NCBI RefSeq assembly: GCF_008831285.2
Contig: NC_045147.1
Coordinates: forward strand, 580,001 to 644,000
Reading direction: 5' to 3'
DNA from: Nymphaea colorata
Lineage: Eukaryota > Streptophyta > Magnoliopsida > Nymphaeales > Nymphaeaceae
Length of the DNA: 64,000 bases
Position 1 is the stretch's first letter, and every line of letters starts with the position of its first letter. Under the pieces are notes generated by a model. That model saw only the letters and a program-made list of their open reading frames with translations. It searched no databases and was not told the origin of the DNA. Shown piece by piece: positions 1 through 64,000 of this stretch. The position numbers were made by a program, and so were the translations under genes.

Positions 1-639
1 AAGCATAAACATCTATAACAGCAAAAGGAAATGAAGAAAAAGGTCTGCCATATGGAGTCCAAAACCACAGAAACAAGAACACTTAACAATTCAATTTATA
101 GCACACTTCAGCATCTTTTAATGTTGAAGAGAGTGGACATCTGTTACATGATTTTGAAACGTTTAAATGACCAAGTATAGAATCAGCACGTGACAGAAGT
201 AATGCGAAAAAAACCACATATACCAACTAAACAATGAGAATTTACAGTGACACGATTGAAATAACATAGATAACCTATAAGAAAACTATCAAAAACTGAA
301 TCTAGGTACAATTGTTCCAAATGATAACTACACCTTAGTCATACTAAAAAATTCAAATATGTTAATAAGCCTGCTCTAGAATCAAGGCCTACTTTGGATG
401 GCAAGAGCGAAGAAACTCTAAACCAGGTTTTTGGCAAGCTTTAGAACCACAAGTTCATAACTTTTTTTTTTTAAAGATGGTTCATCTGACCATCACCATT
501 GCGTGCTGGTGGAGTGTTAAAATGAAGGGGATGCAACCCCTTTCCCTAAAAAACCGGGTTCGGAGATTCAAAAATGAAAACCTGCCACCGCTCAAACCCA
601 CCCACCAACCTTCCTCCACACCCCCCTCTTCCCTTCAAG
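1..639. other. AT-rich sequence, no gene recognised
   Basis: I see no recognisable coding region, tRNA or repeat family here. By position it probably belongs to the intron that follows exon 4 of the omega-amidase gene (read leftwards), because the remaining exons of that gene are not found inside the window. Confidence 0.4.
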
Positions 640-1357
640 CAATGTTATAAAAGGCGTAGCGTATCGCGTATCGGTCAGCCCGACCTATATGCCATATCGT
701 AACGTATCGCAAATGTAGCGTAGCATATCGTAAAATTAATTTTTTAATTAAAAAATATTAAAAAATCAGAAAAAATAGAGAAAAATCATTTAAAATCTGA
801 AAAAATAAACAAAAAATCAGAAATCAAGAAAAATGTTTTCAAATATCAAAAAGATCATCATACATAAGGGACATTCATGTGTATCGGCAACACATTCAAA
901 AATAAGAAATCAGAGATTCAAAATAACATAATAAGCACCCATCACAATTTTAAACTTGAAAATTTTATAGAATCTTAGGACTTAGAGTCTTAGGACTTAG
1001 AATACATCACAATTTCATAAGTTCAAAACATATAGTTATCATCTTTCATGATTCAACGATAATATCTCCCCAAATCGATGAATCCTCAGTTATTTTTTAT
1101 GAAAATGGGCAAAATCTCTCCCTCCCACGTCTCTTGGAGTCTTCAAATACAAGAAGAAAGAGAGGGAGGAGTGTTTAAACTTTAAAAATTAAAGAATTTT
1201 GTGTTTTTCCCCGTATCATACAATACGGGGGTGTATCTCCCATATCGTACGATACGGGTGATACGCTTACGATACACGAGCATATCGTGTATCGTAAGCA
1301 TATCGTATTGGTTTTTTAGACCTATACGATACGTATCGCACGATACGGATAACATTG
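640..1357. mobile_element. hAT-type MITE with 8-bp target duplication
   Basis: A 718-bp non-coding element. It starts CAATGTTAT and ends ATAACATTG, a perfect 9-bp terminal inverted repeat, and is flanked by the direct repeat CCTTCAAG (632-639 and 1358-1365). An 8-bp target duplication is typical of the hAT superfamily. Both ends are packed with short palindromic variants of GTATCG/CGATAC, forming degenerate subterminal inverted repeats of about 90 bp on the left and 150 bp on the right. The AT-rich middle has no coding capacity, so it would need a transposase in trans. It lies inside the omega-amidase locus, downstream of exon 4. Confidence 0.85.
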
Positions 1358-1365
1358 CCTTCAAG

Positions 1366-2107
1366 TAAGTTTGGTCTTGGCAAAACTGAATTATGTGGTA
1401 GTGAAACCTGCTCTGACATCCACAGTTTGGCTTCCTACCAGATTTACAGTGCCATCTGCACATTACTAAAAAGGAAAAAGAAAATATTGGCTGTCATAAA
1501 TAGCAGGCTTCACCAGCAACCGTCGATTTTATGTCAGAAATTTTCATTAGTGAGTATAACATGAATACATGAGAATAAGAGCACATACATGCTGGAGAGA
1601 CAACAAATGTCTATCAGTATCCATTCACCATCAGATAGTGATGCCAATAAGCATAAAATTATTCATTAATTCAATCACAATATGTTAACACCCCCACAGT
1701 TTCTGTTGAAAAAGCATATGGATTTAGATACAAAAACATAAACACACACACCTGTGATATTAACTAAGATCTTATCTGGATGCATCTCCCATAAATAAGT
1801 AATGCCTAGGCAGGAATTTTGCAACATAGGTGTGTTTAACCATTGAAAAAGCCACAAGCTTAATTCTAATGGTTGGAAAATGTCAATTTGAAAAAACTGC
1901 CCACCCACTCCAACAGAAGATTCCTCTACTTCCTTACAGGTAGACCGCCAATCCAGCTTCCAATCCCAAATCATCAATGTTCCTTGCATGTATATATGTA
2001 TGCGGACATAAAGCCATCCATTTCCCTTTTTACCTTTCTGATTTCTAGAACACTATTAAACCAATATCTATAAAGACGAGGTATATGAGCAAGCAAGACT
2101 TACAAAC
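1366..2107. other. probable intron downstream of omega-amidase exon 4
   Basis: Non-coding sequence next to the exon 4 donor. I looked on the minus strand for the next expected exon, which carries the catalytic Cys motif GxCYDIRF, and did not find it here or further left. The open frames present match no family I know. Confidence 0.4.
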
Positions 2108-4816
2108 CTGTATCTACTATAGTCGGTGTTTCTCCTGCAGTAAGGGTTTTTGATTCCTTGAAAGTAATCTTTCCTGGAATGTCAATGTCAAATAGGTGTA
2201 TCTGCAATCAATGTGTCCACTAAATCAGACACGTCACAAGTCACTTGATCAGTTTTATGTTAATGTTGAGGAAGAAAGGGAGTCCATTGAAGACATAGAC
2301 TAAGTAACATTAAACTGTTCAGTGGGTGTGCATAAGGAATACTTTGATTTCGTACAGCAGCATTTCTGCACCTATTTGCATAAGCCTAATTAACAAAATC
2401 CTGACCTTTCGATGCTTAGCTTTCAGCTTTCCATCTGAACCAAATATGCAACAAGTATTGTATAACCGATCACCAAAGCGTTCTGGTATAGACCCACCAA
2501 CTATTGTGATCTGCTTACTGCGAGCAACTTCAGATAGCATTGCGGATGATGGAGAAGCATCACCACCAGCATCAATTTCTTCCGCATACACTGGAAAGCT
2601 ATCATTTGAATATGGACTGTTCCAGATTTCCTTCAGCACAAATAGGAAAACCACAGAATTGGTGCCACAATATATCAGAAAGGAAACAAAGTATCGATAC
2701 ATAATAAGTGACACTACACTAGTTAGCGGGTAACTCAAATAGAGGTTAATCATATGATCTTAGATTGTTATCATCGCTTCAGAAAATATATACCATAATC
2801 ACTGTTCCAAAGAAAAAGTACTTGATAGCAACTACGTTGTCAAAAGCAGGTCTATGTCCTCACGTTTGGCAGTCATCTAGGCTAGCTGTTTCTACATGAC
2901 CTGCCACTTGAAAACACCTAGAATATTTTCTAGGGCTCAGTAACCTAGAGGTTTTTCATGACAACCTAAATTCTTGTTTGTTTTCTTCTTGTGTTTGTGC
3001 AGTTTTTTTTTTCTTTTTGCATGTGAATTTTCATTAAAAGTGTAATGCATATATGTGTGGCCTCACACTTATAGATACAATTCATACACTATTATACTAT
3101 GAATGAAACTGTTCATATGATATTTTAGGTTTTTAACTATGTTTTGTATATATCAATAATCTTGTCAAAAAAGTTTTTCTTATTTATTAGAATTATAATG
3201 GAAGTCAGTGTTACAAACAATGTTAACATGAAACTTGTGATTATACTGAGATATATGTTCCTTCTTATTTTCCAATTATATTAGTAATTTCCGTGTTTTG
3301 TCTTTAGGAATTTACTTTACAAAATTGTAATTAGAGATTTAATAGTTGGAATTTAATAAATGGAAGATTTTGCATAACTTGAGCCATTGGAAAAAGAAAA
3401 AGATATTTCCTTGTGAGCTTTATTTTTATGTTACATAACTCATAAACATTAATTGTTCAACTTCATTAAATTTGATTTTAAAAAACTTTTGATTATGTTC
3501 ACTGCCACGTTTTATGCATTTGTATATCAGATGCATTTTAAATGTTTCATTGTTAGATGCAGAAAGAAGGAAACCCATCTTTGACTCACTGCCAAAAGAA
3601 ACTGATTATTGCCATCCAGGAATCCTCTCTAGGAAGAAATCAAGCTTTCTAGCACTTGACAGAGTGAATGGAACTCAAACACTCTATGATCTGCAGCACC
3701 TGTTGAGGGTTCTAGTTGGAAAGAAGGAAGAATGAAATCCTAAGTGAGTAGAGCAAACTGCTTAGCACAACTGGTATGACTACTGAATGAACCAAAAGAT
3801 TCTCTAAGCAAACAGGGCCTTCCTGAAAACCTAATCTTCCAATCACTAAATTGATCCACTTACATTACCTTAGTTATTGTAACAAAAAGATGTCAATTCT
3901 TTCTTTTCTAAATTTATAATATGCTTTTAGCCACACTTCGCTTGTCGTTATTACTCTGCTGCATTTTTTATTAGGAAATATATTGGTTTTATTGTTAATT
4001 CCAACTAGTATTTCATTTTAATAGCTTCCCATTTTGAGGAGGACCACTTGATGGGCTTAGTCCTGCCTAGGCTCTAGCCTCGTTAACCATGTAGGTTGCA
4101 CCTCCCTAGAATCCATTTGGCATCGTTGGCTGCTTTGGGCATCCACCATCTGGTGATATTTCATCTCTGTCCGGTGACTGCTATAGCTTCAAAGTTGTTG
4201 TTAATAGTTTTTTTATGATTTGTTACATGTTAAGAGATTTCAGCCGATCTATTTTGTAGTTAAGGTTTGTTGAGTATTGTTGTTATCTTCAAAGTATGTC
4301 TAATGTTTTATCTCTGTCTGGCGACCCGTACAATATTTTTGTTAGTTGTACCAACTTACAGCAATATGGTTCATTATGGGTCTGGTTGAAGACCCATTTT
4401 TCTTAGTTTCTGTCGAATGCTAGACTTAGAAGATCCAAGATGCTTTGTTATCTGTTTTCCTTTTCACGGGCTTCTGCTTTTTGCTCAATGCTCCCTTGAT
4501 CTCTGCCTGTGCCGACTCTGTGGGGGGCTGGTAGCACAATCCAGTCCATTGACTCAAATGACTGGCTTAGGAAGCAAGGTGATGTTGTCAGAATACATGT
4601 TGTATTAATAATTTAATATTTTTTTTAATTAATACATTAGGTAGTTTTTTTTTCTTTAAATGAGTATTGCAAGTTGCTGCCATGCTATAGCCTTATACTT
4701 TTTATCTTAAATCTTCGTGTATGTCATAGATTTCTATGTTCTGTATTATTTCTTCCTAAATTTGTCCTTTTTGTCTTACTTATTTGTGTGCCACAGCAAT
4801 TTCATTTATAGCTTTT

Positions 4817-4851
<35 letters not shown>

Positions 4852-7800
4852 TGCATTTCTTTTCCTTATTTCTTAGTTTTTTTGCTTATAACAGTTTCAC
4901 AAAATGATAAAACTGTCCTTGGAAGACACCTATTGGGAGGCCGAGCAGCTAACTTTCTAGTCATTGGACCAGTCAACAGCATGCCCTCTTGACGATTGCT
5001 TCATGTATTTAAAGAGGGGATAACTCTTCTAATTTCTTGGAGAGATTTTTGCTCATTCTATTACTTGAATATATTAGTTTTCATATGTGGTGTTTGTGTT
5101 TTGTTCTCACTTTGTGATTTTATATACCCTTTGAGCATATAGTGTGAGGTTCATGTAGATCTTCAAGAATATTAAGATTTACTTCTTGGAGAGATCATAT
5201 CAGTTTCAAAGCATTTTTACAGTTACATGAAGCATTATTATCATTCAACATCAAGATGTGAACCATGCAGGTCATGTACTAAATCTTTACAGGAGTCTAG
5301 AATCATTATCTAGTCCAGAATCATTATCTATCAAACTGATTAGATTGCTCACAGGCAGGACAACTAGCTTAGCACCCTTGTCTGCTGCTTCTTCAATTGC
5401 TTTGCGTGCATGGGCAATGTTCTTCTCTTTGTCTGCAGTAACTAACAACTGGCAAAGAGCAATCTTGAACTGATACAAAAGAAAAAATTATCAGTAAACA
5501 AATATTCAAAACAGATGATGGTGTTCAAGTTCATCTGTTATATAAAATAACCCTGAATCATGTCATTAAATAGGGAAGACCAATGTACCCTGAATTCATG
5601 AAGGAATAATAAAAAAGTAGATGTTACCTATAGTAACATATGTTCCAGCTTCAAGTGATCCAAAAAAACGGGGGGAATAAATGCTGCTTAGCAGCATGAG
5701 TCATCCAAATTGTGGACTATATTATGTATTTAGACATATTATGTATTTAGGCACTTCTCTCAGGAACAAATAAGCTTCTGACATCAAAATATCCTTGTGT
5801 CCTACTCCTTGCTACTTAAACTGAAGTCATGGCCCTAGTAAATGAACATGCCCTTTAAATTTTCAAGTGAAAAAGGCTTGCTAGAAGGCCAGAAGTGTGC
5901 CCTATGTAAATTCAACACTTTGTCAGACATTGCAGAACTTTTGCAATATAGTAGTTTTGTTAGTTACCTTTTCATTTGCACTTTTCTAGGTAAAACTTTC
6001 AACTTCCTGAAGGAGGAAGCAATGTTGTCAGTATGACGATATCAGACTCTATGTCATATTGATTCCCTCAATGATACATTATCAGACTCTATGTCATATT
6101 GGTCCCCTCAATGATACATTTTAACAGCCTACATCAGCCATATCAGCCATGCCTGAAAAGATTTTCAATACGAGAAAGGCCAAAAAAAAAAAAAGTTCTA
6201 AAAATCTCATGCACACAAAAAGAACCACCTTACTATATCTCTAACCTTAAAATCTAGAACTTCAACTTTAAACCAAGAACTTCAAGAAAAAGGAAATGTT
6301 AGATTTGAATGGAATATTATTTCTAAAACACAAATGAACAATACATTTGCTAAGTATGGAACCAATAGGGTCATATGAAAGGAAGCTCCTGAGTTAAGAA
6401 CCCAAGAATACCTACTTGATGATGTAGATGCAACTGTAGCTTCCAATGTTGGAGTATCTCCTCCTTGTAGTAGAAGTTGAAGAGCATCCAAAAGCTTTAG
6501 TTGAAGTGCATTTACCAACTTGTCAATATCTAAAGTCAATGATGCATTATTACTTTCATCATTCATGTCTCCAACTCTACCTTCCTTCTTTCAAATTTCT
6601 TCAATTTAGGACACTTTGATTTCAGGCATCCATGTTCACGACAATATAGGCATTTAAGTACATAACTTTTTTTTCCCCTTCCTCATTTGACTTGTTAAAG
6701 TGTGGTGGTCTATATGGTCTAATATTAGACCCAAGACGAGAAGTTGCTACAGCACCATGATTCCTTTCTTTAAAGATCTAAACGATTCTCTTCCATTTGC
6801 AATTCAGCAATGGCTTCAATCACTTTGGATCAATGAAACAAAGAGGTTTTCACATCATCAAATTCTGGTCTTAAACCAATAACAAGTTTATAGAACTTTT
6901 CCCTTTGAATTTGTTTTTCCATTAACCACATCATAGGGGTCTACCCAATTTGGTTCAAACATTGTCATCTCATCCCACAATTGATCCATCTCGGCAATGT
7001 ATTCTTTGATGGTTTTATTTTCTTGTCGGAGTATTAATTTTAACTTGGATATTGCACATATAAGCCACGTCCTTCATCATTTGAGTTTTCTTCAAGACAA
7101 AAAAACTCATGCTTCATGAGCCTAATTGAGTTTAGAAATTTCTCTATCGGTTGCATTCTTCACATTACTTAAGATCCAAGTAACATTTTTGTGACATCCA
7201 ATCTTCCCTTCTTCCTAGTTCTTTTCATAGTCAGATACCATCTTTCTTGGTATCCTATCCTCTAATTCTTGGGCTTTATCATCAACTACTTTAGTCGATA
7301 TTTGGCTTTGGTCCCCTCAACCAATTGCCAAAAACCTTACTTCTAATAAAGTGTTCCATGGTTCTAGCTCATTGAGAATAATTAGTATAAGTAAATTTTG
7401 GAAAGGGAATTGTAGAAACTTTCTCATCCATAATTCCCACAAGATATATAGGAGGTCAGCAAAAAGGTGATTAACTTACAAGTTTTGAAGCAAATCTGGC
7501 TGCAAGTTTAGCCTTCAAATAAATCAAGATTGATGCCACACAACTGTCAACAAGAATCCTGTCAGTCCTTTCAATCCAATCATCAAACACTAGGTGGGCG
7601 GAGTCAAGACATAATTTTCCTTCAATAAGTATCAATCAAGCTGCTGTTCTTCACAACAACAATGAGCAGCAACCAATTTCCAAGAAGAAAACTTTCAACA
7701 GAAGAAATCAGCAGCTAAAATCCAAACAGTAAATTAACTGAACAGTTGGTGAACAAAATCTTCCATTCATCCTGAAAACACTTCCCTAAGACGAACACAG

Positions 7801-10389
7801 CTTGAAGAATCAAGAGAAAATCAGGTTGTGCAGAGCCCAAGCTCTGATATCATGAAAACTAGAGCTCTAACTTGTCACAAGAGCTATAACTCTTCAACCA
7901 CAGAAATGAATAGTCTAGCACACAGAAAATAATGAACTCTCTTGTAGAACTGAATATTATTTCGCAGGAGACCTCAGAAAACTGGCCTAACAAGCCATGC
8001 TTTACAACAGTAAACAGTGCCTATTTATAAAGGAGAGAAGTGAGAATAATAATGAGGAGAACTAGCAGTAGGTGTTGGAGTGGTTCGAACAGCTAGAAAA
8101 GCTAGCCGTTGGACCAGCCAACAGCTAGAATATAAGATAATATAAAGAAAACAAAAAAAGAATACATGCCTATCCACATAATATATACATAGCCTAGACA
8201 TGAAAACTTTCATTTGTTTATTCCTTAGTCATCAATGATCAAACATGTGAAATTTTGCTTCATAAGGGTTTTGCTTAAAAAAAGTTTGACCAAGCACACT
8301 TTTTTCCCATTTGCATGCCTTTAAGGTGAATCAGCTGGCCTGCCAATTTTAGCAGAACTTTGCCAAATGCAAAGGTTTTGCCTCTACCAAAAGGACATCA
8401 AACCCTGTTTGACAAAGGCAAAACTTTTGCTCTAGGCAAGATTGCTAAAAATGGTAGATCAACTCATTTTTATATACTTTTACAAATATTGATTAACCTT
8501 TTGCAAAGCAAAAATTTCCCACTTTCTTGCCACTTTCCAAGACAATTTTTCCTTCCCAAAAAGTGCTGCCTACATTTTAAAGTTTTGTCATTGTTGCGAG
8601 GGTTTTTACATTTTACTTGGAAAAAAAATATTTGTATTTTATCATACAAATTATATATAGCAAAGTTTGTTTGTGGAGAGAAACCTTCTTCAATCGATGG
8701 ATATTCTATTAAATAATTGATCTCTTCATTTATACCTTCCACTAGGATGAGGGTCTAATGAGGCCCAGATTCAGAGCCTTCAACTCAGTATCAAGACTAT
8801 GCACAGGTATAAGGCCTAGACACTTCACCAACTTTAATTAAAACCCACTGCTATTTACAAGGAAAAAAATCACTGGCTAGACCAATCAAACGGAAAGGGA
8901 CACTTTCAGTTTCATCCGTAAAGTAAAAAAAATGCAACTAAATGAAGGACATTGTAGCCTTGTTCTATTCCATATAATCTGTGCTCCAGACACTAGACTA
9001 GCTAAACAACAAGCAGGAAACATTTCTCTGGATGAGATGACAGACTTATAAACAACCCCATTCAAAGTTTTCTCCTGTTTCAATATTGAATCAGAAGGCG
9101 GAGAGTTGGAGTCAAGTGTAGACCACTTGACAGGGTTGCTCTCTTACTAATGTTTAGATTATCCTTTTCTTCTTTTTCTTTCAATTCTGTAGTAAATTTT
9201 ACATGACTGATCATTCTAACCCAACTTATATAATGTCCTATTCTAGAGCTATCTATCTAGACTACTCTCATCATCTCTTTCCGCAATATAATGCTGAACG
9301 TGAGCACTGAATAAGAAGAGAAACAGGAGGAGCTATCTGGCTTGTCTAGAATCTGGATTGGTATTCTTAGGATCGTAAATATAGCAAAAATTTTCTCTTG
9401 CAAGAGTTTCGCTTATGAAAGGTTTTCATATGACAAAACTTTTGAAACTAAGTCAAATGGCCCCCTAATTAACTTGTAAATTGTCTGCTTGGAATAAGTT
9501 CTCTCACGCAAAAGTTTCGTGACTGTCGTCTATGGCAGAACTTTTGACGTGAATCAGACGGCCCACCAATTGTTGCAACACATTTGCCTATCAAACGAGC
9601 CGAGTATAATAAAATCGCAAAAAGAACATATGTGTTGAACTGAACTAGGCAAGTTCATCTTGCCCTCAACAGATTAATCAAATTAAAGCAGGAAGCAAGA
9701 AGGATTAACGAGGCCACCCGATTAGATCAAGAAATAGTATTGAGAAGGCAGATCCAAGAAAACACTATGAAGCCACTCATCACCTCGGTGGAATCATCAC
9801 TCCGGAGCACATCATCAACTGAATATCACTCGCTCCTTGAACTCACTCAAGCGACCGGCGGCAATTTTAGATGAAGATATGAAACCAAATCAAAATCACA
9901 CTAATTCAACAAAGAAGAAAGAAGCAGAGAATGCAAGCAAAGAACAACCGGATTTCATTTCGATCTTTACCTGTGTACTTCAAAATTTACATCTGAAGAT
10001 AATTCTCCTCCTAAAATTTTCCCATTTTCTCCACAAAAGCACGTGAAATTTCATAAGAAAGATAAAGGAAGTACCTTTTGGATGGGTGGTGGGGGCAAGG
10101 GGATGGCGGGAGGTCGTCGGGACTCCTCGGGCTTGAAAGCGGAAGCCATCGCAGAGAATGCGTTACTGGATGTCGCCCGCTTCAGGACGGCGATGCTCCG
10201 GGAAGCAGGGGAGACGCAGAGCGCCCTGAGAGGAGAGGACGAAAGAGAAGAAAAATTGCACCCGCAACCTGGAGAAAATGCGGGAGAGGCGAAGAAGAGG
10301 CGGAGACACAACCCCAAAGAAGATGCAGATGAGGAAGAAGTAATAGAACTGGAGCAAGGAAGCGGCATCTGTGAGAGTGCCGTCAGCAT
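2108..10389 (-). CDS. omega-amidase (Nit2-type nitrilase superfamily), 5' part, exons 1-4
   Basis: The enzyme hydrolyses alpha-ketoglutaramate and alpha-ketosuccinamate to the keto acid plus ammonia, downstream of glutamine transaminases. Exons on the minus strand: 10389-10075 (residues 1-105), 5469-5353 (106-144), 2630-2406 (145-219) and 2201-2108 (220-250). All donors are GT and all acceptors AG; junctions 1-3 are in phase 0. The protein matches the plant family closely: [50 protein letters not shown] and [11 protein letters not shown]. The catalytic Glu is residue 145, the first codon of exon 3, and the catalytic Lys is residue 219, its last codon. The catalytic Cys exon and C-terminus lie beyond the left edge, so the gene is cut by the window. 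Introns are long (4.6 and 2.7 kb) and intron 1 contains a TE. No disabling mutation is visible in the four exons. The start was chosen for a 105-codon first exon that reads as a transit peptide. Confidence 0.93.
2631..5352 (-). other. intron 2 of omega-amidase, with (AT)n tract and an unrecognised open frame
   Basis: This AT-rich intron of about 2.7 kb contains an (AT)n microsatellite near 4819-4850. A plus-strand open frame at 3514-3735 (73 codons) includes the segment [20 protein letters not shown]. It ends with an acidic/basic tail and a stop and follows an acceptor-like TTGTTAG. I do not recognise it; it may be an exon fragment of another gene carried by a TE, or chance. Confidence 0.4.
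6039..6122. repeat. tandem duplication, about 41-bp unit x2
   Basis: The segment beginning ATATCAGACTCTATGTCATA and ending CCTCAATGATACATT occurs twice in direct succession with one or two mismatches. It is a small local duplication within intron 1 of the omega-amidase gene. Confidence 0.75.
6300..7840 (-). pseudogene. Ty1/copia gag-protease fragment, decayed
   Basis: Minus-strand copia remains in intron 1 of the omega-amidase gene. Gag begins at an ATG at 7431 ([13 protein letters not shown]) and is soon interrupted by stops and frameshifts. A ruined zinc-knuckle region lies around 6600-6700. The last open piece (6566-6282) ends in [12 protein letters not shown], the copia protease active-site region, normally D-S-G-A and here N-S-G-A. 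Integrase, reverse transcriptase and RNase H are absent, so the copy is truncated after the start of protease. It is too broken to code for anything. Confidence 0.85.
7841..7852 (-). other. copia primer-binding site
   Basis: The minus-strand sequence TGATATCAGAGC follows the LTR directly. It is a one-base variant of the TGGTATCAGAGC site used by copia elements primed from initiator methionine tRNA. Confidence 0.8.
7853..8123 (-). repeat. copia 5' LTR, about 271 bp
   Basis: On the minus strand this segment begins TGTTGGCTGGTCCAACGG and ends in CA next to the primer-binding site, as copia LTRs do. A TATA-like TTATAAATAG lies near 8022-8032 in the right direction for an LTR promoter. I found no matching second LTR at lower coordinates. 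It sits in an intron of a host gene in the same transcriptional direction. Confidence 0.75.
8330..9600. repeat. diverged dispersed repeat, at least two partial copies
   Basis: Two stretches, around 8330-8440 and around 9535-9600, share the pattern GTGAATCAG followed by GGCC, CCAATT and nearby runs of GCAAAACTTTTG, CAAAAGTTT and CAGAACTTT. They resemble eroded MITE-like sequences. Ends and target duplications could not be fixed. The rest of intron 1 here (8124-10074) shows nothing else I recognise. Confidence 0.4.
10150..10389 (-). other. predicted plastid/mitochondrial transit peptide region and internal Met start
   Basis: The first 80 residues of the omega-amidase are rich in Ser, Leu, Ala and Arg and have almost no acidic residues, as expected for an organelle transit peptide. 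They are followed by an internal Met at codon 81 (10149) that opens [10 protein letters not shown]. Plant homologues have the same arrangement, with a Met-Ala-Ser start just before the conserved core. The first ATG could give an organellar form and the second a cytosolic form; this is inferred. The exon is much more GC-rich than its surroundings. Confidence 0.6.
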
Positions 10390-10624
10390 CCAGCCTTTGT
10401 TTTTTCTCTTTTGTTTCTTTTATTTTTTTCCTTCTTAGCCTTTTCCTCCAACCAAGAGCGCATTGCATGCAAAACCAAACCACCATGGCCACAAAACCCC
10501 CCACCTACCTTTTCCTACTTTTTTCCATCACCTCGTTTGTTCTAAAATTGCGTCACTGGGCGTGTTTGTTTGAATATGATTTCCCGAACACTTTGTCCCA
10601 TATTTCTTGAAGAGGAATCTTATG
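10390..10624. other. upstream region of omega-amidase
   Basis: Short pyrimidine-rich sequence upstream (minus-strand sense) of the omega-amidase start, probably its 5' UTR and promoter. I could not assign a TATA box with confidence. Confidence 0.35.
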
Positions 10625-11600
10625 TGCAATGTCACAGGATGGAAGACAGGTTGTGGGGGTGGGTATCAAAGCCCCCAGTGAAACAAATCGAAGTCTATTG
10701 GCAATGCAGATCTGCAGAATTTTTAACCAAACAAATATCTTGAAAGACTGGTTTCAAAAGAAGTATTTGGCTCAATGGTAGAAGCTTATGGACAAGGAAG
10801 AAGCCGTGGAAGGGCTCCCGGGTTTGGAAGAGCCTTGGATGGGGTTGGAGGTGGACAGAGGGCCATGTGCAGTGGAATGCAAGTCAAATTTTGGGTTGAT
10901 GATTGACAACGGACCCTCCTTCTTGATAACCTCGGTAGTCTTTATGATAGTCTATGGGCCATTGACAAAAACATTTCTCTGCCAGAGAAGCGCATACCAA
11001 ATGTACGGCTACCAGCTCTTATCCACATGGGGCAGCAAAGGGTGCTCAGCGCCATACTTTTATGTGAAGTCAATGACACGTTAGTATGGAAGGACAATGC
11101 ATGTATGCGCCTCAAGAGTGGAAACTCAGGACTAGAGGAACAACAACAGTTTGGAGGAGGAAGATTTGGTTGCATCACGCCCCTCCAAGGACAGCCTGGA
11201 CTCTTTACTTCGCATGTGAGGGTCATATCTGCATCCAAGACAGATTAAAGAAATGGGGCATTCCTCTGGTTAATAGATACCACTTTTGTTGCAGTAAAGA
11301 AGAATCGAATTGGGATCTTTTTATCTCTTGTAAAGTAGCCCAGTCTGTTTGGGTATGCCTTACTTCTAAGTTTGGGCGCCATCCAATGCCGAAAAATAAT
11401 GTAGGTAAAGAATTTGAACTGAGTTAAGAAATAGTGGCATTCAAAGTGGCTGCAAAAATTTTGGAATGTCTCCTTTCATGTAGTTATTTGGAGGCTATGG
11501 TGGCTTAGGAATTGTTTTGCTCATGACAAGATTGATGCAAGTATTTTGCTTCCTTTTAAGACGTTCATATGGAGATCATGTACCGAAGTTTACAGTTCTA
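10625..11600 (+). pseudogene. LINE (non-LTR retrotransposon) ORF2 C-terminal fragment
   Basis: The plus-strand frames carry the region after reverse transcriptase in plant LINEs: a segment ending VKFWVDDW, then an RT zinc-binding domain (about 11140-11370) with the signature DRLKKWGIPLVNRYHFC, CSKEES and FISCKVAQSVW. A tryptophan-rich stretch follows. The frame shifts several times and contains stops. No reverse transcriptase or endonuclease domain remains, consistent with a 5'-truncated, old insertion. Confidence 0.75.
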
Positions 11601-11609
11601 TGAACTTAG

Positions 11610-11972
11610 ATGAGAATGAGCATACTCTGCTTAAAATCTAGCTCGAAACAAGGGGTTGTCTGCAGTAAAAATGACGAGCTTGAAGTGGACGCAGATCTGG
11701 TGCAAATCATCTCCTTCAAAATTAATGATAACAGGTGGGTGATGGCAGTGTGGTTCAGTGTCAATGATCCACAAGCTTTGAGAGCTGTGGATAGAAGGGA
11801 CCAGGCTGAAATGGGGCTGCTAACTAACTGGCTGCAGGGTAGAAGATCTTCCAAATCTAGGAAGAGAATTATAACTAACAACAAGGATTGGAGCAGGCGC
11901 ATGAAGGCCTTTCTAAAAGGCAACATGGCTCCTTCGACGAGCTGTGGGGCACGATCTTGTTTTTTGTGGTAA
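11610..11972 (+). other. unrecognised open frame, 120 codons
   Basis: An ATG-initiated frame with a basic C-terminal half (QGRRSSKSRKRIITNNKDW). It lies just after the LINE fragment and before hAT1. I recognise no family; it could be the decayed 3' end of the LINE. No introns or regulatory context support an independent gene. Confidence 0.25.
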
Positions 11973-12085
11973 TCACATCCTTATCATTAATCATCTCCCC
12001 ACCCTCAATGCAGGCATCTGATTTGTCGGTATGGGTAAAGATGGTAAAATTGACACAAGTTGATGGCTCTAGTATTAACTCAGAC

Positions 12086-15060
12086 GCTATGTAACACGGG
12101 TACTGCTCTGAAGGAGCAGACCTGCACCGTACCGGATGGGTATGGGTGCAGCTCGGATACGCCGTTGATCGTACTGGGTATGGTCAATGTACTTGAGGTC
12201 AAATCCGACCATTTCCGAACTCGGTTTTGGTTTTTAACGTGTTTTACATTTAACGCTTTTTATATTTTTCACGTTAAAAATATCGAAACCCATCAAAATC
12301 TTTCATCGACAGCGGTTCTTCACTTCATCTTCACTGATAGAGACCGACGACGGGAGGTGAACGGCGAGCGGTGAATAGCGAGCAGTGAACAGCGATTCAC
12401 CTCAACGGTTCTGCTTCTTCCTCTTTGGCAAGCTCTTTCTTTTGGTCTTGCTTGGTCTTTAGGGCTTTATTTAGGATCTTTCGTTTGTTTTGTGAAGGTC
12501 GAGTTCCTTTCTTCATTTTTTGTTCTTCTGTTTTCTCATATGTGCCTTTCTAATCATTCTTGACCGGTTGATCAAGCTCTGTTCTTCCATTCTTCTGTTA
12601 ATGCATAAGACTATATTTTGTGGTTGTTGTTGTGTTAAAAACATCCAATATATCCTATTTTGTTTTGTGGAGATATTATGTTTCCTCTTCGTTATTTTTA
12701 ATATGACAGTACACAGATCGAGCTCTGTTCTTTTGTTTTGTGGAGATATCATGTCTCCTCTTCATTTTCATTTTTCTTACTCCAGAGTTGTTCAAATTGA
12801 CTTTTCTGGTTTTCCCCTTCCTCCTTTTACCTAGCTGCCCTTCATTTTTCAATTTTCTCAGTCGAAAATCGTTCAAAGTGGTTTGTCATGAGCAAGAGTG
12901 ATGAAGGTCTGTGAGCTCTTTCTTCCAATAACACGATTTTCATCTTTTTGGTAGATCATCTATTTTTTGTGTTTTTCTTCCATGTGTGCTTGCACTGTTT
13001 TCTGGTAGATCATCTGATTTTTTTTTACGTGTTTGAATTGTTGATATATATTTTCAGTTATCTCTTTATTGATTATAGTTTTTTGCTTTTCAGATATAAG
13101 TTGTAATGGCTGATAAAGGAAAAGAAATGATGCCTACAAGTAGAAGTGGAAATATGGCACGTAGCAGTAGTAGTGTTAATACCGCTGTTGTGGTAGAAAT
13201 GGATAATCCATCTCAACCTCTTTGACGCTATGTGAAAAAACTAGGAAAAGCTAGTGGTGGCGGTGGGTTTCGATCATAGTCATTTTACGGGCTCTTATAC
13301 ACATTGCAAGACACATTTATTGCATATCAAAGGCCATGGAATTAGACCATGCACAAAAATTAGCAATGAATTGATGAAGGTATTGAAAAAAGAACAAGAC
13401 GCAACTGAAACGAAAAAATCTTCAACCAAGTCAAGTGAACTATATGTTCCTCTTTATGCTATTGAAGAAGGTGAAGATGCTTCAACAAAAAGAAAAATAA
13501 ACATGTTCATTGGACCTACCAAAACAATAGCACAAGCATTCAAAAATATGGGAAGGGTAAAGATGGATAGAAGGATTGGAAGGTTCTTTTTTGCAAGTTC
13601 ACTTCTATTTAATGTAGCCAGAAATCCTTATTGAAAAGATGTTGTTACAAGTTTGGCTAATAGCAGTTTGGTTGATCATGTACCCCTGAGTTCATAAAAG
13701 TTGAGAACAATAATTATTCCATAAGAGAAGGTAAACATCGAAAAAATATTAGAGAAAAATAAATTTTCATGGACACAATATGGAGTATCCATTGTTTCTA
13801 ATGGGTGGACTGATATACAAAGACGGCTACTGATAAATTTTATTGCTTATTTGCTTAATTGACCAATCTTCTTGAAATGTGTTGATGCATTTGGGGAGAA
13901 TAAAAATGTTGTGCAAATGAGCAGGGATGAATTTGGCAAGTGATCCCAAGTATAGTCACATATTTTGAACTCCTTGTGTGGCACACAGTATAAATCTAGC
14001 ATTTAAAAGTGTTTGCAACTCATCAAAAGATTATACAAACACTATTAAATTGTGTTCATGGATAGAGGAGCTTGATCATGATGTCAAAAACATCAGAAAT
14101 TTTGTTTTAAACCACCACAATGCTCTTGTTGTATTTAATAAGCATTCTGATTTGAAATTGTTGAAGGTAGGAGAAGCTCGTTTTACATCCATTATTGTAA
14201 TGATAAAAAGAATAAAGCATGTGAAACATGCATTAACACTTATGGTGGACAATGATTGGGAGTTTTATCGGAGTGATGACATTGTGAAGGTTCGAGAAAT
14301 TAAAAAATGTATTTTAGATGATGAATGGTGAGATAAGATTACATATTTTCTGCAGTTTACAGAGCCTATTTGGCAGATGCTGAGAGAAGTTGGTAAAGAA
14401 GGGCACATGCTTCATAGAGTTTATGATATGTGGGATAACATGATTGAAAAAATTCAAAACATCATTTTTAGACATGAGAAGAAGAATGTTGCACTTGATG
14501 ATCATGAGTTTTTCGATTATGTGCATAAAATTTTAGTAAAAAAATGGAATAGAAGCAATAACCCTTTGCATTGTATGGTACACTCCTTAAATCCCAAATA
14601 TTATGGACAAACAAGGTTGGCAGGAAGTACTTGTTGTGTTCCTCCTAATCGAGATCCGGAAATATCAAACAATAGGGAGATATGTTTGGGAAGACTATTT
14701 TTTTTATTCTCATCAGTTGAAGATAATAAATAATGAGTTTGTGAGCTTCTCCGATGGAATAAGTGATTCATTACAAGCTGCAATGGCAAGAGATGAAGAA
14801 GATCCTGCTAATTGGTGGTTATGTTTTGGAGCATCGAGACCAAATCTCCAACAACTTGCATTGAAGTTATTATCTCAACCTGCAACCTCTTCATGTTGTG
14901 AAAGAAACTGGAGCATTTATTCTCAAATTCACAACACCAAGAGAAATAAGCTAACTAGTAAGCGAGTAGAAGATTTATTTTAAGTCTACTCCAACCTACA
15001 CTTACTTTCATGTACTTCAGATGATGTGTATTCTCTTGCTCAAAGTATCAGAGATACCAG
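12086..15060 (+). mobile_element. hAT transposon copy 1 (hAT1), right end missing
   Basis: The left terminus TATGTAACACGGGTAC (from 12088) resembles the hAT2 terminus TATGATACCATGGTAC. It is followed by GC-rich subterminal sequence, a leader of about 1 kb and a broken transposase. After the dimerisation domain the sequence passes into copia at about 15060-15110 with no right terminal repeat, so the right end was lost or separated when the copia element arrived or during later deletion. Confidence 0.75.
13106..14985 (+). pseudogene. hAT1 transposase, inactivated
   Basis: Starts MADKGKEMMPTSRSG after an acceptor-like CTTTTCAG. A BED-type zinc-finger region follows (GSYTHCKTHLLHIKGHGIRP, about 13260-13350), then a transposase core with SNGWTDIQRR at about 13800 (DUF659-like) and a middle helical domain (about 13980-14330). 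The C-terminal hAT dimerisation domain (about 14800-14980) has LALKLLSQPATSSCCERNWS. Normal hAT transposases are about 600-750 residues, and the domain order is intact. The frame is broken by a TGA at 13223-13225, further stops (for example after NPY at 13632) and frameshifts. It was a nuclear DNA-binding cut-and-paste enzyme. It is closely related to hAT2. Confidence 0.85.
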
Positions 15061-15099
15061 AGCACATTGTAATCGATAAGAGAAATTATCTCAGCCCAT

Positions 15100-18000
15100 C
15101 TCTGTTTTCCTTTATAGTATCAGAGCAATCACAAAGAAAGGTCACATCCATGGCTTTCCCCAGTACTCCCATCGCATCAAACCAGTAGTTTCCTTACCCA
15201 TCCAAGTTGAATGTAGCCAATTTTGTATCCATAATGCTTTCTCAAACATATTTCTTCCTATGGAAAACATAGGTGCTTTGCCTTATTGAGAGCCAAGATT
15301 TGCAGGGGTTCATTAATGGAGAAGTCGCTGCACCAAATCAACTTATCATCAATGGTAGCAAGCAGGAAGTTACCTACAATGGAAGAAGTCGGATCGCCTC
15401 CTGCATGGATGGATCATAGGTACACTCTTGAAGGATATTCTAGGCTTGGTTGTTGGATTGGAAACAACACAACAGGTGTGGAAAACACTTGAAGAAGAAT
15501 ATGCATTGGATTCCCAAGAGAGAGAATGTTGCTTGCTGCAAAAGTTGTAGGAGAAGAAAAACATGATATGGCAGATTACATCTGAATTTTCAAAGGTACA
15601 TGTGACAAACTTCAGACGATTGGAAAACCAGTGAAAGATTACACCAAGGTTTTCCTCCTCTTGAATGGATTCAGACCAGAATATGAATCTTTCATCATGT
15701 CTATGTTGAAGCCCCTAGTTCCATCTTATAAGGAGGTTGTCTCGCTACTCCAAAGCCATGAAACAATGAAGCTGCTCAATGGATACAAAAAAACATTCTG
15801 CACCAATCTACACTCAAAGACATGGATTCAATAGCAATCATGGAGGATGAGGAAAACCAACATTCTCTTCTCAAGGTAGAGGGTTTTACCCATACAACCG
15901 AGGACAACAAGAGAAACCAGGAAACTCAAATAGGGCACCACATAACCAAATGGATATACAACAAAAATCAGCGGACAACAAAGCCAAAGCTACAATAAAC
16001 AAAGAAAAAGGTATTATCTGTCAAATTTGTTCTAAACCAATTCACTTTGCACTTAGATGTTGGTTCAGGTTTAATGATGCCTACAAAGCAAAAGATACTA
16101 TTGAGGCACTGGTGGTAGTAACTATGGCCGACAACCAAGATCATTCATGGTTTCTAGACTTTGGAGTGACATCACACGTAACCTCAGGCACATGTATGCT
16201 TGAAAATTTATCTAAATACAAAGAAAAAGATAGAGTACTAGTTGGTAATGGAAATGCTCTTAAGATCACTAATGTTGGAAATGCTAAAATCAGTTCCAAA
16301 GATGGATTACAGTTAAGAAATGTGTTGGTTGTTCCTGAAATTAAGATGAATTTGATGTCAATAAGCTAGTTGACAAACGATTTACTAGTCGATTTTTGTT
16401 TTTCACATGATCGCTTCCGAATCAAGAATAGGGAGTTAGGACGAGTGATTGGTAAAGGCCAATGGCAAGGTGATCCTTACGTTCTTGCAGCTGAAATAAA
16501 GGAGGCATGCTTCTCGGATCGTCAAAGGGTGGTTAGTCTAGAGATATGGCATAGGAGATTAGCTCATGTTAATTTTGGAGTTTAAAAGTTTTTGAATAGA
16601 CAAAACCAAATCTGTAGCTCAAATATTACGGAAAGAAATATGTTGGTTGTTCTATGGCAAAATCTTCTCATCTACCTTTCTTTTCTATTGATAACCAGGA
16701 ATCACAACCTTTTGACATATTGCATTGTGATTTGTGGGGTCTATCACTAAATTCAGCTGCCTTTTCCCTTTAAAAGAGAAATTTGAATTTGTGCTATGTT
16801 TTGAAAGGTTCATAACATATGTAAAGAATCAATTTAATAAAATGATCAAAGTGTTCCACTCAGATAGTGGAATAGAATTTGATAATTTCAGGATGGAGAA
16901 AATTTTTCAAGAAAATGGGATTCAACACAGGATGTCATATCCATACATGCTACAACAAAATGGACTGGCAAAGAGAAAACATATGGTTGTTATAGAACTC
17001 AGCTTAGCTATGTTGTTCCATGCTGGTTTGCCTCCCAAATATTGGGTTGAGTCATTCAATACTGTTGTTTGGGTTCATAATAGAGTTCCTTCGCTTGGTC
17101 TGAACATGACCTCCCATATAAAAATTTATTTAGAACTAAGTCTGACTATAGTTATATGAGAACCTTCAGATGTTTATGCTACCCATACCTAAGAGATTAT
17201 GCCAAGCATAATCGAGGATCATTGCCTGCATTTTCTTGAGCTATAGTGCGGTGCATGTCAAAATAGGATGTGTTAGGCATTGTATTTTGATGGGTATAAA
17301 TTTTCATTCAAAGATATAGATGATACAAGAATTGAAATTTCTGAAGATGAATATGAAGCATGGTTTTCTATTGATGAAGAGGCAAGTAAAAGCCCACTTA
17401 CTGGAGAATAAAAACAAAACATTGACCATGACATAACAGCAAGTGATGTCACAACAATGCATGGAATAGAGGAAGAGAGTCGAGTTGATCTTAAACAACC
17501 TACTGGTTCACAAGGTGGCAGCATGGACAATGGTGAACAAAGAGTAGAGTAGGGTAACATGGAGGGGATTGCTACATCCTCCAATGAACAGCCTGAAACC
17601 GACCAAGTAGAGACAACTTCAACACATGTTCCCATGAGGCAAATGGTGACTCATTCAATGCATGGAATAGTGAAATTGAACCCTCGGTATTTGCTCACTT
17701 GCGAGACATTGCATGAACCAAACACCATTAAAGAAGCTTTATCATATGTAGGTTGGACAGCTGCAATGGAGGAAGAAATTAATGCTCTCAAACAAAGACA
17801 AACATGGGATTTGTTACATAAAGAACAGCCTATGCATATTATTCACTGCAAATGTGTATTTAAGACCAAGGTAAAAGCATATGGAAGCTTAGAGTGATTA
17901 AAGACAAGGATCATGGCTAAGGAATACAACCAACTTCTAGGTATAGATTTTGTGGAGACATTTTTGCTTGTTATTAAACCTACAACAATCAGAATTATCT

Positions 18001-18916
18001 TCACTTTTGCTCTATCTAGAGGATGGATGATACATGAAATTGATATAAAAAATGCATTTCTCCATGGCAAGCTCGAAGAACTTGTGTGTATGGAACAAGC
18101 ACTAGGATTCAAGGACTCATACCAGCTCAATCATGTTTGTAAGTTAAACAAAAACATATATGGATTGCGTCAATCTGCTAGAATGTGATTTAATAAATTT
18201 AGCAATTTTCTATTGGACTATGGATTTTTTTGTAGTCTAGCAGTCTCCTCTTTATTCATATGCAAAGGAAATTGTGGAGCTAGATGGTTACTTCTGCGTG
18301 TCGATGACATACTAATAACTGGTGACATGCCCAACACATTGAAGGAATTCATTTCAGATATTAGCCACACCTTTGCTATGAAAGATTTAGGAAGCGTCCA
18401 TCATTTCATTGGTATACAGGTACAATATAGAGAAAAAGATATATTTTTGAACCAAACCAGATATGCCAAGGTGATCCTCCAACAAGCTAACATGCTAAAT
18501 TGCAAGTCTAGCAATACTCCCATGGGAGAATCCCCCTACTATAATCAGTTGAAATCAAACCTTTAGGATGCTACTTTTGCCAGGAGCTTGGTTGGGAGCT
18601 TACAATACTTGATGTTCACACACCTGCATTTGGTTTATAGCTTGAATTTTGTGTCACAGTATATGCAATTACCATCACAATTTCACTTCTAGCTAGTCAA
18701 GAAAATCCTCAAATATGTAAAGGCCACTATCAATTATGGTTTAAGGATAAAACCTACAACTTCTATGCTTCTTCAAGGGCACTCGGATGCTGATTGGGCA
18801 GGCTATAGCATATACCTTGTGCCTAATTGCATCTCCAACTCTGCTAAGAAGCAGCCCACCATAGGGCAGGGCAATCAAGTTCAGAGGCAAAGTATTGTGC
18901 ACTAGTTGCTACTGCT
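15100..18916 (+). pseudogene. Ty1/copia element, gag-pol, decayed and interrupted
   Basis: A plus-strand copia polyprotein. A primer-binding-like GTATCAGAGCAATC lies at about 15116, after only a fragment of a 5' LTR. Then gag (about 15280-15830); zinc knuckle CQICSKPIHFALRCW (about 16020-16065); protease with DFGVTSHVTS (normally D-S-G); GAG-pre-integrase LEIWHRRLAHVNFG; integrase with HSDSGIEFDNF and QQNGLAKRKH (the catalytic Glu replaced by Lys); reverse transcriptase with EIDIKNAFLHG and RVDDILITG (normally Y-V-D-D); and the start of RNase H with GHSDADWAG. Many stops and frameshifts. The RNase H reading stops at 18916, where Gypsy1 is inserted, and resumes at 37571. Confidence 0.9.
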
Positions 18917-20561
18917 TGTTCGCATACCCAAAATTTCATTTTTGGTTTTGGAGTGTTTCAAAAAAATGAGTTGTTTTGAAAATAAAAAAGAAAGGGACTC
19001 ACCCGTCGGTACGAGGATCGACCATTCCTGGCGCCCTTACGAGGGGTAATCAATCCAAGGGCTATGTTTATTATTCATGTATGTCGTTTTGGCTTAAACA
19101 TCTTTTTCATTCTATATGCGGTGTAGAAAAATATTGAAAGTTTGATATTTCAAACTTTTGAAAAGGTTAAAGCATTACTTGAGAATGTGAAATATTTTAG
19201 GAAAAACTAGAATTGAGAAATCATTGTAAATACCATTTGGAAAGCTTAGGAAATCATTTTGAACTCATTTTAGTGTTCATTTAAGACTTTAAGTAGGTTT
19301 GAGATTTTGCTCTAATTCGGTTACTACATAGTTAGAGCTCCATCTCATCTTACTTAAGTTTTTTTAAAGATGTGCTTGTGGTCATTTGTGGTATTAAGTG
19401 AATGTGGATGCATAAATGCATTGATCATATATGGTTCATTCATACCACAACTTTCATCTAAATGCATTCTTACCATCACGTGCATCTAAGATTTTTGTTT
19501 TCATATTTATCATATATAAGAAGGAAAAAATTTTGAAAATGGATTGGGGTTGTAGACCATCAAACATGAATTCAATATTGGGTCATTACTTGATTTTTGG
19601 TCTTGATAAAGTCGGTAAATAAAAAAATCACGAGAAAAAAATGTTAAAAAGAATAAATATGAAAAACTCTCATGAAAAGAAAGAGATGGAGATATAGAGA
19701 AAGACATGCATATACGTGTACATACCATCATATATACACATATATGAAAGTTTAAAAGAAAAGGGGTATTGATTTGAAGAAAAAGAGAGATTTTAGAGTA
19801 AAAGAGAAATATACATTTGTATATATGTATATGTATAAGAAATTTTGTATGGGAAGATATTTGACTTGAAAAGAGAAATAAAATATTCAAAAGATATGAA
19901 ATAGAAGACATGTATATACGCATTCATGTGCACATGAAAATTTGTAAAATAGAATGTGGAAGCATTGAGAGAGAATGATAAAGGGAATCATCATGTGCAC
20001 ATATATGTATATAACATGTAAATACATACATGTCTTCAAGAGATTCGAAATCAAGAAATAGCTTAAAATAACCGACTTCAAGTTTAATGTAGGCCGGAGG
20101 GGAGATTGGACTCATGCAAAAGCCTAAGCTAAGCCTTCAAAGCCATATTAGAAAGGGTCTTTCGAAAACATTTTGGAAAGCATGATTTCAAATATTTTTA
20201 TATATGAACATAAAACATGATCATTTCATTGTTTACAAGGGAATATGTTTCTTCCATCGTTGGGTATAGAAGATAATCAAACCATATGATAAAATGCTCA
20301 TTAGGGTTCCTGAGTTCCTAATCGGATCAATAGAACGCAAAATAGCGCAAAATGACATGAAAATGCATATTAACATGTACATTTTCGTGAGAGTTTCCCC
20401 CAGGTTGGACAAGTCTCAACCTTAAAAATTAACATAAGAATAAAGAGAAAATCCCAAACCATACCTTCATTCTCACCGTGCATTCACATATAAATGGAAA
20501 ATCAACCAACTATGCATAGATAATATCTTGAAACAAAGCAATATTCAAGGAAAGAGAGAGA

Positions 20562-21086
20562 GCATGATTCAACCATAAAATGAAATATCATCTCATCTTC
20601 TCATGCTCTCAGTGCACTCGAGCATAGTCTCTTGACTCTAAAATAGAGATTGAGAGCTATCTCATATGGTCATGGGAAGATGAAGAGAAGAGAAAAAAAT
20701 GAAACCAAAACAAGGCTATATTTAAGAAAAGATTGAACATGATGCAATCATAAAATGAAATGCCATCTCTTCTTCTCATGCTCCCGGTGCACTCGAGCAT
20801 AGCTTTTTGATTTTAAAATAGAGATTGACAGCTATCTTATATGGTCATGGGGAGATGAAGATGAGAAGAAAGAAGAAAACCAAAACAATGCTATATTTCA
20901 GAAAATAGATGGCATGCTTCAATCATAAAATGAAATGTTGCTTCACCTTCTCATGCTCACGGTGCACCCAAGAATAGACCATTGACTCTAAAATAGAAAT
21001 TTTAGAGCTACATTGTATAGCCATGGGGAGATGAAGAATGGAAAAAATAAAGAAAAGCATGGAGTGGGATGAGGGTTACATACCTC
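20562..21086. repeat. three tandem 175-bp repeats inside the Gypsy1 3' LTR
   Basis: Units start at 20562, 20737 and 20912, exactly 175 bp apart. Each begins near GCATGATTCAACCATAAAAT and includes a GTGCACTCGAGCATAG-type segment, AAAATAGAGATT and a CATGGGGAGATGAAG-type segment. The other LTR has the same structure at 35952, 36127 and 36302, so it predates this insertion. Confidence 0.9.
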
Positions 21087-21624
21087 TTATGAGAATGATG
21101 TTGAGAAGAAAATGACCACCCTTGCTTGGAATGATCTTAGATTCACCTTGAGTAGAAATCCAAGATGATGAAGATGAGGTTTCCAAGAGATCTTTGTGCT
21201 CTTTTAAAGAGTTGTAGCTTGATGAAGTTTGCTCCAAGTTGGAGAAGAAGAAGAAGAATGAGAAGGAAATGGATGAAGAGAGCTAAAAACTCTAAGTCCT
21301 CAAGTGAGAATGCACTAGAGCTTCTCCAAGGCTAGCTCCTTGCCCAAGAGGGAGAAAATGGGGGTATTTATAGAGTTTTGGAGTCAAAACTCAAAATTCA
21401 AATTTTTTTAAATTTCACAACATTTTCATGCGAATTTCAAATAATTTTGCATTATTTTCAATATTTTTTGAAAAGAAATAGGTTTGAAATGAGTATGATT
21501 GGTCATTAGCCTTAAAATTCATTTTTTGAGGTGTAGGGAAGACTAATGCCCACTAAAAATGTTCAAAAATGCCCTCCAACGATCAATTTTTGAAGAAAAA
21601 TGGGGCCTACGCACAAGGCAAGCT

Positions 21625-21830
21625 CCATAAGGCATCTTCGGCAACGCTTGCGCACGTTGCTGGCTCCCACGCGCGGTTGTGCATTGCACGACGCACGATC
21701 GCACGGTCGTGCGTGGTCATGCGACTGCGTTGTCGCACGAGCGCAATGCTATCATGCTCGATTGCACGCGCGCGGTCGTGCGTGGTCATGCGACTGCGTT
21801 GTCGCACGAGCGCGCGTCGCGAGACACACA
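21625..21830. other. CpG-rich palindromic patch in the 3' LTR with 41-bp duplication
   Basis: A GC-rich island in AT-rich DNA, full of GTGCG/CGCAC and GATCGCAC palindromes. A 41-bp segment beginning CGGTCGTGCGTGGTCATGCG occurs at 21704-21744 and again at 21773-21813. The matching patch in the 5' LTR (about 37025-37150) lacks this duplication and has more TG/CA at CpG sites, consistent with methylation decay. Confidence 0.75.
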
Positions 21831-22262
21831 TAAAAAAAAAATTAAATTTAAATAAAATCAAATAAAATAAAAAATGTTGTTTATATAGGAAGCATAAAAC
21901 ATATTTTTTCAAAAAAAATGTGTAAAAGAAAATGTTTTTGTTAAAAATGGGTGGCCAACTCTATTTCGGGCCACTCCATGCTTGTTTTGAATTCAATTTT
22001 GGTTCAGTCGGTTGTCGACTCGTTCAAGTGTGCAACTTGGGTTTAAAACATGTTTTGTTGTGAGAATGAGACCTTAAAACAAAGGGAAGGTCTGCACACA
22101 CGCGACGCTCAAATTTTGTCGTTTCGCACTTAATTTCGAATTTTAGGTTTGAAATGCTTGATTTGAATATGAACTTGGGTTTTGCATCTAATTTAGATCC
22201 AAAATTAGATTTTGTGTTTTGGTAAAAGAGTGTAGCATTTTCGAAAAATTTGGGTGATTACA

Positions 22263-22649
22263 GATGCCCCTTTTTGTTACTAAGCCAGCACTAGCCGTGC
22301 TTAGTGACAAAGATAAACACCCCAGATTTTTCAAACAAAACATGTGTAGAGTGATGTTTCAGGCTTACCCTCTCACTTGGTTGTTTGAGCTTAAATTGCA
22401 AGATTAACCCCCTTAAAATGGATTGCTTTAGCTTGCATTGTAGGTTTGACCCCTTACCTACGTGGGTTGTCCTCATATTGTAGGTTTTACCCTTTACCTC
22501 CATGGGCTGCTCTCAAATCTGAATTGATAATAAAAAAATGCCCTAGTGTAATTGTCATGTTTTACGACTGGGAAGAATCCAAATTGAATGGTAGATTGGA
22601 TGTGAAAACATAAATATTTGTCATTGATTGGAAAATGGATACAAAAGGA
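22263..22649 (-). other. Gypsy1 3' untranslated region and polypurine tract
   Basis: Non-coding between the end of pol and the 3' LTR. Next to the LTR the minus strand has AAAAAGGGGCATC (22263-22275), a plausible polypurine tract. Repeated motifs of the type GGTAAGGGGTCAAACCTAC occur at about 22380-22510; the same motif is tandemly repeated in Gypsy2 at 45080-45190. Confidence 0.6.
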
Positions 22650-22925
22650 CTAGGCATAGAATTTCTTGATGTGAAGAGCATTAACAGGATGAACATGTTT
22701 CAACCCATCAGCATCAATCACTCGGTATGAATTATGGGGCAAGGCTTCCTCAATAACATATGGGTCTTCCCAGTTTGGTGCCCACTTACCTCGCAGCCGT
22801 CCTCTAAGGTACACCGCCGATCGTAGGACTAAGTCATTCACTTTGAACTGTCTCTCGATAGCTGACTTGGCAAACTATTTGGCGTCCCTTTGGCGATAGG
22901 CTTCAACGTGTTCGGCTGCTTTTAA
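22650..22925 (-). pseudogene. Gypsy1 pol C-terminus (downstream of hAT2)
   Basis: Minus-strand frame AEHVEAYRQRDAK, then FKVNDLVLRSAVYLRGRL and ending ALHIKKFYA, the C-terminal region of a gypsy integrase (the usual KVGDLVLRR-type segment). It is the direct continuation of the frame at 27396-27600, from which hAT2 separates it. Gypsy2 has the uninterrupted version at 44640-44938. Confidence 0.85.
22918..22925. other. hAT2 target-site duplication, left copy
   Basis: GCTTTTAA, repeated exactly at 27388-27395. It flanks hAT2 and shares sequence with the interrupted Gypsy1 pol frame. Confidence 0.9.
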
Positions 22926-25900
22926 CCTATGATACCATGGTACGGCTAATTTGAAGCCACACTCGCGTCGACGCGACGCGGGTGCGGATTCGGGTGCGGG
23001 TGCGACCCTGATTCGCACCCAAGACCGTCAACGCTGAGTCGGGTGCAGTCAAATGCACCCGACTAAAAATGTCATTTATTGACACGCACCCGACTCGTGT
23101 CAAACGTGAGTCGGGTGCGATCAAAAACGAGTCTGGCCATTTTTGTCCTTTTTAGGGTTTTTTTTAATTTTCAAGAAATGAACAAAATTAGTTGGGCATG
23201 GGTGCACGGCTTTTTTTTCCCCCTTTGAACGCTTTCTTCGTTCTCTCTCTTTGCTGCAATCCCTTCCACCAGCGGTAGCTTCCTCCCTGTCCGGCGACCG
23301 GCGGTAGTTTCCTCTCTGTCCAGCGACCGGAGTTGGCTGCGATCATCTCTTCTGGCGGCATCCAGGTATTTCGTTTTCTCCAGCCGTCTATCTCCCTCCA
23401 CTGTTTTCCCCATTTCGTTTTCTTCCTCAACCTCAACCCTCTTTCAAATTTCAATGCCCCTATTTTCTCTCATTTTCTCCAGCCATCTTGTCACCATCAT
23501 TCCCTTCTATATCTGTGAAATGTTTCTCTTGAGCTCTTGTGAGTCTGTGACCTTGTTCTTAGGACATGGTATTACCATATTGGCTATTGCCTATTGCAGA
23601 CTTTCTCTCTCGATTACTATTACAGGACAGTATAGGTTAGCATCATATATTATATAAATGATTGTCTCTACTTCTTAATTCTTATATTGGCAAAAATAGC
23701 ATGCTTGATTGCTTTCTCCTTCTTCGCAAGTTTCATATGCCATGACTGCTCTAAAATCACATTTGCAAACATGGTGGGGTTAGCAGTACCGCTCTGAAAT
23801 TTTATTGGCTGCTCTTAGCCGTTAATGCAAGCAAAGAATGAATGCAAATTTTTTAGCCGCACCATGGTATCATAGTTTATTGGCTGACATTATTTATTTG
23901 CTTTTGTTCACATTTTTTTTTACATTCTATCGTCTGGTTTATCATATATCAAAATCAAATAGTTTGAAAGATTGCTTTGTCAAATAGTTTCATCTATGGC
24001 TTGTTCAAGCCAATGGATCTCAAAGTAATTTTTTTTTTAATCTAAAATATTGATCTCAAAGCCAATGGACAACAATGAATTCATTGTTGGCACTCTGATG
24101 TGAACAATGGTTAAGCGAATCGGCTGAATCAAATTGGAATCGTTTATGAGTTGTGTTGAAGTTAAAATGATCTCTCTTTTATATAAAAATATCAGAGAGC
24201 AACAAAATGAATAAACTTGAAAATATAAAGTGTTAGAACCATGATTATGCTTCGTGTGTCGTCCTCGAATTGAACCATGTGTTAAATGTTGAAGAGGTCT
24301 GTTTCCATTTGAATAGGCCGATTCAAGTGATTCAGCAAAGGTTTAGCTTCAGGAGTTGTTGAGTCATGCTCAATTATCATAGTTGTCTGCATATCATGAT
24401 TCTCTCTTTGTTGTTCTATTTTTTTTTCATGTTATTCTTCTGCCATTGGCACTTGGGCTGAACATATGCATGATGGCTGATGCAGTGGTTGATCAAAATG
24501 CTAGCTCTCCTTATGCTTGATTGGTGCTTAATGTTAAGATTTGGTTTCTTGATTTTCTCACTTGCTAGCCTCTTGTCATTTATTCAATCTGAATGTCACT
24601 TGAATTTTTGCAATTATTGTTTCATATCCATAGATAGTTTTAAAATTAAAGCTCATTGTTCGATGTTCTACCTGTGCAACAGTGCAAGAGCTGGTCAACA
24701 CTAGATAAAGTGATAAACCATAAAAGATGGCAAATAGAAGGAAAGTAAAAGAAGTTGTTTCAGATTCTCCTGCAATAGGTTCTTCATCTAGTGTGAATGT
24801 ATATGAAGGTGATGTTTCAAAGTCTTCTACGGTACCTGGTGAAGCATATGCATCTGAAAAACAACCACTATGAAAAGAAATGAAAGTGGTCACTAAAGAT
24901 GTAGGCAGTGGTGGTGGAAATGTGAATTTTGTATACAAATATTGTGAAGCTACATTTATAGGATCTTACACAAGAATTAAGGCACATTTGTTGAAGTTGT
25001 CAGGTTGTGAAATTCGAGGATGTCAAAAAATTTCTACAGAAAAAGCTCGAGAGTTCAAGAGGTTGCAAGATCGTGGTGATGCAATCCACAACAAGAAGAG
25101 AACAAGTATTATTGTGACAAATCCTAAGTGCTCTGATAGGAAAAAAAGACTATGAAGGCATGTTTTGATTCTTGTGGATGGGCAGAAATAGATAAAGTGA
25201 TTGCTAAGTTTTTCTATTCTAGTTGCATTCCATTCAATGTAGCTAGAAATCCATTTTGGAAGAAGGCTTGTACTATGCTTGCAAATATCAAATTATCAGG
25301 ATATATATCTCCATGTTCAGAAAGGTTGCATACATCACTTCTTCAAAATGAAAAAAACGAGGTTGAGCAAAGTTTAGAAAGGAAAAAGTTTACATGGAAC
25401 ACGACTAGGGTATCAATTGTTTCTGATGGGTGGACAGATGTTCAAAGATGTCCACTAATTAATTTCATTGTCATTGTATATGATGAACCAATATTTTTTA
25501 AGGCAGTTGATGCATCTGGAGAATATAAAGATGCTAGATATTAGAAGCAATTATTTACAGAAGCCATCAAGGAGATTGGTCCTGATAAAGTGGTGCAGCT
25601 CATTACAGACAATGTCGTTGTATGCAAAAGTACTGGACTTAGTTTGAGGTATGATTCTCCACATATTTTTTGGACTCCATGTATTGCACACGAATTTAGC
25701 ACTAAAGGACATATGCAATCCTCCAAGTGAAGATGTAGATCCCAAGGGACATGAGCTATTCTCATGGATTCAAGAGATTGAAAAAGATGCAAGAAATATT
25801 AGAAATTTCATCATCAATCACCAACATGCATTGTTTCTTTTTAGTAGTTATTCTGATTTGAGATTGTTAAAGGTTGCAAAGACAAGATTTGCTTCAATAA

Positions 25901-27387
25901 TTGTCATGTTGAAAAGAATTCAAAGAGTGCGAGATGCACTTATTCATATGGTGTTTAGTAGAGAATGGAGCTTTTATCGGGTTGAAGATGAGGCTAAAGC
26001 TCAAAGTATTAAAAGCCTTATTGTTGAAGACGAATGGTGGGATAAAATTGCATATTTTTTGGATTTCTCAGAGCCAATTTGGTGCATGTTGAGAGCTGTT
26101 GATAAAGATGAACCTATGCTTCATAAAGTTTATGAAATGTGGGAAAATATGATTAAAGAAATTCAACATATAGTTTTTAAGAAAGAACAAAAAAACATTG
26201 TACTTAATAATTCAGAGTTCTTTGATTGCATAAGTACAATATTAGTTGAAAGATGGGATAAAAGCAATACTCCCTTGCATTGCATGGCACATTTTTTAAA
26301 TCCCAAATATTATACTAAAAAATGGATTGAAGGAACTCCTGAACGTGTTACTCCAAATCTAGATAGTGAGTTAAATGCTCAAAGAATGTCATGTATGGAC
26401 AGACTTTTTACATATTCTTATACCAAAAAACAAGCAATTTGTGAATATAACAAGTTTTTTTAGGAAATTTTACTTTAGAAGGTGCATCAACAGCAAGAGA
26501 AGATGATGACATGAGTCCTTTTGATTGGTGGGCATCTTATGGATCAGAAATGTCTGTGCTTCATAAACTTGCTTTGAAGTTACTATCACAACCTGTTACA
26601 TCATTGTGTTCTGAAAGAAATTGGAGTATATATGGTCATATACACAACATTAAAAGGAACAAGCTCACTAGCCAACGTGCAGAGAACTTGGTTTATGTGC
26701 ATTCTAATTTGCGTCTTCTTTTAAGGAAAGAAAAAGAATATAGGTATTTCTTTATTATGTTGTTTTGCTTTGCTCAATTTCTTATGTTGTGTTATATGGT
26801 CAATATTTTTTATTGTTTAACTTTCATCTTTAATAAAATGCAGTTGTGGATCATCTCAATATTGGGATGTAAATCCAGATGAATTTGATTTTGATGGAGA
26901 ACACAATTTACATATTGCTAACATGGATTTTTCTGATCCTGTTTTTCCTTTTGAGGCATTCGATGATGATGATATCATCGAAAGCATTGAAGAAAATCAA
27001 GATATTGCTGGAAGTGAAAGTGGAACGCAACTCTGACAATAGAGGTAATATGTATGAATTATGAATTATGACTATATGAACTGTGATTTGTGAATCTGTT
27101 ATTTTGTGAACTCAAAACTAGAGTATATTTCTTGTTGAATGTTGAACTTAAGTCTGTTGATTGATAATGATATTGATATCATGATTAGCAAATTGCTGTT
27201 TTGATGTTGTTATTTAATAATTTTGTGGTTTATGACAATTTTTTGTCATGTATATACTATATACATATTAATATTATTACAATAAATTAATTAATGATAA
27301 TAATAATAATAATAAATACTCTCACTGCACCACCGCACCTAAATTTTTTGAAATGTGCCACACCGGCACCCGCACCTTGGTGACATA
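22926..27387 (+). mobile_element. hAT transposon copy 2 (hAT2), complete, nested in Gypsy1
   Basis: A 4,462-bp element between perfect GCTTTTAA duplications. Termini are CCTATGATACCATGGTACGG on the left and, reverse-complemented, TATGTCACCAAGGTGCGG on the right, an imperfect terminal inverted repeat. Both ends have GGTGCGGGTGC-type GC-rich subterminal repeats (22975-23110 and 27325-27380). The single gene inside is a BED-finger hAT transposase on the plus strand. Removing the element and one duplication rejoins the Gypsy1 integrase frame (LLDKKRLKA to AEHVEAYRQ). Confidence 0.93.
24727..27036 (+). pseudogene. hAT2 transposase, broken but nearly full length
   Basis: Begins MANRRKVKEVVSDSP. 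A TGA at 24871-24873 interrupts the BED region (QPL, stop). The finger retains YCEATFIGSYTRIKAHLLKL but seems to lack the first Cys. The core has VSIVSDGWTDVQRCPLIN (about 25410-25460) and ITDN; a long intact stretch (25651-26463, 270 codons) covers the middle domain; the dimerisation domain (26510-26720) has LALKLLSQPVTSLCSERNWS. A splice pair (donor at 26744, acceptor ending 26843) joins KEY to a last exon (26844-27036) encoding an acidic tail with FDDDDIIESIEE. Frameshifts at about 25150 and 25640 and a stop at 26461 also inactivate it. Confidence 0.85.
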
Positions 27388-27395
27388 GCTTTTAA

Positions 27396-28380
27396 TCTCT
27401 TTTTATCTAACAAATCAAGCTGCATTAGCCTTTTTTGCTGATATTGATGTAAAGGAAACTCTATAAGAGAAGTGAACTTCAAAGCAGGTTTCAATACATG
27501 TAATGGTAAAACCACTTCAGTTCCATAGACTATCTCTACTGGAGTCGCATTTGTCAGAGTTCTCATGGTGGTGTGATATGTCCATAGAGTGGTATGCATC
27601 CTTTCATGTCAATCTCTTCTAGTTTCTACTGTCCTCTTCAAGATGCGGCTCAGGATCTTGTTAGTGGCCTCTACTTGTCCATTGCCTTGGGGGTAATAAG
27701 AAGCTAAGAAATGATGCATGGTATGGTACTTGCTGCACAACTGTCTCATCTTTTCATTTTTTAAATGAGTCCCCTTGTCAGACACTATCATGAGGGACTC
27801 CAAATCTGCAAAGAAGATTTTTGTGAATGATGGACACTACATGACGCCCTTCCACTATTATGAGTGTGACGACTTCTACCCATTTGGTAAAATAGTATGT
27901 TGCAGCAAAAAAATACTTATGGCCATTGGAAGCTGCAGGAGATATTGGTCTGACTACATCGAATGCCCACATTGAAAATGGCCAATGAGTTGTCATAGAA
28001 TGCAAGTGAGAGGCTGATGCATGGATTACTAGAGCATGCAGTTGACATTCTTTACATTTTTTGATGAACTGTTAACAATCTTTTTGCATAGTAGGCTAAT
28101 AATATCTTGCTCAAATTATCTGTTTGTTGAGGGTTTGGTAACCAACATGGCCCCCATAGTCTCTTCGATGTGACTCTTTGATGACTTCCCTTGCCTAATC
28201 TTCATTAAGGTACTGAGAGCATTTAATACTAAATCCACATTTGTATAGCACTCCTGCAAGAAAAAAGTACCTTGCTGACATACATTGAATTACTTTCTGT
28301 TCATTTTTTGGCATTCCAGTCAAGAATTCTCAGCTTTCAATGTATCTTTTAATGTATTGATACCAAGGCATATTCCCCTC
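27396..28380 (-). pseudogene. Gypsy1 integrase
   Basis: Minus-strand fragments give the zinc-binding end (KKCKECQLHA, about 28040), then the catalytic core with FDVVRPISPAASNGHKYFF (first Asp), VSDKGTHLKN (second Asp, about 27780) and SYYPQGNGQVEATNKIL (catalytic Glu, about 27680). YGTEVVLPLHVLKPALKF leads into the C-terminus. The catalytic triad can be read, but stops and frameshifts separate the pieces. The enzyme would insert the reverse-transcribed element into chromosomes. The frame is cut at 27395 by hAT2. Confidence 0.88.
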
Positions 28381-28848
28381 TTAGATATGATGTACATGCT
28401 TCATTGTTTCAAAAGCATGGTCTTTTAATCTTCCAATCTCAAAAGAATGGATTGCTTCATTGGTTCGAAAGGTGATGATGGACCCTAGACTCCCGAGACC
28501 ATCCGCAATAGGGTTACCTTCTCTCTTTATGTGAGCCAGTTGTACTTCTTCAAACTGACGGATCAAAGTGGTAGCGATCTCTTGATATGGCACCAATTTT
28601 TCGTCTTTGACTTGAATTTTTCCATTCACTTGGTTTACGATAAGTTGAGAGCCGCCGAAGACAAGTACCTTTTTCACTTGAAAACTTAGTAAAGAACGAA
28701 GTCCTTGTATGAGGGCTTCATATGCAGCCATGTTATGGGTACATAGAAAGTCAAGTTTCAAAGAGTACGGGATCATTTCATCTTCTGGAGTGATCAGTAA
28801 GATGCCTATACCAACTCTCATCATGTTTCTAGATCCATCAAAGTACAT
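28381..28848 (-). pseudogene. Gypsy1 second RNase H (archaeal-type, aRNH)
   Basis: MYFDGSRN followed by GIGILLITPEDEMIPYSLKL, then NMAAYEALIQGLRSLL and KVLVFGGSQLIVNQVNG: the aRNH fold, with Asp in YFDGS and Glu in YEAL. The third acidic position appears changed (VFGGSQL, usually V.GDSQL). Having this domain after the ordinary RNase H places the family in the Tat/Ogre lineage. The segment is open over 155 codons. Confidence 0.88.
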
Positions 28849-28938
28849 TTTTCATATCAGAATTGTTTCCAAACTAACTCTCATCACGTTTCTAGATCCA
28901 TCAAAGTACATTTTTCATATCGGAACTATTTCCAAACT
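28813..28938. repeat. 63-bp tandem duplication between the two RNase H domains
   Basis: The segment from AACTCTCATCATG to GTTTCCAAACT is repeated with a 63-bp period (28813 and 28876), with few mismatches. It duplicates the start of the aRNH (CTAGATCCATCAAAGTACAT on the plus strand). Gypsy2 lacks it, so it arose in this copy. Confidence 0.75.
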
Positions 28939-29376
28939 TATTACGTGTTCGTCCAGAAACTCATCGTTAGTTTTGATCTCAATGTATTGTGGAAAATATG
29001 TTGACTGATCTGCAATTGCTTGTCCTTTTATTGACTTCTGGGACACATATTCAAGATCATATTGCATGAGCAGAACTTGCCATTTGGCGATGTGTCCATT
29101 AAGGAAGGGTTGCTCCAAGATGTACTCAAGAGGATTTAGCTTGGAGAGTATCTTGACCTCACAAGCTAACAAATAATGTCTCTGCTTCTGACACATCCAA
29201 ACCAATGCTAGATAAGTTTTTTTTATTGGAGAGTACTTCTTCTCGTACTGGACAAAAGTTTTGCTAATGTAATAAATTGCATGCTTGATGCGACTTCCTT
29301 CTTCATATTGTGCCAAAAAGCTGCCACATGCTGACTCATTCACTGTGATGTAAAGCAGCAATGGTCTACCCAACAC
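28915..29376 (-). pseudogene. Gypsy1 RNase H (first, reverse-transcriptase-linked)
   Basis: An open segment of 153 codons: LLLYITVNESACGSFLAQYE, AIYYISKTF, KYSPIKKTYLALVW and LSKLNPLEYILEQPFLNGHI. This is the usual RNase H after gypsy reverse transcriptase, which removes the RNA strand. It is well aligned with Gypsy2 43094-43555. Confidence 0.9.
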
Positions 29377-29398
29377 CGGGGTTTTAGAATTGGTAGAT

Positions 29399-30387
29399 TT
29401 ATGAGGTATTTCTTGATCTTCTCAATGACTGTTGACATTCAAAACTCCATTCAAACTTGACGCATTTCCTTAACAGTTGGTTGAATGGTTCGCATCTCAG
29501 GGCTAGATTGGAAATGAATCGTCTGATAGACTGGATTCGCCCTTGCAAGCTTCGCAACTCCTTGATATTGTTAGGTGGTGGCATATCAATGATTGTTGTA
29601 GCTTTGGTGAGATCCATCTCGATCCTTTTCTTACTGACCAAGAAACCCAAAAGTTTACCTGATTCAATCCCAAACATGCATTTTTGAGGATTCAAGCGAA
29701 GCTTGTACTGCAAGAGTCTCTCAAACACCTAGGCGAGGGCTTCAATGTGATCTTCTCTTCTCTTGTATTTGATTAATATGTCATCGATATATGCATCCAT
29801 GATTTTATGCATCTGGTCACGGAAGATAGCGGCCATGGCTCTTTGATAAGTTGCACCAGCATTCTTCAATCCAAACGGCATCACAGTATAACAAAAGTGC
29901 CCTAGGGTGTAGTAAAAGTGGTTTTATGTTTATCTTTGACTGCTAATTTGATTTGGTTATATCTAGAACATCCATCCATAAAAGTGAACATGGCATGACC
30001 TGCAGTACTGTCTACCAACAAATCAACGTTCGAAAGTGGATAATTGTCTTTTGATGTGGCTTTGTTCAAGTCTCGAAAGTCGATGCATAATCTGACTTTA
30101 CCATTTTTCTTAGGGACCACCACAATGTTAGCCAACCATTCGAGGTAATCGATAGCACGAATCAATTTTGTCTTTAGTAGGTCCTCTAATCCCTCTTTTA
30201 CAGGCTCTTTTAGTCGAGGATCAAGTTTGCATAACTTTTGCTTAACTGGCTTGCAACTAGGATTTAAGGGCAAATGATGTTCAACCAACTGAAGGTTTAA
30301 GCCTTGCATGTCTTCATAAGTCCAAGCAAAAGCTTCTTGGTTACTTATAAGAAAGTCCACCAATCTTTTCTTCTTATATACTGACAA
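29399..30387 (-). pseudogene. Gypsy1 reverse transcriptase
   Basis: The first segment (30387-29902) has NQEAFAWTYEDM, RLCIDFRDLNKAT, YPLSN and FMDGCSRYNQIKLA. After a frameshift come FCYTVMPFGLKNAGATYQR and the catalytic YIDD box (29791-29780). The segment 29728-29399 has RLNPQKCMFGIESGKLLGFLVSKK. The catalytic Asp pair is kept here but not in Gypsy2. At least two frame changes prevent translation as one protein. Confidence 0.92.
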
Positions 30388-30399
30388 ACTGGTTCCAAT

Positions 30400-30640
30400 T
30401 TAAAGGATTTTAGGATTCTCACTAGTTCCAATATTAATCTCTTCAATTGAATCATTAACCAAGGATGAGGGATGTTCTTGTTTCTGAATCTGAGTGAATT
30501 CCTTGTTGATGAAATTTTGGATAATGTTTTTTATGACAAAATTATCCTCAATGTCATGACCAGAGGCACGATGAAACTTATATAGTTTTTTTTTATCTCC
30601 TCCCATCATTTTTGGAAGCTCTGATACTTTTGGCAAGACG
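30400..30640 (-). pseudogene. Gypsy1 gag-pol linker, knuckle-like, no protease
   Basis: Encodes LYKFHRASGHDIEDNF, the relic of the C-x-FH-GH-D-x-E-x-C motif typical of Tat gag-pol junctions, with both Cys replaced (Y and N). Within about 40 codons it reaches IEEINIGTSENPKIL, which normally leads directly into reverse transcriptase. A protease domain with a D-S/T-G site is not seen, so it seems deleted in this copy or family. Confidence 0.65.
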
Positions 30641-30822
30641 ATAGTTCCTTTGGCAAGGAGGTATTCTAGGATCTTCTCACTGAACTGACTGAGATGAGTG
30701 AATTTGTGGTCATAACCTCAGCCTGGGTGTTTGTTTTTCCTTTCATCATTGCCTTTGGGAAACTGTGTGTTCCTCTTATGATTGATTTCTTCGTCCAGCT
30801 TATAACTGGTGTTGTTGTCCTT

Positions 30823-32112
30823 TCAAATCTCGGCATTAGCTACGAAGTGTGCAGGCAACTGTGTCTTTCCTCCTTTCTTTCCATCTTCCTTATTCTTAGG
30901 AGCAATGATTCCACTAACATCACCTTCCTCAATTCCTTCCTCTATTGAATTTGTTTGTTCAATCAACTCAGCAAAAGTCTTGATTGGGGCATTACGGATG
31001 AGACTTTTCAAGGGCGGGCAAGATTTTTTCTAATGAGTGACAAAGCTTGTGTTTTAGAAATGGGTTCCTTCATCATGTTGCATTGAATTCTGCATTTTTA
31101 GATGAATTCTCGAGCCTTTTCTTCTTGTTTCTGACGGAGACTGCAAATGGTACTGAGGGTTGGGGCCATAGGAGCATTTTGCTCAAATCTTTCGACAAAC
31201 ATGTTAATCAATTTGTCAAATTCCTTTAAATTTGACCGGGTTGACATTGTCTTTGTACCATTGCGCCGCGATACCATCAAGAATTTTTGGAAAATAACGA
31301 AATAAAGCTCTATCATTTGTCTAGATTTTGTAGCAAGCATTGAAGAAGGTTGAAAGATGAACGTGTTGGCATGTGGTTCCATCATATTTGACGAACTCCT
31401 TGGGTAAGCCTTTCACGTCTTCGTCCCATTCAATACCAAGGTAGTAATCATCACATGAGTATGAGTGTTTTCTTTTTCCCCTGAGTTCAAGGTTATTCAT
31501 TCTTTTCTCCATTTCATAAAACATGCACTTAGTTGGAGTTTCATCATCACTTGATTCAACTAATTCTGGCTTTGTCTTTTTCTTCTTTCCCTTGATCTCT
31601 TTTACTTTTTCTTCAAAACTTCACTGTCCGAGCTACTGCTGGGGATATATTTTTTTGTCTTTTTGCCTTTTTTGGTAGGCTTTTTCTTTCTTTTGGATTT
31701 TTCTTTCGAACTTCAAGTGGTGATAGGGCTAGGTGAGCTACTTTCCCATAATTTCTTTTCCCATCTTGCTTCTCTTTGTTGTCTTTTTCTTCTTGAGAGG
31801 AAGTAGTTCAGGTTTTTCCTCCTTACTGGTTACTGAATCTGAACCCAGATAATCTTCATCCCAATCTAAAGGAGAAGTTTTGTTGTTTTTCTTCTTTCTC
31901 TTCTACTTGACAGCTTTTTCAATTTCTGATTTTGGAGTAAGCATCAGGGCCTTTTCTTCTTCTTGTTCCTTTAGAAATCGCTCCATGAACAACCAGAACA
32001 TAAGGTAGCCTTCTGGCTCAATTGTTGGGAGGTCAAATGTTTTTGGCCTAAGCTAGGAAGATGAAGTCTCGTTCTGAGGAGTCTGCTTATCTTGTGATTT
32101 TGTTTCAACCAT
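30823..32112 (-). pseudogene. Gypsy1 gag
   Basis: From an ATG at 32112 (MVETKSQDKQ) an acidic/lysine-rich N-terminal half runs through several stops. Then come FYEMEKRMNNLELRG and KGLPKEFVKYDGTTCQHVHL (about 31400). The retrotransposon-gag core follows: NLKEFDKLINMFVERFEQN and LSTICSLRQKQEEKAREFI (31385-31098). KSLIRNAPIKTFAELIEQ lies at 31011-30950. Gag would form the capsid of the virus-like particle. It is frameshifted repeatedly. Confidence 0.8.
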
Positions 32113-32289
32113 CTTATTGGCTTTCAAGTATCCACCTTATGAGACAAGAAAATGAGAGTCATTTGAGGAAAATGATGACAAAATGAAAGTTCATATTGCA
32201 TAAAGAGTTTTAAAAAGTTACATTCAAAGAAAACACCAACAAAGATGACAATGACATAAGGAGTGCAAAGTTGACAACATAAACTTTCA

Positions 32290-33779
32290 GGGAATGATTG
32301 ATGGTGGTCGGTTGGTATCCCACCACTCGGCATATTCCTTCTTTACCACTGGGCCTGTGAACCAAGTGTATCAGATCTGTGTCTTCCATTTTTGTCGAGC
32401 CACTGCAAACAATGCTGCCCATTGAGGAGAACTGAGGTCAAATTCGAGAATAGCTTCGATTGGTGCATGCAAAGAAACTATCTTCTGCTCTGAGAGAACT
32501 GTGTCGCGCATCTATCAGCACAATAATCAACTATGAAGTAAGGGCCCAAGAGTGTGGTACACCTATGATGATGGTGAGTGTATTGAGGCGGGCCCTGATG
32601 ACGATCACAATAGTCCCAAACGATCTCATCTCCATCCAACTGATCGATCAGACAACGGTATTGTTCTAAGATTGTCAATGCTCCATCAGTGTTTCTGAAT
32701 AGATTGGTTTGGGGTCCCGTGTGCTTGAGGAACCACAATTGCAAAGCATATGTGCATCCTTCTATAAAGAACATCTCCAACGGTGAAGCGGGTGAGTCCT
32801 CAGTAATAAAAAGTCAAGGTTGTCATTGCTACAAACAAGTGTCAGGTCCCACTATGCCCCCCCCCCCCCCATATCCGAAAAAATTGGGCAACACGAACAT
32901 TTAGGAGGTCACTTCCACTGGTGAAAAGGGTCACTCCCACTGTGCAAAGTATCATACAATGTTAATTTCTTCCTATGGCTTTTCGAGGTAAAGTGGAAGG
33001 CTCAACATAGGCTCCAAATTCTTCATACAAGTTTTTCAGGTTAATGCTTTGGTTTTCAAGGTTCTCTACTAGAGGCCAAGTTTTTCATCCAGTAAAGGGA
33101 GCAATAAGGTCATTTGCATGAACCTTGGTCGGGTTCATGAGGAATTGTTTTTTCAATGGTTCATTTGGGTCACAAGTTGGGGTGGGGAGGTCTAGTATTT
33201 CAGCAAATTCGTTTAATAACATTGTCATTTTTCCCCATAGAAACGAAAAAGAGGAGGTCCTTGGGTTCCATTGCTCGACAATTGCGTGCACCAAATTTCC
33301 ATCCACTGATCGCACTCCTCTGGCTGCCACTGTCTTGAGCTCACATTCTTCAAAATAAAAAAGAAACATCCAACATAATGTGGATGCCAAGACCAATACC
33401 ATTCGGGGGCCAAAGGTTTAAACTCAAGAGAGATGTAAGTAGACCGTTCAGACCCTTCCCCAAAGAGGATATGACCATAAGAGAAGGTAACACCACATTG
33501 GAAATAATACATCTTGAATGATGACTCTGAAGAGTAGAGATTAGATTAGTAAAAAAGATTGACTAGGTTGACAAAAACAATATGGAGTAGAGGTATATAA
33601 TGAGGTTGTAAAACATCACACAAGGTTTTATGCACATCCATATGACATTTGAAATAATTTTGGACAAAATAGATATATGAACCTAATTGAGATAATTTTG
33701 TGTCATGATAATCCAATGTCAAGTTATGCTTATATACTTTAGCTGAATCACTTAGTAGCATAGATTCTCCCTTGGGCAA
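32290..33779 (-). pseudogene. Gypsy1 ORF1 upstream of gag: PMD/aminotransferase-like domain
   Basis: A coding region before gag, in pieces: KHNLTLDYHDTKLSQLGSYI (33730-33670); EFKPLAPEWYWSWHPHYVGC; VHAIVEQWNPRTSSFSFLWG then KMTMLLNEFAEILDLPTPT (33330-33190). Next IEGCTYALQLWFLKHTGPQ and LDGDEIVWDYCDRHQ, and finally FTGPVVKKEYAEWWD at about 32330. The W-x-P-x-T/S-x-x-F-x-F-x-x-G-x-M-T-x-L-x-(D/E)-x-x-x-L-x-L-P pattern is that of the plant mobile domain. Its function in retrotransposons is unknown. Broken by frameshifts; Gypsy2 keeps longer stretches. Confidence 0.65.
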
Positions 33780-34309
33780 CTAATGGTAGGATTCATCAAC
33801 TTCTTCTTGATCACTCGTTGATATACCACAAATTACCACTCATGGTACTAACAAGGGGGCTTTCCCGCCCAAGGTGTAGTCCAGTTGTAAGGCTTAGTCT
33901 TGTGCTACTGCCTAAGACCAAGCCCGGCAACATAATGACCGGGACAAATAGGTATGAAGAATTTTGAAATATGAAAAATCATGCAAAATTAATTGTCCCT
34001 AATGCAATGTTACTTAATTTAATGATTAAAACAAATAGAAGAGCAAACATTGTTTTCAAACAACTCTTAAATTGAGGAGGGTTGTATTTGATACTATATC
34101 TAAGTGAACATGATTGATCATCCTTAATTAGTCTTGTATGCAAGAAAGCAAATACAATCACCAAGAAATGTAATGAAATGTTGATGGGGTCAAGGCCAAA
34201 GAAGGGAACATACTTTATCATCGGCAATATGGGAGATGTTCAAGTAAATAAAAATACATCGATGATAATCATATACAAACGATGACGGGGTCCCATCACG
34301 TTCGCCATC
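33780..34309 (-). other. Gypsy1 leader with candidate primer-binding site
   Basis: Between ORF1 and the 5' LTR. Two bases after the LTR the minus strand reads TGGCGAACGTGATGGGACC, a TGG-initiated candidate primer-binding site (about 34289-34307). Gypsy2 has TGATGACCATGATGGGACT at the same place. The tRNA was not identified. The leader is conserved with Gypsy2 39019-39589. Confidence 0.6.
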
Positions 34310-37300
34310 TGTTTGCATTCCCAAAATTTTATTTTTGGTTTTGGAGTGTTTCAGAAAAATGATTTGTTTTGAAAGTGAGAAAGAAAGGGACTCGCCCATC
34401 GGTACGAGGATCGACCGTTCCTGGCGCCCTTACTGGACGTAATCAATCCAAGGGCTATGTTTATTATTGATGCATTTCATTTTGGCTTAAACATCTTTTT
34501 CATTTTATATGTTATGTAGAAAAATATTGAAAGTTTGATGTTTCAAACTTTTGAAAAGGTTCTTGAATCATTACTTGAAAATGTGAAATATTTTAAGGAA
34601 AACTAAAATTGAGAAGTCTTTGTAAATATCATTTAGAAAGCTTAGGAAATCAGTTTGAAGTCATTTTAGTGATCCATTAAGACTTTAAGTAGGTTTGAGA
34701 TTTTGCTCTAATTCGGCTACTACTCAGTTAGAGCTCAATCTCATCTTGCTTAAGTTCTTTTAGAGATGTGCATGTGATCATTTGTGGTGTTAAGTGAATG
34801 TGGATGAATTAATGCATTAATCATATATGGTTCATTATTACCACAACTTTCATGTAAATGCATTTCTACCATCACATACATTCAAAATTTTTTTTTTCAT
34901 AATTATCATATATAAGAAGAAAAAATTTTTGAAAATGGATTGTGGTTGTAGACCATCAAGCATGAATCCAATATTGGGTCATTACTTGATTGTTGGTCTT
35001 GATTAAGTTGGTAAATAAAAAGATCATGAGAGGAAAATGTTAAAAATAATAGAAGATATGAAATACTCTCATGAAAAGAAAGAGATGGAGATATAGAGAA
35101 AGACATGCATATACGTAAACATACCATCATATATACACATATATGAAAGTTTAAAAGAAAAATGGTATTGATTTAAAGAGAAATAGATTTTAGAGTAAAC
35201 GATAAATATACACACGTATATATGTGTATGTATAAGAAATTTTGTAAGGACAGATATTTATTTTGAAAAGAGAAATAAAATATTCAAAAGAGAGGAAATA
35301 GAAAACATGTATATATGTATTCATGTGCATATGAAAATTTGTAAAATAGAATATGGAAGCATAGAGAGAGAAGGATAAAGGGAATCATCATGTACATATA
35401 TATGTATATAACATGTATATACACACGTGCCTTCATGAGATTCAAAATCAAGAAATGGCTTAAAATCACCGACTTCAAGTTTGCTGCAGGCCGGAGGGTA
35501 GCTTGGACTCATGCAAGAGCTTAGGCTAAGTCTCCAAAGCCATATTAGAAAGGGTTCTTTCGAAAATATTTTGGAAAATATGATTTCAAATATGTTTATA
35601 TATGAACATAAAACATTACAATTTCATTGGTTACAAGGAATTATGTTTCTTCTACCGTTGGGTATGGATGAAAATTAAACCATACAATAAGATGCTCATT
35701 AGGGTTCCTAAGCGGATTATTAGAAAGAAAACTACCGCAAAATGACATAAAAATACATACTAACATGTACATTTTCATGAGGGTTTTCTCCGGGTTGGAC
35801 AAGTCCCAACCTCAAAAATTAACATAAGAATAAAGGAAAAATCTCAATTCATACCCTTATTATCACCGTGCATTCACATGTAAATGGAAAATCAACCAAC
35901 TATACACGGATAATAACTTGAAACAAAGCAATATTCAAGGAAAGAGGAAGAGCATGATTCAACCATAAAATGAAATATCATATCATCTTCTCGTACTCTC
36001 GACGCACTCGAGCATAGCCTCTTAACTCTAAAATATAGATTGAGAGCTATCTTATATGGCCACGAGGGGATGAAGAGAAGAGAAAAGAAGAAAACCAAAA
36101 CAAGACTATATTTAAGAAAAAATAGAACATGATGCAATCATAAAATGAAAAGTCATCTCTTCTTCTCATGCTCCCGGTGCACTCGAGCATAGCTTCTAGA
36201 TTTTAAAATAGATATTAAGAGCTATCTTATATGGCCATGGGAAGATGAAGATGAGAGGAAAGAATGAAACCAAAACGATGCTATACTTAAGAAAATATAT
36301 AGCATGTTTCAATCACAAAATGAAATATCATTTCACCTTCTCATGTTCTCGGTGCACTCATAAATAGTCTCTTGACTCTAAAATAGAGATTTTAGAGCTA
36401 TCTTGTATAGTCATGGGGAGATGAAGAAGAGAAGAAATAAAAAAAAGTATGGAGTGGGATGTAGGTTACATACCTCTTATAAGAATGATTTTGGGAAGAA
36501 AATGATTATCCTTGCTTGGAATGATCATAGATTCACCTTAAATAGAGTTCCAAGATGATGAAGATGAGGCCTCCAAGAGATCTTCGTCCTTGAAGAGTTC
36601 TAGTTTGATGAAGCTTGCTCCAAGTTGGAGAAGAAGAAGAAGAAGGAAATGGAAATGGAAATGGAGGAAGAGAGATAAAAACTCTAAGTCCTCAGGTGAG
36701 AATGCACTAGAGCTTCTCCAAAGGCTAGCACCTTGCCCAAGAGGGAGAAAATAAGGGTATTTATAGAGAGTTTTGGAGTCAAAACTCAAAATTCAAATTT
36801 TTTTGAATTTCATAATATTTTCATGCGAATTTCAAATAATTTTGTATTATTTTCAATATTTTTTGAAAAGAAAAAGGTTTGAAATGAGTATGATTGGCCA
36901 TTAGACCGAAAATTCATTTTTTGAGGTGTAGGGAGGGTTAATGCCCACAAAAAATGTTCAAAAATGCACTCCAACGATCAATTTTTGAAGAAAAATGGGG
37001 CATGCGCACAAGGCAGACCCTAGAAGGCATCTTCGGCAACACGGTCGCGCAATGTGATCGCGTGCGATCACATGCGTGATTGCACAATGCAATTACGAAC
37101 GATCGCATGTGTGCGGTTACGCGTGGTCACGCGACCCCGCGTTGCGAGACATGTAGAAAAAAAACTTTTTTAAAATTTAAATAAAATCTGATAAAATAAA
37201 ATAAAATTTGTTGTTTATATAGGAAGCATAAAACATTTTTTTTTAATGTGTAAAAAATGATTTTTGTTAAAAATGGGCGGCCAACTGTAGTCTGTATTTC

Positions 37301-37570
37301 AGGCCACTCCGAGCTCATTTTGAATTCGATTTTGGTTCAGTCGGTTGTCGACTCGTTCGAGTGTGCGGCTTGGGTTTAAAACATGTTTCGGCATGATAAT
37401 GCGACCTTAAAACAAAGGGTAGGTCCGCACAGGTACGACGCTCAAATTTTGGGTTTGAAATGTTTGATTTAGATCTGAACTTGGGTTTTGGATCTAATTT
37501 AGATCCAAAAATTAGATTTTGTATTTTGGTAAAAGAGTGTAGCATTTTTGAAAAATTTGGGGTGATTACC
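34310..37570 (-). repeat. Gypsy1 5' LTR (3.26 kb)
   Basis: Begins on the plus strand TGTTTGCATTCCC and ends GGTGATTACC, next to the CTGCT duplication at 37571. It contains the same three 175-bp tandem repeats as the other LTR (35952, 36127, 36302) and a decayed CpG-rich patch (about 37025-37150). It would drive transcription leftward. Confidence 0.93.
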
Positions 37571-37672
37571 CTGCTGCATCTGAAATAACTTGGATTAGCT
37601 ATATATTGAGAGATATTGGAGGTTGTTTACACAAAACACTTGTCCTGTATTGTGATAAGCTATCAGCCTTTT
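37571..37672 (+). pseudogene. copia RNase H remainder, separated by the Gypsy1 insertion
   Basis: This 102-bp piece reads ASEITWISYILRDIG and then YCDKLSAFY, the continuation of the copia RNase H that stops at 18916. It begins with the second copy of the CTGCT target duplication. It ends where homology to the Gypsy2 LTR begins. The rest of the copia RNase H and its 3' LTR were not found. Confidence 0.85.
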
Positions 37673-37836
37673 ACATATTGTTTTATGAATTTTCATGTAC
37701 ACATGAATTCATATATATATGTGTGTGTGTGTGTGTTGCATTTTCCCTCTCTAGAATCTTTTGTTTCTCTCTCTTCAAGTTAAATGTCTTCCTCTACAAA
37801 TTTCTTACATATATTGAATTTTCATGTACACATGAA

Positions 37837-37897
<61 letters not shown>

Positions 37898-39018
37898 CCT
37901 CTAAAATCTCTCTCTCTTCTAGTTAATACCCTCTTTTTATAAACTTTCATATGTGTGTAAAATGATAGTAGGTACATGTATATGTGCATTTCTCTATTTC
38001 TCTCTCTCTCTCTTTTAAGATCTTTTTTTTTCTCTCTATTTAAGTTAATACTTCATTGTCACATGATTTCACATATATACGTGTACATATATGCATACAT
38101 ATACGTACATACATGTATGTATATGCATATAAAATACATATAAAAATACGTATCTCTCCTTCTCTTTTAAAATCTTTCATTTAGTGATCTTAAAAATCTC
38201 TTTGTCTCTCTTTTTCCTTTTATGGGAGTATTTCATCTTTTTCATTCTTTTTTAGATGATACTATTTCTCTAAAGATCTAAGGTTTTAACTTCCAATTCG
38301 TCGACTTCACCAACGCCAAAAATTAAGTAATGACTCAATATTGAAATTATGCTTGATGGTCTACAACTTCATTCCATTTTCAAAAACTTTTCTCTCTTCA
38401 TAAAAATATTTACAACAATTACACCAAGAAACTTAGATGTATGTGAGTGTAAGAATGCTTTTAAAAGAATGTTATGGTAAGAATGAATAATTTCTTTCTA
38501 ATCATGCAAGATAAATGCATTCATGCATTCATATTCACTTAACACTATGAATGATCATAAGCACCTCTCTAAAAAAACATAAGAAAGATGAGATAGAGGT
38601 CTAACTAGGTAGTAACCAAATTAGACAAAACATCAAGCCTACTTAAAGTCTTGAGAGAACACCAAAGTGATTTCCAAAAGTGATCTTCAAATCAAAATGA
38701 TATTTATAAAGATTTTTCCACTCAATATTTTCCTAACCAAAAAATTTTACATTCGTCAAAAACTTTCTCAAAAGTTTGAAACATCAAATCTCCAACATTT
38801 TCTCAAACACAACACCATATTTAGAATTAAAAAGATGTTTAAGCCAAAACGGAATGCATCAAGGATAAGCATAGCCCTTGAGTTGGTTACTCCTGGTAAA
38901 GGCGCCGAGAACGGTCAATCCTCGTACCGATGGGCGAGTCCCCTTCTCTCTAATTTAAAATAAAAACATGATTTTTTTGGAGCACTCCAAAAACTAAAAA
39001 TTTTTGGGAATGCAAACA
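37673..39018 (+). repeat. Gypsy2 5' LTR, truncated
   Basis: Homologous to the last third of the Gypsy1 5' LTR (about 35357 to 34310) and to 45990-47224. It ends GGGAATGCAAACA. Near its left end a 129-bp duplication (37687 and 37816, GAATTTTCATGTACACATGA) encloses a (TG)n run, and an (AT)n run lies at about 37840-37895. Confidence 0.88.
37836..37896. repeat. (AT)n microsatellite
   Basis: About 60 bp of nearly pure TA dinucleotides within the Gypsy2 5' LTR. Confidence 0.95.
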
Positions 39019-39589
39019 GATGATGACCATGATGGGACTTGTCATCGTTTGGTTACGATTATCATTGATGTATTTCCATTAACTTGAACATCTCATATAT
39101 TGCCGATGATAAAGCATGTTCCCTTCTTTGGCCTTGATTCCATTGGCATTCCATTACATTGCATGGTGATTGTGTTTTCTTTCTTGCATATAAGACTAAT
39201 TGAGGAGGATCAATCATGTTCACCTAGATCTAAGATCAATCATATTCACTTAGATCTATGATCAAATACAACCTTCCTTAATTTCAGGCTTGATTGAAAA
39301 TAATGTTTGTTCTTCTACTTATTTTAGTCACCATCTTAGGAAACATTGCATTAGAGACAGCCGATTTTACATGATTTCTCATATTTCAAAACTCTCCATA
39401 CCTATTTATTCTGGTCCTCACGTTGTCGGGCAGGGTCTTAGGTGGTAGCACAAGACTAAGTCTTACAACTAGCACACCTTGGGTAGGAAAGGCCCCTCGT
39501 TAGTACCATGGGTAGGAACTTATGCTATGTTGACGAGTGACATAGAAAAAGTTGATAAACCCTATCCTTAGTTGCCTAAAGAAGAATTT

Positions 39590-41071
39590 ATGCTAGTAGT
39601 AAGTCATTCGACTAAAGTATATAAGCAGAGCTTGATATTGGATTATCGTGATGCAAAATTATCTCAATTAGGTCCCTATATCCCTTTTTCTCTAAAATTA
39701 TTTTACATGATACAAGTATAAAGGATGTTGGTGTGCATAAAACTTTATGTGATGATTTGCACCTCATTATATATCTTCATTTCATATTGTCTTTGTCGTC
39801 CTAGTCAATCTTTTCCACTAATTTAATCTCTACCCTTCAGAGTCATCATTCAACATGTATTCTTTCCAACGTTGTGTCACATTCCCTTATAATCACATTC
39901 TCTTTGAGGAAGGACCCGAATAGTCTACTTATATGTCTCTTGCGTCTAAACTTTTGGCTCCCGAATGATATTGGTCTTGGCATCTCACCTTATCTCAGAT
40001 GTTTCCTTCCTACTTTGAAGAATGTGAGCTAGAAATAGTGGCAGCCGGAGGAATGCAATTAGTGAATGAAAATTTGATACATGCAATTGTCGATTGATGG
40101 AACCCAAGGACCTCTTTTTGGTTTCCATAGAGAGAAATGACAGTATTATTCGATGAATTTGCCAAAATACTAGACCTCCTCACCCCGACTTGTAACCCAA
40201 ATGATCCATTGGAGAAACAATTCCTCATGAACGCGACTAAGGTTAATGCAAGTGACCTTATATCTCCTTTTACTGGACGAAAAGCTTGGCCCCTAGTAGA
40301 AAACCATGAGAGTCAAAGTATAAACCTGAAAAATCTGCATAAAGAATTTGGAGCCTATGTTGAACCTTCCATCTTATCTCGAAAAGCCATAGAAAGAATT
40401 AAATATTATATGATGCTTTGCACAGTAGGTGTGACCCATTTTACTAATGGAAGTGACCTCCTAGATGTTCACATTGCCCAACTTTTCGGAAATAGGGACA
40501 TAGTAGAACCCGACACTTGTCAATAGCAATGACAGCCTTGGCTTTCCTTTACCAAGGACTCGTTTGCTTCACCATTGAAAATACTGACTTCATTGAAGGA
40601 TGCAAATATGTCTTACAATTGTGGTTCCTCAAGTACGAGGGACCCCAAGCGAGTTTGTTCAGAAACACTGATGAAGCATTGACAATCTTAAAACAATACC
40701 ATCGTTTGATCAAGTAATTGGATGGAGATGAGATCATTTGGGACTATTATGATTGTCGTCAGAATTCCCCTAGATGCATTCACCATTACCATGGTCGTAC
40801 CACACTTTTGGGCCCTTATGTCATAGTTGATTATTGTGCTGATAGATGCATGAGACAATTCTCTCAGAGGCAGAAGATGGTTTTTATTTATGCACTAATT
40901 GGAGCTATTCCTGAATTCGACCTCAGGTCTCCTCAATGGGCGGCATTATTCACAGTGGCTCGACAAGAGTGGAAGACACAAATATCATACACTTGGTTCA
41001 CAGGCCCAGTGGTAAAGAAGGAATACGCCAAGTGGTGGGATGTCAACCGACCACCACCCATCCTTCTTTAA
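39590..41071 (+). pseudogene. Gypsy2 ORF1 upstream of gag: PMD/aminotransferase-like domain
   Basis: Starts MLVVSHSTKVYKQSLILDYR. Long open pieces: MTVLFDEFAKILDLLTPTCN through YYMMLCTVGVTHFTNGSDLL and FGNRDIVEPD (40137-40526), then SIAMTALAFLYQGL, IEGCKYVLQLWFLKYEGPQ and, past one TAA (40715-40717), MDGDEIIWDYYDCRQ to YTWFTGPVVKKEYAKWWDVN (to 41071). The PMD pattern covers the G-x-M-T-x-L motif, a YLL-like helix and an ALAHLY-like helix. With the TAA read as sense it would be a protein of about 480 residues. It ends well before gag, so it is a separate ORF. Its role is unknown. Confidence 0.7.
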
Positions 41072-41251
41072 AAGTTTCCATTGTCAACTTTGTACTCTTT
41101 ATTTCGTATTCATTGTTATTTTTATTAGTGTTTTCTTTGGATATAACTTTTACAACTCTTAATGCAATATGAACCTTCAATTTGTTATCATTTCCTTTCA
41201 ATAACTATTCATTTTTCTATCTCACGAGATGAATACTTGAAAGCCAACAAG

Positions 41252-42003
41252 ATGGTTGAAATCAGAGCACAAGCTAACCAGGTTACTCAGAACGAGGCTT
41301 CATCTTTTGAGCCTATGGCAGAAACACTTGTCTTCCCAACAATCGAGGCAGAAGGCTACCATATGTTCCTGTTTTTCATGGAGTGATTCATGAGTGAACA
41401 AGAAGAACAAAAGGCTCTAATGTTTACTCGAAAACCAGAAACTGAAAAGTCAGTCAAGCAAAAGAGAAACAAGAAAGACAACAAATCCTCTCCTACAGAT
41501 CGAGATGAAAGTCATATAGATTCAGACTCAGCAACTAGTAAGGAGGAAAAACCCAAATTGCTTCCTCTCACGAAGAAAAAGACAACAAAGAAAAGCAAGA
41601 AAGGAAAAGAAATTGTAGAGGAAAGCAGTTCACCTAGCCTTATCACCAGTGAAAGTTCGGAGGAAAAGCCAAAAAGAAAGAGAAAGCTTGCTCAAGCAGT
41701 AGCTCAGATAGTGAGATTTCTAAAAAGAAAATAAAGGAGATCAAGGGTAGAAAGAAAAAGACAAAGCCAGAATTAGTCAAATCAAGTGATGATGAAAGTC
41801 CAACTAAGCTCAAGTTTCATGAAATGAAAAAAAGAATGAGCAACGTCAAACTTGGGGAAAAGGAAAACGCCCATACTCATGAGAGGATTACTACCTCGGT
41901 ATTGAAGGAGACAAAGACGTAAAAGGGTTTGTCCAAGGAGTTTGTCAACTATGATGGAACTACCTGCCCACACGTTCAACTTTCAACCTTCATCAATGAT
42001 TGC
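41252..42003 (+). pseudogene. Gypsy2 gag, N-terminal part
   Basis: Starts MVEIRAQANQVTQNEASSFE. A TGA interrupts it after FLFFME (about 41384); a long Lys/Glu/Ser-rich stretch with KKKTTKKSKKGKEIVEESSS follows. The last recognisable part, KGLSKEFVNYDGTTCPHVQL, ends at about 42003, where an inverted block begins. The gag core helices found in Gypsy1 (31385-30950) are missing. Confidence 0.8.
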
Positions 42004-42364
42004 TAGAGATCCTTGTTGATGAAATCTTAAATAATGTTTTTGAGGACAAAACAATCCTCAGTGTTATGACCAGGGGCATGATGAAACTTACATAGTTTTT
42101 CTTTATTACCTCCTATCATTTTCGGATGCTCTGACATTTTTTGTAAGACGATAGTTCCTTTGGTAAGGAGGTATTGTAGGATCTTCTCGTGAGGCTGACT
42201 GAAAGGAGTGAACTTCCGATTATAACTCTAACCTAAGTATTTGTTCCTCCATTCTTTATTTCCATTGGACAGTTGTGTGTTCTTTTTGTGGTTAGCTTCT
42301 TTGTCATGCTTATAACTGCTTATGCTGTCATTTTGAATGTCGGCATTAGCTATTAAGTGTGCGG
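42004..42364 (-). other. inverted internal block of Gypsy2
   Basis: This 360-bp block matches Gypsy1 30493-30850 in the same plus-strand orientation, although the rest of Gypsy2 is in the opposite orientation to Gypsy1. It is therefore inverted within Gypsy2. The neighbouring segments (equivalent to Gypsy1 30850-31320 and 30115-30490) are deleted on either side. It carries the knuckle/linker region in antisense. Confidence 0.88.
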
Positions 42365-43093
42365 GAGAAAAATGGCAAAGTCAGACTATGCATTGACTTT
42401 TGAAACCTGAACACCAAAAGATGATTGTTCACTTTAAACATTGATTTATTGGTAGATAGTACTACAGGCTATACTATGTTCTCTTTTATGGATGGATATT
42501 CGAGATATAACCAAATGAAATTAGCAGTCAAGGATCAACATAAAACCGCTTTTACTACACCCTGGGGCACTTTCTGTTACACGGTGATGTCATTTGGGTT
42601 AAAGAATGTCAGAGCAACTTATCAAAGAGTCATGGCTGCTATCTTCCATGAGTAGATGCACAAAATCATGGATGCATATATCTGTGACATACTAATTAAA
42701 TCTAAGGCAAGAGAAGGTCACATTGAAACCCTCGTCAAAGTGTTTGAGAGACTCTTACAATACATGTTTCGTTTGAATCCTCCAAAATGTGTATTTATGG
42801 TTAGATCAGGTAAACTTTTGGGCTTCATGGTCAGTAAAAGGGGGATCGAGATGAATCTTACCGAAGCTAAAGCAATCATCGATATGCCACCACCTACCAA
42901 TATCAAGGAACTGTGAAGTTTGCAAGGGCGAATTCAGTCCATGAGATGATTCATTTTCAATCTAGCCATAAGATGCGAACCATTCAATCAACTGTTGAGG
43001 AAATGCGTCAAGTTTGAATGGGATTTTGAGTGTCAATAGTCATTTGAAAAGATCAAGAAATACATTTTAACTCCACCAATTCTAAAACCCCCG
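42365..43093 (+). pseudogene. Gypsy2 reverse transcriptase, N-truncated, mutated active site
   Basis: Begins within the KVRLCID region, directly after the inverted block. It keeps VDSTTGYTMFSFMDGYSRYN and FCYTVMSFGLKNVRATYQR. The catalytic box reads YICD (42677-42688) instead of YIDD: codon TGT at 42683-42685 in place of an Asp codon. The thumb/connection RLNPPKCVFMVRSGKLLGFM follows. Stops and a missing N-terminus rule out activity. Confidence 0.9.
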
Positions 43094-43555
43094 GTGTTGG
43101 GTATGTCATTGCTGCTTTACATTATAGTGAATGAGTCAGGATGTGGTGGCTTTTTGGTACAATATAGGGAAGGAAGTCGCTTCGAGCATGCAATTTATTA
43201 TATTAGCAAAACCTTTGTCCAGTATGAACAGAAGTACTCTCCCATGAAAAAAACTTGTATAGCATTGGTTTGGATGTGTCAGAAGATGAGACATTATTTA
43301 TTAGCTTGTGAGGTCAAGATACTCTCCAAGCTAAATCCTCTTAGGTACACCTTGGAACAGCCCTTCCTTAATAGGCGCATCGCCAAATGGCAAGCTTTGC
43401 TGATGCAATATGATCTTGAATATGTGTTTCAAAAGTCAATCAAAGGACAAGCAATTGCCGATCAGTTAGTAGATTTTCCCCAGTACGAGGAAATCTGCAC
43501 CAACGATGAGTTTTCAGACAAACATGTACTAAGATTGAAAACAGTCCCAGTATGA
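43094..43555 (+). pseudogene. Gypsy2 RNase H
   Basis: Open over 153 codons: LLLYIIVNESGCGGFLVQYR, AIYYISKTFVQYEQKYSPMK and LSKLNPLRYTLEQPFLNRRI. Collinear with Gypsy1 29376-28915. It would have degraded the RNA of the RNA/DNA hybrid. Confidence 0.9.
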
Positions 43556-43558
43556 AAG

Positions 43559-43700
43559 ATGTTCTTTGATGGATCCAGGAATGTGATAGGAGCAGGTTTA
43601 GGATCCACAATCTCTTTTTGTACCAACAAAGCAATCTGTTCTTTTGATATTGAAAAATTAGAACATCTTGCTTTTGAAGCGGTGAAGCATGTACATCATA
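43559..43700 (+). pseudogene. Gypsy2 aRNH, internally deleted
   Basis: Starts MFFDGSRNVIGAGLG and jumps directly to STISFCTNKAICSFDIEKLE. In Gypsy1 about 100 residues (from GIGILLITP to DGLGSLG) lie between these points. The junction falls in a short similar sequence (TTTAGG / TCTAGG), so a microhomology deletion is likely. Confidence 0.85.
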
Positions 43701-44938
43701 TCCAAGAGGGAAATATGCTTTGGTATCATGACATCAAAAGATACATTGAAAGTAGAGAATTCCCGATTGGAATGTCCAAAAATGAACAGAAAGCAATTCA
43801 ACGTATGCCAACAAGGTACTTTATTCTTGCAGGAGTGCTATACAAACGTTGATTTAGTATTGAATGCTCTCGGTACCTTGATGAAGATTAGGCAAGGGAA
43901 GTCATCGAAGAGTCACATAGAGGAGACTATGGGGACCATGTTGGTTACCAAACCCTCACCAGTAGATAATTCGAGCAAGATATTATTGGCCTACTATGCA
44001 AAAAGATTGTTATCAATTCGTCAAGAGATGTAAAGAATGTCAATTGCATGCTCCAATGATCCATGCACCAGCCTCTCACTTGCATTCTGTAACATCTCCT
44101 TGGTTGCTTTCAATATGTGCATTTGATGTAGACAGACCAATATCCCCTGCAACTTCTAAGAGCCATAAGTGTTTTCTTGCTGCTACAAACTATTTTACCA
44201 AGTGGGTAGAAGTCGTGTAGTGTCCTTCATTCACAAAAATCTTCTTTGCAGATTTGAAGTCTCTCATAATATAGTATCTGATAACATGACTAATTTCAAA
44301 AACAAAAAGATAAGGCAGTTGTGTAGCAAATAACGTATCATGCATCATTTTTCAGCTACTTATTACCCCCAAGGTAATGGGCAAGTAAAGACCACCAACA
44401 AGATTCTGATCTGCATCTTGGAGTGGGCCGTGAAAACTGGAAGAAATTGGCATGAAAAGATGCATAACGCTCTGTGGGCATATCGCACTACTATGAGAAT
44501 TCCAACGAATGATACTCTAACAGAGCTAGTCTACGAAACGGAAGTGGTTCTACCATTACACGTACTAAAACCTGCTTTGAAGTTCGCTTCTCTCATACGG
44601 CTCCCTCTAAATCAATATCAGTAGAAGTGGCTAATGTAGCTCGATTTGCTGGATGAAAAGACACTAAAAGCGGCTGAGCAAGCTCAAGCCTATCGCCAAA
44701 GGGTGGCTAGACAATTTGTCAAATCAGTTATCAAGAGATATTTCAAAGTGAACGACTTAGTCCTACGATCTGTGGTGTACCTTAAAGGACGGCCATGGGG
44801 TAAGTGGGCAGCAAAATAGAAGGCCCATATGTTATGAAGGAAGTTTTGCCTCGTAATTCATACTGATTGATTGATTCTGATGGGGTGGAACTTGTCGACC
44901 CTGTTAAGGCTCTTCACCTCAAGAAATTCTACACCTAG
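43700..44938 (+). pseudogene. Gypsy2 integrase and pol C-terminus
   Basis: Zinc-binding KRCKECQLHAP (about 44025), then ICAFDVDRPISPATSKSHKC (first Asp), NYFTKWVEVV and SDNMTNFKN (about 44280). TYYPQGNGQVKTTNKIL (about 44360-44410) has Lys where Gypsy1 has the catalytic Glu. YETEVVLPLHVLKPALKF and FKVNDLVLRSVVYLKGRP then run to ALHLKKFYT and the stop at 44936-44938. Several stops and frameshifts. Confidence 0.88.
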
Positions 44939-45059
44939 TCCTCTTGTACTCATTTTCCAATCAATGACAAATATTTGTGTTTTGCACATTCAATCTACTA
45001 TTCATTTTAGATTATTTTCAGTCATAAAATGTAACGATTACACTGGGGTATTTTTTATT

Positions 45060-45195
45060 TTATTTTATTATCGATCAATACTTGAGAGCAACCCATGCAG
45101 GTAAGGGGTAAACCTGCAATGCAAAGCAACTCATGCAAGTAAGGGGCAAACCTGCAATGCAAAGCAACCCGCTCAGGTAAGGGATCAAACCTTTT
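45060..45195. repeat. short tandem repeats, about 37-bp unit, upstream of the 3' LTR
   Basis: Three imperfect copies of AGCAACCCATGCAGGTAAGG plus AAACCTGCAATGCAA. Gypsy1 has a related but more diverged set at 22380-22510, so the array belongs to the family's 3' untranslated region. Confidence 0.7.
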
Positions 45196-46028
45196 TCTTT
45201 CCTTACTTTTTCCCTTCTTCATCTCTCCATGGCCATATGAGACAACTCTCAAATTTTCATTTCGAGTTAAAAGCTATTCTTGAGTGCACTGAGAGCATGA
45301 AAAGGTGAAATGATATTTCATGTTATGATTGAAATATGTTTCTCCCTTTTCTTGAATGTTGCTTCCTTTTGAGATATTATTCATGCATAGTTGATTGATT
45401 TTTTCATTTATATGTGAATGAATCGTGAGAATGAGTGTCTGGGTTGGGATTCTTCTCTATTCTTATGTTGATTTTGAGGTTGGGGTTTGTTCAACTGGGA
45501 AAGCCATTCACAAATATGTACATGTTAAAAATGTATCTTCATGTCATTCTTACGTTTGGTATCCTTCTTAATCACCCAATTAGGAACCCTAATGAGTGTC
45601 TTATTATGTTGCTTGATTTTCTTCCATACCCAATGGTTGAAGAAATATATTCTTTTGTAACAAACAAAATAATAATGTTCTATGTTAGTATGTAAAATAT
45701 TTGAAATCATGTTTTTCAAAATATTTTCAAAACTTAGTATGTAAAATATTTGAAATTATGCTTTTCAAAAGATTTTCAAAACCAATAACCCTCTCTAATG
45801 AGGCTTTGGAGACTTAGCTCAGACTCATTCATGAGCCCAAGTTTCTCTCTGGCCTATATAAAAATCCAAGTTGGATATTTTCAAATCATTTCTTTGTTTT
45901 TCAATCTCATGAAGATATATACGTATATACATGTTAAATATGTATATGTGCACATTATGATGTTATTTATCCTTCTCTCTTCATGGTTCCACATATTGTT
46001 TTATGAATTTTCATGTACACATGAATGC

Positions 46029-46059
<31 letters not shown>

Positions 46060-46162
46060 CACATATCTCTTTTCCTCTAAAATCTCTCTCTCTCTTCGAG
46101 TTAATACTCTTTTTTATAAACTTTCATATACGTGTATGTATGATAGTCGGTACATGTATATG

Positions 46163-46214
<52 letters not shown>

Positions 46215-47224
46215 GATCTTCTTTTTCCTCTTTATTGAAGTTAATACTTCATTTTTATAAGCTTTCACATACATACGTGTACATACATGTATACATATAC
46301 ATATATATATGTATGTATATGCATATAAAATACATATAAAGATACGTATCTCCACTCCTCTTTTAAAATCTTTCATTTAGTTATCTTTAAAGTCTCTTTG
46401 TCTCTCTATTTCTTTCTATGGGAGTATTCCATCTTTTTCATTATTTTGGATGATATTTTTTCTCCAAAGATCTAAGGTTTTAACTTCCAATTCGTCGACT
46501 TCACCAAGTCCAAAAATCAAGTAATGACCCATTATTGGAATCATGTTTGATGGTCAACAACCCGATTCCATTTTCAAAAACTTTTCTCTCTTCATAAAAA
46601 TATTTACAACAATTACACCAAGAAACTTAGATGTATGTGATGGTAGGAATGCTTTTAGATTAATCTTATGGTAAAATTGAATGATTTATTTTTAATTATG
46701 TAGGATCAATGCATTCATGCATTCACATTCACTTAACACCATGAATGATCACAAGCACCTCTCTAAAAGAACTTAAGCAAGATGAGATGGAGTTCTAACT
46801 AGGTAGTAGGTAGTAACCGAATTAGAACAAAACCTCAAACTAACTTAAAGTCTTGAGAAAACACCAAAGTGAGTTCCAAAAGTGATCTTCAAAGATTTCC
46901 AAATGATATTTATAATGATTTTTCCATTCAAGATTTTTTAAACCAAAATATTTTTACACTCTTCAAGAACTTTCTCAAAAGTTTGATACATCAAATCTCC
47001 AACATTTTATCAAACACAACATCATATTTAGAATGAAAAATATGTTTAGGCCAAAATGAAATGCATCAAGGATAAGCATAGCCCTTGGGTTTATTACCCC
47101 CAGTAAAGGCACCGGGAGGGTCAATCCTCGTACTGATGGGCGAGTCCATTTCTCTCTAATTTAAAATAAAAACTTCATTTTTCTGGAGCACTCCAAAAAC
47201 TAAAAAAAAATTGTGATGCAAACA
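45195..47224 (+). repeat. Gypsy2 3' LTR, 5'-truncated
   Basis: Similarity to the Gypsy1 LTR begins at about 45195 (equivalent to about 36430 in Gypsy1), so the polypurine tract and the first 1.1-1.2 kb of the LTR are deleted. It contains a (TC)n run (46170-46210) and (AT)n stretches and ends GATGCAAACA at 47224. Confidence 0.85.
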
Positions 47225-50021
47225 TAATAGGAATTATGATTCACAAACATAATTTTTTTAGCACAGTTACCATGTGGAGGTAGATGCTATTGGTACTAAT
47301 AGTTGTGGGATGAACCACAAATAGTTCCCTAAAATGTAAATAACCCTGAATTATGATTAAGAGGCATAATCTTTAAAATATGAAAACTACAAACAAGACC
47401 TCCTAATGATAAGCTATATGAGCTAGAATTCCTATGACCTCCCTATCTGGTTGAACAACCCACAAACCCAAGCATCACTGTCCCATGTAAAAACTTGGGG
47501 AAATCAGCTGTCTTTAATTAACAATCTCAAATGCATAAACCAACAAAAATAGCCTCACTCGTCTTCTAGCTCGTTCAAGATGCCCACTTCTCCATTTCCA
47601 TAGAAAGTTCCTCTCCATTTCCATAGAAAGTTCCTGTAGGAAGCTGGAAGAAAACAAAGACAAATAAATCCCATTAGACCATCCAATTGCACATAAGTAT
47701 AACTACATAAAAACATACAAATAAACATAATGGAACAGTGAATGTGGTGACTTACTATAAAGGGATATGTTAATAGTGAATATATATCACAGTCTCTCAT
47801 TTGCAAGGCCTTGGTTGTTAGCGTCAAGCATGATTGCTGACAGCCCCATGTGCAACAAGCTGCTTATCATTTCATTTTACATCTACAACCTGCTATGTTA
47901 ACAGGGCGCAAGTGCTGATCAGTTTTAAGTGCTACAAATTCTCATTTTTACGGCATGAGTAGACTTATATCACAGTCTCACCTTTGCATGGCCTTCCATT
48001 CCCCATTGCCTAGAAAGGCAAATCAATAGTTGTTTCTCCTGCAGCAAAGTCATTATGGTGACCTTCAACCTTAACTCAGATCACTACAACTTCTTCCTCT
48101 TACAATAGAAATGGCAGGTGGAGCTTTTTATAGGGCATAATATATTTTTTGAAATGTGTTTTTTGAAATGGAAAAACAACTTTGAGTGATGAGCTAGTCG
48201 TGTTGCCTATCTAATTTTCACACATGACAAACCAAAACTAACTAACAAACACAATCAAAAGAAACGTCTCTCAAGTAACATTCTTTCCTTCTCCCTTATC
48301 AGCCATCTTCTTATTTCTTACCTTCAAATTTTAAAACTGAAAATTTAATTTCAACAACATTAAAATTATAATTATACCTTATGTAATGTAAACCTATAAC
48401 AAATAACAACTACCAACACTATGATTCTATATTATAGAATGTAAAATATAATGTGATGTCCACAACAAATGAAAACGAAATCATGAATATTATCTACATG
48501 TCATGGAGAGCAGAGAGTCTAGAGTACTATTAACATGGATCAATTTCTTAAAATTTTCATTTTTGTTTGGTCATGATTTTCTTCCCTAAAGTATGCATAA
48601 TGCACTTTGCTTGTGTCTACATATTTAAGTAGAAAAATGCACGTCTAGATGTGGTCATGTATACATTATTGATCAAGATCTAATTATGCCAATTCTATAT
48701 TACATAAAGTATCTTTCCTACAATAGTGCATGTATACTTTTGTACGATTAATATAAAAAAACAAAAAAACTCCCATCTCAATCCATGTCAAACCTGCCAC
48801 ACATACTTATCCAATGTGAAACAATACTTTAGTATATTTTTTCAACTGAAGTTTGTTTTTATTAGCAATATATCTTAACATTTTATGTCAATCGATCTAT
48901 TTAAGTACGAAATAAATAGTAAACATGTAAACTTATGGACTGTTATTCTTTTTGAACATTTGAAAATAAAAATACATACTAAACATTCATGGAAATCAAA
49001 ACACGACAGCTGAAAAGATTAAATTAATAAAAATATACAACAGGTAGATTAATCTATGATTCGTGGGAACGAATATAGTATTTTTGAGAGACTGATAAGA
49101 AATTAGATTAAGAAATTAGAATGGGCAAACATGATTTCGTCATAAAGCATATGTAAGTTAATAACAAGAATCAATGGTGAATCGTGAGGCCCCAAATTTT
49201 TGTCAAAGAATGGTTTGAGAAAGATGGCCTCATTGACTGCCTCATTGGAAGAAATTTGTTGCTAGATGTCAGACCTGACCTGCCGCTAAGACAGGAGTAG
49301 TCATCTGATAAAGAGAAGTTGCTGGGCAGTGAGCTGCTCAAGATTCTCAAACAAGAGAGAAGCCATCAGACAATGGTGTGGGATAGAGAAATACACCAGT
49401 CAATATAGTTGCTGGAAGTGGGAATCTTGCAGCTGGAGGTCATCAGAGATGTCGCCAATGAAGAATTGCAGGTCGATGTCAGAGATATCGAATGGAGGAG
49501 AAACTGAAACCCAAAGAGTAGATGTAGGGTTTGAACTAAACCCTAAGGCCCTCTGGGCTTGAAAGAGTCAAATTTTTGATAAATAAATAACAAACTACGG
49601 ACAGGTTTGTCCTTGAGGCATTGTGACCACACCCAACATGCCTTTGACCCAAGACGGGTGTGTGTCCAAAAAAGGACAACATAGTCTGATGTAGTTGACC
49701 ACACTGGGCTTGCCTCTTGTTGCATCAAAGTCGAGTCGGCTGTGCAAGCACATGCTCACCCACATCTGCGTCAACAAGGGTGTTGGCGCCAATTACACAG
49801 GTCCATGTGATATAGATTGTAGGTCTACTCAGCCAAATTCTCCAAGACATTACTGCCGACTAGATAGGTACTGTTTTTTCTCTTTTGGTTAACTATTAGG
49901 TTTTTGTTCTCGGATGTATCAAGGACCAAGTTCTCATTTTAGTAAGGCAAGTGGCCAGAGAATAAGCCAAAGATATGCTGCTGGTTGTTGTTTCAGCCAG
50001 CTTCTTCAAAACTACTAGTAC

Positions 50022-50064
<43 letters not shown>

Positions 50065-50780
50065 ATATGGCCACGTCCACTGTATGCTTATGACTCCTCT
50101 TAGCGTCTTTGTTTTGTTCATGTGTATGTGGGTAAGAAATCATAGCCCAATGTCATTGCCAAGAATACAATCTCAACACTTGGAACTCTCCACCCAGACG
50201 AAGTACAAAAGATTTAACTTGATGCCAATCACATTTTTAAACAATGAAATCTGAGGAGCATTGTGATGTATATTGAAATATATTTTAAGAAACATCCACA
50301 AATATGATATAATATCTGAATCCATTACTAATTAATGATATTGATTGACCCCTATATGTTAAACTTAACTATCCCATGATTTCAATTTTGTGATATTTGA
50401 ATTTTGAAAATATGACTTTTCCCTTTTCTGATGTGCTTCATATAAGGAATTTCAACATGTTATACACAAGGAATTTGTATAGGGAGTTGGGTGGAATGGA
50501 GAGGGACTGGATTTCCCCTTTCCTCATGTTTTGTGCATATAGGTGCTATCAGAGTTCATATCATCTTTTTATTGTTTTGTGATGGAGGGGGAGTTGGTTT
50601 TCCCTTTGTTTAATCAGTAGATGCCTAGAGTCCTTTAATGGGCTCCCATTTTCTTTCGATAAACATTATTTTTGTCAATAAAGGATGAAGCCTATCCCCG
50701 GTAAATGTTCACCACAAAAAGCAAAAAATAATAAGCTAAGATTAAGAAATCAAGAACTCATCTGACTAGAACAAAAGCAG
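47225..50780. other. AT-rich intergenic sequence, no gene recognised
   Basis: About 3.5 kb with no coding region I can support. Minor items: a direct duplication of CCATTTCCATAGAAAGTTCC near 47593-47632, a telobox-like AAACCCTAA near 49539, and a (TG)n run at about 50033-50060. No copia sequence resumes after 47224. Confidence 0.5.
50033..50060. repeat. (TG)n microsatellite
   Basis: About 14 TG dinucleotides in a row after an ATATAT run. Confidence 0.95.
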
Positions 50781-50859
50781 GACGTCCCAGTCTCTTCTAC
50801 TATTGATCCATAGTGCCCTACTAACTATTATGACACACTTAATTAAAAAGCCCTCCACT

Positions 50860-51990
50860 GCTAGTTCCTCCCTGAAGAGTGGTTCTTGTTTCCTTAACAT
50901 AAAATCCACTTGAATGAACTCAAAGTAGACATGATTATCTCCAGCAAACCTTTGAATGGATAGCGAATTTTAATAATACTAGGAACATTAAGCACATCAT
51001 TTGGAACAAAACTTTGATGAATTCTAGATGAGTGTGACATATATAATCTCCCCTGATTTTCAACATGGGCAGTGTTTACATCATTGGCAACATGATGAGT
51101 TATCTTGAATCTAGGTACTAATTGCCATCACCATAACTCTGATTCTACTCCCTTTTTTAGGCAATGCTGAAAGTTGTAAGACCTTGTCCTTTTTTCTTGA
51201 GCAGATTTGTGTAGGTCCAACTGTGTTTGGCAATGTGGTGCACCTTCTCACAAACTTGACATCTCTTTCCTTTTTTGTTCTTACCTTGATATTATTTTGT
51301 CGAGACAATATCTATTTTGATTCTAATTTCAAACAAAGGTTTGTTTGCTGGCCACATTTGGCAGCAGACTCTGTAGATCATGAATAGAAATGTTGCCTTC
51401 TATGTTTTAATGTTTATTCTGATGGTTTTGATTTGGTAGCCTTTAATAATCAGGATCATTTAATCATTTCATTGACTGACTTGGATGCTATGGCCAGTCG
51501 ATGAGCTCTGGCCTTGGCTTTACTGAGATTGGCCTCCACAGAAGATTATCCTTCTAAAGATCTTGTAATTGTATTTCTATTGCATTACTCTTGCTAAGCA
51601 GTATTGGACCACCTTAACGCAACCCATACATTGTTAATGAACTTGAGTCCGATTAATTGAGTGTGAGATAATGACAACTTGATCTAACTTAATAAAAATT
51701 GATCCAGTCGAAGCCAATCAATATTTTGATCATTCACCCCATTGATTCCAGTCTTTAACATCAGAGGCATTGGTTTTGAACCATAAAAAAGCTTTTCAGG
51801 TTAAATGAGATCAGTACGGGCAGAAGGTGGAGCTTCCACGTCAGATAATTTTTTGTATTTAACCGCTGAAGATTATCAGGATACCACATTAAGGGAGAAG
51901 AGTAATTTGTATCCATAGTGTTGTTGAAAATTTTCAAAGGAATTGAAGATGCCATCTTAATCGTAGGAACCTTGACAACAGCCATGAAGG
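50860..51990 (-). pseudogene. Ty1/copia gag to pre-integrase fragment, heavily decayed
   Basis: Read on the minus strand. The gag N-terminus LNTKNYLTWKLHLLPVLISF lies at about 51870-51800. The gag middle has LLSWIKLSLSHTQLIGLKFI (about 51700) and SKAKARAHRLAIASKSVNEM (about 51480). A knuckle CQVCEKVHHIAKHSW (about 51260-51215) has the last Cys replaced. VLNVPSIIK and DNHVYFEFIQVDF (about 50990-50920) match the protease/pre-integrase junction. Integrase and later domains are absent. No LTR was identified. It is a different copia family from the 15-19 kb one. Confidence 0.75.
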
Positions 51991-52602
51991 CGAAGGTTCT
52001 CAAACTATAAAATGCCAAAAAAATAAATAAAGCTACCAACTTTACGTGGCTTGGTCTGCGTGAACTACACCCACAACAATGAAAGGCTCACTGTATTTTC
52101 CTACATTTTGACCAATACTTTGATACATCATTTATACATGAACTTGAACCAGACAAGAAAAAGAATCGCCATTTTTACAACAAGTGTCCTCTCCTGTATT
52201 ATGATATTTTCGATTAGATTTGAATACGGGAATTACTTAGTAGCATATCTGGCACTATCCTAGCTGGATTGCTAGGTCTTGCCTTCTATTATCTTCTTGT
52301 TTTGAATAATTGCCAATATTCACATGACCTCCATAATCCTGATCCTGTTTCACAAGACCTTTCCTTGATTATTGGTGTTAAGATTTCATTTGGATTAAGA
52401 CAAAGAATCAGGAGACAACTTATAATTTGGTGCTTCACAATATATCTGAAAAGGGGCACAGTTGAGACAGTTAAATCACTAAATAAACGTTGGCAAATCA
52501 CCCAAAATTATTGCATATATAACACTCTGCGTGGTTTAGTAGAATTTGATGGTTAGAAAGTGAACCACTCATCGCCTTGTAGTTGCATGCTTAGAAGTAA
52601 GG

Positions 52603-52878
52603 TTCAGCATCGGGCTAGGCCGCTGCTAGGTATCCAGTACCCAGCCCGACTTGTTATCGGGCCAGCCCGAGTGGGCCCGATAATTTTATTTTTTAACTTT
52701 TTATAAATAAATATATATAATATTTTATTATAATTAATTATATTTATATATTATTTTATATAAAAATATATTTTTAAATTTAATTGAGCCGGTCTTGGGC
52801 TCGGAATTTTCAAGTCGGGCCGGGCTTGGGTTTTGAATGTTGGGTCAGCCCGAGCCCTGCCTAATGCCCAGGTTTACC
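52603..52878. mobile_element. MITE-like element with GGGC-rich ends and AT core
   Basis: Left end AGGTTCAGCATCGGGC; the right end, reverse-complemented, is AGGTAAACCTGGGCATTAGG followed by GGGCTCGGGC. The ends carry several GCCCGA/TCGGGC blocks and the core (52685-52790) is almost pure A/T. This looks like a non-autonomous hAT-type element, but no perfect target duplication could be fixed. No coding capacity. Confidence 0.55.
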
Positions 52879-52879
52879 T

Positions 52880-54960
52880 ACAAGTGCACGATGAAGCTAG
52901 AGGCCTTGAAATTGGGGACTATTCCAGCTACACAATTCAAGCTGTGAAAAACGAACGCCCATGATATTCATAAGTCAAATCAGTAGGATCTTAAACTTGT
53001 ATTACAATAGTAGGCTACTGGCGGACTTGACAGAATTGAAGAATAATTGGTCTCCGTAGAAATGTGCAAGGATTTTCCATCTTTGGCTCGGCCAGATACA
53101 GGCAGATGTGGGTGCCCACCAGCTTCACAAAAAATCTTCATTTTTTTTATTGATACTCTAAAGAATTTGCCTATTTATATATTGGGGCGCCTCTTAAGAT
53201 TTGAAAGGTTCATTAGCATGCCTCACCTAAAAATTTTTTTTGCTCGGCCATCGATTAAAAGCAGGATTCCCTAATAATATTATTCCCAATATTGCTTTCA
53301 ATTTCATGATCATTGAAAATTTATTTTATTTACTTTAGTCGACCGATGCATGTCCTTGCATGTTACAAAGTTATATGTGCGTACACTTGTAAATGATTTT
53401 GTTATGATAAGGAGATATTCCTTTTATATATCTCAAACCATTTCATCAAGCACAAAGTTGACTACAAAGGATAATTTGTTTGTGCTCATCAAACACGAGG
53501 TATTTTCACCATGGTATAATTTTTTTTTTATATATTCACGCTGTGGACTCGATTTTCAAGAAAAGTTAATTATCTGTAGACAGCTTGTTGAAACCATCAA
53601 ACGCTACCCAATGAGTTAGGAGGGAAACTCAGGCATGAATATTAATGATTGCCGATGGACATTAGCTTACACCTAGGAGTTGAACGATGATTTTCCTGCA
53701 TGATGACGTCTAAAGTAGTTCATCATATTAGGTGAGCTCCTTTGAGTTTGTAATTAATCAGCGAATTCCTATTAGAGCAAAAGCTGCTGCAACGAAAATC
53801 AAATTGTTCATCAACTAATGTTGATAACATGATTTCGGCAGATAAGCTGGAACTATTAATATGGTTGCGTTTAAGAAAAAATAAGCATGCTGTGACCACA
53901 GTTAACAAGAAACCATATGGATACCGGAAATTCGGAGTAGGGAAATAGGGCTCAAAAATATTTACAAGTGGGCCGCTAAATATGTTATAGAATGATTATT
54001 TAAGCAAAATACTTGTGCACGTAAAAAGAGTAAATAAACATGAAAATGAGTAAAATAAATTAAATTGTACACGTACAACAACATAATGCATATAAACATG
54101 CATTATGGAATTTACACACACAACAAAAAAAAAAAACAGAAGGTGTAATAAGGGAAAATAAAGAGAGAATTAACGATAAAAGAAACAAAGAGTCCACTGC
54201 GATGCAAAAACAAATTAATTATTTGACAAGTGGTTTTGGGTTCCAAATAAAATAAGAGCTGATCCTGAGAAACGAGTAATTTTTTCAAACTTCCCCACAA
54301 AGAAGCGTTAATCTTTTGTTTCAGAATGGTTTCCGGAAAACAGAATTCCCCTTCAATACAAGCCAACTCTTGATAGATACGTTTTTAACTTTTGGGGAGA
54401 GGAGATTAAATAAAAGCACTCGTTGCCACATTATGTGGTCTAATTACAACACATTATGTGGTGGTCGATGCATTAACATGAAAGTGGGTTTAGGTCGCCC
54501 ATGTCAAATTGGAAACACGAACTAATTGGTTCAAGTGTGGTGTGTATTAATGTATGAATAAAAGAACAGTTATATTAATTTATCAATTTTAAAATTTTAG
54601 TTTTTGTTTAGTTAAACGCATCATTTTCAATTTCCAATTCTAAAGTCAAAATTCCAAACCATCAAACATAAAACGAAACTAAAACTACTATTTTCATTCC
54701 AATTCCATATGAATTAAGGTGGACTTTTGTTTCTATATTTTACTTTTACAATAAAAAAGGGGCCACTAAAAAATGAAGTTTATCTTACTTCACACACAAG
54801 GGAATGTATCATTGTGATGTCGTCCAATCCAACTGACAGGTTGACTTGATGGTTGACGAAAACTGGTGAATTCGTGATGTCCGACTAATGATGGCCTCTC
54901 TATCTTGGTAATTTTCTGAAACCATGAACACCTATCAGAAATTTGAGAAACATGAAGACT
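52880..54960. other. AT-rich intergenic sequence upstream of the RWP-RK gene
   Basis: No coding region or TE that I recognise. It contains the probable promoter of the RWP-RK gene at its right end, but no TATA box can be assigned with confidence. Confidence 0.4.
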
Positions 54961-55053
54961 GTATTTGGATTTTCGAAAATGTAGTTTCTTATTTTTTTGT
55001 TTGAATAGAGCAGTTTCCCCGCGCCCCTTCCCCAAACGTTGCCTTCTCTCCTC

Positions 55054-55134
55054 TCTCTCTCTCTCTCTGTCTCCCCTTCCCTCCACAGGCGCCGACTCCG
55101 GCGCTCCTCCGCCACCGTTTCCTCATCGGCGCTG

Positions 55135-55178
<44 letters not shown>
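55054..55178 (+). promoter_or_regulatory. (CT)n tracts in the RWP-RK 5' leader/promoter
   Basis: Two pyrimidine microsatellites, about 55050-55072 and about 55138-55178, 315-440 bp before the start codon. CT/GA tracts near plant transcription starts can bind GAGA-binding (BPC) proteins; that role here is inferred. Confidence 0.5.
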
Positions 55179-55182
<4 letters not shown>

Positions 55183-55480
55183 GGCTATCTGCAATTCGAA
55201 TCCCCGGAAACAAAGTACAGAAGTTTCTGATGTGGTCTGTGATGCACCAATGCCATTTATTTGCTTTGTGTTTTGTTATTCGTGTAGAGTATCGTTGATG
55301 ATTCGCTCATCTTATTGCAGTGGAGGGGTTTTCTCTCACGCCGTGGCTCCGCTTTCTGTTATTATGCCCATTCAAGCATCGCTCCGGTGCTTGAATTACA
55401 GGGCACCAAGATCAACTCTGCGTTCTGAGAATCTCAACCCGACGAGAAGAAAAAAGATAACAAAAGGCTGCGTGCTCTTG

Positions 55481-55516
55481 ATGCTTCTTGTATATGGCAG
55501 ATTTACCGTATCCTGA
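55481..55516 (+). promoter_or_regulatory. upstream ORF overlapping the RWP-RK start codon
   Basis: An ATG 13 bases before the main ATG opens an 11-codon frame (MLLVYGRFTVS) whose TGA (55514-55516) lies inside the main coding sequence, in another frame. If the mature transcript includes it, it would compete with the main start. The same frame is open back to 54965, so a longer overlapping ORF is also possible. Confidence 0.5.
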
Positions 55517-58051
55517 GGATAGCTGCATCAGATTTTGGGAGGATTCATCCTTGGATTTCAGTTACTGTTTAGAGGGAGAGTTCTCAGACATATCGGAACC
55601 TTCGACGCACTTAGCGCCGAGTCTTCCTCTTCCAAGTTCATTTGAGGAAGTTGGTTCTCCTATGCTTGAACTTGACGAACCAGTACTGCATAAATCTGAC
55701 GAAGCAATTCCAATTGAATGCTTCTACAATGTTTATGATGGGATTTTGGATAACTCGGGAACTCCTGATGTAGTGGTTAATTCAGAAGCAAATAATGTTG
55801 AAGATAATGATTCATATTTGGATTGGGATGAGAATTCATTAGCCATTCTCCCGGAACCAACTTGGCCTCCCGTGGATCAGTCAAGCTGTTCATTTTGCCA
55901 GTTGATGAGAGAGATCATTCACGCTGATGGTAATCAAGTTTTGACGAGCAAACTTTAGACAAGTTTAATGGTCCCTTTTTTTTTTTACGATGACAAAGGA
56001 AAATCCTACGAATGCATCCAACTAAGAGTCCACCATTATTTCGTGTTTTTCTTGAACTATTATCTTGCCTGTTTTTCTTTCTTCGTAGACATTCATCTCG
56101 CTGCTTGATCTTAGGGTCTTGCATCACGAAGCTTGAGGTCCATGGAAGAGACGGAAATGTTTGCCATGCTGTTCTTCTTGTTCAGCACAGCATTGATGGA
56201 CTGGAGCCAGCCATACAGCGAGAAGTTATACCGTATGTAATTCTTAGAGTTGGTTGATTTCTTTTGTGATATCGAATGCAAAGCATGATAATTGCTTTAC
56301 ATGACATGCAGGTTTGATGTACAGGACATTGAGAGCGTGAAAGAGTTCTTGCTAGCTTACTGCCGATTAAGAAGGCAGGAGGGTTTCATTGTCTTGCATG
56401 ACTCGCTTTCTGCCTTCTACGAAGCAATATGTGCAGGAATGAATGAACCTGAAGAGCCATGTCCAGTTTCTGTTAGCCAGTATCAGGGAACGGATCTAGG
56501 TAAGCGCTGTCCATGCTAATGACTAGCTCTCGTTTGATTTTTCTAAAAGATCGTCCCATTTTTCTTCAGAATCTTAAGCATTTGTTGGAAAATGGCAGTG
56601 AAATTTCATTCCCTAGTTTGGCTGTGTTCAAGTGACATTCCCTCGCTGAAATTGTTGCTTGGTCATATTTCCAACAAGTTTTAAAGATCCAACTCAAAAC
56701 TGCATGTATCCTGATGAATCCTGAGACAGCCTGTTCCAACAAAGTTATGAATGTAAGGTGGCAGTTACCACCGAAGCGTTTGTCAACGTTATTTGCTAAG
56801 AAATTTGTCTAGATAAAAGTCTTTTTTTTAAAGTTACTTGCACCAATTATGCTGATAAACAAATTCCTTTTGTATCATGCAAATTCCTTGCATGTTTCAC
56901 GTGGTGGCGTCCAAGTTAGGGAATCACATGTTGTTTTTTTGTGCTTATATTCCATCCTTTTTTCACTAACAGACTCAACTCCACGGGCAAATGACTTCAC
57001 ATTAACTACTATGCTTGAAGACTCTTTACCACAACTAGTAGCAAGTACGAGTCCAGGAAGGCCTCCAAAGAGTGGCATCGCAGCACAGGTATATGCCTTG
57101 TCTCATCTATGATCACGGCTAACTGGAAATTGCAGATTTATTTTTACGTCAATTAGTTATTTCATTTATTCTTGACGATTTTCAATCATTCTCTTTAAAC
57201 CTTGATTTTGGTTTTCTCACAATCCAACCAAATTAGAGGTACAACATCGAGATTGAAGCTTTGGCGCAATACGAGAGCAGTGCCTTTCAATTTATCACTT
57301 TCAGGTCATCAGACATTATCAAGCATGATATGTTTAGGGTCCACTCTCGCGAATTTGATGAGTTATTTTGCTTTGTATTTTGACTTATTTATTTCCTAAA
57401 TTTAATATTCTATATACAACAAGCTTGCAAATGCTTAAAAAAATGATTTATTGCATGATTTTCCATGCAAAGGAAATCCTCGTATAGAGGGCTATTGACA
57501 ATGGTTAAGAAGCCATCCACACCATTTATAAGATAGTTGATCAGTTGTTTGGTCAGAACCTTACAGTCATGAATATCATTCTCCTTTCTCACATTTAAAG
57601 TGAATATTTTAGAAAATTTTAATGTGAATTTCATGTTTCCTGTTCATTCTGTCAGAGAGAAAGGACTGGAAGACTGCAAATTTCGGACTTGGTTAACTAC
57701 TTCCATCTCCCCATAACAGTTGCTGCAAAGCACTTGGCTATATGTCCTACAGTCCTGAAGAAGGTATGCCGCAGAAATGGAATGCGTCGATGGCCTCACA
57801 GGAAGGTATGGCAGTCAATACCTTTCTCTTCTTCTATCTCTTCCTTGAGTCACATTGAAATCTTATACCTGGAAACTCTTGCTATTCCGTTTTTGTTGTG
57901 CCAGATCAAAAGCATAGATCGAAATCTTTTGAATTTAGAAAGAAGCTTGGCAGAAGCAAGCAGGGAAGACATGGAATCGATTACCGCAGAGATAGAGAAA
58001 CTGAGAAAGGAAAGAGCACGAATTTGTGCCGGCAACGCAGCTCCCACATAA
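55494..58051 (+). CDS. RWP-RK domain transcription factor (RKD-like)
   Basis: Six exons: 55494-55929, 56115-56232, 56312-56499, 56973-57088, 57656-57805 and 57905-58051. All introns are GT-AG; the total of 1,155 nt gives 384 residues and the frame closes at every junction. It starts MADLPYPEDSCIRFWEDSSL. The N-terminal region (1-145) is acidic and ends SSCSFCQLMREIIHADG. A conserved middle (146-250) has KLEVHGRDGNVCHAVLLVQH and YCRLRRQEGFIVLHDSLSAF. The DNA-binding RWP-RK domain (about 289-345) has LQISDLVNYFHLPITVAAKH, VCRRNGMRRWPHRK and IKSIDRNL. A C-terminal coiled coil (LERSLAEASREDMESITAEI) probably mediates dimers. The length fits the RKD class, which acts in the nucleus, often in female germline or nitrogen-related control; the exact subgroup is not certain. 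No sign of decay. Confidence 0.92.
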
Positions 58052-58082
58052 TGCTGGAACTGAACGCTACACAGCTCAAGGA

Positions 58083-58143
58083 AATAAATCGGGGGCCAAA
58101 GCCCAATTTGATGCAATTCATATTTTATTTATTAATTAATAAA
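58083..58143 (+). terminator. candidate polyadenylation signals of the RWP-RK gene
   Basis: AATAAA at 58083-58088 and AATAAAA at about 58138-58143, 30-90 bp past the stop codon. They suit a short 3' UTR. Plant signals are loose, so this is only suggestive. Confidence 0.45.
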
Positions 58144-58198
58144 ATGTTGATTCCATGAGTCCAAATACCACCAAAAGTGGTGGTTATCAGTCACGTGA

Positions 58199-58256
58199 CA
58201 TGAAGAGTTGATTCTCAATGCCTTCACATGAAGAGTTGATTCTCAATGCCTTCACA
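58199..58256. repeat. 28-bp tandem duplication
   Basis: CATGAAGAGTTGATTCTCAA plus TGCCTTCA occurs twice in direct succession, with no mismatches seen. Confidence 0.9.
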
Positions 58257-59597
58257 CGGCTGTGTCGCCTATTGCAAGCCTGCTTTTATGATCCAGTTCG
58301 GGTTATATGAGCCAAGCTCGGATTACATGCATTTTCTAATTTGACGGTCTAGATTCGGATTCACAGTCTTGTCCAAACACAATTCATGACGGCTACCTCG
58401 AAGGTACTGTCACGTAAAAGATAATGGAAACACTTATAAAAGTATTATTTCCATTAGTATGGCTTCCTTTAGTATGTGCTGAAAACGTCTCTCAAACAGA
58501 AAAATTGGTCGCTTAGCATTCCGAAACATTGAGCGCGGTGCATCATAATTATTTCAAAATTGGCTCTAGTTTTTACACAGAAAAACATTCATCAGAAAGG
58601 AAGACATGAGAGACCTTAATAAGAGAACACAAAGAATTTGCAGATTGGCTCAAAAATACCAGCCAATCACGTACCGCAGATCGCTTCAACAATGGCCTTT
58701 CATGCCCAAGCGACGGTCACCAGCTCTGGTTAAACTCATTTGTCCAGAGGAGAAAACTTCAAGTTGCCAGAAAATACAGCCTCCCCGTCTGTCAAGAAAA
58801 CCAACTTTAGTATCAAGGAGAACTACCTGAAGATACAAGCCCAACTTTTCCAAGGAACATATTATTTTCTAACTTAAGCATTAAAAGCTGATCGCAGACA
58901 GATATATAAGTTCTCCTAACAAGACAGCTGAAACGTTTTCCATTTCAGGCTGAAAGCCAATACCACATGCAGCTGCTGTATCCAAGCAACCCGGATATGC
59001 ATACATTCCAATGTGTTTGTAATACTATTCTTCGTTGGATACAGCTCATATCCTACCGATCATGTGAACTGAAGTCTAATCAAAAGCGATAATATGTAAG
59101 AAATAGAATAAATTATGTTAAGCATGCCTCTCTTATCTACTGAGATGGCTTGCACAAAATTCCAGCAACACATGCTTGATTTATAACTGGGCATCCATGT
59201 TTGGATTAATTTTTGCAGCTTAGATGTGAACGTCTCCATTCTAGACTATTTCTTGTGGAAGCACACTTGTTTGAAACTTCGAAGGAAAGGCATTTCGCAG
59301 ACCATTGCAGAAAATCAACTTTCTTATCAAACACACTCCTGAAGTAAATGCTTCAAGGGTATTCACCTTGGTGCTGCTCCGGAAAAGGCAAATCTTCACA
59401 ACAGATTAGCATCTGTTACCCATCCTAATGAAATAAACACTCAACAAAACTTTGTAAGCAAATACCACGAACATGCCAATGGCATATCCATGCATAGACG
59501 AGCCAGGAAAGCCCACAAATAGGGAAAAGCTAGCGGCCAAAAAAGCTTCAAAATCTGAAACATCTTTGCCAACACAAGTACATATCTATGTATATAA
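58257..59597. other. intergenic sequence, no gene recognised
   Basis: About 1.3 kb with no supported feature. A 74-codon plus-strand frame at 58606-58830 has no recognisable motif and is probably chance. Confidence 0.45.
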
Positions 59598-59713
59598 CTA
59601 ATGTTGTTGAGGCATTGTCTAGGCGCACACATAGGCGATGCTTTGGTACAACTCCATGGTCATCACCTAAGTCCAGCATTTAGGCCATGGAAGATAGGCA
59701 TGTGCCTAGGCGT

Positions 59714-59965
59714 GCCTATATGGGACTAGGTGCGCCTGCACCTAGTCTATAAAAGGTGAAGAGGCATATCGGGTTCGGTTAAAGTGCATTTAAGAAGGAA
59801 TAAATATACTTGGAAACTGTTGTGTTAATTGCTGGTTGTGCGCCTATATGGGACTCGGTGTGCCTGCGCCTAGTCTATAGAAGGTGGAAAGGCATATTTG
59901 GGTTCGGTTAAAGTGCATTTAATGAGTAAACATACTTGGAAACTCTTGTGTTAATTGCTGGTTCT
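59714..59965. repeat. 128-bp tandem duplication in the hAT3 left end
   Basis: The segment starting GCCTATATGGGACTAGGTGC and ending TGTGTTAATTGCTGGTT occurs at 59714 and again at 59842. At the 3' side a short GGAAATTGCTGGTTCT is also doubled (about 59956-59985). Confidence 0.8.
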
Positions 59966-60119
59966 GGAAATTGCTGGTTCTGGAAACCGGAAAGGAAGTT
60001 TTCACTCTTCAATAAACATGGAAATGGGCTATTTAAAGAAGCAAAAGGCCAATTTCCATTCACGTGAACTTCAGTCTTCAGCCTTATGCCTCACGTCAAC
60101 TTTAGTCTTCAGCCTTCAT

Positions 60120-61180
60120 CAACCTTCTGCTCAGTCAGCTGCTCAGTCTATGAATTACAGTTAATTAGTTTATAATCATTAAATTATTTGTCTATGTTTA
60201 TTGTCACATTATACATCATATTCTGTTTATTAGTCTATGATTTATAGTTTATCAGTTTATTAAATTATTATGCTTGCATGTCATATTGAGAGTTTGAAAC
60301 TGATATGTGTGTACTGTCTGTCAGTCTCTGATTTACAATGTATGAGTTTGTCAATTATTTGTCTATGACTATATTGAGAGTTTGACAATGGTATGTTTGT
60401 TGTTTTAAGACTGATAAAGTGACATGCACGTACTATGATTTAATTTATTAGTTTATTAATTTATTTGTCTGTGTTTCATTGAATGATTATACATTATATT
60501 ATGCTTATTAGTCTTTGATTTACAATTTATTAGTTTATTAAGTTATTTGACTATGTCTCATTAATTTATTACATTTTGTTTATTAGTCTATGATTTACAG
60601 TTAATTAGCTCATCAAATTATTTGTCTATAACTCTATATTGAGAGTCTGAAACTGATATATTTGTCATATTAAGACTGACAAGTGACGTGTGTGTCTACT
60701 GTCTATCTATCTATGATTTAGTTTATTAGTTCATTAAATTATTTGTCTATGTTTCATTGAACCATTATATATTAGACTCTGTTTATTAGTCTTTGATTTA
60801 CAATTTGTTAGTTTATTAAATTATTATGTTTATGACTTATATTGTTATATTGAGATTGATATGTGTGTCTGAGACTGATATGAGTCTCAGACTGATTTGT
60901 TTGTCATATTGAGATTGATAAGTAATATGTGCTTAGTGTCTATCGGTCCATGATTTAGTTTATTAAACTATTTGCCTAAATTTTTTTGAATCGCTAGACT
61001 GATGTGTGTCATATTGAGACCGATATGAGTGTCTATCAGTTTACGATTACAGTTTATTAAATATTTGTCTATGTTTCATAATTTTGTTATATATTACTTT
61101 CTGTTTATTAGTCTATGATTTACAATTCATTAGTTTATTACAAAGTTGTAAACTTATAAATTAATAAATTTGGTTTGTTA
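60120..61180. repeat. degenerate tandem repeat array, about 1 kb
   Basis: Repeated variants of TTATTAGTCTATGATTTACA, TTAGTTTATTAAATTATTTG, TCTATGTTTCATTGA and TATTGAGAGTTTGAAACTGA follow each other with irregular spacing, in at least six rounds. The array sits between the hAT3 left end and its transposase. No coding capacity. It may be an expanded leader repeat. Confidence 0.75.
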
Positions 61181-61220
61181 GTATGCTACAAACTTATAAA
61201 TTTGGTCTCAAAATCTCCAG

Positions 61221-63775
61221 ATGCATGGAAGTTCAAGCAACCACAAACACAAACAATGTCCAGTTGAAGATGAAGAGCATGATAAGGAAGAGAATGAGAT
61301 CCATTACATACCAAAATTCAATGACCCTACATGGTGGCGGGTCAATTGCACCAACAAGGGTAATATGAATGCAGTCACATGTAAGAAATGTGAAAGGATG
61401 TTGCATGGGGAATTCATAGAGTCAAACAACATTTACATGGCATAAGATGTAATGCCACACCTTGTGTAAACTCTACATCAGAAATTAAGAATATACATCA
61501 CATGCAAGCAGAAAAAGAAAAGGCCAAAAAAGATAAAAATCCATACACAGCTGCATATGAAGGGGTAGAGATTCAAATACAATCACAGATGTCAAGAGAA
61601 GAACTTGGATCAAGAACAGCATGTCAAAAAGGCCTTGTGGACCTGCATTTGTACTAAGGAACCAGTAACATTCCTCCAAAACCAACCAGACAACTCTAAA
61701 TAATCGATACAAGGAAAGAGACATGATTTGTCAGGCCAGATGGTTTTACCAAGCTGGAATTGCATTCAACACTGTTAATTTACCTTCTTTCCAAGCAATG
61801 ATTCTAGCTATAGGACAATTTGGCTCAAGCATGGAGGGTCATTGATATCATGAGATGAGAAAACCTTTGTTGGCACTAGAAGTTACTTGAATAGAAGAGC
61901 TTATCAAAATATATGAAGGGCATTGGAAGAAATATTGTTGTTCTATAATATTAGATAGATTGACAGACCCTAGGAGTACTGGAGTAGAACGCCGATCAAC
62001 TTCTTAGTTCACTGCCTCATAGGAACCATGCTTCTAGAGTCAGTTGATGTATCTGACTAAATTAAATATGCAAACCTGCCTTACAAGTTCCTCAAAGAGG
62101 TTATTAATGAAGTAGGTGAGAATAATGTAATTCAAATTGTGACTGACAAAGCATCAAATTACATGAAGGCACGCAAAATGTTCATGGATGGTGCAGACCT
62201 ACAACACTTCTTTTGGACCCCCTATACAGCATATAGTTTGGATTTAATATTGGAAGATGTTGGAGAAATTCCAAAATTTAAGTGTGTATTTTGTAAGGTA
62301 AAACAATTAATTGTATTCATATATGCACATGGTCAGATATTGACTATGAGGTGATCCCATATACAAAGGGACCTATATAGGCCAGCAGTGACACGATTTG
62401 CTATGAGATTTTTTTTTTTACTCTAAAAAGTCTACACAACTGCAAAAAGGTCTAAGAGACATGTTCACTTCAAATGAATGGTTACAAAGCAAGCTATCTA
62501 ACACTGCATCTGGAAAAAAGTGTAAGGGAACCATTTTGCAAAACACTTTTTGGAAGGGCATGCAAAATGTTCTCAGACTTATGTCCATTAGTGTGACTAC
62601 TTTGCATGGTTGACAGTGATGAAAAGACATCGATAGGTTACATATACAAGGCAATTGGCCGTGCAAAGGAGCAAATAAAGGTAGTTAAAGAACTTCCATT
62701 TTTCATTTATGAAGTTATTACTCTACATCACTTTTTAATGTAATAATATTTATTTTTATTTTCCAATAAATAGGCTAATCTAAAAAAGGATGAAACTATA
62801 TATATGGGCATCATTGACAAAAGTTGGGAGGCGACATTACATCGAGCTCTACCTACAGCATAAGCTATACTCAAACTCAACACTTTTTTATGACTACCCC
62901 GATATTCAGTCTAGTTATGAAATCAAGGATAGATTGTTCAAGTACATTTCTCGTCTTGTTCAATCTCCTTAGGACCACAGTAAGATACATGAACAAATGG
63001 TACCATATCTAAAAGCAGAAGGCATGTTTGGTATGGAGATGTATTCAAAAGAGGAAGACACTTTTGCTAAGTATGTTAAGTTATACCTTATTTGTTTAAG
63101 ATTAGTATTTTGGTTGTTCAATTATTCATAACATTTGGAATTTTTGTGTTTTATAGTTGGTTGATGGACATCTTATGGCATCAGATGTCCTAAACTCCAA
63201 AGACTTGATATACGAGTGTTGGGCTTTACATGCAGTGCTTCTAGCTGAGCGTAACTGGAGAACTTTTGAACAAGTTTGAAGCTAAACATTTTTCAATGTT
63301 TTCACAAACTGATTTAAATTTAAATAAGAAATGTAACAACTAACAACCATTATGATTCAATGATTCATGATTTATAACCCATGCATGTACATTATCTTGA
63401 TTTATGCAGCATCACACGAAGAAGTGAAATAAGTTGCAATAAAAAAAAATTGAACGACTTAGTATATGTACCCCTACAATCAGTGGTTAAGATATAAAGA
63501 ATGGAAAAGAAATCGAGCACAAATTGATCCAATTGTTTTGTCAATTGTGAGAAGTTGAGAAAATGACGAATGGTCAAGCGATGGTGAGAATGTTTTTGAT
63601 GATGATCCTTCTCCCACATGGGATCTTGTTGACAAGGCAATTGAAGCTTCTCAAAGCAAAGATGGTACATCAATATGTTCAGAAAAACAAAAAGAAAAGT
63701 AAAAGCATGCAACCAAAGGAAAGACGAAGCTGGTTGAAATAGAAGAAGAAGAGACCATGTCTGAAGACAGATGAA
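61221..63775 (+). pseudogene. hAT3 transposase, decayed
   Basis: A BED finger with FNDPTWWRVNCTNKG and VTCKKCERMLHGEF (about 61310-61420). A DUF659 core follows: FNTVNLPSFQAMILAIGQFG (about 61770), CSIILD then RLTD (about 61945-61970), and IVTDKASNYMKARKMFMDGA with FFWTPYTAYSLDLILEDVGE (62130-62265). The dimerisation region has GFTCSASSAERNWRTFEQ (63215-63273). A GT-AG intron (63274-63409) joins it to HHTKK, and a tail has DPSPTWDLVDKAIEASQSKD (about 63600-63660). Many stops and frameshifts. It belongs to a different hAT group from hAT1/hAT2. Confidence 0.8.
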
Positions 63776-64000
63776 GATGATGTATTGCTACATTTAGACA
63801 ATGGTAGCCTAAATGCACCTAGGCACCACCAAGCGTGCCTAGGCACTAGGTGTAGCATGTCGACCAGGCTGTGGTTGGCAACTTTGATAACATAGATATA
63901 TAGGCATAAGGCAAGACAGAGACACACTCCATATGGTCCACTATCAAGACACACTTTCATCGAGGGCATGATCAAGCATTTACAACAAAGTAATCTGCCT

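What the first reader, a model, noticed from the sequence alone, without database searches (positions are those of the whole stretch)
32290..41071. A Tat-lineage retrotransposon family with a plant mobile domain-like ORF upstream of gag
Both Gypsy copies carry, between the leader and gag, a coding region with the W-N/R-P-x-T/S-x-x-F-x-F-x-x-G-x-M-T-x-L...L-x-L-P pattern, a following MMLCTVGVTHF-type helix and an ALAFLY-type helix. Together these look like the plant mobile domain / DUF7745-like fold known from MAIN/MAIL proteins. It is separated from gag by about 180 bp, so it is a distinct ORF. Tat/Ogre elements are known to have an extra ORF1 of unknown function; a PMD-like identity suggests gene capture in one direction or the other and a possible role in countering host silencing.
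Basis: partly seen in the sequence, partly recalled or inferred. Interest (0 to 1): 0.75.

Follow-up and report, generated by a model that had tools for sequence, protein, structure and literature searches.

The report
Ogre-type retrotransposon with plant mobile domain
Two old, dead copies of a giant plant jumping gene each carry, ahead of their capsid gene, the remains of a gene for the plant mobile domain; this pairing is already described for this kind of element, so the finding is real but ordinary.

Summary
The window has two degenerate, head-to-head Tat-type Ty3/gypsy copies: A, minus strand (18917-37570, bounded by a 5-bp target-site duplication), and B, plus strand (about 37.8-47.2 kb, 5' truncated). 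Between leader and gag both keep the remains of a separate ORF of about 405 codons. Four of its pieces match PF10536 (plant mobile domain, PMD) in collinear order (E 6e-7 to 0.03; none reaches Pfam's cut-off alone); none of 27 other window pieces does. A second RNase H between RNase H and integrase puts copy A with angiosperm Tat (Ogre or Retand); the PMD points to Ogre. DUF7745 was not found.

This is a known kind: PMC6317226 reports PF10536 in 57% of Ogre elements; PMC5418596 has PMD clades encoded only by Gypsy elements, direction of capture open. Purifying selection on ORF1 is suggestive, not shown: its codon-position pattern resembles pol's (p=0.07 against 3e-5). The anti-silencing role is untested. 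Genome-wide copies could not be reached. New member of a known kind; low interest.

The parts
18917..37570 (-). Copy A: whole element, 18,654 bp, with CTGCT target-site duplications at 18912-18916 and 37571-37575
   Evidence: the empty site reads through as a copia RNase H-like frame (family recognised from memory)
34310..37570 (-). Copy A 5' LTR (about 3.26 kb, with a 175-bp tandem repeat)
   Evidence: identity to 3' LTR 88.4% over 3226 aligned sites
18917..22261 (-). Copy A 3' LTR, preceded by a polypurine tract AAAAAGGGG
32287..33512 (-). Copy A ORF1 (plant mobile domain), broken by stops and frame breaks; start inferred from the ATG shared with B
   Evidence: PF10536 in 33085-33417 (E 6e-7) and 32478-32813 (E 0.016)
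30403..32123 (-). Copy A gag remains (lysine-rich N part, gag core, zinc-knuckle-like motif)
   Evidence: PF03732 only E 0.034, below its cut-off; zinc-knuckle-like motif recognised from memory
27342..30399 (-). Copy A pol remains: RT (PF00078), RNase H (PF17917), second RNase H (PF13456), integrase (PF00665, E 0.024 and 0.097 only); no protease motif seen
37815..39018 (+). Copy B 5' LTR, truncated at its 5' side
   Evidence: 89.0% identity to 46004-47224 over 1187 sites
39855..41071 (+). Copy B ORF1 (plant mobile domain), broken by stops and a frame break
   Evidence: PF10536 in 40718-41071 (E 0.0015) and 40496-40714 (E 0.031)
41252..42365 (+). Copy B gag remains; 42010-42365 lies inverted relative to A
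42425..45101 (+). Copy B pol remains: RT (PF00078 in one piece), RNase H and integrase by similarity to copy A; the stretch holding the core of the second RNase H in A is missing
45192..47224 (+). Copy B 3' LTR (5' edge approximate)

Best explanation
These are two old, inactivated copies of one Ogre-type (Tat lineage) Ty3/gypsy family whose ORF1, between the 5' leader and gag, coded for a plant mobile domain protein of about 405 residues, the domain filling roughly its last 330 (shown, from pieces). In active relatives ORF1 would be read first from the full-length RNA, giving an accessory protein separate from Gag (inferred from position and strand). The most likely action, by analogy with MAIN/MAIL1, is in the nucleus, as a binding partner of PP7-type phosphatases or of host PMD proteins, affecting how the element's chromatin or RNA is handled (inferred; I give this step about 0.25). 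The confidence below is for identity and anatomy.
For: PF10536 in four pieces of the two copies in profile order 13-52, 143-185, 222-287, 257-346 of 347, and in 0 of 27 distinct pieces elsewhere. Long LTRs, 5-bp target-site duplication, second RNase H between RNase H and integrase, which PMC6317226 gives as the Ogre/Retand layout, with PF10536 in 57% of Ogre elements. ORF1 differences between the copies fall on codon positions as in pol. MAIN and MAIL1 bind each other and PP7L and act in silencing (PMC7156037, PMC9899485, passages).
Against: No single piece reaches Pfam's cut-off for PF10536, and the 131-residue piece 40131-40526 had no match at all. No tree of RT or PMD was made, so Ogre rather than Retand rests on the PMD alone. 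A typical Ogre has a protease and an intron between gag and RT; no protease motif was found between gag and RT in A or B. Selection on ORF1 is only suggested (p=0.07), and nothing here shows that its protein acts.
Confidence: 0.88

Rival explanations
1. ORF1 is a real PMD relic but gave the element no benefit: a passenger gene kept only because it sits inside a mobile unit.
For: The codon-position test on ORF1 is not significant (48, 35, 55 differences of 285, 286, 286 sites; p=0.07); on a longer gapped alignment the two halves gave p=0.13 and 0.38.
Against: The ORF1 rates by position (0.168, 0.122, 0.192) resemble those of pol (0.172, 0.107, 0.195; p=3e-5) and do not differ from them (p=0.90). 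Most of the A-B divergence arose after insertion (LTR pairs K2P 0.127 and 0.120, A-B ORF1 about 0.19), which blunts the test. PF10536 recurs in 57% of Ogre elements.
Confidence: 0.15
2. The PMD protein blocks host silencing, for example as a decoy for MAIN/MAIL1/PP7L.
For: Host PMD proteins act in TE silencing (passages); PMC5418596 speculates about anti-silencing use of PMDs captured by MULE elements.
Against: No data here; the Gypsy PMD-A clades are separate from clade PMD-C of MAIN and MAIL, so binding to the same partners is not a given.
Confidence: 0.12
3. The PMD resemblance is chance and ORF1 is an unrelated extension of gag.
For: Each match is below the curated cut-off; three of the four have E between 0.0015 and 0.031, a range where clearly unrelated families also appear for other pieces.
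Against: Order along the profile, contributions from both copies, absence in 27 other pieces, one match at E 6e-7, and the known presence of PMD in Ogre. A stop and 90 to 180 bp separate it from gag.
Confidence: 0.03

Closest known systems
Ogre elements (Tat lineage, Ty3/gypsy) with a PMD-coding extra ORF
   Same: Long LTRs, second RNase H between RNase H and integrase, PF10536 in an extra ORF (PMC6317226, sections 9 and 13 read)
   Different: Both copies here are dead; no protease motif found between gag and RT; B carries an inversion in gag and lacks the stretch with the core of the second RNase H
PMD-A1/PMD-A2 clades of Gypsy-encoded PMDs (PMC5418596, passages)
   Same: PMD coded by a Gypsy element
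   Different: Clade membership not tested here; no reference sequences were at hand
MAIN/MAIL1 (PMD-C, host genes)
   Same: Share the PF10536 domain
   Different: Host genes with a known part in silencing; the ORF here is inside a retrotransposon and broken

Membership tests
Tat lineage of Ty3/gypsy | Second RNase H domain in the polyprotein | tested here: met
   Copy A: PF17917 E 1.7e-21 then PF13456 E 8.6e-16; copy B lacks the matching stretch
Ogre/Retand (angiosperm Tat) | Second RNase H lies between RNase H and integrase | tested here: met
   Order in A: RNase H 28918-29421, second RNase H 28384-28851, then integrase pieces from 28071 (weak PF00665)
Ogre | PF10536 in an extra ORF (57% of Ogre elements; Transposase_28 in 23% of Retand) | tested here: met
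   from pieces below the cut-off; shares from PMC6317226
Ogre | gag-protease ORF and RT ORF separated by an intron | tested here: not met
   In A 32 residues separate the gag zinc-knuckle-like motif from the EEINIGT stretch before RT; the motif D-x-G-S-x, searched in both strands of both copies, gave 3 hits, all in A and none between gag and RT. A deletion in A is possible and B is rearranged there, so this counts against a complete Ogre, less against descent from one
Ogre | PBS complementary to tRNA-Arg (PMC9289625, passage) | tested here: inconclusive
   TGGCGAACGTGATGGGAC follows the 5' LTR of A; no tRNA sequence was compared
Ogre | Place in an RT-RH-INT tree | not testable with these tools
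   No reference retrotransposon sequences at hand
Plant mobile domain PF10536 | Score at or above the 34.9-bit gathering cut-off | tested here: not met
   Best piece 29.4 bits; pieces only, since the ORF is broken and was not read through, so the whole-protein cut-off was not fairly tested
Plant mobile domain PF10536 | Collinear coverage of the profile | tested here: met
   Profile 13-52, 143-185, 222-287, 257-346 in order
DUF7745 | Profile match | tested here: not met
   No match at E up to 1 in the ORF1 pieces scanned; that the library holds this model was not checked

The most novel reading that the evidence does not exclude
The Gypsy-encoded PMD is a counter-silencing factor that competes with MAIN/MAIL1 for PP7L, and host PMD silencing genes arose from such element genes, making this an arms race within one domain.
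Probability: 0.1. Interest if true: 0.65.

Novelty: new member of a known kind. Interest (0 to 1): 0.2.

Why it matters
The PMD links a giant retrotransposon lineage to host silencing genes, and what the element's own PMD does is still open in the papers seen. These two dead copies confirm the association in one more window of plant DNA but do not by themselves make the question testable; intact copies would.

Tried and rejected
Genome-wide copies: the genome search on the window's own genome was asked nine times with the same request and each time did not complete. The search for related loci with one ORF1 piece (40131-40526) found no relative in viral contigs (7 pattern matches, 0 confirmed) or genome contigs (47 pattern matches, 0 confirmed). 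PDB sequence search with the same piece: 0 matches at E up to 1. Hence no family tree and no dN/dS on intact copies.

Selection on the A-B pair: a first version of the codon-position test gave pol p=1e-6 and ORF1 p=0.25 (52, 42, 57 of 303 each), but it read one integrase block in the wrong frame and ran ORF1 past its stop. The re-read block on its own runs the other way (25, 12, 13 of 122 each, p=0.03). On the longer gapped alignment ORF1 gave p=0.13 and 0.38, the leader p=0.54, and two gag stretches p=0.07 (pattern reversed: 15, 14, 6 of 57 each) and 0.46. The correction lowers my odds for the passenger reading from 0.20 to 0.15; nothing else was changed. The K2P of leader 0.21, ORF1 blocks 0.19-0.20, and pol blocks 0.15-0.18 with one at 0.24 says little.

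A control scan with reversed proteins was spoilt by typing errors and is not used; the control is the 27 other window pieces.

Rejected: gag extension; DUF7745; the reading of 32290-41071 as one feature. Steinbauerova 2011 (extra ORFs in Ty3/gypsy), cited for this in passages of four papers that I saw, is not held. Passages of PMC7264820, PMC3212565 and PMC11152179 added nothing on PMD in Ogre. Papers were searched for PMD with retrotransposon, Ogre, PF10536 with gypsy, MAIL1, DUF7745 and Ogre with ORF1.

Full report
What is there. Self-comparison of the window shows two related LTR retrotransposon copies lying head to head. Copy A, minus strand, runs 18917-37570: LTRs of about 3.3 kb, 88.4% identical over 3226 sites (K2P 0.127), and a 5-bp duplication CTGCT on both sides. 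Joining the flanks with one CTGCT gives an open frame that reads like a copia RNase H (recognised from memory; PF22936 and a weak PF00665 at 15851-17159 fit a copia element there), so the boundaries are exact. Copy B, plus strand, has a truncated 5' LTR from about 37815 and a 3' LTR ending at 47224 (K2P 0.120 between them over 1187 sites).

ORF1. Downstream of each leader and upstream of gag, on the same strand, lie the remains of an ORF of about 405 codons: 39855-41071 in B, 33512-32287 in A. Both are broken by in-frame stops and frame breaks, so pieces were searched apart. PF10536 was matched by 33085-33417 (profile 13-52, E 6e-7), 40496-40714 (143-185, E 0.031), 32478-32813 (222-287, E 0.016) and 40718-41071 (257-346, E 0.0015). 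The order in the DNA is the order in the profile. Of 37 distinct pieces scanned (38 entries, one given twice), 10 were from the ORF1 region, some in other frames, and 4 of these matched; 0 of the other 27 did. The 131-residue piece 40131-40526 gave no match. No piece reaches the curated cut-off of 34.9 bits, and unrelated families reach E-values near 0.001 to 0.05 for other pieces, so three of the four matches would mean little alone; PMD is the only family that recurs among the ORF1 pieces.

Lineage. Copy A has RT, RNase H, a second RNase H and (weakly) integrase in that order. PMC6317226 (sections 9 and 13 read) says that two RNase H domains are unique to Tat and that this position marks Ogre and Retand of angiosperms, with PF10536 in 57% of Ogre and Transposase_28 in 23% of Retand elements. 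The copies therefore look like Ogre. Against a complete Ogre: the motif D-x-G-S-x, used as a sign of protease, was not found between gag and RT in either copy (3 hits in all, elsewhere in A), and only 32 residues separate the gag zinc-knuckle-like motif from the stretch before RT in A (motifs recalled).

Selection. Corrected test: between A and B, pol differences by codon position are 115, 72, 130 of 670, 671, 667 sites (p=3e-5); ORF1 differences are 48, 35, 55 of 285, 286, 286 (p=0.07). The two patterns do not differ (p=0.90). This suggests, without showing it, that ORF1 was constrained like pol before the copies died. Each copy has decayed since insertion (LTR K2P 0.120-0.127 against about 0.19 between the copies in ORF1), so the pair has limited power. 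One integrase block runs the other way, gag stretches are flat or reversed, and the longer ORF1 alignment is not significant. Not settled.

Literature. PMD in Gypsy elements is established: PMC5418596 (passages) describes clades PMD-A1 and A2 encoded exclusively by Gypsy elements, tends to favour domestication of the host genes from elements but calls the question open, and speculates on anti-silencing use for MULE PMDs; PMC9289625 (passages) found PMD the most frequent atypical domain in the plant Gypsy elements it screened; PMC7156037 and PMC9899485 (passages) show MAIN and MAIL1 with PP7L acting in silencing, with the mode of action unclear.

Verdict. Real, correctly read as PMD in a Tat element, and already known as a kind. 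What this PMD does for the element remains open; this pair of dead copies cannot tell.

Noticed in passing
22926-27387: A 4,462-bp hAT-type insertion inside copy A between integrase and 3' LTR, flanked by the 8-bp duplication GCTTTTAA, with a Dimer_Tnp_hAT match E 3.6e-14.
   Followed up: yes
13245-14983: A second hAT-like coding stretch; 14056-14958 is 67% identical to 25762-26671 within the hAT insertion; its own piece 13969-14331 had no hAT match in Pfam.
   Followed up: partly
15851-18916 and 37571 to about 37680: A Ty1/copia-like element split by the insertion of copy A, apparently within its RNase H region; copy B's LTR begins just beyond.
   Followed up: partly
42010-42365: In copy B a 356-bp stretch of gag lies inverted relative to copy A, with sequence of A missing on both sides of it.
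   Followed up: partly
30403-30717: No protease motif between gag and RT in copy A; either an internal deletion or a family without its own protease.
   Followed up: partly
57623-58051: RWP-RK domain (PF02042, E 5.3e-21), likely a host gene.
   Followed up: no
2319-2759: Minus-strand carbon-nitrogen hydrolase fragment (PF00795, E 4.3e-11), likely an exon of a host gene.
   Followed up: no
11077-11427: zf-RVT match (PF13966, E 3.1e-11), as in non-LTR retroelement remains.
   Followed up: no
20531-21059 and 35921-36445: A 175-bp unit repeated three times in tandem inside each LTR of copy A.
   Followed up: no
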